Shown one piece after another: positions 1 to 64,000 of a stretch of DNA of 64,000 nucleotides. Position 1 is the first letter of the stretch, and every line of letters starts with the position of its first letter. The stretch is from Apteryx mantelli (taxonomy: Eukaryota > Chordata > Aves > Apterygiformes > Apterygidae): positions 4,040,001-4,104,000 of the forward strand of contig NW_027118693.1 of the NCBI RefSeq assembly GCF_036417845.1, read 5' to 3'. The notes beneath the pieces are model-generated. The model saw only the letters and a program-made list of their open reading frames with translations, searched no databases and was not told where the DNA came from. The translations under genes were made by a program, and so were the position numbers.

Positions 1-179
1 TGGTGCAGCCCACAGAAGAGGGGTTTGCTCTGGGGTGCTCCCAGGAGTTAAGGAACCCCGGGTGCATCACAGCTGGAGCCACCACACTGTGGGGTTGCTG
101 CAGCCTGGGGGCAACCGTCTAACGACCCCACAACTGACAATTCCAGACAGAGGAGAAGTGACACCACAGACTCACCCCA

Positions 180-660
180 TAAACATCTAGGTGCTGTGGA
201 ACCATTCCCCACAGAACGACCTGTTAGTGGGCAAATTGTTACTAACTGAACAGTGCTGTGGGCTGAGCACTAGGTTACCTGTTGATGTGCACGCTGTTAT
301 TGACTGAGGCCATACGGCCTTTGTGTAACTGTGGGCTGGCGTTGTTTGGACTGGCTATAAAAGATGGTAAGACACTTAAATTGGTGTGGACTCTGACCGA
401 CCATCAGCTGGCCTGTGGATTTCAATGGCATGATGAGGAGAATCCAGGCAAAACTGTACCGGAAGGGTGGCCAATAAAGGGCGAGAGCAGTCGCTGTATC
501 GTGCATCTGTGATTTAACTGTAGAGCTCTGATATGTGTATATATTTTTTCAGTTGTTATATTTCTAGCTTTTTTTGTTATAACTTCTTATCTCTAATAAA
601 TTCTCATACTTGACAAATGATGATCTCTCGGAGTTCAGTGCAAATAACCCCCGAATCCGA
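180..660 (+). mobile_element. LTR-like segment (uncertain)
   Basis: A TATA-like GGCTATAAAAG lies at about 350, and AATAAA signals lie at about 471 and 595 in a T-rich context. That order of promoter then polyadenylation signal is what a retroviral LTR shows. I could not find convincing TG...CA ends, a target duplication or an internal coding region, and it could equally be an unrelated promoter or 3' end. The short open frame here has no recognisable domain. Confidence 0.25.
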
Positions 661-1619
661 TAGAATCCCAGAGGCCCCTCTATTGGCATGTCACAGGTAA
701 CACTCACAAGGGGCATCAAATCTCTTGAACGGGATGGTTGGTTACTGTCCAGATGGTGGTGGCAGTCTCCTTTGCCAGGGTCCTTCCAACAGTGGTTTCC
801 ACTGGATCAGATGAGACTGCCCAAACTGTTCTTCTGGGGAATTTTTATAGTCTAGCTGGCTTGTGGTCCTGTGTGACCTCTCCAGCATATGCATGACCCA
901 TTGCTACTGATTACCTCAAACTACATACCAAAGCATCTCCTAACTCTCCTAAGAATGCACAAAAGACTGTCCTACATGGCCGCTTCTTCATTTGCAGGAG
1001 CAGTTTCCACTGCCAATTTTCAAGGGCCTTAAGTATTTACAGTTTAATCAGTTCTGCAGCAGGAGCTGCTGCAGAGATTCTGAAACAGCCAGATACTCCA
1101 CCTGTGATGGTACTCACCACATTTAAGCACAGGAACTGGTCCAGGCACAGCAGGATCTGCCCCTAGTAATCTCTAGAACTGTCTGAAATACCCACTTGGA
1201 GAGGTTCTGCACCAGTCAGTCCAACACTTAATTTGGAAAGTGGTAGGAGTTCAGTCAATCTCCTAGTTTCAAGTCTGAAACTGCCTGTCTCAAACCTGCC
1301 CATCAGCTCACCTGTGTGGATACCCACAAGTATTGGTTCTTAGCTAGCAGTGCAGACTCCCTCTGCAAGCGAGTGAGGCAGAAGAGTTATTTACTGTGTC
1401 TAAAGATAGGTGGGATGAATCAACCTTTATTTCATGGCATTGGATATAAACAAAGAGAAAATGAGAATCCCTTGTGCAGTTCTGGTCTCCCACCTCAAGA
1501 AAGAAAAGTAGGACTAGGAAAAGGGAAGGGAAAGTTAATAAAGGTAACAAGACGAATTTCACCACTCATGACATTAGTTACTCTTGTCACACCTTCAACT
1601 GACCGGGTTCTGAAATGGA
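661..1619. other. No gene recognised
   Basis: Intergenic stretch of mixed composition. I see no domain, RNA gene or repeat here. Confidence 0.5.
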
Positions 1620-2500
1620 TCCTCCCAACCATACCATAGTGGGAAAATTCTTCCTCAAGGCCTTTTCAGTCACTCATGAAATGCAAATCCTCTTCTTCAC
1701 ACTGCTGTCGTGGGTGATTTATCTGCTCACTGCTATGGGGCATATGGTCATGATAGCCATCATTTGGCTCAACCAGTTCCACCGCTAGCGTATCTCTTCC
1801 CCAGCAGCTTCTCCTTCCTAGATATTTGGCTCCCTTTGCCCCTAAAAGGTTTGTCGGCCTCATCTTGGAGATTAAGACCATCCCATGGCTGCTTGCCAGT
1901 TCCAGACCTTTGTTTCCATCTTCCTGGGCACAGCTGAGTTCAACCTACTTGTTGTGATGTCTTTTGATTGCTGCGGGGCCATTTGCAATCCATCGCACTG
2001 TACCATCTTTATGAAGCCCTGGTTGGACTCCATGCTCATCTTTATCCATTGGGTGACGGCATCTCTGTCCTTGCTCAGCCCCACCATCTTATTTACCAAG
2101 GTACCCTGTGTCCCCAGTAAAGAGACTCTTTCTTCTGTGGCCTCATCCCTTTGATGAGAGCAGCCTGCACGGGCACCAGCTACCTTCAAACATGAGCTTT
2201 GTTCCCTTCTCTGCTATGTGGCTGAGCTCCTTCACACTGACCCCTGTGTCTTATATGTGCACTAGATGCTCTATCCTGAGAATACCCTCTGGGAAAGCCA
2301 TAAGAAGCCTTCTTCACCTGCATATCTCACACTGCCATCGTCACTATTGCATATGGTAGCTCCATTTTTGGCTACGAGGGGCCTGAATACAGCAAATCCT
2401 TTGAACCAACCAAAGCCAGATAAAAGGCTTCAACAGAGGGTTACCCCCATTGTGAGCAGAGAAGCTGCTTTACTGTAAGCTCTCAGCAGCTTTGCAGGTT
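1620..2500 (+). pseudogene. Olfactory receptor pseudogene, heavily decayed
   Basis: Pieces of a seven-transmembrane olfactory receptor are readable in order but in different frames. A TM1-like stretch with an MGHMVMIAIIW core is at 1675-1785. TM3, with an LLVVMSFD motif followed by AICNP, is at 1885-2005; the arginine and tyrosine of the DRY motif are replaced. A LRIPSGKA motif lies at about 2276, followed by a shifted KAF-TC-SH block and an AYGSSIFGY run to about 2380. There are in-frame stops after TM1 (about 1786), after TM4 (2152) and elsewhere, and at least three frame changes. The TM3 wording is close to the intact receptor at 4122, so this is probably a dead paralogue of that gene. No function is expected. 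Confidence 0.85.
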
Positions 2501-4085
2501 CCTCTAAGAAAGTACATTCAGGAGAAGCATGATTTTAGCTGACATGCAGCAAATGGGGAGCTGAGACTGTCACCTCTGATTCACTGAGGCTACAGTGATA
2601 TTGCTGTAGGTGAGCAGGCTTGAGTTTTTGCTCAAATAATTACAGCCAGTGGTTCAATTTCAGCATATCTTCCAGATGAACCCAGTCCAGAGATTCCCCT
2701 CTGCCAGACTAGAAGCAGAGAGCAAGACAGGGCATTTGGGATCTAGGATGAACCTGAGCTCCAGGTTAAAACACCAATGCAAACATGGGCTATTGCCCAC
2801 TACTGAGCTTCCCGTTTTACTCTCTGTATAAAAGCCACCCACTATGCTCTGAGACAGGGTCTGGGGGACAACAGAGTCTGTGGAGAACCTCTGGTTCACT
2901 CCTTGAAACCCATCATCTCCTTCTCCCCTCCGCCCCTGCATTTTTGAAGCATCCTATTTGTGGAGTCATCTGCTCCTTTCCTTTATATGTCTAAAACCAA
3001 ATGCAAAGGTGGAGGGAAAAATGTCAGTATTTATTGCCTATGTTTTCCTTGGACTTCCTTCTGTTAGACGTGTTCTTTGGTTTGAAAAAGAAATTAGCTA
3101 CTTAGTAAATTAAGAAGTTTGAGACTGAAATAGTGAGTTTCATCAACTTCATTAGAGGTGTCTGTGAGCAGCTGGAGTCTGCACTTGTTTTCCCTTGTTC
3201 CCTATGTTGTTAATGGAGGCAAAGAGAGAGCTCTAGAGAGAGGCTGGCTCCTCCCAGACTATAACTGGCATGTGAAGAAGTGTTACCAGTCTCTTCCAGA
3301 CACTCTTCTCCCTCTCTGCACTGACAAGATGGGAGGAAGCTAACTTGCTCAGACTGCAGTGCCTGACTTTTAGACATCTAAAACATCACCCTGCTTAGTA
3401 TTATTTTGTTCCAGATGCTTCCTATGTCAAATAATCAAAAGGACAGCCTTTAAGTTCTTTAAGATGAGAAGATTTCCCCCCTCCCCTAAAGGGAAAGCAA
3501 GGCATTTAGGTCAGGACATTTAATAACAATGTTCCTCAATGTTTCTGGAGAAACAGAGAGGAAGAAGATGTGGAAGAAAGCAGGGGATTACAGAAGAGAT
3601 ACTCAATATTGGCTTGTTTTGAGACCAGCAGCCTCACAGATTTTCCAAGTCAAAAAAGGCAAGCACTGAAAAATAGAAGGAATAACTTTCAAAATACTTA
3701 TCTAAATGGATGGGCTGGCATCTGTAGATACTAGTAAGTATTTTTGCCAGGAGATTAGGTTGGCTTTTGAAGCACAGATGTGATGGATATTTGCAAATGG
3801 TCGAAGTGAACAGGGAATTTCCCAGGCATGGCATGAACTAGTTCACAACCTCTTTACAGTACTGTGCTCTTGAGAAAGAATGCTTTGTGAGTGGCTGGAA
3901 AAGGTAGAAAGAAGACAGTAAAATCTCTGAGGACTCTCACTGAAATGTGAAGCAGAGAAATCAGGGTGCGATGAATGGCTGAGAGGAATATTTCTGTCTG
4001 TGCTACCTAGGAAGCAAGCAAGGGAGCAAAGAAGGAAGGATCTACCCTCCTATCCAGACTGTGAAATTCTCACACTTGTTTCTTC
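2501..4085. other. No gene; upstream flank of the receptor at 4122
   Basis: No coding domain or repeat was recognised. The last part should hold the intron and untranslated first exon of the downstream receptor, but I cannot place the first exon. Confidence 0.4.
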
Positions 4086-4090
4086 ATGCT

Positions 4091-4100
4091 CCTGTCTCAG
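4091..4100 (+). promoter_or_regulatory. Likely splice acceptor before the receptor coding exon
   Basis: A pyrimidine-rich run (CTTGTTTCTTCATGCTCCTG) ends in TCTCAG at 4100. Vertebrate olfactory receptor genes usually have an intronless coding exon preceded by untranslated exon(s). Splicing here would remove the upstream ATG at 4086 and make the ATG at 4122 the natural start. Confidence 0.5.
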
Positions 4101-4121
4101 CAGGATGTACTGAAATTAGAC

Positions 4122-5075
4122 ATGGGACCAGGAAATGAAACTGCAGTTGCTGAGTTCATCCTGGAGGGTTTCTCAGGGCTTGATCAAAGACTACAGCAAT
4201 TTCTCTCCCTGCTCCTTCTACTCACATACCTGACAACAGTGACAGGGAACACAATGATCATTTTCCTCGTGTGTGTGGATCACCACCTGCAAACTCCCAT
4301 GTACTTTTTCATCAGCAATCTGGCATTCCTGGAAATCTGGTTCACATCCTCCACAACCGTCACATTGTTGGCGATTCTGAGCTCTGGAAGGAGACCAATC
4401 TCATTAAGCAGCTGCTTTGCCCAATCCTATTTCTATTCTGCCCTGGGTTATACAGAGTTCTCCCTCCTTGTTGTCATGTCCTTTGATCGCTATGTTGCCA
4501 TCTGCCAACCTTTGCATTATGCTGCTGTCATGAGGCAGCAGCTCTGCACCCATCTGGTTGTTGCTGCCTGGGCCATAGGCTTCACACTCTTCAGCTACCA
4601 CCTGGTCCTCCTCTCAAAGCTGACTTTCTGTGGCCCCAACAAGATCCACCTTTTTTTTGGTGACAGCTCCCCCTTATTCAAACTGTCCTGCTCTGACACC
4701 AGCCTGCTTTGGAAAGCAGACCCCATTTTGATATTGTTTCCATTGCTCGGTTCCTTATGTTTAATCCTGGTGTCCTACATGGGCATCTACCACTGTATTC
4801 TGCACATGCCATCAGCATCTGGGAGGAAGAAAGCTTTTGCTACATGTTCTTCCCATCTCACCAACTTAGCCATCGCATATGGATGCTGCATTGTTCTCTA
4901 TGCACGGCCCTCAGAAGGGGTTTCCTTGGAGACCAACAGAATTGTAGCTTTGCTGAACACTGTCCTGTACCCGTTCTTAAACCTCTTCATCTACAGTCTC
5001 AGAAACGAGACTGTGAAACTGGCCCTGAAGGAAGCCATTGGCTGTGCAAAGGTTCGGCTTTTTCCCCAGTCATGA
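4122..5075 (+). CDS. Olfactory receptor, class II, family-6-like; intact frame with two altered key residues
   Basis: A G-protein-coupled odorant receptor of the sensory-neuron membrane, 317 residues from the ATG at 4122 (329 from 4086, which probably lies upstream of the acceptor). It has an N-glycosylation site NET at residue 5, TM1 with GN at 42-43, HHLQTPMYFF at 54-63, MSFDRYVAICQP at 119-130, SGRKKAFATCSSHL at 233-246 and FIYSLRN at 289-295. Length and motif order are normal for the family. Two things are odd. The extracellular-loop-2 cysteine that normally pairs with the TM3 cysteine (C98) is Gly180, codon GGT at 4659 directly after a run of eight T. The proline of the TM7 NPxxY motif is Leu288, giving NLFIY. 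Either change could impair folding or signalling. The family assignment is from motif wording only. It may be a functional variant, a gene starting to decay, or partly assembly error. Confidence 0.9.
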   Translation: MGPGNETAVAEFILEGFSGLDQRLQQFLSLLLLLTYLTTVTGNTMIIFLVCVDHHLQTPMYFFISNLAFLEIWFTSSTTVTLLAILSSGRRPISLSSCFAQSYFYSALGYTEFSLLVVMSFDRYVAICQPLHYAAVMRQQLCTHLVVAAWAIGFTLFSYHLVLLSKLTFCGPNKIHLFFGDSSPLFKLSCSDTSLLWKADPILILFPLLGSLCLILVSYMGIYHCILHMPSASGRKKAFATCSSHLTNLAIAYGCCIVLYARPSEGVSLETNRIVALLNTVLYPFLNLFIYSLRNETVKLALKEAIGCAKVRLFPQS

Positions 5076-5260
5076 TGCTTTTCATGACAGCAGTTCTAAT
5101 TATGTACCATATATTACATCACACACATATATATATAGCTATTAAATACAGGTGCCTCAGGAGATTTATGTTCTCATTGGATTGTAGTGGTGAAAGGAAG
5201 GAACGTGAATTGTGAGTCTTGGTTACAGGGGGTTCTTATAAACAAAATCTAAAAAATATT

Positions 5261-5266
5261 AATAAA
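5261..5266 (+). terminator. Candidate polyadenylation signal for the receptor at 4122
   Basis: AATAAA, 186 bp after the stop codon and just before a CA microsatellite. Spacing is plausible for a short 3' UTR. Confidence 0.45.
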
Positions 5267-5273
5267 GTGTTGA

Positions 5274-5297
5274 ACACACACACACACACACACACAC
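5274..5297 (+). repeat. (AC)n microsatellite
   Basis: About 12 uninterrupted AC dinucleotides. Confidence 0.95.
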
Positions 5298-6835
5298 TTC
5301 TTAGGACTGGGGCATAGACTGCCAGTGCATGCTGACACAAGGAAGTTTTCATAAGTCATCTCAGGAAATTGAGCTGAAAACTCTGGGGACAATATCCAGG
5401 GGTTGTTGAGAAAAGCTCAGAACACTTTCCCTGAATAACAGAAGGTGCTCAGCATGAAAATTAAGCTCAGACACTACAATGGGTTCAAATTCATTGGATT
5501 CAAATCCATAAAACACTTCTCAGTTTCATTAGTGTGATGAAGACAGCCTCATTGATTTGTCAATGATAGCATGCAGACGATAGTTTTATTATTCACTTTG
5601 GAGGAAGGTTTCTTAAAAATTCACATTTTTGTAACATGTCCACTTTTGTGATCGTATGTCCATTTTTGTGAGCATGTCCACTGTTTAAAGCCCTGCTTTA
5701 TCAGTCTCCATTGATGACTCTAGGATGCATTCTCCTGAAGGAAAAAAAAGAACATCATATTTCTTCTTGGAGAATTAGGCATTTTCTACCTTCCTTTTCT
5801 TTCCTGAAGGATTATTTCATCATCAAGATTTTTTTCAAATAAACTATGTATGCTTCTATCACACTTTTTTCTTCTTGTCCATCAATGAAATTATATATTC
5901 CTCCCTATCCCCCCTTATTTTATACTTCTGTCTCCATCCATATCTTTACATGGCAAAGTGATGGGCAGAAGCATGTACAATTGATAAAAGGAAACATATT
6001 TTAGAGAAATAATCAACACACAGAGATCCCTTTTCTCCTTTTATTTTGGATTCCACAGGGAAAAACAAAGCACAGAGGAAGGGAAGGCATTGCCATTGCT
6101 TTACTCCTGTGCAGTTGTTTCTAATCAGCATTTCATTTTGTTAGGGCCTCTGAGGGGCAGAATTGTCCTTAACAGCTCTTTTAAAGTTTGTGTGTGAGTG
6201 TCCCATTTCCAAAGGGAATTCTACAAGGGTGAACTCTTTATAGCAAAATCCATCTCCTCATGTGGGACCCCAGGGAAGCTATGGCACGTTGGGTGACCAA
6301 AGCTCAGCCCAGCAGAGCACTTGGGCGCTCTTGAGCAGCTTGGTCATCCTGCTCCAGGTGGATCCTTGTGCACCACAGTGAAGGATGTGGTGGCCCTGGG
6401 TCTTCCCATCCAGGCCCGCAGCTCCACCAGCAACACAGGGTCAGGGTATGCAGGCAGACGACTAGGCTCTGCCTCGGAGTTGAGATAACTGAACAGGACG
6501 TGAGAAACTAGTGGCTATGAGAAATCATTGGACACTGCAGGGAACAGAATGAGACCCTGCCAAGTTCCAGACAGCACAGTGAGCAATGGCTGGATTTCAG
6601 CAGTGATTAAGGGAGAGTTATATGAGAAAAGGACAAGCGTCACACATAACTGGTGTATTGGGGATCCTTCGGGGAGTAGACTCTTGCAGCACCAGCAGTA
6701 CTGAGGTAATGATATCAGAAGCACCACATGAGCCAGGGGTTACCTAGCTAACAGTACCAGAAATATTAAACTTGAGTACATAGGCAGTAAAAGTGGGACC
6801 AATGAAGAAAAAAATACTTAGAGATGGGCTGTTTA
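5298..6835. other. No gene recognised
   Basis: AT-rich to about 6200, then mixed composition. Only short open frames without domains. Confidence 0.5.
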
Positions 6836-6839
6836 TTTC

Positions 6840-7270
6840 AAAGGGGATAAAGCTGGAGAAAGGGAGGGATCAAGCTGCATCATGGAAGAAGCAGCATGGG
6901 AAAATGGAGGCAAAGGGAATAAAAGGGGCCAGTCATGTGTAAACAAGCTGCTGGCAAGGACACTTGTCTGGCCAGGCTGTGTACCTGCTCTCTGCGGTGT
7001 AGCCTATCATTGTATTAAATCCTTTTCCTAGCTCTTTTCTGGGTGAGCGTGCTCGCTGTTCTGCGTGAGCGCATGTGTGGAAGGCTTGCAGACGTCAAGG
7101 CAGCCAGCTACCAGAGACACCCGTGTGAGGGTGCGTGTGAGGTCTCCTGCAAGCTTTGAGTCTGATTAGCTGGTGAGCAAGAACAGGACCAGGCCGTTTG
7201 TATCGTTCATGTTTATGAGTGCTGCTCACGTCTCTGTGGTGCCTGTAAAGGTACTGTGCCCCTGCCGGAG
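6840..7270 (+). mobile_element. LTR-like segment (uncertain)
   Basis: AATAAAAGGGGCC at about 6918 could be a TATA-type promoter. ATTAAATCCTTTTCC at about 7014, followed by a GT-rich stretch ending near GCGTGCTCGCTG, resembles the R-U5 part of avian retroviral LTRs. The ends are not defined and no internal retroviral genes follow. Confidence 0.35.
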
Positions 7271-7672
7271 TTGATTCTTTGGTGGTCGACCATGTCCGTA
7301 CAGAGTGTGTGTATGCCTCTTGGAAGTACATGCCCTGTCTCACTGCTGGCAGGACCAGGGAACAGAGAACCGCAGCAGTCTCCCTTCCAGTGGACCAGGA
7401 AGGAGGAATCCCTTTATTCAAAAATCCACTGGATCCAGCGTCCTCTAACAGTGCAGGCCTTGGAGGTGCTGCAGCCACTTGGTCTTGATGTCGAGGTCCC
7501 ACTTCTCTGTCACCTTGTGGTTCCCAAAGGGCACAGAGGCTTAGGCTTTGGGGCTGCAGCATGAAGGACCGGCTTTGGCACACATCGTTCTAGTTCCCCA
7601 CTATTGATTTAAGCAATACAAATACAGAGATCTTACAAGTGTTTGGGTCAGTGATCCCCTAGAGTCAAAGGG

Positions 7673-7699
7673 AGTTTTGTTTTGTTTTGTTTTGTTTTC
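7673..7699 (+). repeat. (TTTTG)n microsatellite
   Basis: About five tandem TTTTG units. Confidence 0.9.
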
Positions 7700-8879
7700 T
7701 GATCAGACTTTCCATCTGCCAGCCTTTATCATAAGAGTGGCTGGGGTTGGACAGGCAGTGCCATATGATCTACCCTCCATTTCTAAACCATCCACAGAAA
7801 GCAGCACAATTTAGTCAGTCTAAATAGCAGGGGCAATGGCCACTGTTTTGTTGGTGGTCCATAAACAGGACAGTTGTGCTGAGCAAAACTCTGTTGTCTG
7901 AGGATCTGCTACATATTATTAAACACATCTTCATCATGTCCAAGGGTAAAAAAAAAGCTGGGGGATATTTAAGCCAAATAACTATCTCAAATATCTCAAG
8001 ACCTGTTTTCTCCTTTTGCACAACAAACGTTACTCTCCTGTTAAGGATGGTAGGAAGGTGTTTGGGTCGAGAAACTTTTTTGAGCTCCGTCAGGCATTGC
8101 ACAAACATCTCCATAGCTGCATTATTGCCATTTCTGCCTGCTCTGAGACTGGGCACAAGATAACATGGGCACAAGAATAAGGTGCCTTAACTGTAAGCTG
8201 ATGTGTAGATCTGGGGCAGCACAAGGCCCTGGCTATTAGTCTTTAAATGGTTTGTCCCGGATTTTGTGAGAGAGGAGCCCAGTCTACATGGAAAAGCATC
8301 ACAAATGTAAAAGCTGGGAATGCTTTTTGTACCGTGAAAAGATCTTGAACGTCAGCCAGCACCAGTGTTTCACACCTGTGGTCGAACCCCAGAAACAGGG
8401 AAGGGCTGTATTTGCTGTGATGTGTAACGTGCAGGAAACTGGAACCAATCACATTTCTCTCCTGGAGGTAGCACTGGAAGTAGCGTGGGATGAAGAAGGG
8501 GTGGAAAGGAAAGCTCCGTGAGAACGGGAGTTCAGGAGGGTCACGAGTCTCGGGGACTTTCTGGGGTTGGCTCCACCCGCGCCGGCTCGAAGGTCTCCAT
8601 GGCGAGGGACAGTCTGTGACACACCATGCTGCATCTCTACGGTCGCCTGGAGGGGACACCCTCCCTAACATCTCTATGCTCAGGTGGCTCCTCTGGGCCG
8701 GCCTCCAGTGCCTCTCTATGCTCTCCCAGCAGAGGGACACTCTGGGATCCCCCCTCCAGCCCCTTTCTTGGGCTGCTGATGGAGACAAAATTTCAGGGCC
8801 ACCTGCTCATGGCAGATAATGCCAAAGGCTGTGATGGCCCCTGGGTTGTTCGTCCACTTCTGAAAAAAAGGCCGCGGCC
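7700..8879. other. No gene recognised; approach to CpG island A
   Basis: Open frames here are long on both strands toward the GC-rich side, as expected by chance in GC-rich DNA. No domain was recognised. Confidence 0.4.
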
Positions 8880-9740
8880 TCCCAGGGCTCCTGTCACATG
8901 TGCCTGCATCCCCTTGCGGAGACTCGCCCAGGCCCCGGGCCACAGCGGGGCCCTGTGGCAGCAGCGCCCCGGCAGCAGCATTTCCCCGCCAACACTCCCC
9001 TGCAGCACAACTCCCGCAGCCCAGGGCCAGCCCGGCGCCGCTCCCCCTCGCTCCCTGCCCTCCCCCCCGCCCCCGGCCCCAGCCGGCAGCAGCCGCCGCA
9101 GGCTCCGGCCACACGAGCACACGCCGGGCCGCAGCGTCGCTCCGGGCTCCCTGCGCAGCAGCAGCCAACACCCGCCACTGCCGCAGCTGCTTCTCCGCGG
9201 CCTCGAGAGCGGCGCCGCGGCGGGGCCCAGTGGGGGCGGGACCGGCGGCACCAGGGCGGTGGCCATGGACACACAGGCCCCGCCCCACACAGGGCCGGAA
9301 GTGCCGCCTCCCACGGAGCATGCGCACTGGCGCAGAGGAGGGCAGCGAGGGCCGGGCCGGGGCTGCCCAGGCCCTGCCGGGAGGGAGGGCGTGAGAGGCG
9401 GCTGGTGCTGCACGGGGCAGCGTCTCCCGGCGTGGGGCCGCCCGGAGCCTCGAGCTGCAGCGCCGGGAGCTGCCATGCCGGGGCCGAGGGCCGAGGGCCG
9501 CAGGCTGGGCAGAGCGAGCAGCTGTGCGCGCAGGGGCAGCCGGAGCCTCCGCGGCCTGGTGTGTGTGAGCAGCTGCTGAAGAAGGCCCGGCCTGGCCTGG
9601 GCCGCCTCCGGCCCCGCAGGAGCCCCCGGCTCTTGCGCCCTTGTGCTGACGGCCCCGCGGCTCAGTGCCGGCTGTGGTGGCCGTCTGTCAGCGCCGTCCT
9701 GGCCGCGAGGGGAGGGCGTGGGTGCAGCTGGGCTTGTGGT
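8880..9740. promoter_or_regulatory. CpG island A, probable promoter of an unrecognised gene
   Basis: Very GC-rich DNA with dense CpG, unlike its neighbours. It holds an ETS-type CCGGAAGTG at about 9295, a GCATGCGCA motif at about 9319 resembling an NRF1 site, and several GGGCGG/CCGCCC-type boxes. Vertebrate housekeeping promoters have this composition. The open frames through it on both strands (up to about 317 codons) are low-complexity Pro/Ala/Arg/Gly text typical of unconstrained GC-rich sequence, so I do not call them genes. Direction of transcription cannot be decided. Confidence 0.6.
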
Positions 9741-12440
9741 GGCTCCAGGCTGGAGGTGACAGCAGGCGTGGTGGAGCCAACAGAGGTGCTGCTGGTGCTG
9801 CCTGTGGGCAGAGTGGTGTGAAGGCGCTTTCTGAGCTTCCTTGCAGACCTGCTGGTCTCTCCGTGGGCTTCAGAGTCTCGGACTCCTTTCCCTTCCCCCC
9901 ACCGCAGCAGCAGGGATCTGGAAGCAGAGGCTCAGGGAAGCTCCTTGCCTTTGGTGTCATCCCTGCCTGGAGCTTCCTGCTGAGAAGCCCCTGGGGAAGT
10001 GTCGTGGGGGCGAGCGGGAGCTGTGAGCAGCCCTGCCCCACGCAGCCCCTCCTCATGGGGAATGAGCCTGCCCTGCCGGGGCCGCTCCTTCCCCCGGAGC
10101 TTCTGCAGCCCATGTTCACCCTGTTTGTAGTTACCCCTGGATGTTGCCAGGAGAAGGCTGGGTTGTGCTTTGTGTCTGCTGGGAGACCGATGCTGGCGAG
10201 TTGTGACTGAAGGATCAGCATGAAATGTGCCTCTGGCTAAAAGCTGGACTGGAGCACACAGGCATTTTTTGTCACCTTGGGTTTTGCCTTCTGAAATACC
10301 AGCATGTACTGACCGAGAATGGATTTTGATAGGAATGGATTTGCACTTAAAATTGACGCCCTGCTTTTTTTGTAAGTCAAATTCGGTAGCATATTGGCAG
10401 CCGATGTTCTCTGTATGACAGGAAAGGTGCAGTTAAGGATATCAGCTTTGTTCTGCGGACGCTTTGTACATCTGATACCCTCAATGCTTGGGCAGCTGGC
10501 CAGCAGAGCACCGGCACAAGAGCCCCGGGATGCAATGCTGCCACTTCACCGTGGAGCGCGAGAGAGTTGGTGCAAGAGGGACGGGGGCTTCAGCCAGTGC
10601 TTGTGGGGTGGCCTTGGCCCTGGCACAGTGATGCACCCAACATGCTGCCAGCAGCAGCAGCCGTGCAGATCTGAGCATGCACTGGTGCAAGAAGAAGAAA
10701 CATGTCCTGAGGAGTCATGTTTTAATTCTGCATTTCGGATACCGTAATTCATATTGCTGTCATGTACCCTGATACCAGTTTTTTCATGACCATCCCTTCC
10801 CTCATGTGTGTTGGTTCTGTGTGAAAGTGCACAAGTGATAATTTCTGCTGTTTTACTGTCCCTGTAGTTCACACCCTGTAAAGCCTGATCAGAAACCTGT
10901 TGTTAAAAGTGAGGGCTGGCTAAGATAAGCGGAGCACAATGAAGACACCTGCCTTGCTCTGCCCTGCTCCTGGAAGTGGTCTGCTGCAGGCTAGGCTGCC
11001 TCTTGGAAGGCTTTGTCATCTCAAAAGTGATTATTACAGCAGTGTGTCCCTGGCAACTCTCGGTGCTAAATTCCACAAGGCTGCAGAATTGGTTCACTTT
11101 TTAGGTCATTTTCACTACAGGTTTTGAAAGGAAATGATTTCTTCTGTGTGTCTGAGAGGGCTTGCAAGCATTTCCATACATAATGTTCTTTTGTCTTCCC
11201 TCTGCTGTTCATTCTTGTATCTCTTTTTTGTTCTCTCCCTCCCCACTTAGCTTTCTTGCTCTTAGCATGCTGCTGAAGCAAAGGAAAGGAACTAGGGTGT
11301 GTGTGGGGGGGGGGGAGGCAGGGGGGAGAGAGGGTGCTTAAAAGGTGCAGAAGGCAGGTATGTGAAACTAGGGAGCCCTTTTAAAAGATGTGGATTTTCT
11401 GCTCTCCTGTTATGGGGAAAATCAGGAAATTGAGAGGAAGAAGAGAAAAGAAACTTTTTTCTTAAATGAAAGTCAGTAGGTTGTATATTAAACGCAATTA
11501 ATTAATGGTATTAACTCCATTCCCCCACCCTTCAATCTCAAGGGCTTAATTTCATTCTGGCTGTGCCAGGGGCACGATGGGAAAGGGCAGAGTCAAGAGG
11601 CTGCGGCCTGGCTCTTCAGTGCAGCCGCAGGGCAGAGGGCTCGAGGGTAGTAAATGAGCGTGGGGAGAAACAAGCCCATCTTCTGAAGCTCAGCACCCAA
11701 GTTCAGCTTTTTTTTTTTCTCTTTTTATGGTAGCAGGTTGGGGGTTGATGTCACATTGAGCTGAGGGGGGTGTAAAACCATGCTGCAGCAGCACATGGTC
11801 CATCGCCTACAGTCCTGCTCTCAGCCCGTGCCAGTCCTTGCAGTTTTGTGATGAGAGGGATTTCTGGCTGAAAACAAACCCCATGAGTAGGAAGAGGATC
11901 ACAGGAGAGGGGAGCACCTGCTTTGCGGGCTGGCCTGGGGTTACAGCAGCTGGAGGAGATGCTGAAGCTGAGCCCGCAGTGAGGGAGTGAAGCTGCAGGT
12001 TGTCACGCTTCATTTGGAAGGAGACTGTTCCCATCTGCCAACCTGATGGTCAACCAGGTGGCCAAGCTGGTGAAGAGAGCCTTAAAGTGGGAGTGAGTGG
12101 GAGGAGAGGGTGACAAAAAAGAGGGAGGATGTAATGGTGTGGGATGGCAATGAAAAGGTGCAGGGTGATGTGGGGAAGAGAAACGCCGAGAGAGCAGTGG
12201 GAATGCAGGGAGCTCTGCCTAGGGATGGACGGTGAGGCATTCGAGAGTGTATGGGTGAGGATTAGGGGGAAGACCAACAAGGGTGGCCTTGTAGTGGATT
12301 TCTGCAATGGATTGTCTGAAGAAGGGCAGCCTCTGCAAGGCCCAAGGAGCGCTGAGCTGGGGAGAGGAAAATTTGTCCTGCTCTGCAGATCCCAGCTCCC
12401 AGGCGGGCTCAGAGCTGGAACAAGAGGCTTGGAGGCAATG
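9741..12440. other. No gene recognised
   Basis: If island A drives a + strand transcript, exons could lie here, but I cannot identify one by homology. A G-rich run (GTGTGTGTGGGGGG..., about 11297-11332) is the only simple sequence of note. Confidence 0.4.
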
Positions 12441-12450
12441 ACGTGGCGAT

Positions 12451-12705
12451 GGATGTCCCCACGGTGGCCACCAAGGCATTGAGATGGGGATCCCCACAGT
12501 GACCACCAAGGCATTGTGATGGGAGTCCCAATGGCGACCACCAGGGCTTTGTTGATGGGGGGGTCCCCATGGTCACCACGAAGGCATTGAGATGGGGGTC
12601 CCCATGGTCACTACCAAGGCATTGTGATGGGAGTCCCCACGGCGACCACCAGGGCTTTTTGATGGAGGTCCCCACGGCGACCACCAGGGCTTTTTGATGG
12701 GAGTG
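12451..12705 (+). repeat. Minisatellite, about 36-bp unit, seven copies
   Basis: The unit centres on TCCCCACGGCGACCACCA, then GGC-TT or AGGCATT, then GATGGG. Unit starts fall near 12454, 12490, 12525, 12562, 12598, 12635 and 12670, with copies differing at a few sites (CGG/TGG, GGCTTT/AGGCATT). A degraded copy follows to about 12760. The 36-bp length keeps a reading frame and one minus-strand frame runs through it, but the encoded text is simple repetition. Confidence 0.85.
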
Positions 12706-12760
12706 GCGTCATGCACACAAGGCCATTGTGATGGGGCAGTCCCTGTGGTGACCGTGTCTT

Positions 12761-15510
12761 TGCTGGGGCCAGAGCCCTGAGGTCCTCACTCCGAAGAGAG
12801 CGGCTTGATCAGGAGGAAGCAGCTCCCCTTGGTGCCAGAGTGGCAGGTCTCTGGAAGAGGATCCTGGAGATGGGCAAGGAGCGGCAGGCAAACGTCTGCT
12901 CCCAGCCCATGGATGGGCTTCCAGGCACACAGGAGCGCAGGAGGAGAGGCCACATCCCAGACTAGCCTCCTTCAGGCCTTCAGCTTCACAACGTGTCACA
13001 GCTTCAAATGAGCTCTCTAGAGCAGCACTTTCCATGCCCTTGGTGCGTAGAGAAGACTTTGAGTAGACAAGCAGGAGACAGGGGAGAGAAAGGGCAGAGA
13101 CATCAGAGTGCAGAGCTGGGGCTCCCAGCATCACAGAGGGGGTGCCACAGGCTCAAGAAGCAACCCAAACAAGTAAAGGAGTCCTTCCTTTTGCAGTGAC
13201 TTGGAAAGCCACATCTCTCACAGTATTCAAGGGGGATGGAGTCTCCCTTCTGCAAGATTTGTCCCTGGACTGTGCAGAGACTAGGAAGAGCAGGAAGGTC
13301 GGTTGCAGGGATGCTCTCAAACTTCAGCAGCTGCAGAGCTGGGAGCTGGTCATCTCACAAACTTGGGAGTGAGTCAAAATGCAGGTCCTGAGGCATCGCA
13401 CTGCCTCATAGGCTCTGCACTGGAGCCTGGACAGCAGCACTGCAGTGTGTGGGCATGTCCTGCGAAGCCCAGAGTCATAAAATGTGGGAGATCCAGGATG
13501 TCAGCGCTGTACAGACCCCGGGAGAGCAAGGGTGCCTGCGGGGAGGAGGGCAGGGGGCTGAGGAGCGTACCCAGGGGAGAAGCACAGCCCCAAGGTGACA
13601 CTGAAAAGCACAAGGACCAAATGAGGCCCAGGGATGAGAAATGGCTTTCCTCAGGCTCAGCCAGAAGGAAAGATGGGCAAATTTCATGGGAAATGGGAAA
13701 ACTTCCCCACATTTGCTACCTGGCCTCGCCCATGGCTTTGGAGCCTGGCAGGCTCCAGGGTCCTGGATAAGGGCCTCTGGATGATGTGTGTCAAGGGTAT
13801 GTTTGCTCTTCTCTGGCATAGCATCTCTAGCTCAAGCACTGCCGACTGAGAAACCTTGCCGAGCACTTTTAAAAGCAAAGAGCCTGCCTTGGTGCCTAAA
13901 GGAGGAAGGCTACGTCCTGTCCCACATTGTCCTACGTCCTGCTTCCACAAAAAGAGGGGCCCACAGCAGAAACCAGTTTTGAGGCTCACCAAAGCATTTC
14001 TCAGCCTGTGGCCATGCTTTGTGCTGGTTCATCCCACATGCCTTGGATCTTCTAAAAACGCCAACCCCCAAATCCCAGATTCCTGCACAGGTCTGCCCAG
14101 TGTAGTGACCTGTCAGTGTAGGGGTGCAGAAGTGACATCTCCAGTGCCCCATTTGAGACATTTCACAGTCTTTGGCACTGTCTGGAGACGTTCCTGAAGG
14201 ATTTATCAGAAAATTATGGAAAATAACTGCAGTGAAGGCAGGTGGCTGCTTTCCAGCACATGAGGGGAAATCTCTCTGCTCTCTCCCTGCCTGTGCCATC
14301 TCCATGGCAGTGACCTACTGAGCCCCCAGATGACACGAGCTGAGGTCCCAATGGGACATGCCCCATCACAGGGATGTCTCCCCGGTATCATGGGCAGGGT
14401 CCCTCACTTCCCTGTGAGGCCGAGGCACTCCTGGGCACTGCTCACACCCTCCCCACGGCTGCCCTTCATAGTGGCTCCATGGCAAGGAGAGGGGACAGGA
14501 GGCAGTGGGGACCACGTTGGGGTAGCAGGAGGAGCAGGGGCATGTTGGAAAGGAGTTTTGGGTAATGAGATGGGAAGAGCGTCCTGTTTCTCTGGCTGGA
14601 GAGGTGAAACGAGAGCAAGAGGGCAAGCAACATGGAGGACTGCTGGACGGACACCATCAGCCAGGACCACAGCTCCTTGTTCCCAACACTCCTGCAGCTC
14701 TCCACCAAGGGTAAGGGCTTTGGGAGCTCCTTCCCAAGGTGTCGCACAGAGACTGTTAACTGCCAAAACCGCTGTGGATCCCGGGCTGTGGGGGTGGCTG
14801 GACAGGGCTGGGGGCTGCTGCGAGAGCCCTGCCTGAGGGTCCCCTCTGGCTCGGGGGACAATGTGACAGCCAGGACTGCTGGGTCCTGGGGCTGGGGCTG
14901 TCCTGAGCCCCAAGGCTTCTGTGTGGCCAGCTCCATCGCCTCTTAGGGTGGGGGGGGCATGGGAATCCATGACAGGTTTCCCTGGGAGTGGGTCCCCCTT
15001 GGGGTCTGGCTCTGAGAGGAAAGGGGTCCTGCATCCCAGAGGCTGAGGTGGCTGCAGCTCCATGGGGCTCTCAAGACCCTGCTGGAAATGTCCATATACC
15101 ATAATGAAACCATCACCTTGTAATAACCCCAAGTCCACTGGGTGTTTGGGAAAATCTCTGTTCCTTCCCCCTGGATCCTTTTATGCTTCCAACTTGGTGC
15201 AGCATGTTTTGCGCTCAGAGATGCCATCTTCAGATGGCCACAGCTCCTGTCCTCCTGCAAATTGGGCTCAAATCACTGCACCCAAAAGAAAATACATTGG
15301 AGAGAGCAGATTGGAAACAGGCGGAGGTGCAATCCCCATTCAACAGGTCCTGGCTGACCCCAAGGCCTTTTCTCTGAGCTGGGGTGGGCAGTGCTGGGGT
15401 GAGCCCAACACCGCCATCTCCCTCAGCCCCCTCACGACCCCACACCACCACTCCCTAGCCGAGCCCTAGGGCTGCCGTGGGCAGGGGGCCAGGGCAGGAG
15501 GGGTGAGAGG
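12761..15510. other. No gene recognised
   Basis: GC-rich intergenic or intronic DNA. A possible short exon reading MEDCWTDTISQ starts at 14632 and is followed by AAGGGTAAGG, which could be a splice donor at about 14709. It has no recognised domain, so I leave it uncalled. Confidence 0.35.
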
Positions 15511-15515
15511 ACACT

Positions 15516-15540
15516 GCCCTGCCCTGCCCTGCCCTGCCCT
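15516..15540 (+). repeat. (GCCCT)5 microsatellite
   Basis: Five perfect tandem GCCCT units just before CpG island B. Confidence 0.9.
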
Positions 15541-15559
15541 GGGGGCAGCAGGACGCTGC

Positions 15560-16290
15560 CTGCGGGCTCCGCCACCCCGGCCAGCACCAGGGCCCCCACA
15601 CCGGCGCCATGGATGCCACCAACACACACCCCAGCGCTGCCCCCCCATGTCCCGCATGGGCCCCAGGGCGCAGGGCAGCCAGCAGCCCCGTGGGGCCCCT
15701 TCCGCACAGCCCAGCCCCGCCGGGGTAGCGGCCGCGTCCCGGGTCCCCGCACTACACGCCCACACGGCGCTGCGCTGCCCCCAGGCCCTGCTGCGCCCCG
15801 CGCTGCCGCCCACAACATGGCACCCCACCACGGGGGAGGGGGCGAACATGCCCGCCAGGACAGGAGGTCCCAGCGTTGCCATGGCATCGCCCCAGTGCAG
15901 CCCTCCTATTGGCTGTCAGGAGGAGGAGGGCGGGCATCGATTTCACTGATGGCTCTGCCAGCCAATTGCAGTCCAACATGTGGAAAAAAATAAGGCGTCA
16001 AAGAAAGAGGTGAAAGAGGAGCGGGAGCAAAGCAGGCGAGAAGCGAGCGGGCAAGAGGGTTTGGTGGGGGCTGCGGGCGCGTTCACATGGCGGCGGGTGC
16101 CCTCCCGCCGGGGCGGGGCAGCGGTGCTGGCTTTGCCGGGGCTGCTTTGCTGCAGGAGCTGCAGCAGGGGCTGGTGGGGCCGTGATCAGGGGCCAGAGCG
16201 ACGTGGGCCAGAGGGGGGAGCTGCCCTGCAGGCAGACGTGGCGGCCTGCCGCGAGCAGCTGGGCCGGGGCGGCTCGGTGGGGTTTGGGGG
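15560..16290 (+). promoter_or_regulatory. CpG island B with CCAAT boxes, probable promoter
   Basis: Dense CpG on both sides of a short AT-rich gap. An inverted CCAAT box (ATTGG, 15908-15912), a direct CCAAT (15962-15966) and a TATA-like AAAAAATAAGG (about 15984-15994) lie in order, which suggests + strand transcription starting near 16010-16030. The first good ATG downstream, 16087, opens a 32-codon frame beginning MAAGALPPGRGSG. Its Ala/Gly/Pro-rich text and a nearby CTGGTGGGG possible donor would suit a first coding exon, but I cannot identify the gene. Confidence 0.55.
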
Positions 16291-18857
16291 CAGGAAGCTT
16301 TGGCCCTGTGGTGGCTCTGGGATCCCTGTTGAAGCGTTTCCCTGAGGTGCTGCTGCCAGCGCAGCCCCAGGTGCTGCTCGGAGCTGCGTTTGGGAGGTGC
16401 TGGGCAAAGTGTGAGCAGGCTGCTGGTGTCCTCACAAGGGGCCCTTCCCAATGGTGTCTTCTGTTGTGAAAACTGCATTTCCGAGTGTCTCTGAGAGAGG
16501 CTGTGCCCGCATGTCATGCCGTGCCTTAGCCGTTGTTTTTGCTCCCTGCCTCTTGCTTTGTGCCGAGACCTGTGAGCCTGGCAGCAGGGTGAAGGGTGTT
16601 TGCAGAAGAGCTGTGTAAGTGTGAGCTGTTTTGCTTGTCAGGGGCCCTGAAAGTTGATGAACGGCCAGTGCTTGCACTTGCTGTTGTTCTTTCCATGCTC
16701 CTAGGTCAGGGTGAAGAGTTGCTGAATTGTGTCTCTGCTGGTTTCACCAACTGAGATGCCCTGGCCTGAGTCCTTCCACGTGTCTCCAATTGTCAGGGCC
16801 TAAAATAGGAGAATGCTTGTTGTCGTGGATGTGTAGAGGATTTTCTGGTTTTGTTCAGCACTGGGGAAGGAAGCAGAGTTCTGAGTTGCGGGAAGGCTTC
16901 TCCCTGTGCCTGGGACATGAGGCCCTGCTGTCTTCAGTTTCATGATCGCTGTTCCCATGCAATCCTCCCATTAGAAAATGTTGCCAAGAATTACTTGCAG
17001 GCTGTTCTGCAATTCTTAAATTTCATAGGCTAGGTGTTGATAATGCGTAGCAGAAGCTAATCTTTTGGTGTAGTAACTGGTAGGCAATGGGTGTTTCAGA
17101 GCATTGTGAGTATTATGAGGCCATGATGTGAATCTGTGATGTGATGACACTTCTATGTGAGCAGCTGACAGGTGAGGAGAAGACGCATGGCTTGGATGCT
17201 GGTGGTGAGGTCACTTCTGGGTTTGTTGCGTGTGCTCAGAGGAGGGATTGACCCCTGCAGAGCTCTACAGCAATACAGAAGTGCAACTCATTAATCAAGC
17301 AGAAGTGGATGTTCCACATCATCTGACACAAATTTTATTCCACTCTGTCATCATGAGTTAGTACTGCTACATTTCAAATGCAGATGATGTTCTGTGGTGA
17401 GCATGGCCATGGAGTTTGCCTTTCCACTTGTTGCTAAGTAGAAGCTTGCAGCGTCCTTGCAGTCAGCTAGGGAGTGCAGCTAGACTTTTGAGGCTGCTAA
17501 ATGAATGTAGTGCTGGTGTAAATGAATGTAGTGCTGGTGTGAGCAGTGGTGTTAGTAATCTCTTCTTGCCAAGGTGAGTGCGCTTTAGAAATTGCCCCTG
17601 TCAAAAGAGGAGGGAGCGTGTGAGATTTTCCTACAAGGTCTGAATGCTGTGTCTGTCTTTGAGGTGTCCAGCTGCTGTGGTGACACGTTTGGAACTGTAA
17701 CACTTGAGGGGTCTCTGATTTTCTGTCCACGTATGCAGTCATTGGAGAATGGGTGCAAAGGCAGTTGGAGGAGACAGAAGGAATGTCACCCCCCAGAAAG
17801 GGTATGGGCCACATTTTGAAAGAGATTTCTTGTTCAGAGAAGTTGAGGCACAAGCGAGAGGCAAGAGCTGGCCTGATGAGCCACTGTGAGAGCACTTGAT
17901 CTCTGCTTCCTGGAGGTGGGAAGTGAGCAGGCCCTTGGCTGTGAGTGGCTGTTCAGAGGCAGAGCCTGTTGCAAGGCCTTGGAGGCCTAGAAAGGAATGG
18001 AAGGTCTGGAGAGTTGGGCTTGGTGTGTTGTGGGGTGCTTGGGGTGCCCTGCGTGCTGCCATGTGTGGTGCTGTGGGCTGTGTGTCGCTGATGCAGAGGC
18101 GTGTGTTGGTTGCCAACCCTCTGTGAGGTGTGGAGGTAACGGCGTGTCACAGTGCGAGATGCCCTGTGGTGGAGCCGGGTGGTGGCCCCAGTGTTTTGCT
18201 GCTCAGCGTGGGAGGAGGTGTCTGGAGAGAGCAGTGCTTTGCTCCCAAGGCCCAGCCTGCCGTCACAGTGTCCTTCTGGGAGAGCTGGGTGAGGACTGTT
18301 GGTGACCGTGTTCCCTCCTTGGAGCATCGTGGTGCGAGGCAGGGCTGCTCACGGTTTGGTGGTTTGTGTCAGCTGAGGTTCAGGCTTGCGGTTTCGGAAG
18401 GGTTTGATGCTTCCGTGAGTCTTTGGGATTTTAGTGACTGCTGGTGAGAGTTCTCTTCTCCCTCCTTAAAGGCTTTCTGTTGAATCTGGACCCTCATTGC
18501 ATCTTCCCATCTCAGACGCTAATCCATTGCAGTCCCTCAGTGAGATGGGTAGTTAATGAAAGCAGTGAGAGGCATTTCTGCACGTTGTGCCTACGCAGAG
18601 CCTTGCAGAGAGGGGAGATGCCCCCTCACAAGAAGTCAGGCCTGTGAGGGCGATGGGTGGCTCTGAGACACCTGTCCTTGTTCAGCGGTGGAGGCGGCAT
18701 CTCCAAAGCCTCTGGTGCCTTTGGCAAGAGTCTCACAATAGCAGATTCCTTGAGGCTGCAATGGGGGAGCCATGTGGAGGTAGCAGGTCTCCAACGCCCT
18801 GCTCCAGGCAGGTGCCAGTAGAGGAGGTATCTTGGGGCCTTTTCCGGTGAAGTTTTG
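16291..18857. other. No gene recognised; GT-rich towards the right
   Basis: Could be the first intron of a gene driven by island B. From about 17100 the + strand is G/T-rich. I could not align it to the 65-bp satellite. Confidence 0.35.
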
Positions 18858-19225
18858 ATTCTCTCCAAGGATGGAGATCTGGGAACCTCTCTGGATCTGT
18901 GTGTCGCAGTTTGGCCACCGTCACGGAGAAAAAGGTTTCTTCTTAACATCTGAGAAGCATTTCCCATTGTCCAGTTTGTCCCTGTTGCCTCTCATGCTAT
19001 TAGTGTGCACCTCCAAGAAAATCCGTCTCCGTCTTCTCTGTGCCCTCCATGAGGTAGCTGTGCACAGCATGAAGATCTCTGTTGGCCTTCTCTTGTCTAG
19101 GCTGAACAAAGCCAGCTCTCGCAGCCTCTCCTTTTATGCCCCACGCTGCAGCCCCTGACCATCTTGGTGTCCCTGTGCTGGACTCCCTGCAGTGTGTTAG
19201 TGCCTGTGCAGAACTGGAGAGCCCA
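18858..19225 (-). mobile_element. CR1 LINE fragment, old, 3' part of the reverse transcriptase
   Basis: On the minus strand the text follows the end of CR1 ORF2, with Arg-rich RRRRR, GNRDKL and related blocks in the usual order. On the + strand the familiar sequence GCATTTCCCATTGTCCAG...CTGTTGCCTCTC is readable. It is more diverged than the CR1 copies at 56-60 kb. Confidence 0.7.
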
Positions 19226-20955
19226 AATGGGACCTGGTATATGGACATGGTGTCACCTGTGCCAAAAAGAGGGGTAGAATGTCTTGGTGGCCCTGCTGGC
19301 TGTGCTGTCACCGATAGAGCTCAGCACAGAAGGGAGACATTTGCCCCTGCCTGTTGCAACTCTGTAAGGCCAGCAGAACTGCCAGTAACACTCCAATTCC
19401 TTCTTTCTTTCTAGGTTGCTCCACTCATGAGGTTCCCAGTGCAGTGCTAGAGGCGCTGAGGATGGAGGCAGGATGCCAGGCTGTGTCGCTGTACCTGTCA
19501 ACATCTTGGCCAGCATCGTGAGCCCTCTGTGAAAGCAGCTGCAAGTGACTGAGAAGAGGCTACATGTGGATGCGAAGGCTTCCATAAATGCGCCTGTCTT
19601 CCCTGGGTGACTTGGGGTGTGGGTTCACCTCCTGGTACCTCTGCTGTGCTGCAAATTCCACATCCCACAACTGCTGTTACTGCCAGCGCGCTCAGGAAAT
19701 GCTATTGTGCCCCCTCCTTTTCCTAGGAGGTTGTGGTGCCACACAGGATGAGTCCAAGAGCCTTATAATAGATGCCAGCATGTCTTGAGTGCCTTTGTGT
19801 GAGTGCCCCAAAGCGTCCGTAGCTTGACCTGAGGAAGTCTCAGAGCTCTTGGGCTGCTGGCTCTGTGAGGGTTGAGGATGAGCCCAAGGCCAGGTTGCCC
19901 ATGGCACCCAGCCCTCCGTGCTCTGTGAAGCCAGCTGTGGAGCGCGGACTGCTGCTGCAGAGACTGCGCAGCCAGGAGAGCTGTCATTTCAGCAGCCATC
20001 CAGTGTGGGGCTGTCTCATTGCTTGGGCCTCATGTCAAAGGCTCTGCACCCTTTTTCCCTTCCCTGGGGCTCCTTGTGCAAGTAACTAAGGAAAGGAACG
20101 GAGGTTACTGTGGGCTCAGGAGGACTTCCGGACTCTCAACTGTTTCTGTGTTGTATCTGTAACTTTTATATTACTAAAGAAAATCGCCATGCCCCCATCC
20201 CTAGCTGGAGATTCCTGAGGGGATGGAGTGGAAAGCAGCAGCCTGCTGTGCCCAAAGCAAGCAGGATCCTTCCCTCTGAAAAGAGCAGCATCACCCAAGG
20301 AGGCAGCTCTGTGCCTGATCTTGTGCTGCTCATTTGCAGAGGCCTTGTGAGCCTAGAGTGCCTTGGCCACCTTGTGGTGTAACTGCAAGAGCTTCCCTGA
20401 GTGTCTGGGTTGCGGGGCCAAGGGAAGGCAGCGAGCAGAGCAGTGGCTGTGGAGTGTGCAAGTGGCGAGTGTCCTGCATGCATCTGTTCTTGCTGGCACT
20501 TGGTTGTGTCTAGCAGAAGAGGCAGCTGTGTGGGGCAGAGGCAGTGTGTTTGTAGAGTAGGTGTCAGAGCAGAGGTCTGGCGTCAGGTTGATGCCTGGTG
20601 CAGTGCTGATCTGATCTGAGAGTGTCAGAAAGCCTTTGGAGTGCAGCTGCTGCCTCAGCTGATCTCTGTCCCGAGAAATGCACTGGAAATGGAAGTGGCA
20701 TGCTGCTGTCATTGTGCAGGTGCTGCAGTGCAAAGGCTCCCAGCTGGGACTTGATGGTACTAAAGGAAAAGCAAGACCAATCGTTCCCTTTTGTGATTTG
20801 TTGCCAGGGTGGCAGAGTGGAGCTGTCGCGTGATCTGGAGAGAGTCTTGCCAGGAGATGAAAGCCATTTGCAGAAGACTGTTCTGTGTGGAGTGATCACA
20901 GCGTAATCAAAGGACGTGAGAGTGGCCCAGGTGAGCTTCTCCTCTGTGAAGGTTT
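19226..20955. other. No gene recognised
   Basis: Flank between an old CR1 and the satellite array. No domain seen. Confidence 0.4.
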
Positions 20956-20959
20956 GCAC

Positions 20960-21560
20960 TTTTCAGCTCCCTTGTGACTCAGTCCCAGATAGGGCAGCAG
21001 CAGGCAGGTCGATGCCATTTGTGCTTGTGAGGTGTGTTGTGCGTCTGAAGCTGGTAGGCCAACAGCATGCATGTAGCTTTGGTGATGCTGGTGAGGTCTC
21101 TTGTGTCTGCATGCCTCATAAAGGGGGAGCAGGCCCATTGCTGCTGTTGGTGCTTTTGTGGTCAGTTGTGCATCAGTATGTGATTGGTGATCAGCATGGA
21201 CATTGCTGCTGTTTGTGCTTTTGTGGTCAGTTGTGCATCGGTATGTGATTGGCGATCAGCATGCACATTGCTGCTGTTGGTGCTTTTGTGGTCAGTTGTG
21301 CATCGGTATGTGATTGGCGATCAGCATGCACATTGCTGCTGTTTGTGCTTGTTGAGGTCAATTGTGCCTTAGTCGCAAAGAGGCCAGGAGCAGATATCTG
21401 GCTTCATGGCTGCCTGTGAGGTCACTTGAGCCTGAGGACCTGACATTCCAGCTTGCTGCATATTGCTGCTGCTTGTGTTTGTGGAGTCATTCAGCCTCAG
21501 TATCTGCTAAGCCACTAGGAGCCACATTGCTCCTTTTTTGTATTTGTGAGGTCACTTCTG
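20960..21560 (+). repeat. Left edge of the 65-bp satellite, diverged copies
   Basis: The same 65-bp period is present with a different sequence flavour. Two adjacent copies starting near 21228 and 21293 match each other almost perfectly (CATCGGTATGTGATTGGCGA, then CAGCATGCACATTGCTGC) yet differ widely from the main array. Outer copies from about 20960 are more degraded. Diverged, unhomogenised monomers are normal at satellite borders. Confidence 0.75.
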
Positions 21561-24500
21561 TTGAGTGCCTGATAGGCCAGTGCTGGTGATGTGGGTGTAG
21601 TTTGTGGCTGTGATGTCCCTTGTGGCTGAGTGCCTGATAGGCCAGTGCTGGTGCTGTGGGTGCAGTTTGTGTTTGTGATGTCACTTGTGGCTCAGTGCCT
21701 GATAGGCCAGTGCTGGTAATGTTGGTGCAGTTTGTGGTTGTGATGTCACTTGTGGCTGAGTGCCTGAGAGGCCAGTGCTGGTGCTGTGGGTGGAGTTTGT
21801 GGTTGTGATGTCACTTGTGGCTGAGTGCCTGATAGGCCAGTGCTGGTGCTGTGGGTGGAGTTTGTGTTTGTGATGTCACTTGTGGCTGAGTGCCTGATAG
21901 GCCAGTGCTGGTGCTGTGGGTGGAGTTTGTGTTTGTGATGTCACTTGTGGCTGAGTGCCTGATAAGCCAGTGCTGGTGCTGTGGGTGGAGTTTGTGGTTG
22001 TGATGTCACTTGTGTCTCAGTGCCTGATAGGCCAGTGCTGGTGCTGTGGGTGGAGTTTGTGTTTGTGATGTCGCTTGTGGCTGAGTGCCTGAGAGGCCAG
22101 TGCTGGTGCTGTGGGTGGAGTTTGTGGTTGTGATGTCGCTTGTGGCTGAATGCCTGATAGGCTCGTGCTGGTCACATGTGTGCTGTTTGTTTTTCTGATG
22201 TGACTTGTTGCTCAGTGCCTGATAGGCCAGTGCTGGTCACGTGAGTTCAGTTTGTGGTTGTGAGGTCACTTGTGTCTCAGTGCCTGATAGGGCAGTTCTG
22301 GTCCATCTGACTGCAGTTTGTGGTTATGATGTCACCTGTGGCTGAGTGCCTGATAGGCCAGTGCTGGTGCTGTGGGTGGGGTTTGTGTTTGTGATGTCAC
22401 TTGTGTCTCAGTGCCTGATAGGCCAGTGCTGGTGCTGTGGGTGCAGTTTGTGATTGTGAGGTCAGTTGTGGCTCAGTGCCTGATAGGCCAGTGCTGGTGC
22501 TGTGGGTGCAGTTTGTGGTTGTGATGTCACTTGTGGCTGAGTGCCTGATAGGCCAGTGCTGGTCACATGGGTCGAGTTTGTGGTTGTGATGTCACTTGTG
22601 GCTCAGTGCCTGATAGGCCAGTGCTGGTGCTGTGGGTGCAGTTTATGGTTGTGATGTCACTTGTGGCTGAGTGCGTGATAAGCCAGTGCTGGTCCTGTGG
22701 GTGGGGTTTGTGGTTGTGATGTCACTTGTGTCTCAGTGCCTGATAGGCCAGTGCTGGTCCTGTGGGTTCAGTTTGTGTTGTGATGTCGCTTGTGGCTGAG
22801 TGCCTGATAGGCCAGTGCTGGTAATGTGGGTGCAGTTTGTGATTGTGATGTCCCTTGTGTCTCAGTGCCTGATAGGCCAGTGCTGGTGATGTGGGTGGAG
22901 TTTGTGTTTCTGATGTCCCTTGTGGCTCAGTGCCTGATAGGCCAGTGCTGGTGATGTGGGTGCAGTTTGTGGTTGTGATGTCACTTGTGGCTGAGTGCCT
23001 GATAGGCCAGTGCTGGTAATGTGGGTGCAGTTTGTGATTGTGATGTCCCTTGTGTCTCAGTGCCTGATAGGCCAGTGCTGGTGATGTGGGTGGAGTTTGT
23101 GTTTCTGATGTCCCTTGTGGCTCAGTGCCTGATAGGCCAGTGCTGGTGATGTGGGTGCAGTTTGTGGCTGTGAGGTCACTTGTGGCTGAGTGCCTGATAG
23201 GCCAGTGCTGGTGCTGTGGGTGCAGTTTGTGTTTGTGATGTCGCTTGTGGCTGAGTGCCTGATAGGCCAGTGCTGGTGATGTGGGTACAGTTTGTGGTTG
23301 TGAGGTGACTTGTGGCTCAGTGCCTGATAGGCCAGTGCTGGTCCTGTGGGTGGGGTTTGTGGCTGTGAGGTCACTTGTGGCTGTGTGCCTGATAGGCCAG
23401 TGCTGGTGCTGTGGGTGCAGTTTGTGGTTGTGATGTCACTTGTGGCTCAGTGCCTGATAGGCCAGTGCTGGTGGTGTGGCTGCAGTTTGTGTTTGTGATG
23501 TCACTTGTGGCTGAGTGCCTGATAGGCCAGTGCTGGGGATTTCGCTGCAGTTTGTGGTTGTGATGTCACTTGTGGCTCACTGCCTGATAGGCCAGTGCTG
23601 GTCACACGTCTGTAGTTTGTGGTTGTGAGGTCACTTGTGGCTCACTGCCTGATAGGCCAGTGCTGGTCACACGTCTGTAGTTTGTGGTTGTGAGGTCACT
23701 TGTGGCTCAGTGCCTGATAGGCCAGTGCTGGTGGTGTGGCTGCAGTTTGTGGTTGTGATGTCACTTGTGGCTCAGTTCCTGATAGGCCAGTGCTGGTCAC
23801 ATGGCTGCAGTTTGTTTGTGATGTCACTTGTGGCTCAGTGCCTGATAGGCCAGTGCTGGTGCTGTGGGTGCAGTTTGTGGTTGTGAGGTCACTTGTGGCT
23901 CAGTGCCTGATAGGCCAGTGCTGGTCTCATGGCTGTAGTTTGTGGTTGTGATGTCCCTTGTGGCTGAGTGCCTGATAGGCCAGTGCTGGTGCTGTGGGTG
24001 GAGTTTGTGTTTGTGATGTCACTTGTGGCTGAGTGCCTGATAGGCCAGTGCTGGTGCTGTGGGTGCATTTTGTGGTTGTGAGGTCACTTGTGTCTCAGTA
24101 CCTGATAGGCCAGTGCTGGTGCTGTGGGTGCAGTTTGTGTTTGTGATGTCACTTGTGTCTGAGTGCCTGATAGGCCCGTTCTGGTCACATGTGTGCATTT
24201 TTTGTTTGTGATGTCACTTGTGGCTCAGTGCCTGATAGGCTAGTGTTGGTGATGTGGGTGCAGTTTGTGTTTGTGATGTCACTTGTGGCTCAGTGCCTGA
24301 TAGGCCAGTGCTGGTGCTGTGGGTGCAGTTTGTGGTTGTGAGGTCACTTGTGGCTCAGTGCCTGATAGGCTAGTGTTGGTCCTTTGGGGGGAGTTTGTGG
24401 TTGTGATGTCACTTGTGTCTCACTGCCTGATAGGCCAGTGCTGGTACTGTGGGTGCAGTTTTTGTTTGTGATGTCGCTTGTGGCTCAGTGCCTGATAGGC

Positions 24501-27500
24501 CAGTGCTGGTCCTGTGGGTGCAGTTTGTGGTTGTGAGGTCACTTGTGGCTCAGTGCCTGATAGGGCAGTGCTGGTCTCATGGCTGTAGTTTGTGGTTGTG
24601 ATGTCACTTGTGGCTCAGTGCCTGATAGGGTAGTTCTGGTCCATCTGACTGCAGTTTGTGTTTGTGATGTCACTTGTGGCTCAGTGCCTGATAGGCTAGT
24701 GTTGGTCCTTTGGGGGGAGTTTGTGGTTGTGATGTCTCTTGTGGCTCAGTGCCTGATAGGCCAGTGCTGGTGCTGTGGGTGGGGTTTGTGTTTGTGATGT
24801 CACTTGTGGCTCAGTGCCTGATAGGCCAGTGCTGGTGCTGTGGGTGCAGTTTGTGGTTGTGGTGTCACTTGTGGCTCAGTGCCTGATAGGCCAGTGCTGG
24901 TGCTGTGGGTGCAGTTTGTGTTTGTGATGTCACTTGTGGCTCAGTGCCTGATAGGCCAGTGCTGGTGCTGTGGGTGCAGTTTGTGTTTGTGATGTCACTT
25001 GTGGCTCAGTGCCTGATAGGGCAGTGCTGGTCTCATGGCTGTAGTTTGTGGTTGTGATGTCACTTGTGGCTCAGTGCCTGATAGGGCAGTTCTGGTCCAT
25101 CTGACTGCAGTTTGTGTTTGTGATGTCACTTGTGGCTCAGTGCCTGATAGGCCAGTGCTGGTGCTGTGGGTGCAGTTTGTGTTTGTGATGTCACTTGTGG
25201 CTCAGTGCCTGATAGGCCAGTGCTGGTGCTGTGGGTGCAGTTTGTGTTTGTGATGTCACTTGTGTCTCAGTGCCTGATAGGCCAGTGCTGGTGCTGTGGG
25301 TGCAGTTTGTGGTTGTGGTGTCACTTGTGGCTCAGTGCCTGATAGGCCAGTGCTTGTCCTGTGGCTGCAGTTTGTGATTGTGAGGTCAGTTGTGGCTCAG
25401 TGCCTGATAGGCCAGTGCTGGTGCTGTGGGTGCAGTTTGTGGTTGTGATGTCACTTGTGGCTGAGTGCCTGATAGGCCAGTGCTTGTCCTGTGGCTGCAG
25501 TTTGTGGTTGTGAGGTCACTTGTGTCTCAGTGCCTGATAGGCCAGTGCTGGTGCTGTGGGTGCAGTTTGTGGTTGTGATGTCACTTGTGGCTCAGTGCCT
25601 GATAGGGCAGTTCTGGTCCATATTACTGCAGTTTGTGGTTGTGATGTCACTTGTGGCTGAGTGCCTGATAGGCCAGTGCTGGTGCTGTGGGTGGAGTTTG
25701 TGTTTGTGATGTCACTTGTGGCTGAGTGCCTGATAGGCCAGTGCTGGTGCTGTGGGTGGGGTTTGTGGTTGTGATGTCCCTTGTGGCAGAGTGCCTGATA
25801 GGCCAGTGCTGGTGCTGTGGGTGGGGTTTGTGGTTGTGATGTCACTTGTGTCTCAGTGCCTGATAGGCCAGCGCTGGTGCTGTGGGTGGGGTTTGTGGTT
25901 GTGATGTCCCTTGTGGCTGAGTGCGTGATAAGCCAGTGCTGGTCCTGTGGGTGGGGTTTGTGGTTGTGATGTCCCTTGTGGCAGAGTGCCTGATAGGCCA
26001 GTGCTGGTGCTGTGGGTGGAGTTTGTGGTTGTGATGTCACTTGTGGCTGAGTGCCTGATAGGCCAGTGCTGGTGCTGTGGGTGCAGTTTGTGTTTGTGAT
26101 GTCACTTGTGGCTCAATGCCTGATAGGCCAGTGCTGGTGCTGTGGGTGGGGTTTGTGGTTGTGATGTCACTTGTGGCTGAGTGCCTGATAGGCCAGTGCT
26201 GGTAATGTGGGTGCAGTTTGTGTTTGTGATGTCACTTGTGGCTCAGTGCCTGATAGGCCAGTGCTGGTGGTGCGGCTGCAGTTTGTGTTTGTGAGGTCAC
26301 TTGTGGCTGAGTGCCTGATAGGCCAATGCTGGTGCTGTGGGTGCAGTTTGTGGTTGTGAGGTCACTTGTGGCTCAGTGCCTGATAGGCCAGTGCTGGTCT
26401 CATGGCTGTAGTTTGTGGTTGTGATGTCCCTTGTGGCTGAGTGCCTGATAGGCCAGTGCTGGTGCTGTGGGTGGAGTTTGTGTTTGTGATGTCACTTGTG
26501 GCTGAGTGCCTGATAGGCCAGTGCTGGTGCTGTGGGTGCATTTTGTGGTTGTGAGGTCACTTGTGTCTCAGTACCTGATAGGCCAGTGCTGGTGCTGTGG
26601 GTGCAGTTTGTGTTTGTGATGTCACTTGTGTCTGAGTGCCTGATAGGCCCGTTCTGGTCACATGTGTGCATTTTTTGTTTGTGATGTCACTTGTGGCTCA
26701 GTGCCTGATAGGCTAGTGTTGGTGATGTGGGTGCAGTTTGTGTTTGTGATGTCACTTGTGGCTGAGTGCCTGATAGGCCAGTGCTGGTGCTGTGGGTGCA
26801 GTTTGTGGTTGTGAGGTCACTTGTGGCTCAGTGCCTGATAGGCTAGTGTTGGTCCTTTGGGGGGAGTTTGTGCTTGTGATGTCACTTGTGTCTCACTGCC
26901 TGATAGGCCAGTGCTGGTACTGTGGGTGCAGTTTTTGTTTGTGATGTCGCTTGTGGCTCAGTGCCTGATAGGCCAGTGCTGGTCCTGTGGGTGCAGTTTG
27001 TGGTTGTGAGGTCACTTGTGGCTCAGTGCCTGATAGGGCAGTGCTGGTCTCATGGCTGTAGTTTGTGGTTGTGATGTCACTTGTGGCTCAGTGCCTGATA
27101 GGGTAGTTCTGGTCCATCTGACTGCAGTTTGTGTTTGTGATGTCACTTGTGGCTCAGTGCCTGATAGGCTAGTGTTGGTCCTTTGGGGGGAGTTTGTGGT
27201 TGTGATGTCTCTTGTGGCTCAGTGCCTGATAGGCCAGTGCTGGTGCTGTGGGTGGGGTTTGTGTTTGTGATGTCACTTGTGGCTCAGTGCCTGATAGGCC
27301 AGTGCTGGTGCTGTGGGTGCAGTTTGTGGTTGTGGTGTCACTTGTGGCTCAGTGCCTGATAGGCCAGTGCTGGTGCTGTGGGTGCAGTTTGTGTTTGTGA
27401 TGTCACTTGTGGCTCAGTGCCTGATAGGCCAGTGCTGGTGCTGTGGGTGCAGTTTGTGGTTGTGAGGTCACTTGTGGCTCAGTGCCTGATAGGCTAGTGT

Positions 27501-30500
27501 TGGTCCTTTGGGGGGAGTTTGTGGTTGTGATGTCACTTGTGTCTCACTGCCTGATCGGCCAGTGCTGGTGCTGTGGGTGCAGTTTGTGTTTGTGATGTCG
27601 CTTGTGGCTCAGTGCCTGATAGGCCAGTGCTGGTCACATGTCTGTAGTTTGTGTTTGTGATGTCACTTGTGGCTGAGTGCCTGATAGGCCAGTGCTGGTT
27701 CTGTGGGTGCAGTTTTTGTTTGTGATGTCCCTTGTGGCTCAATGCCTGATAGGCCAGTGCTGGTGCTGTGGGTGCAGTTTGTGGTTGTGATGTCCCTTGT
27801 GTCTCAGTGCCTGATAGGCCAGTGCTGGTCACATGTCTGTAGTTTGTGGTTGTGAGGTCACTTGTGGCTCAGTGCCTGCTAGGCCAGTGCTGGTGCTGTG
27901 GGTGCAGTTTGTGGTTGTGATGTCACTTGTGGCTGAGTGCCAGCTAGGCCAGTGCTGGTGCTGTGGGTGCAGTTTGTGGTTGTGAGGTCACTTGTGGCTC
28001 AGTTCCTGATAGGGCAGTGCTGGTCTCATGGCTGTAGTTTGTGGTTGTGATGTCACTTGTGGCTCAGTGCCTGATAGGGCAGTTCTGGTCCATCTGACTG
28101 CAGTTTGTGTTTGTGATGTCACTTGTGGCTCAGTGCCTGATAGGCCAGTGCTGGTGCTGTGGGTGCAGTTTGTGGTTGTGGTGTCACTTGTGGCTCAGTG
28201 CCTGATAGGCCAGTGCTTGTCCTGTGGCTGCAGTTTGTGATTGTGAGGTCAGTTGTGGCTCAGTGCCTGATAGGCCAGTGCTGGTGCTGTGGGTGCAGTT
28301 TGTGGTTGTGATGTCACTTGTGGCTGAGTGCCTGATAGGCCAGTGCTTGTCCTGTGGCTGCAGTTTGTGGTTGTGAGGTCACTTGTGTCTCAGTGCCTGA
28401 TAGGCCAGTGCTGGTGCTGTGGGTGCAGTTTGTGGTTGTGATGTCACTTGTGGCTCAGTGCCTGATAGGGCAGTTCTGGTCCATATTACTGCAGTTTGTG
28501 GTTGTGATGTCACTTGTGGCTGAGTGCCTGATAGGCCAGTGCTGGTGCTGTGGGTGGAGTTTGTGTTTGTGATGTCACTTGTGGCTGAGTGCCTGATAGG
28601 CCAGTGCTGGTGCTGTGGGTGGGGTTTGTGGTTGTGATGTCCCTTGTGGCAGAGTGCCTGATAGGCCAGTGCTGGTGCTGTGGGTGGGGTTTGTGGTTGT
28701 GATGTCACTTGTGTCTCAGTGCCTGATAGGCCAGCGCTGGTGCTGTGGGTGGGGTTTGTGGTTGTGATGTCCCTTGTGGCTGAGTGCCTGATAGGCCAGT
28801 GCTGGTCCTGTCAGTGCAGTTTGTGGTTTTGAGGTCAGTTGTGCCTCAGTGCCTGATAGGCCAGTGCTGGTCACATGGGTCGAGTTTGTGGTTGTGAGGT
28901 CACTTGTGGCTCAGTGCCTGATAGGCCAGTGCTGGTGCTGTGGGTGCAGTTTATGGTTGTGATGTCACTTGTGGCTGAGTGCGTGATAAGCCAGTGCTGG
29001 TCCTGTGGGTGGGGTTTGTGGTTGTGATGTCCCTTGTGGCAGAGTGCCTGATAGGCCAGTGCTGGTGCTGTGGGTGGAGTTTGTGGTTGTGATGTCACTT
29101 GTGGCTGAGTGCCTGATAGGCCAGTGCTGGTGCTGTGGGTGCAGTTTGTGTTTGTGATGTCACTTGTGGCTCAATGCCTGATAGGCCAGTGCTGGTGCTG
29201 TGGGTGCAGTTTGTGGTTGTGATGTCACTTGTGGCTGAGTGCCTGATAGGCCAGTGCTGGTAATGTGGGTGCAGTTTGTGTTTGTGATGTCACTTGTGGC
29301 TCAGTGCCTGATAGGCCAGTGCTGGTGGTGCGGCTGCAGTTTGTGTTTGTGAGGTCACTTGTGGCTGAGTGCCTGATAGGCCAATGCTGGTGCTGTGGGT
29401 GCAGTTTGTGGTTGTGAGGTCACTTGTGGCTCAGTGCCTGATAGGCCAGTGCTGGTCTCATGGCTGTAGTTTGTGGTTGTGATGTCCCTTGTGGCTGAGT
29501 GCCTGATAGGCCAGTGCTGGTGCTGTGGGTGGAGTTTGTGTTTGTGATGTCACTTGTGGCTGAGTGCCTGATAGGCCAGTGCTGGTGCTGTGGGTGCATT
29601 TTGTGGTTGTGAGGTCACTTGTGGCTCAGTGCCTGATAGGCCAGTGCTGGTGCTGTGGGTGCAGTTTGTGTTTGTGATGTCACTTGTGGCTCAATGCCTG
29701 ATAGGCCAGTGCTGGTGCTGTGGGTGCAGTTTGTGGTTGTGATGTCACTTGTGGCTGAGTGCCTGATAGGCCAGTGCTGGTAATGTGGGTGCAGTTTGTG
29801 TTTGTGATGTCACTTGTGGCTCAGTGCCTGATAGGCCAGTGCTGGTGGTGCGGCTGCAGTTTGTGTTTGTGAGGTCACTTGTGGCTGAGTGCCTGATAGG
29901 CCAATGCTGGTGCTGTGGGTGCAGTTTGTGGTTGTGAGGTCACTTGTGGCTGAGTGCCTGGTAGGCTAGTGTTGGTCCTTTGGGGGGAGTTTGTGGTTGT
30001 GATGTCACTTGTGTCTCACTGCCTGATAGGCCAGTGCTGGTGCTGTGGGTGGGGTTTGTGGTTGTGATGTCACTTGTGGCTCAGTGCCTGATAGGCCAGT
30101 GCTGGTGCTGTGGGTGCAGTTTGTGTTTGTGATGTCACTTGTGGCTGAGTGCCTGATAGGCCAGTGCTGGTGCTGTGGCTGCAGTTTGTGATTGTGAGGT
30201 CACTTGTGGGTCAGTGCCTGATAGGCCAGCGCTGGTGATTTGTGTGCAGTTTGTGTTTGTGATGTCACTTGTGTCTGAGTGCCTGATAGGCCCGTTCTGG
30301 TCACATGTGTGCATTTTTTGTTTGTGATGTCACTTGTGGCTCAATGCCTGATAGGCTAGTGTTGGTGATGTGGGTGCAGTTTTTGTTTGTGATGTCACTT
30401 GTGTCTCACTGCCTGATAGGCCAGTGCTGGTGCTGTGGCTGCAGTTTGTGATTGTGATGTCCCTTGTGTCTCAGTGCCTGATAGGCCAGTGCTGGTGCTG

Positions 30501-32585
30501 TGGGTGCAGTTTGTGGCTGTGAGGTCACTTGTGGCTGAGTGCCTGATAGGCCAGTGCTGGTGCTGTGGGTGCAGTTTGTGTTTGTGATGTCGCTTGTGGC
30601 TGAGTGCCTGATAGGCCAGTGCTGGTGATGTGGGTACAGTTTGTGGTTGTGAGGTGACTTCTGGCTCAGTGCCTGATAGGCCAGTGCTGGTCCTGTGGGT
30701 GGGGTTTGTGTTTGTGATGTCACTTGTGGCTGTGTGCCTGATAGGCCAGTGCTGGTGCTGTGGGTGCAGTTTGTGGTTGTGATGTCACTTGTGGCTCAGT
30801 GCCTGATAGGCCAGTGCTGGTCCTGTGGGTGCAGTTTGTGGTTGTGATGTCACTTGTGGCTCAGTGCCTGATAGGGCAGTGCTGGTCTCATGGCTGTAGT
30901 TTGTGGTTGTGATGTCACTTGTGGCTCAGTGCCTGATAGGCTAGTGTTGGTCCTTTGGGGGGAGTTTGTGGTTGTGATGTCACTTGTGGCTCAGTGCCTG
31001 ATAGGCCAGTGCTGGTGCTGTGGGTGGGGTTTGTGTTTGTGATGTCACTTGTGGCTCAGTGCCTGATAGGCCAGTGCTGGTGCTGTGGGTGCAGTTTGTG
31101 GTTGTGGTGTCACTTGTGGCTCAGTGCCTGATAGGCCAGTGCTGGTTCTGTGGGTGCAGTTTGTGTTTGTGATGTCACTTGTGGCTCAGTGCCTGATAGG
31201 CCAGTGCTTGTCCTGTGGGTGCAGTTTGTGGTTGTGATGTCCCTTGTGGCTCAGTGCCTGATAGGCCAGTGCTGGTCACATGTCTGTAGTTTGTGGTTGT
31301 GATGTCACTTGTCGCTGAGTGCCTGATAGGCCAGTGCTGGTGCTGTGGGTGCAGTTTTTGTTTGTGATGTCCCTTGTGGCTGAGTGCCTGATAGGCCAGT
31401 GCTGGTGCTGTGGGTGCAGTTTGTGTTTGTGATGTCACTTGTGGCTGAGTGCCTGATAGGCCAGTGCTGGTGCTGTGGGTGCATTTTGTGGTTGTGAGGT
31501 CACTTGTGTCTCAGTATCTGATAGGCCAGTGCTGGTGCTGTGGCTGGAGTTTGTGTTTGTGATGTCCCTTGTGGCTGAGTGCCTGATAGGCCAGTGCTGG
31601 TGCTGTGGGTGCAGTTTGTGGTTGTGATGTCACTTGTGGCTCAGTTCCTGAAGGCCAGTGCTGGTTCTGTGGGTGCAGTTTGTGTTTGTGATGTCGCTTG
31701 TGGCTCAGTGCCTGATAGGCCAGTGCTGGTGCTGTGGGTGCAGTTTGTGGTTGTGAGGTCACTTGTTTCTCAGTTCCTGATAGGCCAGTGCTGGTGCTGT
31801 GGGTGCAGTTTGTGGCTGTGAGGTCACTTGTGGCTGAGTGCCTGATAGGCCAGTGCTGGTGCTGTGGGTGCAGTTTGTGGTTGTGAGGTCACTTGTGTCT
31901 CAGTGCCTGATAGGCCAGTGCTGGTGATTTGGGTGCAGTTTGTGGTTGTGATGTCCCTTGTGGCTCAGTGCCTGATAGGCCAGTGCTGGTGCTGTGGGTG
32001 GGGTTTGTGGTTGTGATGTCCCTTGTGGCAGAGTGCCTGATAGGCCAGTGCTGGTGCTGTGGGTGGAGTTTGTGTTTGTGATGTCACTTGTGGCTGAGTG
32101 CCTGATAGGCTCGTGCTGGTCACCTGTGTGCTGTTTGTTTTTCTGATGTGACTTGTTGCTCAGTGCCTGATAGGCCAGTGTTAGACACGTGTCTGTAGTT
32201 TGTGGTTGTGAGGTCACTTGTGGCTCAGTGCCTGATAGGCCAGTGCTGGTGCTGTGGGTGCAGTTTGTGTTTGTGATGTCCCTTGTGGCTGAGTGCCTGA
32301 TTGGCCAGTGCTGGTGCTGTGGGTGCAGTTTGTGTTTGTGATGTCCCTTGTGGCTGAGTGCCTGATTGGCCAGTGCTGGTGCTGTGGGTGCGATTTTTGG
32401 TTGTGATGTCACTTGTGGCTCAGTGCCTCATAGGCCCGTGCTGGTCACATGGCTGCAGTTTGTGGTTGTGATGTTACTTGTGGCTCAGTGCCTGACAGGC
32501 CAGTGCTGGTTCTGTGGGTGCAGTTTGTGGTTCTGATGTCACTTGTGGCTCAGTGCCTGATAGGCCAGTTCTGGGCACATTGTTG
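21561..32585 (+). repeat. 65-bp satellite array, about 170 canonical copies
   Basis: Head-to-tail copies in one orientation. An example monomer is 24946-25010, measured from one GCCTGATAGG to the next. Constant blocks are GTGATGTCAC (or GTGAGGTCAC), TTGTGGCTCAGTGCCTGATA and CCAGTGCTGG. Most variation is in a roughly 13-bp cassette after CCAGTGCTGGT, with variants such as GCTGTGGGTGCAG, CTCATGGCTGTAG, CCATCTGACTGCAG and CCTTTGGGGGGAG. The + strand is rich in G and T and poor in A. I do not recognise it as one of the known chicken satellites (for example the 41-bp family), but I cannot search. The chance open frames inside it are not genes. Confidence 0.97.
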
Positions 32586-32815
32586 CTTGATTTACCTGTC
32601 AGTTACTTCTTCCTCAGCACCACATAGTCTCACAGTATGTTCATGTCTCCTCTTTGTCTATTTGAGGTCTTTGTGCCCCTGTACCTTATAGGCTAGCAGG
32701 AAGCACATGGTTTCCATGCGGATGTGAGTTCACTTTTGTCTCCGCATCTGATTGGCCCATAGCAGGCAGAAGGTTTTACAGCTTCGTTGGAAATCCCGTT
32801 TTCTCAGTACCTGCC
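32586..32815 (+). repeat. Right edge of the satellite, diverged copies
   Basis: Degenerate monomers continue with the same spacing. Landmarks are CCTTATAGGCTAGCAGG, GCATCTGATTGGCCCATAGC and TTCTCAGTACCTGCCTGA, the last ending where the retroviral LTR remnant begins. Confidence 0.7.
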
Positions 32816-32932
32816 TGAGAGCACAAGAAGGATCTTATTGCCAGCAATAATACTTAAAAACTTAGAAATACGACTCCTGCTGCTCATTACCAGTACCCAA
32901 GAGCAAACAAAACAGAACAGATTATTTTATCT
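32816..32932 (+). repeat. 5' LTR remnant (3' end only)
   Basis: Aligns with the last part of the 3' LTR: TCTTATTGCCAGCAATAA here and CCTTATTGCTAGCAGTAA there, then a shared GACTCCTGCTGCTCATTACC. U3 is absent, replaced by satellite. Confidence 0.8.
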
Positions 32933-32935
32933 GTT

Positions 32936-32953
32936 TGGCACCCCAGACAGAAT
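32936..32953 (+). other. Candidate primer-binding site
   Basis: TGGCACCCCAGACAGAAT directly after the LTR end, beginning with the expected TGG. I cannot assign the tRNA with confidence. Confidence 0.45.
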
Positions 32954-33297
32954 ACAGCGAGGTTCCCATCTGGTGAGCACTGGCACTGGTCTTGCATGCC
33001 TATGTTTATCTGCCGCAAGCTCCCGGAGATCTACTTCAATGGGCACAGCAAATGCCCTGGGTGTGGGAGGACCCAGAGAAGGCAGCTCGACCTTTTTCTG
33101 CAATAGTAAAGGGACATCCCATTTGTTAGGGGGATGTTCAAGTATTGTTACAACAGATATTTTAGCCAGGGGATAGAGAACGGATATTGGGAAAAGGATA
33201 GGCAATTGGCAGACTGAGATAGAAACCGACAACCTTGACGAGTAGATCCGAATTGGGATTATAATAATACAAATGATTGGGCAGCATGTGAAATGGC

Positions 33298-33719
33298 ATG
33301 CCAAAATCTGGTTTTAGCTATAAGAACTGCCGGGCAAATGGGTGTTATCTCAGAAAAGGTACTAGCGTTAGCAAAAGTCTGAGGAACACTCAATTTTTGA
33401 AACAGTCTGCTTGCGGCAAACTATGCTCTTATGCTATGGAGGGATGTCTGTGGAAAATGTTAATGAAAAGCTGGCAGTGAGCGTATTGGTCCAGCAAGCA
33501 GCACCAGCTATCCATGAGTATTTCAGAAAACATGCTCCCGGGTGGCGGGGAGAGAATTTACAGACGATACTATCGTTATCAACTTTCATATACGATGGAA
33601 GATCAGCAAAAGAAAGGAAGGAGAAGGAAAGGCGAAAGCGGGAGGAAGTGAGTATGTTGGCAGCAGTGCTGGGAGGAATTCCAAAGATGAAAGGAAAGGG
33701 AATAAATGTGAGTGGATGA
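33298..33719 (+). pseudogene. gag: gag-like remnant (capsid/nucleocapsid boundary)
   Basis: The readable part from 33411 has a QQAAPAIHEYF block followed by a highly charged AKERKEKERRKREE run and MLAAVLGG. A charged helix near the end of capsid is typical of gammaretroviral Gag, which forms the particle shell. The upstream frame (33298-33410) is shifted and has stops. The matrix region is absent and the zinc knuckle is not seen. The remnant ends only about 60 bp before reverse-transcriptase sequence, so an internal deletion has removed the gag-pol junction and protease. Confidence 0.5.
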
Positions 33720-33779
33720 GGTCAAAGAGGAAGAGGGACCAGAAGAGCAGGAATGGGTGTAAAACAGCACCCGCCTTTC

Positions 33780-34622
33780 CTGGGAGGCTGAACAGGGATT
33801 TGAGCCTGTGATTGCTGATTTGATTAAGAATGGAATTATAGTACAATGTACTTCCCCTTGTAATACCCCTGTATTGCCTGTGAAGAAACCAAAACTGGAC
33901 CCAAATGGGGAACTGGTATACCGCTTTGTACAAGATTTGCAAGCAATTAATAAAATAGTGGATCTACCACACCCTGTGGTCCCTGATGTGATCCAAGTCC
34001 TTACGGAAATTCCCTCAGATGCAAACTGTTTTACTGTTGTGGATCTAACGGCAGCTTTCTTTACTATACCAGTCCATGAAGAGTCACAGTTCCTCTTTGC
34101 CTTTACTTGGAAAGCACAGCAGTGTGCATGGACCAGACTGCCACAAGGATTCATGGATTCTTCCACACTGTTTTCGAGAATATTGAAAAGAGATTTACAA
34201 ATGATTATGCTGTCAAAAACCATCCCTAAACTGATACAATATATAGATGACTTGTTGATTGCGAGTACTGATTGTGATGTTTGTTAGCCAGATAGTAAAA
34301 CATTGTTGTGTGCCCCAGCAGAAAAGGTACATAAAGTCTCCCTTGCCAAAAGGCAGTTGTGCCAGCAACAAGTTAATTATTTGGGAATGATAATTCGGTC
34401 AGGAGAGAGATTGATCTCATTGGAGTGAATAGAAGCAAGCCAGGAAATACTAGTCCTTCAGATGAAAAGGCAGGTTAGGGCCTTTTTAGGTGCAATAGGA
34501 TTTAATAGGTATTGGATACCCGGATTTAGTGAAAAAGCAAAGGTATTAACACAGTTAACTAAGGATAGTGAACCAGATTTAATGGTGTGGACTCCAGAGG
34601 TGGAAAAAGCATTTAAGAGTTA
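33780..34622 (+). pseudogene. pol: pol remnant: reverse transcriptase
   Basis: Reverse transcriptase copies viral RNA into DNA. Fingers and palm are readable in one frame to the stop at 34285, with VVDLTAAFFTIPV (first catalytic Asp), LPQGF and the active-site motif QYIDDLLIA, so the catalytic acidic residues are visible. After the stop the frame continues with VNYLGMIIRSG (to a stop near 34427) and AFLGAIGFNRYWIPGF (thumb/connection) to a stop at 34622. The amino-terminal part of the enzyme and the protease are missing. Stops make it non-functional. Confidence 0.85.
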
Positions 34623-34634
34623 AAGCAGGAAGTT

Positions 34635-35540
34635 ATGGAAGCTCCCGCTCTAGCTTTGCCAGACTCTGGTAAGCCCTTTGTGTTATATCTGAATGAACGA
34701 AAGGGAATCACAAGCAGTGTGCTAGCTCACAAAACTGCCCGGCGCTGGCATGCGATAGCTTATCAGTATGAGCTAGTTTTGCTCACTGAACCAAATGTAA
34801 CGTTAGAACAGTGTGATACGCTAAACCCAGCTACTCTGTTACCAGAAATACTGCAAGCTAAGGAAAAATTATTTCACAGTTGCTTGGAAACAATAGATTT
34901 GAGGCTGACTGTTCTGCCTACTGTGGAAGAAGAGCCCCTGCACAATCCGGATTTAATATTGTTCTGTGATGGATCATCATACTATGAAAAGGGTCGAAGG
35001 GTTGCTGGGTATGCAGTAACTACGCAATGTATATATAGTGCTGGAAGCGGGATCCCTTCCAGGACATTTTGGGGCTCAGGTGGTGGAATTGATAGCCTTA
35101 ACCCGAGCATGTATTATAGCCATGAGTAAGACTGCTAATATCTATATGGACTCCAAATACGCTTTGGGAGTGATATTTGCAACGGGAATAATTTGGAGAG
35201 AAAAAGGGGTTTTGACCGTGGCAGGACATCAAGTAGCCCTCCAAGATCAGATTGTAGAGTTATTAAGGGCTTTGGAAAAATCTCTGCAGTTAGCAATCCT
35301 GTATCAGAGGGCTCACCAACGAGACACTTGGATATAACTAAGGGAAATAACCTTGCTGATGCCACAGCAAAAGCAGCTGCCCTACAACCACTGCCTACCA
35401 AACTCGGGCCACGAGAAGAAATGGTAATGACTGAAACTATAGAAGAACTGGAGGAAGAACACCAAGCAACACCTAAGGAAGAGGTAGAAGGATGGAAGCG
35501 TTTGGGAGCAGAGCAAAAAAAGGGGATATGTTTTTTGTAG
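34635..35540 (+). pseudogene. pol: pol remnant: RNase H
   Basis: RNase H removes the RNA strand during reverse transcription. The catalytic motifs appear in order but across frames. LILFCDGSSYY is near 34955 in the first frame. After a frame change at about 35040-35060 come AQVVELIALTRA (Glu) and IYMDSKYALGV (Asp). A further shift near 35300 leads to GNNLADATAKAAA, the usual end of the domain. At least two frameshifts inactivate it. Confidence 0.8.
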
Positions 35541-36400
35541 GGAAAACCGTTGCTCCCTAAGATCATGTTGATAACACTAGTAAGAGAACTCCATGGACAG
35601 ATGCACGGGGGGATGTTGTATTTAGACAACGACATTTCCCACTCATGGGCAGCACCAGGTTTGACTCAAACAATTTTACAAATAACGAAAAAGTGTTTAG
35701 TATGCATGGAATACAACACTAAATCAAAGCTAGAAGCTAAAATAAAAGGAGGGCGTCGTTAGGCTTGGATGCCGTTTCAAAAATTACAAACAGACTTTGC
35801 AGACATGACCCTGAAAGAAGGACAGAAACATCTGTTAGTCATAGTTGAACAATTATCCCGTTGGGTGGAAGCATTCCCATTCAGAAAGGCTACAGCCCAA
35901 GCGGTAGTAAAAGCCTTACTGAAAGATATCATACCACACTTTGGGGTACCGGAGGAAATAGATTCTGATAAAGGAGCTCATTTTACTGCTGAAATACTAA
36001 AAGCAATATATGAAACACTGGAAATTCAGAGAAGACTACGTACACCTTATCATCCTCAATCCTCAGGGCAGGTAGAAAGGATGAATCGTATACTAAAAAT
36101 GAAGTTAGCCAAAATTTGCAGGGAGACTCAGTGGAAGGGGACAGAAGCATTGCCATTAGCGTTACGGGAATTAAGGCGATGCCTGGGCCCAAGCCATGGG
36201 TTGACCCCTTTGAAATTTTGTTTGGCAGACCAGGTAGGATGCCAGGAACTTTTGTGCCAGCACATACCTGCCTTTTGGCAGGAGATGAAGCTGTTACCCA
36301 ATACGTTATGTGTCTGCAGAATAGTTTCAAGAATAAGAGATATACAGCTGTAATTACCCAACCTCTGCCTTTAGGAGATTACCTCCATCCATACTGACTG
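35541..36400 (+). pseudogene. pol: pol remnant: integrase
   Basis: Integrase joins viral DNA to the host chromosome. The zinc-binding HHCC end is represented by ELHGQMHGG and CLVC (35580-35715), then a stop at 35760. The core from 35769 keeps all three DDE acids: Asp in LQTDFAD, Asp in DSDKGAHF and Glu in SSGQVERMNR. The carboxy-terminal part is shifted near 36200 and runs out by about 36400. One stop plus frameshifts break the gene, although the catalytic core itself is well kept. Confidence 0.85.
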
Positions 36401-36699
36401 GGAGATTATGGTATTGTAAAAACTCGTAAAGCCAAAACCATTTACAACCAAACTGGGAGGGCCCTGTACAGGTGTTATTGTGCCCTTATTCTGCTCTTAA
36501 GGTTGCAGGTAAAGAAACCTGGATTCATCACTCCCAAGTAAAGGCGGCCCCCAGCACTGCGACCTCCTCAGAGGCCATTCCAGTTTCTTGAGCATCTGCT
36601 GCAGAAGAGAGAATACCTGTGCAACAGCAGGAAAACCTCTTCAAGGAAAACTGTATAGATTTGTCACACTCTGTGATTATTTTGTGCTATGTGTTTAAA

Positions 36700-37359
36700 T
36701 GTGATTTCTGGGTCATTTCTGTCTTTTATAGCTATTACAAGTTTAACCCTAGGCTGGGAAAATAATCACACTGAACAATTTATGACTAAGGTCTCACAAG
36801 TAGGGAATGTGTCAGAATGTTGGTACTGCCTATAGCAGCCTCAATCCCTGGACACCAATTTTGGTTGTCTAGCAAAGCCTGTTTCTGCTTTGGGCTGCTA
36901 TCAGTCCAGTTTGACATATTTACACCCTAGGGTGCCAGATTTTTGGCAGCAACCCTTTAAGGCACATTCCTATGATAAAGCTCCATAGCATGTCAACATG
37001 CCTTAAAAAATCTACAAATAGGAAGTGAGCTCTCTCTCTCAATTAGCCATCCAAAATCGATGGGCTTTAGTTTACCTGTTGGCCACATTTGTTTTTATGC
37101 AAACAAATCAAAACAAACTGAATATGATGTAAATGTCATTCAACGACATGTTCGTACCTTCCATCGAATAGCCAAAGAGCAGTCCCTGTCCAATAGCCTA
37201 GCAGCAGAGTGGTCGTGGTTGTGGTCATGGCTACCAGATCTGGGAGGGTGGACCAGATGTGTTTTAATAATTTTAATGTTAATTCTGGCAGTAGGAACTG
37301 TGCTTTTCTGTTGTATCTCATGCATGGGTCAAATACGCCTCTCATGTGTAAGGGGATAA
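36700..37359 (+). pseudogene. env: env remnant, internally deleted
   Basis: The beginning resembles a surface subunit (cysteine-bearing NVSECWYC near 36815, glycosylation sites NHT and NVS, an in-frame stop shortly after). The end is a transmembrane subunit tail from about 37060, with WLPDLGGW followed by a hydrophobic ILMLILAVGTVLFCC membrane anchor. Most of the surface subunit and the fusion region are missing. It cannot encode an envelope. Confidence 0.7.
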
Positions 37360-37400
37360 AAGTATAGACCAGCATAACATTGGAAGCAGGCATGCATGAA

Positions 37401-37414
37401 ATAAAAGGAGGGAA
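37401..37414 (+). other. Polypurine tract
   Basis: AAAAGGAGGGAA immediately before the TGTTAA start of the 3' LTR. This is the normal site for plus-strand DNA priming. Confidence 0.75.
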
Positions 37415-37921
37415 TGTTAAGAAAATTTCCACTGTACTCTAGTTTTGCAGAGAAAGAACATGCAAGGTCACAGCGCCCTGCAAGCAGAACATCTTCTCTG
37501 ACCTTGCCTTAGCCCTGTTTTTCGTACAAAGTTGAAGAACTGCAAAGAAGCCAGTTTAACCCAGCCAGCAGCACAAAAAGTTCTTCAAAGGTAACACCAA
37601 AGGAGGTGTAAATTAGCAAATGAATAATTATAAGATGGATCAAATAAGGCTGGAATGGAACTACTTCTTACTGTATCATGGCAAGGGGATTGGTAGAACT
37701 GAGAATCGTGGCTAGATCTGGTTAGTTATGTAAACTAAAGTGTTGAATATGTAACAACTTACTACTGCTTAAAAGTGGTAACAGAAAGCTGCTTGGGTCC
37801 CTTCTTCTGCTCTAAGAGGCACCTTATTGCTAGCAGTAAAACTTTAAAATTTAGAAATCTGACTCCTGCTGCTCATTACCGCTGCCCGTGAACGCACAAA
37901 AGAAAAAAGATGATTTTAACA
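37415..37921 (+). repeat. 3' LTR, 507 bp
   Basis: Begins TGTTAA and ends TTAACA, a perfect 6-bp terminal inverted repeat, directly after the polypurine tract. Its last roughly 110 bp align with the 5' remnant at 32816. Confidence 0.85.
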
Positions 37922-38026
37922 CGAGTGACCTCACAACCACAAACTGCTGCCACAGCACCAGCACTGGCCTATCAGGCACTGAGCCATAAGTGACCTCGCA
38001 ACCACAAACTGCAGCCATATGCCTGG
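37922..38026 (-). repeat. Inverted fragment of the 65-bp satellite
   Basis: About 1.6 monomers reading in the opposite direction to the main array: GTGACCTCACAACCACAAAC and CCAGCACTGGCCTATCAGGC are reverse complements of main-array blocks. Similarity to central monomers is high, unlike the diverged array edge at 32.6-32.8 kb. Confidence 0.9.
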
Positions 38027-38601
38027 TGTTATGGACAGTTAGGCTCGCTGGCCACCATAACAGGGTCTGACCCTAGGTTCCCACTGAGGCAGAAGTTCAA
38101 AGTCAGAATGGAGCAAAACAAGTTTTAATGATGCACGTACAGTAATTACAGCTTGAGCTGGGTGCCTCTGAAGAGAAACCCCGAACAAATTCCTGGGCAA
38201 TTATACCCTTACAATCTAAATTCCCACCCTCATGAGATAGTTCGGACCAATATTAATATTTAGACATGGGGTCTTCCCCTTTTTCATTGGGTTCCTTCAT
38301 TGTCTCTAGGCAGGCTGCTTCTTATCCTATTTTCAAGGTTGCAGCTTCTGCTCTCGGTTTTAACTTCTTTATCTTCCCGCCTTGAACCAGCTCTGGGGCC
38401 CTCTTTCCCATAACTAGGTAATATCTAGGAGAAAGTTCACAGCTTGCGGCCTAAGACTTCAGCAAATTCAGCTACTAATGCTAAGCAAGTTATGCTAAGC
38501 GATCAACTCTAGACAGCTTCAGTCCAATATTCTTTAACAACTATTTCCCCTCGCTATCTGCCAGGAACCCACAAAAGTCTGGGAGACTCAAGGCCGTCAC
38601 A
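38027..38601 (-). mobile_element. Probable solo LTR on the minus strand
   Basis: Read on the minus strand it starts TGTGACGGCC and ends CCATAACA. It has a TATA-like GGGTATAATT (38199-38208 on +) about 75 bp before an ATTAAA signal (38124-38129), then a T-rich tail. This order fits U3-R-U5 with no internal genes. I find no clear target duplication: CCTGG is on the left and AATGA on the right. Confidence 0.6.
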
Positions 38602-39115
38602 AATGACAGGAGACACCAACATGTGTTTGGGCAGTATATGCATTTCCGTTGGACAGTAGTGTAACGAGGGCTACGGGCTGAGGCACCAACCTCTACCCTG
38701 GAAGTGGTCACAGCAGAAGGGAATGGCTCCCATCCAAGGAACCTGCAGTCAGGAAAGTACTGCCACTCCCCATCTCCCTCCCTGTCCGCTCACATTTCAC
38801 CCCAGATGAATTCCCTCTCAACACAGGAGGAAGAAAAAAAAAAAGAAAAAAAGACAACATTGTAAAATTTCCCATGCACAGCAACACCACTTTATTGTCT
38901 GTCAAGGAAGCAACAAGAATGGGACATTATTTCCCTTCCCTTCTAAACCATGCAATTTAATTGATTTAATATCCTCTCTTCCCTTCTGCTTTCCACCAAT
39001 ATTCTCATTGCTGTGTTCTTCTCAGGGGATACCTAATGTGCAGCCTACTATTTCCCATATTGACTTTACTACTTTGCAGAACCAGCAGTGTGTTGTACAG
39101 AGGAGTGCAAAACTG
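38602..39115. other. Non-coding; 3' flank of the minus-strand receptor locus
   Basis: Contains an A-rich run (about 38827-38852) and, on the minus strand, an AATAAA (38891-38896) about 220 bp beyond the stop of the OR locus at 39116, which could be its polyadenylation signal. Confidence 0.5.
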
Positions 39116-40071
39116 CTATGAGCTCTGGGTACAAGCCAGAGCATTCCTGACCACTTTTCTGAGGGCCTCCCTGACCTCCCTGTTCCACAAGCTGTAGATG
39201 AGAGGGTTGAGCAGGGGCGTGAGGACGGTGTAGAAAAAGGAGAAGACTTTGTTGAGCTGCCTCAGAGGGGCTGTTCTGGCTATCAGGTAGACAACGGTGA
39301 GGGTGCCATAGAAAACCGTGACAACGGTGAGGTGAGAGGAGCAGGTGGAGAAGGCCTTCTGCCTGCCCACACTAGATGGGATCTTCAGGACAGCAGCTAT
39401 GATGCACACATAGGATGCCAGTGTGAATAGGAAGGGGGAGACTACATCCAAGAGAGACAGTGTGAAACCTAGTAGTTTGACAACACTGGTGTCACTGCAG
39501 GCAAGCTCCAGCAAAGGGATAAAATCACAGAAGAAGTGGTCCATTGCCTTGGGGCCACAGAACCTTAAGCGGGATAAGAAAAAAGTGGCTATTGTAGTGA
39601 GAAGGAATCCCAGTAGCCACGATGCTGCTGCCAGCCGTAGAGAGACCTTCCAGGTCATGAGACTTGCATAGAGCAGGGGCTGGCATATGGCCAAGTACCG
39701 ATTGCAGGCCATGGCCGTGAGCAGGAAACACTCAGTAGCTGCAAAAGAACCAAAGAAATAGAGCTGAGCCATATAGTCATGAGCAGAGATGGTCCTGTCC
39801 CCAGCCAGGAAGCTGGCCAGCAGCCGGGGCAGGATGGTGGAGCTGTAGCAAGTCTCCAAGGAGGACAGATTGCCCAGGAAGAAGTAAGTACATGGGAGCG
39901 TGCAGATGCTGGTCTGCCACCACGAGCACAACAATGAGGATGTTCCCAGACACGATGACCAAGTAGATCATAAGCAAGAGGAGGAAGAGTGGTGTCTGGA
40001 GTGAGGGGACACTCTCCCAACAGGAGAAACTCTACTGGTGATGTGCGGTTGTCCCATTCCCCTTTCTCCAT
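39116..40071 (-). pseudogene. Olfactory receptor pseudogene, recently broken by frameshifts
   Basis: A complete receptor layout from MEKGEWDNRT (40071, with glycosylation site NRT) to the stop at 39116, but in three frames. The first frame gives [10 protein letters not shown]. After a small indel near 39990 the second gives [16 protein letters not shown] (TM1) to MYL. A 4-bp tandem duplication (AAGTAAGT on + at 39882-39889) then shifts to the frame carrying [25 protein letters not shown] (DRY changed to NRY), HFFCDFIPLLELACSD, GRQKAFSTCSSHLTVV and PLLNPLIYSL. The last 272 codons are open and the rest of the motifs are kept, so the loss is recent. This is a class II receptor distinct from the family-14-like neighbour. 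Assembly error is an alternative, though the exact 4-bp duplication looks like a real mutation. Confidence 0.88.
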
Positions 40072-42199
40072 GAATCACCGCAGGTCCCTCATTCCTCTTT
40101 TGCCAGCAAGGCAACCTACAAGAAAGAGGATTCATTTCTTTCTTTTGTTCTTGTATAAAAGAATTGTGGAGGAAGTTTCTGTCAGAGAAAACACGGACTT
40201 TGGCCCTTCTCTGACTGTGTTTGTGTCCGCTTTATGGCCTCCAGGACTAGGGAAAGGAGAGAATATGGTTCTCCCGGAGACTTAAGCCGTGTATCTAAAG
40301 AGAAGCCCCTTCTAGGGGAACCACAGAGGTGAGCTGCTCCACGGAGGTGCTCATTTCCTGCTTGCGGGGGGGGTTAGAGGAGAGCAAGCATTCGCTCAGC
40401 CTGTGACAGGGTCTCTCCTACACCTGAAGTTATTCTGAAGAGCAACCACAGTCCCTACCAGGCAAGAAATTCCCTTTATGTGAGCACATCATGCCAGAAG
40501 CCCTTTCTCCCCAAAGGAGGAGGAGGGGCACTGCACCAAGCAGCTGATTTCAGCTCTCTGAAACACTTGTCTTGGAAGGGACAGGCTGCATGCTTCCTTT
40601 GACAGTGTGTGGATCAGGAGTTGACATCAATGGCACCGTGCAGCATGACTGCGTGAGAGGGCTCTCAGAGAGCCCCCCCCCCACAGGCTTGAGAGAGACA
40701 AGTGAGATAGATGTGAGAGAAGATGGACACCTGAGCTGATCAGCCAATATGGGCAAGAGAGATTTTGAGCAGGGTGGAAGAGAAGAGCACAGGGAAGATC
40801 ATTCGCTTTGTGTAGTTCCCCCCTCAGCAATGGTTTCTGAGGGCTTTGGGGCTGCCTCGCGGTGCAGCCCAGCAGCTGGACCTCAGCCCTGACAGCTGTA
40901 CTCGCGAGGCTCCCTGAGCAGCTTTGCTGGGAGCAGGGGTGGGTGTCTCCATGGTGAGTGCTGGGTGAGATTGGGAAGAAGCATTGTTCCCCTCCTGTTA
41001 AAGGCAAACGCCCAAGATATGCCCGTGTGCATGGCCAGGGAATTCCCTGCTGGAGAAACACAGCCCTCTACCTGGATCCCACCTCCCAGCTGAGGTGTGG
41101 GTGCCCCCGGCAGGGCTCTGGGGTGGCCCAGGAGCAGCAAAGGCATAAAGTCTAACTCTGCACCCACTGGCAAGCTCACCAGCACTCTGCTCATCAAACA
41201 AGGGAATCGAGGAAAATTCGTAGAGGGAAGAGGGAGATGGTGGGGGAAAGGCATGCAAAAAAGGACATGCCCGTACCATTCTTGCCCAGAGGTGCCACCA
41301 TGCAAAGCCTCACCAGCTCCAGAGGAACAGACCTGACTCAGAAGACACAACACAAAGCTGCAATCCTCAGGATGATGTGACGACCTCTGTGCTGACTGTT
41401 CCTGGGAAGGACAATCAAGCTGAGGTCTCAGCTCCTGTCTCTTCCCCACCATGTCCTTCTCTTCCTTGAGCTCTCTGCAAACCTTGTCCCAGGGCTCAGG
41501 CATTGCTCTGCCCTTGCCATCTTCTTCTAGCAGCTCCTGTGGCATGTGTCCAGCAGCACATGAATGCCCCCTGCTCCCCACACTGTCCTGGGGTTAATAG
41601 CACTAAGGAGTCTCTGAAGGATAAAGCTGCAGCTCGTCTCTCCCCAGGGACTGCAGAGAAAGAACAGTGCTTAATTGGCAGGAGAAAGAAACCTCTGAGC
41701 TCCTGGAAACTTTGAAAACTCCTCTGGCATGTGGCTCTCCCCATAACTCTCATTCGCTCTAAACCTGGGACATGCCCCTTTGAAAAGGAAACTGAGGCAG
41801 AGAAATCATCAGGACTCCTCCAAACTCCTGAGGAAAAGTCAGGAGGAGAGATCCCATGCATGGGCTTCCCCTCACCTCCCTGCAGATGACTGTCTGTTCA
41901 CTGACTCTCTCAGGTTTCGAGAGCCCTGATGGCCTGAGCTGGTCCCCCAGCCTCCCATGATGGTCAGTGGGAAGGGAGAGGCCGAGTCACAGGCACTTCC
42001 TCCCAGGCATGCAGACTTGTGCTGTGGGACAGGGTGAGCCCCCCCCTCCCCTTGGGTGCCAGGCTCTGCGCCCTGAGATGCAGGGGCCTGGCAGGTTGGG
42101 GGCTGAATGGAGCGGAGCTATGGATATGTCCCCCCCGGTTTGTGTCCATCTCTTGTGTTTGGGAGATGCCCATGAGCCTCCATGGCTTCCAGCATGTTA
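40072..42199. other. Non-coding flank upstream of the OR pseudogene
   Basis: GC-moderate DNA without domains. Short polyC and polyG runs occur at 40370, 40675 and 42035. Confidence 0.4.
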
Positions 42200-42435
42200 C
42201 AGGGACCAGTAATGGGAATCACATTTGCACTGTGTCCCAACTGTATATTGCAATTGCAATGTTCTGCTAAGTTTAAGTTAGACGTGTGTTGTGATTTCAG
42301 TATATAGCTGTATCATTCTGCTAAATTCAAATCACATGTAATGTCAAATGTCTTCAGATATGTACATTTGATGTTAAGCATTACATCCTCTCTGCATGGG
42401 AAAAGTAAGAGACCCTGGTCATAGAGTATTGGACT
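42200..42435 (+). repeat. LTR-like dispersed repeat, copy 1
   Basis: Shares an extended block with 52665-52900: GACCAGTAATGGGAATCACA, GTGATTTCAGTATAT, TCTGCTAAAT, then ATGTCAAAT-TCTTCA and a closing AGAG-TATTGGACTCTG. AT-rich, with the layout expected of the R-U5 part of an avian LTR. Confidence 0.6.
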
Positions 42436-43149
42436 CTGGGAGTGGGGCAGGGTGGAAACAGAGCGTCCCAGGCCTGCCGGCATCCCCATCTGGCAGAGCC
42501 CACTTGAGCTCTCGCCAGACAGCCAGCAGCATCGGGAGGGAGCCTTCTCCTTCCCGACCCCTCCACGAAGTGCTTGATAGAGGCCCTGGTGGGGGAAGAG
42601 CTGGCGGGCCCCAACAGCCCCCCAACGCCTCGCTGCTGGCCACACTGCCTGCCTGCCTTGGGGCAGCACAGCTTACCTGCACACGTCTGTGCCTGCACAG
42701 CGGGGAACACCCCACGCGCCTACAGGACTGCCCAGTGCCCCAGCACCTCTGGACACCAGTCCTGTGGGGTCCACAGTCCCCACATTGGCCAGGCAGAGCT
42801 GCTGCTGACCACAGGGGAAAGGGGAACGCAGGGGGACAGTGGGGCAGGGTGAGCAGTCCTTCTCAGGGCCCTGTGGCTGGGCCAGGGAGGGCTGATGGCT
42901 CTGGGGCTGGCTGGGATCTGGATGCTGCTTTGGCGTCAGCTCCGTGCTGGGAATATCAGGGTTTCACCCTTTGCAGGGAGCAACCTGCGCTGGGGCCATG
43001 AGCGGGGCCCTATCTGGACCCAGGCGATGTCCCACTCAGAGGCAGAGGAGGACGAGGAAGCGTGGGGATGGCCAAGGGCTCTGCCTCTCACCCACTGGCA
43101 GAGCAGCCTGGGGGAACAGGCAGAGCCTGTCTCCGTGCCCACGGTCTTT
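42436..43149. other. No gene recognised
   Basis: GC-rich. Open frames on both strands lack domains. Confidence 0.4.
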
Positions 43150-43245
43150 CTGTACATGGAGTCGCAGAGGAGTTTTGGTGGGAAGGGACCTCTGGAGGTC
43201 TCCAGTCCAACCTTCCATGCCAAGCAGGGCTGGTTGGAGCCCTAC
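43150..43245 (-). mobile_element. CR1 LINE 3' end fragment
   Basis: GGAAGGGACCTCTGGAGGTC, then TCCAGTCCAACC and CAAGCAGGGCTGGTTGGAGC, is the CR1 3' region read from the opposite strand. Confidence 0.7.
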
Positions 43246-45777
43246 GGTCTTTTCTGGTGATCACTGGACCATGCCTGATGCTGGTTACCATCCCCAAACC
43301 TGCTCTGTTCCTCTTGTCTGGGCACTGCAGGACGGCACCTCTCGCCAGTGGGTCACTGCCCTGCCTGCCTTGCTGCCACACTCGGCTCCCAGATCCCCTT
43401 CCCGTATGCAGCAGCTCCGCTCTTGCTGCTCCTGACAGCATACTCTTTGTAGCAGCAACCCAGTCACAAACGGTGCATAAACACTTGAGCTGTGATACAG
43501 AAAGCTCTGCTCTCCTAACTGCCCATCGTAAAACCAGACCCAAGGGGCTGCCTTCACTTTTTCATCCAGATAACACTCTGTGCAGTGGTACCTGCATAGC
43601 GGTTCAAACCAAATAACTCCTTTTGACTGCAGTGCACAGGTATGTCCGAGGTAGAGATGGGGAGTCAGGCCAGCAGGATGGGGACTGCGTTGGGTGAGGG
43701 CCTGAGAGGGGCAGGGCCAGGCACAGGCATGTCCACAGCGTAACTCAGGCCAGGCCCAAGGACAAGGGCAGCAGCTCCCCGGCAAGGGGGAGGAGGCCCC
43801 GCAATGACACCCGTCACTCTGTCTCCCCTGCTCTTGTGTCCAGCAGATCCCCCTCCCTGTCTGCCTGCAGACCCTCCATGCCCACCCCGCTGACCAGCAC
43901 AGCACGAGAGCCCTGGCCCTGCAGCCCCTCCGGCACCTCCTGCTGCCGCAGGGACAGAGCAGCCTGCCCCGAGCTGCGCCACAGAGAAACCTGTTTCTCG
44001 TTCTCATTTTCCATCGCTGAATGCTGCCCTGCTTTTCTCCTGGGACATCCCTGCTCCCCACAGAGCTTTTCCCCACGTGCGAATGTCCACGCTGGCCTGT
44101 CCAGCCCTGCCTGCACCCTTCCCTGGTGCTCCCCGCAGGGCCCCACGCTGCCACTGCTGCTCTGCAGCGTGAGCGAACTGTGGGGTCACAGGGGAACTCC
44201 TGACTCGGCACTGGCCATGCTGCTCAGGTGGCAAGCGGGCCCAGCCACACAGGGATCACCACCACTGACACTGCTGGCACGTGCCTGTGCTCATGGACAG
44301 CGCTCAGAGTGACCCCCAGGTGTCTGCAATGGCAGGAGATGTGTTTGGGTGGGCACTAACTCCAGCCTGTGGTGTTTCACGGAGGGTGCACGAATCCCTC
44401 TCCAGTCCCCCTTCCCGCTGCCTCCTGGCTCTCCACTGCCTCTCCGTGGGTTGCAGAGCTTTCCTTTCCCTGTGCATACCTGGATTTAGTGCTGTACATT
44501 CTGCTTACTCCACCATGGACTGTCTCTCACTTTGTGAGGCTCCACTCACTGCCCACCCCCAGGCACACATTGTCCCTGGAGATCCCCTGAGCTCTCCTGG
44601 GGGCTCAGATTCCCCTCCAGAAGAGTGGCCATCTGCCATCAGCACTGTCACCTGTGTGATAGCCCTGGGTGGGCAACTCAGAGACCATTCTCCATCTCCA
44701 CTGGCACTGGTCACTGAGAAATGAGCCCCAAATCCAATCCGTGGTCCCTAACAGATCACTTGGAGACTCTGAGCTTGTCCTCCAGAGCCCATGGAGTTCA
44801 CAAGCAGAACAGCAAGCCCTTTTGTGGTGCAATCCCTTGGGAGTATTCTTGACTCCCCCTTCTGAAGAAAGGCCAGACTTCAGGCACATCACAGAGGAGA
44901 TCCCCTTTTATTATAGAAATGTTGTTCTGGAGGCCAGGTCTGGCATAAAGGTGCCCAAAGCCTGCTCCTGCCTGTCTTCACAGGAATGCACAGGGAAGCA
45001 CAATGCTACCACCACCACGTTAGGAGAGCGCTTAGCCCATATAGCCACACTAGAGCACAGCAGGATCAGGTGGAAATAGGGAGACTAGCCCTGGAAGGAG
45101 AAAGTCCTGCTGGCTTTGCTGGATGTGTCTCCAGGAAAGATGCAGGCCCCATGCAAAGGCTGCAACCCAGAAATTCCTGCTGTGGCAGTGGGGGGATGGT
45201 CCTGAGGAGCACAGGCTCTGTCTCCACAAGCTGTGTCCGGATTCTCCTCCCCTCCCCTCCTCTCCGCTCCTGCTCTGCTTTGAGTGTTGGAGCAGTGTAG
45301 AGGCAAGGGATCAATGCACAGTGACAGCTGGCTGCCAGCCTTACAGAAGAGGGCAGTGGAATCACAGTGTGACTGTGGCCAGGGGAGCTGAGCTCTCCTA
45401 ATGGACACAGGACCCATGGTCTCAGCCCACCTGTGCTCATCCGAGCCTGACTCTGTTCCCCTGAACTCCCTCAGTGTCAGTGCCGAAAGCGACACTGCAA
45501 AGGGAAACTCCCCTCATTGCACTGGGGGCATCTGAGGGAGCTCAGACTAGCGGCCTCCGAGGTTCCCCCATCTCTGCTGATGAAGGGGGAAGCCTGGCTT
45601 CCTGCTTCAACACGGTCTCTGCGTCAGATTCAGATGAGAGTTTCCTGAGGAGAGGTGGCATGAACCAAACAATTATCCTTTTAACAATGATGTAAAAGAG
45701 AAAAGTAGGAAAGAAAGACCAGAACAGAGCCTTGATGCAGATATCCTGCGAATGATGAGTGGATGCATGTGGGACAG
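43246..45777. other. Non-coding; 3' flank of the family-14-like receptor
   Basis: No domain was recognised. The character (short pyrimidine runs, CCCTGGGG-type blocks) is like the 47-49 kb flank, which may reflect duplicated OR units, but I could not align them in detail. Confidence 0.4.
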
Positions 45778-46713
45778 TTATGGGTGCTGACATTGTCCCG
45801 GTTGAATCAGTTTCTTCAGTGCACCCTTAAGCTCCTTGTTCCTTAAGCTGTAGATGAGAGGGTTCAGTGTTGGAGGCACCACCACGTACAGAACTCCAAC
45901 CACCAGATCCTGAGCTGGGGATAACACGGAAGGGGGCTTCAGGTAGGCAAACATGGCAGTGCTGACAAACAGGGAGACGACAGCCAGGTGAGGGAGGCAC
46001 ATGGAAAAGGCTTTGTGCCGTCCCTGCTCAGAGGGGATCCTCAGCACGACTGTGAGGATCTGCACATAGGACAGAAGAATGAAAACAAAACATCCAAAGG
46101 TTAAACAAACACTAAACACAAGAAGTCCAATTTCCCTGAGGTAGGAGTCTGAGCAGGAGAGCTTGAGGATCTGGGGAATTTCACAGAAGAACTGCTCCAC
46201 GACATTGCCTTGGCAGAGTGGTATGGAAAATGTGTTCCCAGTGTGTAGAACAGCAATGAGAAAACCACTGGCCCAGACAACTGCTATCATTTTGACACAA
46301 GCTCTGCTGCCCATGAGGGTCTCGTAGTGCAGGGGTTTGCAGATGGTGACAAAGCGATCATAGGCCATGACAGTGAGAAGATAATTTTCTGCTGAGACCA
46401 AAAAGAGAAGCAGAAAGACCTGGGCAGCACATCCCAAGTAGGAAATGGCCCTGGTGTTCCTCAGGGAATTGGCCATGGATTTGGGGACAGTGGTGGAGAT
46501 GGAGTAAAGGTCCAGAACAGAGAGGGTGAGGAGGAAGAAGTACATAGGGGTGTGGAGGTGGTGGTCACAGGCTACAGCAGTGATGATGAGTCCGTTGCCC
46601 ATGAGGGCAGCCAGGTAGATGCCCAGGAAGAGCGAGAAGTGCAAGAGCTGCAGCTCCCATGTGTCTGCAAACGCCCGGAGCAGGAACTCAGTGGGGGAGC
46701 TGCTGTTGGACAT
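45778..46713 (-). CDS. Olfactory receptor, family-14-like (avian gamma-c type), intact
   Basis: A single-exon odorant receptor of 311 residues, expected in the cilia of olfactory neurons, signalling through a G protein. From the amino end: glycosylation site NSS at residue 3, TEFLLRAFAD at 8-17, GN at 39-40, HHLHTPMYFFLL at 51-62, MAYDRFVTICKPLHY at 116-130, FFCEIPQILKLSCSDSYLRE at 175-194, SEQGRHKAFSMCLPHL at 228-243 and NPLIYSLRN at 284-292. The FFCEIPQILKLSCSDSYLRE and CLPHL wording marks the large bird-specific expansion of family-14-like receptors. TM3 has DRF where DRY is usual. All conserved cysteines and NPxxY are present. The start is supported by an acceptor-like pyrimidine run ending TTGGATAG (AG at 46738-46739 on the complement), 25 bp upstream. 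Confidence 0.95.
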   Translation of the reverse strand: MSNSSSPTEFLLRAFADTWELQLLHFSLFLGIYLAALMGNGLIITAVACDHHLHTPMYFFLLTLSVLDLYSISTTVPKSMANSLRNTRAISYLGCAAQVFLLLFLVSAENYLLTVMAYDRFVTICKPLHYETLMGSRACVKMIAVVWASGFLIAVLHTGNTFSIPLCQGNVVEQFFCEIPQILKLSCSDSYLREIGLLVFSVCLTFGCFVFILLSYVQILTVVLRIPSEQGRHKAFSMCLPHLAVVSLFVSTAMFAYLKPPSVLSPAQDLVVGVLYVVVPPTLNPLIYSLRNKELKGALKKLIQPGQCQHP

Positions 46714-49700
46714 TTGCTCCCTCAGGGCCCATGGGGACTATCCAAGGAAGAGGAGACAGTGAGAAGACAGGAGACAGTTTTGTATGAGCAAAACTTTTGT
46801 GCAGAACCTCCCCCCCCCCCAAGCATACACATTATCTCTCCTCATCTTGCCAGGAGCATCACTGAGCTCCATGGCTTGAGCTCCCCTTTTTGCTGCCTGA
46901 GTTTGCCGTGAGGAGCAGGGGCCTCTTCCCATGGGCTCCAGAGGGGGCAGTCCTGACCCACAGCAGTGGGAACATGGGAGCACAGGTGACTAAACTTTCA
47001 AAGTCACAGTTTTAGTCAGATTTCATCCACTCACAATGCTGAAGGGCTTTCCAGCATCTTCACTCTCCGTTCTAGACAATGTGTGCTCTTCAATAGCTTT
47101 AAGGATTCTCTTGTTTTCTTTTAGATTCCCTTGTCATCCCTGAGGAGGATTCTTGGAGACAGAGATCCTCAGCACTGCAGCTGCACTTCGAGTGAATAGC
47201 TGTGATTCCTGAGAGGCCAAAGGATTCACTCTGTCTTTAGTGCAGAGCGAGGAGAGCTGGCATGTCCATCAGTCTTCTTCCCAGCTGCCCTGTGCTTGCA
47301 CCTCTGAGGCGGAGGACATTTGCACTCATGTTACCATAAAAAGAATTGACACTGCTGAGAGCAGAGGAATCGAGTTTCAAAATGCAGATCACCAAGCCCG
47401 GGAGCCTTTCTCAGAGTATCTGAGGAAGGTCTCAGTACTCCCCTTTTAGCCAGGAAGACATCGGGGTCATGCTAGTTGCCCACATGCAGCATTTTCACAG
47501 CCTTAGCATCTAGGTGGCTTCTGCATGGGGCACCTCGATAACACGCAGATGCAATGGGAGAGCTGTGCCCTTCTGGAGGGCAGCTTGCAGGCCAGCTGGA
47601 CACCCCCGAGAAACAGTCAGACATCCTAAAGATGGGGTGTCCTGAAGAGAGAGTTGGCTCCTTCCCAGCCCCCAAACGGCATTGCCTGGAGCCCCACAGT
47701 TTAGAGGGGCACTTGGGCACTTCAATGCCAAGGACATGTCTGCATGGCAGCACCTGCAGGATTGGTGTCTGAATTGCATCTGAAATGCCCCTGCCCAGAG
47801 AGTCCAAGGGGAAGGACAAGGGCAGCATGGACAGGTGGGGAAACACACAGCAATAGCATGATATTTCTTCTAAAGGAAGAAGGGACATGGAGAGACAGGG
47901 GACACTCAGGAGTTTCTCCTCTCCAGATGTCCATCTGCGAGGAAACAGCCCATGCCCTGGACCCCACAGCCTTGAGGGCTGTGCTGGGAGAGGAGATGAG
48001 ACATTGGAGCTTGTAGTTTCCTCTCACACTTTGAACGAGACTCTTATGCCTGGAGCTGTGCCTGCAGGGAGCTCTTTCTCTGTCCCACATGTCATGTCAG
48101 TGCTTACAGACCCCATCCCACCTGCTGGGTGCTCAGCTCTGCCCTGCAGAAACCTCCCGGGAGCAGGGCACTGCCCAGGGGCACCTCGGTGTTTGCAGGG
48201 GCTAAGGAGCATCTGAGAGAAACCTTGATGAAGCTGTAAAGGTGATGCTGGTTCTGTCTGTAGGCTGAGGGGTGCATGAAGGGATTTCTTGAGTTCCTCC
48301 CAGAACTGTTCCTCTCTCACTGTCACTATTTTGGAATCTCAAGCCCCTGTTTAAACCTGACAGCTCCACTAACATTTCATCCCAACAAAGAGAATAACAC
48401 TGAAAGCAGAGACTCATGACAGCTCCTTCCCTTTCAGGTATCCCTGTCTTGACCTTCCTTTTGGAAAGCCACCTCCAGAAATGTTCTCAGGGTGAGCCAG
48501 AGCTGAGAGCAGCCCTGACCCATGCAGCACCCTCTCAACAGGAGAATGAACATGTCCTGCTGGCAGTCAGTCATCCCACCCAGAGCTTCTCCCCACAGCA
48601 CCCTGGGGATTTCCCTGGGCAGGCTAAGTGCTGACCCTCGCAGGAGGCAGAGTCACTGTCCCGGACACACAGCACTCTGGGATGCAGAGACACTGCTCTG
48701 AGTTACAGCCCTGAGCAGACCTGTGTGCACACCTCTGCTTCACACCCTTGCAGCATCCCTGGGGGAAGGTAGGAGGACGCCGTTTCCCTCTGACAGAGTG
48801 GCTGGGAATCCCTGCTCTAAAGCACCTCCTGCCCCACACAGGAGGGACTGGGATACCCATCCTGACAGACCCTATCAGCCATGGGATGTGCTAGCTTTAG
48901 AGAAAACCTCAGGATGCCTCAGCTGCACTTCCCTGCAGCCAGAGACTTACTGTGTTAGGGGCTGTGAAGATTTCTCCTCCAGTGAGCTCTCAGCCGTCTA
49001 CCCACTCCTGATTGCCTTGAACTTCTGTCTCACTCATCTTGCTCATCTTCTTCATCTCATCTTGGCACTTGCAGGTAGTGCCTGGAGCCCTGCTGCTCTT
49101 TGCGGAAGAGCTGCTCCTGGACAGAGCTGTCTCTCAGCAGTGCTGCCAGGTTGCCAGGAGCTCCCTCTGTCCCAGGAGCCTGGCCCCCCTTGGGAACAGC
49201 AGCCCAGCTGAAGATGTGACTTAATTTGTCCTTTGTACTCCCTCCTCCGGGGAAATATTCACTGAGGTAGACTAAAATAATCTTCTTTTGTCTCTCTCTA
49301 AATGCTGAAGAGAGACCCATTCCAGCATTGCAATTTGTCACATCAGAGGGTGCTTTTCTAAGAGAGGTGGCAATGTCTCACTCTGGAAGCCCCCATTCCC
49401 ATCTCTTAACTAGGCAGGACACCTAGACAGGGACAAGAAGGCAGTTCATTTTCCCATGGTTCAAGTACTCTTCAGATGAGTCAATCCAGGCATCTCATGC
49501 TGGTTTAGAAGCCCCTGGCCTGCAGGGGGATTCAGATCCCTCCCGTGAACTCCACAACTCACAGGACGTGGGATTCCCCTTGCCCAAGCTGAAGTGTGAA
49601 CAACAGAGATGTCTGCACGCGAGCTCCTTGTCTAAGCTCCCATTATTATCAATGGAGATAGAGGGTGGGAGTCAGTTGCTCACACACAAACACCTTGTGC

Positions 49701-52264
49701 TATTTGAAGAGGCAGAGGTGGTCTGAGGCATGTGCCAGTGTCTGCTTGCTCTGATGGAGCAGCTGGGAGACCAGCATCCTTCTAGAGCATCAGGTGGAGG
49801 CCAGCTGGGGAATTTCCTTGGTCATCTGAAATGGCACTAGGTGCCTGCTATGAGGAGAGCTCCACTCACTAGGAAGCTGAGACACATGCAGATCCCTACG
49901 CTGCAGACCACTGATATAATTCAGTTCAGCCACTTGATTTAATGACATAAAAATGGGCCATAGGCAGGGCCATGGCAGGTGCCTGGGGTGTGCAACACAA
50001 CCACATGTCTCCAGGAGATACAGCATGGGACCTACAGGAAAACCACACCCTTTTGGAGAGGTTGCTGGGCAAATGCCCCAGGGCATCTTAGCTTTCCTAC
50101 CTGTGCCCAAAAAGCTAAATCCTACCACTGCCTTCAGGCAAAGTCCATCCAACCTACATCCAAGAGTGCTGCATAAATGGGAGGCACATCACACCAAGGT
50201 CTCCACTGTAAACCTACACTCTTGAACCCTGCTAATTCTCCTCTCCCGAAACGTCTTCTCACCCCCCAGATGATATGAACAGGGACTGTGCTATTGATGT
50301 CCAAGGGTGGCTGGATCACAGGCTCTCCAGGCCCAGGAACTTCTCAAAGCACCTTGTCCTTCCTGGACATTGGCTCACCTCTGTCAAAGGCTCCAAGATG
50401 CTGCAGAGTCAGCTCAGGCAGCAAACTTCTCTCCTCCCATTCCTGCACGGACCAGCTCTGTTTCTCCCTGGCTTAGGGTACTGCAGGGTTTGCTCTTTTA
50501 GTGGGAACCTTGTTTCACCATTACTACCTATGGCTACCTATGCCAGCATGTCTCTGCTCTGAATCAAAGTCTTTGCATACATGAGGTAACAGGTTTCCCC
50601 ATGATAAATCTTGGGGCCTTGAGAAACTTGGAGATTTGGCCAACAAAAGCCTCATAAAGTTGTACAAGGAGAAGTGGCAAGTCCCGTATCGGGGGGCAGA
50701 ACAACCCGCGCATCAGGCTGGGACCTGACCAGCAGAGGAGTGACCCTGAGGAGAAGGGCCTGGATGTTATGAGATATGCCATATGACCCAGTGGTGCGGA
50801 CTCACCACAAATGGGACCAGCTGCATATGGGGCTGCATTAGGAAGAGAGTGGCCACCCACTTTTTCTTTTTTTTTTTTTTTTGGCTTACAGAATAATTGA
50901 TATCAACATTCTCCAATTGATATTGATCTACAGGGTCTCTTAATGAAGTCTGGACATGTAGGAGAAACACTATTCTTCAAGTCAGACATGCATGGACAAT
51001 CTTCCTCCCCAGCTGCCCAACCCCATCTTTTCCCATCAGCCACCTGGCACTTAAATCATTCTTAGCTTTTTCCACTGAAGTCTGCAGCTGAATATCACAA
51101 CTCATAGGCACCAATTCCCACCTGTTTTCCTTAGACAACTAGCTGCAAAGAGACATGGAAGGATTTCTCTTAATGACAATCAAACAAAAGTAGAATGTGA
51201 TACAGCTGAAAAAAATAACAAAAAACACACTCCTCAACTCTATGTTAAGTCCAAGCTTCCTCCCGTGAGGTCTGCTTTCCATAAGGGATAACCTCCCTAG
51301 AAATGCTTTAGACAGAGGGATAGGAAAGGCTAGATGGAAACATAATTAAGCAGTTGGCTAAAAAGACAATTATACAGACTACTGGAAGACAGGGTAAGTT
51401 TTCAACTCCCTGAAGCTCAAAGCACAAATAAGGTAGCTGACAGGTATCTGAATGAACAAATAGTGACAGGTGGAGGAAAACTCTGCCAAGTGAATATGTC
51501 CAAATGGTGTGCTGAAAAGGCTACTTTGGAAAAGTACAAGTTAAGAAGGAGACGTGTAAATTTGTGAAATATTAATGAAATGAAATACACAATAGTACAG
51601 ACCTCTGTAGCAGTGGTAATGCAAGTCCGGGGGAATATTTCTTCTCCTGAGATTCATACCCTTCCTGAAAACTTCTGTTCTGGCATCACAGGAAAACACT
51701 CACATTTTATAGAAAGTATCCAATTATTGCAGCTGATGCAAATGTGCTCTTATGTTTTAAATGTTGAAAAAAGTTCTTTGGCTTTCCAGGCAGAGCTCAG
51801 GTGTCTAAGCACAAGCATGCAGTGGCACTTGGAGAGGCCCCAGTGTATCATGTGAGGTACCTGCCAGGGCCTGGCAGCTCTCACAGGGGACCTGCGGGAG
51901 ACAAGAGCCCCTCGGAGCTGCAGATGGAGGCTGGGCAGAGAGGACCGGGGCACCTGCAATGGCACCAGATGCCTGTGACCCTGTCACTGCGTGACACCCC
52001 AATTCTAAAAGTCACTTTCCTTTTCAAAAAAAAAAACAAAACAGATCGTACAAATTCCCCCCAAAAGACCAGTATATAAAAAGGAAACATAACCCAGAAG
52101 GGCAAAAAGATGTCAAAGTACTGAAAAAGTTGAAAAATACAACAAACAATTTTCTTTGCATGAGATCATGTTCTTAATTTCTTTCTTTTTCCTTTTGTAT
52201 TGACATTTTCTAAAAATGTCTGTTATAATCAGGACTCCACCATTACACAGCTGTTCTGTCTGTC
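46714..52264. other. Long non-coding flank upstream of the family-14-like receptor
   Basis: No domain, RNA gene or clear transposon was found. The untranslated first exon of the receptor should be somewhere here. A T-rich run at 50861-50881 is simple sequence. The minus-strand reading through it ends in a poly(A)-like stretch, so a retrotransposed tail is possible. From about 51000 the DNA becomes AT-rich. Confidence 0.4.
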
Positions 52265-53140
52265 ATTGTGACTGACCAATAACCCCTGCAATGGGAGAAG
52301 GCTCAGAGGGTGAGGTGCCCATGAAGTTCAGCAACAGTGTAGGATGCGGCTCGTTAATCCTTGCTGTTGCGCAGAGAACTGACTTTATCTCAACACAGAG
52401 GGGACCAGAGGGTGACCTTTGTTTTAGGTAAGTAGCCATAGCCATTAATTGGACCAGATGTAACTGTTTCTTCCTGAGCTGATCAAAAGCATGTGAACGT
52501 CTCCCTGAATTAGCCAGACCAGCATGGAGGAAGTGTATACGTGGCTCAGCCCAACATCGAGTATAAAACCTCAACAACTAACAAAGGAATTTCAAAGAGA
52601 GCAACGGGCTTGAGCTGGCTTCAATCCACGTATTCCTTCCCGGCAACTGGGGACACCCAGCGTCGTGACAGTGAGCATATTATAGAGACCAGTAATGGGA
52701 ATCACATTGGTATTGTGATTGAACTGCATGAGTGTACTGTGATTTCAGTATATTGCTGGATCACTCTGCTAAATCAGGAATCCTGTGTAACATCAAATAT
52801 CTTCAAAGGAAACTTTTAGATTAAACATTGCACTCCCCGTGTGGGGGGGATATCTAAAAGAACCTAGTCAGAGAGTAATGGACTCTGACTCTCCTGCAAA
52901 GCCCGGTGCCTCTGCAAATACCCCCTGCCCAGGGCTGTCCACGCCACTCCTAACTCTTTGCACAGAGCAAGTCGCATCCTGGGCTGTCGAGCTTTCTCGA
53001 CTGACAGAGGAAAGCAGGGTGACCAGCTTCAGTGAAACGCTCTCTTTTGGGATGGCCAAATTTGCACAAGTCTCAACAGAACTGTCTTATTGTGATATCT
53101 TAAAGGTGTCCCAATAAATCTAGCCACACTCCCCTTTCAA
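52265..53140 (+). mobile_element. LTR-like element; contains copy 2 of the dispersed repeat
   Basis: A TATA-like GAGTATAAAACCTC at about 52558 and AGATTAAACATTGCAC at about 52819 are in LTR order. The part 52665-52900 matches 42200-42435. A further AATAAA is at about 53114. Boundaries are not fixed, and no retroviral genes are attached. Confidence 0.5.
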
Positions 53141-54974
53141 TCCCTGCATGGTAACTGAAGTGCGACTCCAGTTTAGACGACAACAGCGATGAGACTGATC
53201 TCACCCAGTGCCAGACCCCTTCAGTGCAGAGGCCTCTGTCCAGTCCAGCTGTCCGGACTTCCCTTTCTAGTCAAGGGAGAGAAAGAAGGTGTCTCCCTGA
53301 GAGGTCTTGAGAGACTTCTGGTGACAAGCTAATGCTCCTGAAAGCTTCCCATAGCTCCTAGGTCACATTTCCCAGCACCATATGGGAACCACAGGGCACC
53401 TCGAGAAGCAATAGCCTCTATATGTTGGCAAATGAATGAAGGCCTAAATGCAAACATTTAGATATAAGGTGAAAGCTATTTTAAAGTAACTCCATGCAAG
53501 AACAGAAGAATATCCACACTTCCACAATTTCAATAATTTTTTATCAATCTGAATTACTTTGTTCTTTCTTTTTTAGTGCCAAGCACTATGTGATGCACTG
53601 CAGCAATTACTTGCCCTATGTGAGTATACAGAGGCAGAAAGATAGAGAGACATGGATCTGTATATACAGTTTGTCATCAGAATGCATTTCCTACCAACAC
53701 TCCGAATGGAGAAGATCTGAGGAACTTCTATGTCTATATAGGCATATTTCCCATCTCTTCTTCTGCCTCTTCTTCCCTTACAGAGCTCTCCAGGGGCAGA
53801 TTCATTGAATCACAGCACTTAGGGCTTTTTTACATTCATGTAAAAGACAACATGAGGGCCTCTGTCCTCAAATTCACTGCCATGCCGTCATCATTGTACA
53901 TGTGGTGCTATTCTGACTGCAGCTTTCAAGGTGTCCCTGAAAAGAACAGGATGTAGGAGGAAGAAGTGAGATGGAAGGGTCTAGAAGGGAGTGCTAGAGG
54001 CACCAGACGATTACAGTAGGTCCATGAAAGTGCAAAGAAAGCCTTTACATGTCCTAAACCATAATCGCTTTCATTCTAATGAAGAAGAAAGTTGCAATAT
54101 GTCATTGGCTATGTCCTTCTAAGACAAGACCTCAGGAGGCAATGGTGGCCAGGATTAAAATTCCCATTGGCTTCAGCAGCATGGGGATTTTACTGCAAGC
54201 CTATTCGCAAGAGAGATGTAGTTTGTGGAAAATGAAACTAAGGACAACAGACAATGACATGACTCTAGTGAAAGTCAGCTAGAAGGGATTCCTAGCCATG
54301 TCGGAAGAGCAGAGGAAGAAGTATCTCCCTTTTACACCAGGGCACTCCTCTTAAATGTGTCTTAATTGGAAATGATGGCAAGAAGAAACCTCTCTGCAAA
54401 AAAGAGAGTCCATCTGGCATCAAGAGACACAGATACAAATTTAATTTGTCCAGAGAAAACCCTCTGACTATTTTCTTCTTTCTGATCTCAGGATACCAGA
54501 AAAATAGTCTAACAATCATTGGAAACCATTGCGCACACTGGTAAAAACATGGCTTGCTTTTCTCTTGTGTATTGATTCCTCTCTAGCGTTTGGAAAACAT
54601 GCATAGAAAAGCACTGGATAGAGCTGATAAAGATGAAAACCAAGAAGAACTATTTTCTTTCTTAAAAAAGAGAAATTATTTTGATCAGACAACTGCAAGG
54701 CGTTCAGTTTCAGTCTGTCTTTTTTGACTTGTTCTGATACCAGGAATGAAACACTGCACTCCCCAAATGGCCCCCAGTGTTTCTCATTGGCGGTTGTTAG
54801 TATTTTGTTTACTCTATTTTCTGTATTTTCCTCACACAGAAAGACCCAGAAGCAACTGAAGCACCCAAAGACTATAACGAGGTTGTACTACTTTGCCAGT
54901 GGGAAACTGTGATTGTCTGAACTCCAGTTTTTCAACTCTAGGTTAAAAGCTGTCATTGCATCTTTACATGTCTG
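53141..54974. other. No gene recognised; AT-rich
   Basis: Low-GC DNA with no receptor motifs on either strand that I could find. Confidence 0.4.
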
Positions 54975-55466
54975 TCAATAGACTTCCCTGTCTATAATAG
55001 ACTTACCCTGGCCAAGAAGCACAGAAACAACTCCTCTGCTCTTACGAGGAAATGAAATGTGAGTTCTGGTTAAGTGGCAGTGTGCTGAACAAGTGGTATG
55101 CTGTTCAGTGACTTTCAGCTCTTCATGTTGTATGTATTGAACTACCTCCATGACTCTGGGCTTTGGGTCTATTCCAAAAGCTGTTAAGAAGCAGAATATT
55201 CCTTCACTCCTTCTGATTTTCCAAATATCCTTCAGAAAGGAAACAGAGAGGAAGAACGAGGTCTTTTCCAAAGTATTCATAAATGCACTATATAATATTG
55301 AGTACACCCTCTGTGATGAAAAGAAATGAAAAACGGAGAAGTCAGGTCTGTGATTACTGTGGTGTACTGAACCACAGTTAATGTAAGTCTGTCCTACTTT
55401 TAGAATGACAGTGTGTGAAGCAAAAAAACCCATACCTTTTTCTTTCATGGTAACTCCTTTATACAA
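54975..55466 (-). other. 163-codon open frame, unknown
   Basis: Unusually long for AT-rich DNA and not low-complexity. It begins MYKGVTMKEKG and carries SILYSAFMNTLEK, FLKDIWKIRRSEG and FLTAFGIDPKPRVMEVVQYI. I do not recognise a family. The ATG context is unremarkable and there is no signal peptide or membrane segment. It may be a remnant of a transposon or retrocopy, or a chance frame. Confidence 0.25.
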
Positions 55467-55653
55467 CTAAGGATTGGAGGACATAAAAGCAATAGCACTC
55501 AGAAGTACCATCTTGTCCAGTTGAAATATAGGCTATTCAAGAAGGAAAACACAAGAAAGGTGTATTTGCTAATATTAAATATAATTGACAGGTGCTGGGA
55601 AATGCAAAGAGTAGTGAAAGGAATTTCAATGCCTGCTGAACGTTTTGTCTTTT

Positions 55654-55690
55654 TGCTGTTGCTGTTGTTGTTGTTGTTGTTGTTGTTCTC
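55654..55690 (+). repeat. (TTG)n microsatellite
   Basis: About ten TTG-type units, the first ones interrupted by CTG. Confidence 0.95.
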
Positions 55691-56051
55691 CTTAGTTTCC
55701 ATTCCTTATTTGACTTTCCTGCCTCATGAACTGATATTTAACCAGAGTGCCAAACTCTGCTGATAAGAACTCTGCCCAAATGAGGCAGTTACAGAGTTTA
55801 CATATCTTTGGGTTATATGTCTTGTCCTTCACAGAACTACAGCTATGTGGATAAGCAGGATGTGACACCAGGGACGGAATTACTTCAGAAAAGGGATCTC
55901 TAACAGTAAAGATAGCGCATTCTTTTACAAACAATATATTCCTTCCATAACTGGGTCACACTGACTTCAGCAAGGCTGTTGCAGATGTTTTGTGCTAGAC
56001 AGGCCTGCTTCCACACAGCTGTGCCTAAAAGTTCCTGGGGGAGGATTTGCA

Positions 56052-56710
56052 GAAACATAGAATGGTTGAGGGTGGAAAGAGACCTCTGGAGACTGACCAG
56101 TTCAACCACCCTGCTCAAAGCAGGGTCAGCTAGAGCAGCTTGCTCAGGACCATTCCCAGTTGGGTTTTGAATATCTCCTGAGATGGAGACTCCACAACCT
56201 CTCTGGGCAGCCTGTTCCAGTGTTCAATCACCCTTACTGCAAAAAAGTTTTTTTTTCCTCAAGTTTAAATGGAATTTCTTGTACTTTGGTCTGTGCCTAT
56301 TGCCTCTTTTTCTGCCCCTGGATACCACTGAGAAGAGCCTGGCTCCATCTTCTTTACTGCCCCCCATTAGGTATTTATACACTTTGATGAGATCCCCCCG
56401 GAGCCTTCTGTTCTGCAGGATGAAGAGTCCCAGCTCTCTCAGCCTCTCCTCCTGTGACAGATGCTCCAGTCCCCTCATGATCTTTGTGGCTCTTACCTGG
56501 ACTTGCTCCAGTATGTGCGTGTCTCTCTTACCCTGGGGAGCCCAGGACTGGACACAGCACTCCAGATGCGGTCTCACCAGTGCTGAGTAGAGGGGAAAGA
56601 TCACCTCCTCTGTCCTGCTGGCAGCACTCTTCCTAATGCAGTCCAAGATGCGGTGCTTTGCTTTGCTGCAAGGGCACATTCCTGGCTCCTGTTGAACTTG
56701 TATTGGGTCC
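56052..56710 (-). mobile_element. CR1 LINE fragment (3' end of ORF2 and 3' UTR)
   Basis: The minus-strand frame 56224-56775 shows the end of the CR1 polymerase: [53 protein letters not shown] and ARLFSVV. The 3' UTR follows (CATAGAATGGTTGAGGGTGG on +). Diverged, 5'-truncated and inactive. Confidence 0.92.
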
Positions 56711-57099
56711 AGAATCCACCCCTGGGGTACGTTGCTGGTGCCTGGCCTCCAGCTGCCCTCCATGAGGCTGATCACAACTCTCTGAGCTTGGCAGTTCGGT
56801 GAGAGTGACCATTGTCATGAGCCCTCCCTGAATCCTCCTTCTGCAAGCTTAAGTGTGGGAATGTGAAACAGGCCCTGAGAGTCGAGTGCTGCCTGAGCAC
56901 TGCCGGACTTTTCCCCCCATAGTGACTCAGTTCGATACAAATGAGCATGCAAGAAGCAAGGAAAACATTAGAGTAACGCAATATCACTTGCATATAGATA
57001 GACAGATACAACATCACTTTGTTTTAGAGGCTAGAGATGGTTTTTGAGGCTTCAGTGTAATTAACTACATCTTTGTAGTTACGCCTTCCCCCTCCACCC

Positions 57100-57320
57100 T
57101 GGTAAACTATCTTGCACTGAACTCCAACCTAACCATTTTTGTGAACTTGTTCCCCTCCTCCATTGTAACCCTCCCTCCATTTCCCTTAACCCCAGTCAGC
57201 TGGGCATGTGTCATCCCCACCATCCTGAGGATTCCTTCCACCCTTGGGAGACAAAAGGCTTCCCACCTGCTCCTCTTACTTCTTGGTGGCAACAATTTTC
57301 TATGGCTCCTAGAAAGGCTG
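57100..57320 (+). pseudogene. Olfactory receptor pseudogene fragment (TM5-TM6)
   Basis: One frame reads ALNSNLTIFVNLFPSSIVTL, then PVSWACVIPTILRIPSTLG and RQKA: TM5 and the start of TM6. After a frame change the text continues GFPTCSSYFLVATIFYGS and then a stop (about 57310), the usual KAFSTCSSH...FYGS block. Nothing of TM1-TM4 or TM7 is recognisable. The left side is CR1 and unassigned DNA, and the right side is CR1. It is a short relic of a + strand receptor. Confidence 0.8.
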
Positions 57321-57699
57321 CAGGACCATTCAAGGAGGGATGTGTCCTCCCCATCCCAGGCTGTGAGTCATCAGGTGTTGTGGGGGAGCTGAGCCTCACG
57401 CCTGCATCAGAGGGGACCCCCCCTCTGCCCCTGAGGCCCACCCCCGTAGCATCCCATGAGTAGCTCCGAGGGGTGCTGAGGCCTCCAGCTGCCCTGGAGA
57501 GCCCAGGGTGTGGGGAGAGCCACAGGCTCTCGCACCAGCCCACCGACCCTGCATGATGCCAGGCCAGCACAGTGAAAGGCCCTGGATGTGCCTCAGGACA
57601 TCTGCACAGTGGGACGGCAGACAGTGCAGCATGCAGGGACTTGTGTATTTCTCAAGGTGCTGCTGAAGGCCAGGCTGGAGACCTGTCCCTGGACAAGGT

Positions 57700-58170
57700 G
57701 GCCTGGCACGAGGTGCCTGCCCCAAAGCCTCTTCAGGATCTGCTCTAGAAGAATCCCAAGCAGTACAGTCCTGGAGGGAAGAGGGATCACCTCCCCCAAG
57801 CTCAGGAATGAACTATCCTGACAAACTGAAAATCAAGAAGAAGCATCAGGAGGCCTGCAGGTATGAACCAGGAGCTGCTGACAAAACTCAGACGTAAAAA
57901 GGAAGTCTACAAGAGGTGAAAGCAGATACAAGTGACCTAGGAGGAATAGAGAGACACTGTCCAAGCATGGAGGGATGGGGTCAGGAAAGCCAGAGCCCAC
58001 CTGGAGTTGAATCTGGTGAGGGAAGTGAAGGGCAACAAGGAAGGCTTCTACAGATCCATCAGCAGCAAGAGGAAGGCTAGGGAAAATGTGGCCCTGCTGC
58101 TAATTGGGGTAGGGGCCTTGGTGACAAAGCAGAGGGGAAAGGTGGAGGTATCTCCCTTCTGTGTTGTCCC
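57700..58170 (+). mobile_element. CR1 LINE fragment, + strand (endonuclease-polymerase linker)
   Basis: Follows the middle of CR1 ORF2: RIPSSTVLEGRGI (about 57750), MNQELLTKLRRKKEVYKR (from 57862), then LELNLVREVKGNKEGFYRSI and SSKRKARENV (about 57996-58090). Stops interrupt the frame. It is opposite in orientation to the flanking CR1 copies. Confidence 0.8.
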
Positions 58171-58329
58171 TCTGGCAGATCTCGGGGTAGGTCAAGCCTG
58201 CCTGAGCACCAGGGCCTGTGAATAGGAGGCTTCTGCTGGTTGTCCGAGGAAGGCCTCATCTGCTCCTTCCTGACCAGGCGGTCTAGAGCAGACACCCACA
58301 CAAACATTGCCCATGATCTGCCCATTAAT

Positions 58330-58560
58330 CCTAACCCATCAGGTCTCGACCAGCTTATCCTCCATCCCCAGGCAGAGCTCCATGCCTTCCCGCTGCTCTC
58401 TCACATAAAGGACAACTGCCCCTCCTTGCCATCCCAGCCGGTGCCTCCTAAAGAGCCTCTGTCCATCCCTCCCAGCATTACAGTTGTGTGAGCTGTCCCA
58501 CCACGTCTCCATGATCCCAATGAGATTGCAGCCCTGTAAATGCACACAGATTTCTGACTC
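58330..58560 (-). mobile_element. CR1 LINE fragment (endonuclease domain)
   Basis: The minus strand reads CNLIGIMETWWDSSHNCNA, then QRLFRRHRLGWQGGAVVLYV, the CR1 endonuclease region with its conserved ETWWD. Isolated from other parts of the element. Confidence 0.8.
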
Positions 58561-58895
58561 CTCCTGTTTGTTCCCCCACTTCCTGGCAGGGTCTACCAGC
58601 AGCTCTCAAGTGAACCCCCGCTCCCCTCCCAAAGTGGGCACACAGCACTTAGGTGTTGTCTCTCTCTGCAGGAGTTGAATATCTGTGACACTGTGTTGGG
58701 GCTTTTTCACCAATGGGTCAAGTCCCTCCGTGGTGTCCCTGACCCAGCATGGCTCACCTGTGGGCTGCTGTTCCTCAGGGTGTCCCTGCTCCGGCGCAGG
58801 TTGCCTTTAGACCACAGTATCTCAGAGGTGTACCCTCCGAGAATGGAGCATCTCCTTCCAAGGGCCTCTCGTCCTGCCAAGGGCACCACGGAGAA

Positions 58896-59757
58896 GATTC
58901 ACAGAATCACAGAATCACAGAATCACTGAGGTTGGAAGGGACCTCTGGAGATCATCTAGTCCAACCCCCCTGCTCAAGCAGGGTCACCTAGAGCACATTG
59001 CACAGGATTGCATCCAGGCGGCTTTTGAATATCTCCAGAGAAGGAGACTCCACCACCTCTCGGGGCAACCTGTTCCAGTGCTCTGTCACCCTCACAGTGA
59101 AAAAGTTTTTCCTCATGTTAAGATGGAAGTGTCTGTGTTTCAGTTTGTGCCCATTGCCTCGCGTCCTGTCGCTCGGCACCACTGAAAAGAGTCTGGCCCC
59201 ATCCTCTCGACACCCTCCCTTCAGATACTTATACACATTGATAAGATCTCCTCTCAGCCTTCTCTTCTCCAAGCTAAACAGGCCAAGCTCTCTCAGCCTT
59301 TCCTCATAAGAGAGATGCTCCAGTCCCCTAATCATCTTTGTGGCCCTTCGCTGGACTTGCTCCAGTAGTGCCACATCCCTCTTGTACTGGGGAGCCCAGA
59401 ACTGGACGCAGTACTCCAGATGTGGCCTCACCAGGGCTGAGTAGAGGGGGAGAATCACTTCCCTCGACCTGCTGGCAACACTCTTTCTGATGCAGCCCAG
59501 GATACCATTGGCCTTCTTGGCCACAAGGGCACATTGCTGCCTCATACTTAACTTGGTGTCCACCAGCACTCCCAGGTCCTTCTCAGCAGAGCTGCTTTCC
59601 AGCAGGTCAGCCCCCAACCTGTACTGCTGCATGGGGTTATTCCTCCCTAGGTGCAGGACCCTGCACTTCCCTTTGTTGAATTTCATGAGGTTCCTCTCTG
59701 CCCACCTCTCCAGCCTGTCCAAGTCTCTTTGAATGGCAGCACAGCCCTCTGGCTCCA
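58896..59757 (-). mobile_element. CR1 LINE, 3' part with complete 3' tail
   Basis: A 256-codon open frame (58988-59758) spans the carboxy-terminal polymerase of ORF2: [73 protein letters not shown]. On the + strand the 3' tail is GATTCACAGAATCACAGAAT at 58898, the tandem 8-bp repeat that ends CR1 elements. The open frame suggests this copy is younger than its neighbours. It is 5'-truncated and so immobile. Confidence 0.95.
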
Positions 59758-60362
59758 CCTTCTTTACTCCCTCCCATCAGATGCTTATAAACCTTGATAA
59801 GAGCCTTTTCTGAGCCTTTTCTTCTCCAGGCTAAACAGTTCCAGGTCTCACAGACTTTCCATGTATGAGATGCTCCAGAACCTTAATCATCTTTGTGGCC
59901 CTTTGCTGGACTTGCTCCAATATGTCCACGTGTCTCCTGTACTGGGGAGCCCTGAACTAGACACACCAGTCCAGAAGTGGTCTCACCAGTGCTGAGTAGA
60001 GGGGGAGGATCACCTCCCTCGACCTGCTGCCAACGTTCTTCCTAAGGTAGCCCAGGATACCATTGGCTTTTGCTGCAAGGGCACATTGCTGGCTCACGGT
60101 CAACTTGGTGTTCACCAGGACCCCCAGGTCCTTCTCTGCAGAGCTGCTCTCCAGCTGGGGAGCACCCAGCCTGTACTGGTGCATGGGGTCATTCTTCCCT
60201 AGGTGAAGGACTTGGCATTTTCCTTTCCTGAACTCCATGAGGTTCCTCTCTGCCCTTTTCTCCAGCCTGTCAAGATCACTGAATGGCAGGGCAGCCATCT
60301 GGTGTATCAGCCACTCCTCCCAGTGCTGTATCATCAGCAAACTTGCTGAGGGTGCACTCCTG
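59758..60362 (-). mobile_element. CR1 LINE fragment, second copy abutting the first
   Basis: Restarts the same stretch of ORF2 in the same direction: [40 protein letters not shown] and [15 protein letters not shown], plus an older interrupted portion at 59760-59950. The junction at 59757 lies directly where the younger copy begins, consistent with nested insertion or tandem truncation. Confidence 0.9.
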
Positions 60363-63300
60363 AAGCCAAGGGCATGGGACAGAGCTTTGTAAGCTCCTGA
60401 TACGGTTATCCTCCTCCGGGAAATGGTCTTCTGGTTGGGCAGCAAAGTCTTGTTAGAATGCCAGTGTCTCTGTAGTTTCCTTCTCCCAAGGGGGACCAGG
60501 GAGATGCCATGACTTTCTCTGGGTCAAGCCCCAGCCCCTGCTGCAGAGACACATGGCCTGGAAGACCTTAGAGCCAGCCTCTGGGTACACAGAGCAGCAG
60601 GAAGTCAAGCTTCCAGCTTCTGGTTGAAAGACAGTTCATGCTCAAAGCTAACAGGCCTTTTTCCAGGAACCATTTGAAGCACAAGGACAGCAGTTGCCTC
60701 AGTGATGAAGGCTTCACACTTGCTCTACAGGCAGTGAACAAAATGAAGAAAACCCTAGCTGATCAGTTCAGTACTGAGCTCCACCTCTTGGTCACTTCCT
60801 TGGGTGTCACGGGCCCTCCTCCCGCTCCTCACCCACTTCTGTCTACCAAAAGCTCTCCCAAGCCTCCTCCACTCTTTCTGTCTCCCCATCACGTTCCCCA
60901 GAGCCCTTTGGACCCCTTGTCCCCCCTGGTTTGGCCCCATGGGGGAGGAGGGGTCCCAGCATCACTTGTGTGCACCCCTGTGCACCCAGAGCTGTTAGCT
61001 GCGGTGGCTGGTGCTTCCCACCACCCAGCAGCACCAGCCCTGACCCCAGGGGATGGCTGTGGTGGTGCCAAATGCTCCCACAACTGGGGTCACATCTGGA
61101 GCATTGCTCCAGGTGTGGTTGGAGACTGGCCCAGCAGAGACCGTCACCAGGAACAGCTGCTCTCTCTTCAACCTTACAGTTACAGAAGGATGCTGAGTGT
61201 GGATAAAATGCCACCCTGACTGGTGTACATGACCACACTCACTAGAGACAGGTGGATATATTTCATAAGGACAATTACTCATAGCACACATTCTTCAGAA
61301 TTCCTTCACGCAAACCCTTTGCAAGCAAAGTGCTGTGGTCAAAATGGATCCCAAGATGCAGGAAGACTGGCCAAATGTCTCTGTGCATCAACCCTACACG
61401 AGGTGATACATCAGCTGGAAACACGACATGGGGACATGTTTCCTGAAAGACTGGTGAGGAAATTGAGGGGACACTGGGCTACTCCAGCCACTCCTCTGCA
61501 CCCCCTGGATGTATTGGAAAATGAAGAAATGGGTTGAAACAAGAAGAGATCTGGAGCCCAGCTTAGACAGAGACAGGGTCCAATAGTCCCCTGTGAACAC
61601 TGGAGTTCAGTAACAAGCCTATGGACAGAGGCTTGTGCTCTGCTGGGGCTGTCCACACTGAGCACAGAGAAGGTGGACTAAGAGCCTGCCTATACTCAGG
61701 GAAAGGGAAAGCCTTGCTCAGTGCCACCACGGATGAGATTGCTCTCACTGAACTTAGGTGAACAATTCAGAGGTCAGAAGAGAGGTGCCTAGTCCTAACT
61801 TAGATGCATTAAGATGGTAAGAGAGGTCTACATTATGTTGGCAGTTATAATTCTGAACTCTCAGGTTCACACTTCCTTTTGGAGGGGTAGAAGATAGTCA
61901 GGTGGCCCTTAGGAACCAATGTCTCACCCCTGAAGAGCTCCCAGAGGTCTGCAATGAAGATGCCTACATGTCAGTCTGTCACTCCAGCCTCCCTCTGCCC
62001 TTAGAGAGGAGGAATCTGTTCCTCTCCTCCCCTTTAGAAATCCATTTTGTGAAAAGTTGAATCATGTCCTAAACTCCACTGACTAACCTAAGGCAACCTA
62101 AGGTGTCTACCTCTTGAACATTTAAAATCTATCCTTTCGATGTCCAACATTAGAAAGACAAGGCAGGGAGTGTGACAGTAGCTCCACAGAAGCTGCTTTC
62201 ACAGATTACATTTCTTGATAGCACTTTTAAAGATTTGGTGTTTCTCTCTCTTAGGCTGCCTCACAAAATGGATCTACAGTTCTGCAGGGATTAGGTCACC
62301 TGGGTACCAGCTATCATTTTAATTAATGTCCTGTCACCCTCTCAGACCGACTCTGCTGAGGAGCATCTCAGGAAAGCACAGGGGACCGTGATTCTTCAGG
62401 GAATGCCAAAGGACTTTGGGTGGTTTTACTTGAAAGGAAAAAAAAAATCAGAGCTTACTTCTGTCTGGCAGCACAGTGCATCAGAACAAACGGCATTAGC
62501 AGCTGACTCAAAGAGGCTCTGCAAGAACCTTGAAATGAGACATGCCAGATTGTTCTCTCAAGGTTGCGGGAGGAGAGGGAAGGAGATGATGGTCTGCAGA
62601 AATTCTGCTGGCCTTCTATTTCCCCTTGATAGTGTTTCCTGCACATAGATTAATGTAAGTAACTGCTTTGCTGCATTTCACCTCATTTTTCTTTGATTCT
62701 TATTGTTGTTGTTGTTGAGTTCCTAGACTGCCTGCCTGCCTGCCTGCCTGTGATTGTCCCCCTTTGCCTGTGATATTTCTCAGGCAATGAGACCTTGCTG
62801 ATCAGTCTGCGTCTATGTGCCTGGGTCTCTGCCCCTTCTTCTGCTTTAGCTTGTTGGCCAGGTCCAGCTAAGCAGCACAGAGTAGTCCTGTTCTCTCTTT
62901 TGGGCTTATACAAGTTCTGTGAGCAAAAGCGGCAGGATGGAAAGGAGGTGGTCTACATAGGGGTAGATTGTCCTGAGAGGACTGCATAGAGAATTCAACA
63001 TCTTCAAGAGCTCGGGTAATGAATTCAGGACCGACTCCACATCAAACCAAGCTTCGTTTTTTCCAGTGTTCACAGAAAAAAAAAAAAAGTCTTTTGGGTT
63101 TCTGTTTGTTATTTATTTGTTTTACAAGATAGGGCGCTTATTTTTTTTTATGCCCAACTGATGAAATCCCCTACTTATCTTTTTATCTCCTAGGATTTTC
63201 TTTTTTTTCTTTCTCTCTCCTTTGTATTACTTGTATTACTTTTTTATTTTTCCTTCTGATGGCCAGCATGTTTTATCAAAACCATTTCTCAGCAAGAAAG

Positions 63301-63945
63301 ATTGCTGCAACTGAAGAAAAATCTGGTTACAAAGATTTCTGCTCTATAGGGAATAGTTCAAGCTTGGACGGAAAGACCACAGTTTGAATCATAGAATATA
63401 TGTCTTCCCTCTTTTTGGCTTTGTCCCTCCTATTACCTTTATTTCCCAGTGGCCTCCTCCTTTATCACCATCCTCTTTCTGCTTTCTCTCCATTCCTTAC
63501 CTAAACAAAAAGTTAATGTCGCTTTAAAGAGATGTTTTTATCTTTCTCCAGGATGGATTTTCTCTCATCCTAAAATACAGATTTAAGATAGACTAGAGAA
63601 AGAATGACTGAGAAATGTCTATTTTTTTCTCCATTGGCTATAAAAGGACACTTGAGTAAGGAGCTCAAATGCAAAAACTTACATGTTGTTAATAATGAAT
63701 TCCTACTCTAACGTAGAAACTAAGTTTGTTGTTACTGTTTGAAATGGTGTCTCCTTACTATATGGTGTTTCTCCATGCCTCTCCTATCTTCTCTGTTTTC
63801 CTTACAGACTTTTTGTGAGTGTCCCCATGTATCTCTTCTATTATACTTCTACATTTCTCTACCTGTCTCCACTTCCTCTAACCTTCTGAGGAATCGTTTC
63901 CTCCACTCACCATCTTCTCTTACGCACCGCAGCTCAGTTGCAGAT
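60363..63945. other. No gene recognised
   Basis: GC-moderate to about 61600, then AT-rich. Simple repeats (GTTGTTGTTGTTG and CTGCCTGCCTGCCTGCCTG) lie at about 62704-62751, and T-rich runs lie around 63055-63250. The right end should hold the leader of the receptor that begins at 63946. Confidence 0.4.
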
Positions 63946-64000
63946 ATGTTGAACCATACGACTGTCACAGAGTTCCTTCTCTTGGGCTTCCCCTCCCTCC
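63946..64000 (+). CDS. Olfactory receptor, 5' end only (continues beyond the window)
   Basis: The last 55 bases encode MLNHTTVTEFLLLGFPSL: a glycosylation site (NHT at residue 3) followed by the TEFLLLGFPSL block that opens many class II odorant receptors. The ATG follows AG-ending acceptor-like sequences (CACCGCAG at about 63931 and TTGCAG at about 63943), as at the other receptors here. Whether the full gene is intact cannot be judged. Confidence 0.8.
   Translation, partial: MLNHTTVTEFLLLGFPSL

What the first reader, a model, noticed from the sequence alone, without database searches (positions are those of the whole stretch)
20960..32815. A nearly 12-kb array of a 65-bp GT-rich satellite next to an OR cluster
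About 180 head-to-tail copies with an exact 65-bp period (for example GCCTGATAGG at 24946 and 25011). I do not recognise the monomer. It combines a constant half with a roughly 13-bp variable cassette. A long single-orientation array of such short, non-microsatellite units beside receptor genes is unusual and could be a pericentromeric or subtelomeric marker, or a lineage-specific satellite.
Basis: partly seen in the sequence, partly recalled or inferred. Interest (0 to 1): 0.75.

Follow-up and report, generated by a model that had tools for sequence, protein, structure and literature searches.

The report
Kiwi satellite DNA among smell-receptor duplications
A 65-base DNA unit repeated about 170 times in a row, in what is almost certainly the brown kiwi genome, is one small array of an abundant satellite whose 24-base core word occurs 112,843 times in that genome; it sits between duplicated smell-receptor genes and was likely spread together with them by repeated DNA duplication.

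Summary
A 65-bp head-to-tail array fills 21536-32588 (170 monomers, one strand), with decayed monomers at its edges (20953-21535; 32589-32780). It is not a lone oddity. A 24-base core word has 112,843 exact matches in the 1.504-Gb genome (backwards control 0), roughly 395,000 monomers, 26 Mb, 1.7% (rough). On this 5.65-Mb contig a word from the decayed left edge recurs exactly 31 times (10 +, 21 -) between 2.23 and 5.56 Mb, among segmental duplications like those here that carry olfactory-receptor genes; one block is satellite at 17 of 17 places over 220 kb. The window array has a mirror partner of about 70 copies in the other arm of an inverted duplication: arm pieces are 92-99% alike, yet the two cores show no detectable correspondence. 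Edges are inherited and cores replaced, which fits unequal exchange inside co-amplified receptor duplications. A similar mixture was sampled near the start of a 51-Mb contig. Pericentromeric position and heterochromatin are inferred. Nearest published parallel: the OR29G-rich pericentromeric heterochromatin of chicken chromosome 29. A real satellite, undescribed in the library searched; new member of a known kind.

The parts
20953..21535 (+). Left edge: decayed 65-bp monomers (eight scored, 55-62% to the consensus), with a local extra run of a divergent variant at 21128-21367
   Evidence: the same edge aligns closely, by eye, at the left-arm array, at 4109 kb and in L037; a 30-base word from it occurs 37 times in the genome
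21536..32588 (+). Homogenised core, 170 monomers of 65 bp
32589..32780 (+). Right edge: decayed monomers, towards the proviral stretch
23823..25020 (+). Block copied inside the array; second copy starts 26296 (offset 2473; 6 mismatches in 1198)
25236..25924 (+). Block copied inside the array; second copy starts 28099 (offset 2863; 1 mismatch in 689)
25896..26630 (+). Block copied inside the array; second copy starts 28954 (offset 3058; 5 mismatches in 735)
29042..29431 (+). Block copied inside the array; second copy starts 29562 (offset 520; 4 mismatches in 390)
37919..38021 (-). Inverted fragment of about 1.6 monomers just beyond proviral sequence; also present at the mirrored place of the other arm (4020788-4020877)
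12949..20939 (+). Right arm of the inverted duplication, inner part: 12949-17147 (96.5%), a short piece near 17195-17653 (91.7%) and 19222-20939 (95.6%) match the left arm inverted
32803..37899 (+). Right arm, proviral stretch shared with the left arm (98.5% over 5,099 bp, inverted)
   Evidence: RVT_1 and rve domains on separate frames
38031..49455 (+). Right arm, outer part: 38031-41024 (99.0%), 41016-43622 (97.5%), 43621-45289 (95.9%), 45392-49455 (93.0%) against the left arm, inverted
4065..5075 (+). Olfactory receptor open frame, 336 aa, in the spacer between the arms
39116..39967 (-). Olfactory receptor frame, 283 aa, amino end apparently in another frame (looks broken); the other arm's copy translates identically over these 283 residues
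45778..46737 (-). OR14-like olfactory receptor, 319 aa open frame

Best explanation
This is one small array of a major 65-bp satellite that lies inside segmental duplications carrying olfactory-receptor genes; it was likely copied around with those duplications, and its interior likely turns over by unequal exchange while its decayed edges are inherited. Shown: the array, its edges, the mirror partner in the inverted duplication, 31 exact copies of an edge word on the contig in both orientations, 112,843 exact copies of a core word in the genome, block copies inside the window array, and no detectable correspondence between the two arm cores. Inferred: that an old 65-bp minisatellite in an ancestral receptor duplication was the seed; that unequal exchange or break-induced copying of roughly 0.4-1.2 kb blocks expands and homogenises the cores; that segmental duplication, often inverted, spreads edge plus core; and that the result is pericentromeric (or subtelomeric) heterochromatin with no sequence-specific job beyond bulk. 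The arrays would in turn offer long homologous stretches for ectopic exchange, which would keep receptor copy number changing.
For: Array and decayed edges. Block copies inside the array; windows of 325 bp with a copy at 96% or more elsewhere in the same stretch: 79 of 164 here, 105 of 119 in L024, 71 of 119 in L025. Inverted arms, pieces 92-99% alike, carrying about 170 and about 70 monomers. Core comparison: left-arm windows match the right-arm core at 0.922 on average, the same as their best match within their own array (0.922) and close to that in the unrelated L025 (0.917); 0 of 65 reach 0.96. The edge aligns among four places; its 30-base word occurs 31 times on C282 (10 +, 21 -) and 6 times on C271, control 0. 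On a 140-kb grid, 26 positions from 2.06 Mb on: 6 full satellite and 1 edge; of the 24 not already in the reference stretch, 13 match the local duplications at over 90%; 0 of 14 positions before 2.0 Mb are satellite. One block is satellite at 17 of 17 sampled places from 3.46 to 3.68 Mb. Genome count 112,843, backwards control 0. Small samples near the start of C6 give satellite and duplication-like sequence again.
Against: No chromatin, FISH or centromere data, so 'pericentromeric' and 'heterochromatin' are untested. Of the 24 grid positions 4 match neither satellite nor the local duplications, and one of the 14 left positions (0.66 Mb) does match the duplications. The matching grid and C6 samples (1 kb and 200 bp) were not checked for receptor genes, and dispersed elements could explain some of them. 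The left-arm core itself has 0 of 65 windows with a near-copy, so recent block copying is not seen in every array. The best left-to-right core window reaches 0.951, near the poorer flank's 95.6%, though a match to the unrelated L024 reaches 0.957, so a short surviving orthologous piece is not excluded. Only the first 100 of 112,843 places were listed, so the chromosomal distribution is largely unseen. The copy-number estimate scales from one contig, where the word is in 17-46% of monomers by sample. Gene conversion or rolling-circle reinsertion would leave similar traces.
Confidence: 0.77

Rival explanations
1. The satellite is the functional centromeric repeat: some of its arrays carry CENP-A and the receptor duplications are passengers.
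For: It is the kind of abundant, block-duplicated repeat that centromeres use; one block is satellite at 17 of 17 places over 220 kb; the complex lies beside a second, single-orientation macrosatellite on the contig.
Against: 31 edge words spread over 3.3 Mb in both orientations do not look like one centromere core; no CENP-B-box match in the window (pattern recalled); the neighbouring 36-bp macrosatellite is the more uniform single block in what was sampled.
Confidence: 0.12
2. The arrays, or their mirror arrangement, are partly assembly artefacts.
For: The 24-mer search shows very many near-identical units, which are hard to assemble; both contig starts that were looked at read N.
Against: Arm pieces differ by 1-8% and the two cores differ throughout, so they are not one sequence placed twice; array lengths differ (about 70 and 170); the edge word lies at 37 places.
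Confidence: 0.04
3. A mobile element spreads short satellite pieces that then expand on the spot.
For: A 1.6-monomer fragment sits beside proviral sequence in both arms, and the only exact match listed on the 223-Mb C1 is a run of about 3.4 monomers beside a CR1-like sequence (CR1 is recalled, not from a call).
Against: The places examined share the same decayed edge and a piece of outer flank (the 4109-kb place shares 146 bp of it), which fits duplication of a whole locus and not fresh insertions; the two-arm fragment is explained by the arm duplication itself.
Confidence: 0.05
4. The array is a conserved control element for the neighbouring receptor genes, for example an enhancer hub or insulator.
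For: It lies among receptor genes and the unit holds palindrome-like words such as TGATGTCA and CCAGTGCTGG (read by eye).
Against: The core is replaced between arms that keep their flanks; neither strand folds unusually (z -1.73 and 0.01); the same repeat forms a block whose 17 sampled places over 220 kb are all satellite.
Confidence: 0.02

Closest known systems
Chicken chromosome 29 pericentromeric heterochromatin with the OR29G amplicon (PMC9974502; passages and section 9 read)
   Same: A small chromosome in which a multi-Mb repeat-rich part holds satellite DNA mixed with a multicopy olfactory-receptor gene, beside a different part; that paper proposes satellite growth as a main cause of heterochromatin expansion.
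   Different: There the OR gene is said to have 386 intact copies and the location is backed by CENP-A, H3K9me3 and FISH; here receptor copies were not counted beyond 264 kb, chromatin is unknown, and the other side of the contig is itself partly a 36-bp macrosatellite. Orthology of the two chromosomes was not tested.
Chicken CNM and PO41 41-bp repeats (PMC9974502 and PMC3091757; passages read)
   Same: Short-unit avian satellites on small chromosomes; PO41 also occurs in both orientations and separates the two MHC complexes on chromosome 16.
   Different: Unit 41 bp, PO41 63% G+C; here 65 bp and about 54% G+C. Sequences were not compared directly.
Emu satellites, 24 DnoSat families (PMC11036779; passages read)
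   Same: Palaeognath satellite catalogue, families preferentially on microchromosomes.
   Different: Described there as predominantly over 100 bp; the passages seen do not survey kiwi, and the one family checked in Apteryx rowi formed no array. Sequences were not compared with this monomer.
Satellite birth inside duplicated loci with unequal exchange (general concept, recalled)
   Same: Decayed edges, homogenised core, block duplications.
   Different: Here the edge word recurs in dozens of copies on one contig, so edge inheritance and core replacement can be read in one chromosome.

Membership tests
Satellite DNA | Head-to-tail tandem units, homogenised within arrays | tested here: met
Satellite DNA | High abundance, long arrays | tested here: met
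   112,843 exact 24-mers; satellite at 17 of 17 places over 220 kb, with an edge word at 3,713,702 suggesting over 250 kb
Satellite DNA | Located in heterochromatin | not testable with these tools
   no chromatin data
Chicken CNM / PO41 repeats | 41-bp unit | tested here: not met
   period 65
Chicken CNM / PO41 repeats | Sequence identity to CNM or PO41 | not tested
   no sequences of these repeats were at hand
OR29G-type receptor amplicon heterochromatin | Olfactory receptor genes in segmental duplications together with satellite | tested here: met
   directly in the 264 kb; over megabases only through satellite, edge and duplication-like samples, not opened for receptor genes
OR29G-type receptor amplicon heterochromatin | Hundreds of intact copies of one receptor gene | tested here: inconclusive
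   14 receptor-like stretches at about 12 places, of several kinds, in 264 kb; P0011, P0014, P0017 and P0074 at 83-93% are listed on a contig of the same length; no full count
OR29G-type receptor amplicon heterochromatin | CENP-A / H3K9me3 evidence of pericentromeric state | not testable with these tools
   no ChIP data
Emu DnoSat families | Sequence match | not tested
   no DnoSat sequences available
Functional centromeric satellite | CENP-B box in the unit | tested here: not met
   0 matches in the window (pattern recalled); not required in birds as far as recalled
Functional centromeric satellite | CENP-A occupancy | not testable with these tools
   no data

The most novel reading that the evidence does not exclude
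The 65-bp satellite and the OR14 receptor duplications form one co-amplifying system: the arrays act as recombination substrates that drive repeated, often inverted, duplication and movement of receptor genes between chromosomes, so that the kiwi's receptor expansion was powered by its satellite.
Probability: 0.2. Interest if true: 0.72.

Novelty: new member of a known kind. Interest (0 to 1): 0.5.

Why it matters
A satellite that may make up nearly 2% of a kiwi genome appears undescribed in the open-access library searched, and it is woven into olfactory-receptor duplications in a bird that relies on smell. A short-read survey put the kiwi repertoire at up to 141 receptor genes while an earlier PCR estimate was 478 with a 95% interval of 156-1,708 (both in PMC4511969, passages); multi-Mb receptor-satellite complexes that short reads collapse are a testable reason for such disagreement. 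Dozens of places that share an edge word, with cores that differ in the pair compared, also give a natural experiment for measuring satellite turnover against known flank divergence.

Tried and rejected
DNA-mode genome search with the monomer returned nothing; it skips very common words and missed the window itself, so it was not used as evidence. A first test for shared monomer runs between arms (three or more with at most one mismatch) found none but is weak at 4% divergence; it was replaced by the 325-bp window test. A section of the script meant to list block copies printed nothing; one search did it directly, for seven offsets, and found copies at four (195, 7024 and 130 gave none). The 24-mer has no match in viral contigs. 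The idea that the left third of the contig is gene-rich euchromatin, as in chicken, was dropped for 1.34-1.92 Mb when it proved to be a macrosatellite. Strand folding and the CENP-B box gave nothing. A mismatch-tolerant edge search, to enumerate other chromosomes, did not complete. Two of the 40 grid positions (4020001 and 4160001) lie in the reference stretch and match themselves; they are left out of the 24. Monomers not exactly 65 bp were left out of the identity tables. The printed output was cut in the middle.
Full report
Observation. TRF finds period 65, 169.8 copies at 21537-32574. Consensus segmentation gives 179 monomers starting between 20953 and 32715; 166 are counted as 65 bp, three of these by default at gaps or the end. 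The core (168 monomers, 21601-32459) averages 92.6% to the consensus; the eight scored left-edge monomers have 55-62%. Plus-strand background matches do not exceed 32 of 65 beyond 40 kb. The unit is GT-rich (72%) with strong strand asymmetry. Position entropy is 0.80 bits for 53-65 and 0.22 for 1-52, with further variable positions at 7, 18 and 28.

Organism and place. The tool places the window at C282:4040001-4104000 of a 1,504,198,195-base, 408-contig assembly; C282 is 5,649,509 bp. I take the genome to be brown kiwi; this is an inference from contig length.

Neighbourhood. Fetching 100 kb on each side showed more copies of the repeat: a minus-strand array of about 70 monomers within 4026.0-4031.3 kb, a plus-strand one of 15 at 4109.7-4110.6 kb, decayed-only places at 3973.7, 4005.7, 4033.5 and 4196.8 kb, and an isolated fragment at 4020.8 kb. 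Self-comparison with the repeat masked showed that the window array and the 70-copy array lie at mirrored places of an inverted duplication, 4008940-4038416 against 4052949-4089455, in pieces 91.7 to 99.0% alike; a 33.7-kb direct duplication at 99.5% (3940001-3973699 against 4163100-4196818) lies nearby. Fourteen receptor-like stretches of several kinds, at about 12 places, lie in the 264 kb.

Edges are inherited, cores are not. The decayed left edge aligns among the window array, its mirror partner, the 4109-kb array and L037; the 4109-kb place shares only about 146 bp of outer flank with the arms. The cores of the two arms do not correspond: for 65 windows of 325 bp in the left-arm core, the best match in the right-arm core averages 0.922, equal to the best match within the left-arm array itself and close to that in L025 (0.917); none reaches 0.96, the maximum is 0.951, and the unrelated L024 reaches 0.957. 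The adjoining arm pieces are 95.6% alike on one side and 98.5% on the other. Block copies within the window array have offsets of 520, 2473, 2863 and 3058 bp and 1-6 mismatches. Windows with a copy at 96% or more in the same stretch: 79 of 164 in the window core, 105 of 119 in L024, 71 of 119 in L025, but 0 of 65 in the left-arm core.

The whole contig. A 140-kb grid of 1-kb samples (40 positions) gave 0 of 14 satellite positions before 2.0 Mb (5 of these 14 are the 36-bp macrosatellite and 1, at 0.66 Mb, matches the local duplications) and 6 full plus 1 edge of 26 from 2.06 Mb on, mean 24.8% of sampled bases (bootstrap 9.7-41.6%); of the 24 of these not already in the reference stretch, 13 match the local duplications above 90% and 4 match neither. 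These samples were not opened for receptor genes. From 3.46 to 3.68 Mb, 17 of 17 sampled places are minus-strand satellite, the samples at 3.445 and 3.74 Mb are not, and an edge word on the minus strand lies at 3,713,702, so this block is probably over 250 kb. The edge word occurs 37 times in the genome, 31 on C282 (10 +, 21 -) and 6 on C271, backwards control 0. Of the 31, I saw the core directly beyond the edge in four (window, left arm, 4109 kb, L023), and satellite on the expected side within 13 kb in two more (L025 and L046); the others were not opened except as said above for 3,713,702 and for L037, where the sample ends at the edge.

The genome. The 24-base core word has 50,622 forward and 62,221 reverse exact matches, backwards control 0 and 0. 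It is present in 187 of about 654 monomers examined on C282 (28.6%; 17-46% by sample), which scales to about 395,000 monomers or 25.6 Mb, 1.7% of the assembly; the sample range alone gives roughly 16 to 43 Mb. Only the first 100 places were listed: one on C1 (222.9 Mb), then C6 near its start; if the list is in contig order, C2 to C5 have none. Twelve small samples at the start of C6 (51.1 Mb) gave N at the very end, satellite at 50, 110, 250 and 1,000 kb (the 50-kb one with the same kind of decayed edge, three bases different in the 30-base word), sequence 93-100% like the C282 stretch at 200, 300, 400 and 600 kb over 200 bp each, a weak 77% match at 160 kb and nothing at 80 and 1,500 kb. So satellite and duplication-like sequence occur together on at least two contigs, though 200-bp matches could include dispersed elements.

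Mechanism. Inherited decayed edges, replaced cores, block copies and mixed orientation are what unequal exchange inside segmentally duplicated loci would leave. That the complex is pericentromeric is inferred from its bulk, its mixture of repeats and a neighbouring single-orientation macrosatellite of 36-bp subunits on C282 (units about 1.77-1.92 kb; 370 forward and 13 reverse exact words in the genome, on C282 starting at 1,339,786). It could equally be subtelomeric: C6's copy is at a contig start.

What is known. Chicken chromosome 29 has the nearest arrangement: a multicopy receptor OR29G (386 intact copies) in pericentromeric heterochromatin that fills 66.6% of the chromosome (PMC9974502, section 9; passages). 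PO41 and CNM are 41-bp repeats (PMC3091757, passages). The emu catalogue (PMC11036779, passages) concerns emu, rhea and tinamou. Kiwi receptor counts are from PMC4511969 (passages). Five words of 12-15 bases from the monomer are in 0 papers of the library, and the other searches (listings only) showed no description of a kiwi satellite; supplements and Dfam/Repbase were not searched.

Verdict.

Noticed in passing
G000:C282:1339786 to at least 1921000 (L051, L032, L067, L052, L068, L033, L069, L053): Single-orientation GC-rich (64%) macrosatellite, unit about 1.77-1.92 kb built of 36/28-bp subunits, samples 89-100% alike; a 28-base word has 370 forward and 13 reverse matches in the genome. Candidate centromeric block.
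   Followed up: partly
L066 (C282:5620001-5621000) and L022 (C282:5646510-5649509): C-rich 41-bp (21 x 2) and 58-bp repeats at the contig's right end, reminiscent of PO41 by unit length only.
   Followed up: no
C282:3940001-3973699 and 4163100-4196818: 33.7-kb direct duplication at 99.5% identity, 223 kb apart.
   Followed up: partly
window 33763-37359: Endogenous retrovirus with reverse transcriptase and integrase domains in separate broken frames, shared by both arms at 98.5%; described only.
   Followed up: partly
window 37919-38021 and C282:4020788-4020877: Inverted 1.6-monomer fragment just beyond the proviral stretch in both arms; how an undecayed fragment came to face the array is unexplained.
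   Followed up: partly
L102 (C1:115815801-115816200): The only exact core-word match listed on the 223-Mb C1: about 3.4 monomers beside a CR1-like sequence (CR1 recalled, not from a call).
   Followed up: partly
window 12448-12736: 35-bp G-rich minisatellite, about 7 copies, unrelated to the 65-bp unit.
   Followed up: no
window 56050-60302: Three related stretches 77-81% alike with open frames resembling CR1 LINE (recalled; the one frame scanned, 58988-59776, has no Pfam match).
   Followed up: no
C282:3973.7-3974.6 kb, 4005.7-4006.4 kb, 4196.8-4197.7 kb: Decayed monomers arranged minus then plus (head-to-head) without a homogeneous core: possible relics of the ancestral seed.
   Followed up: partly
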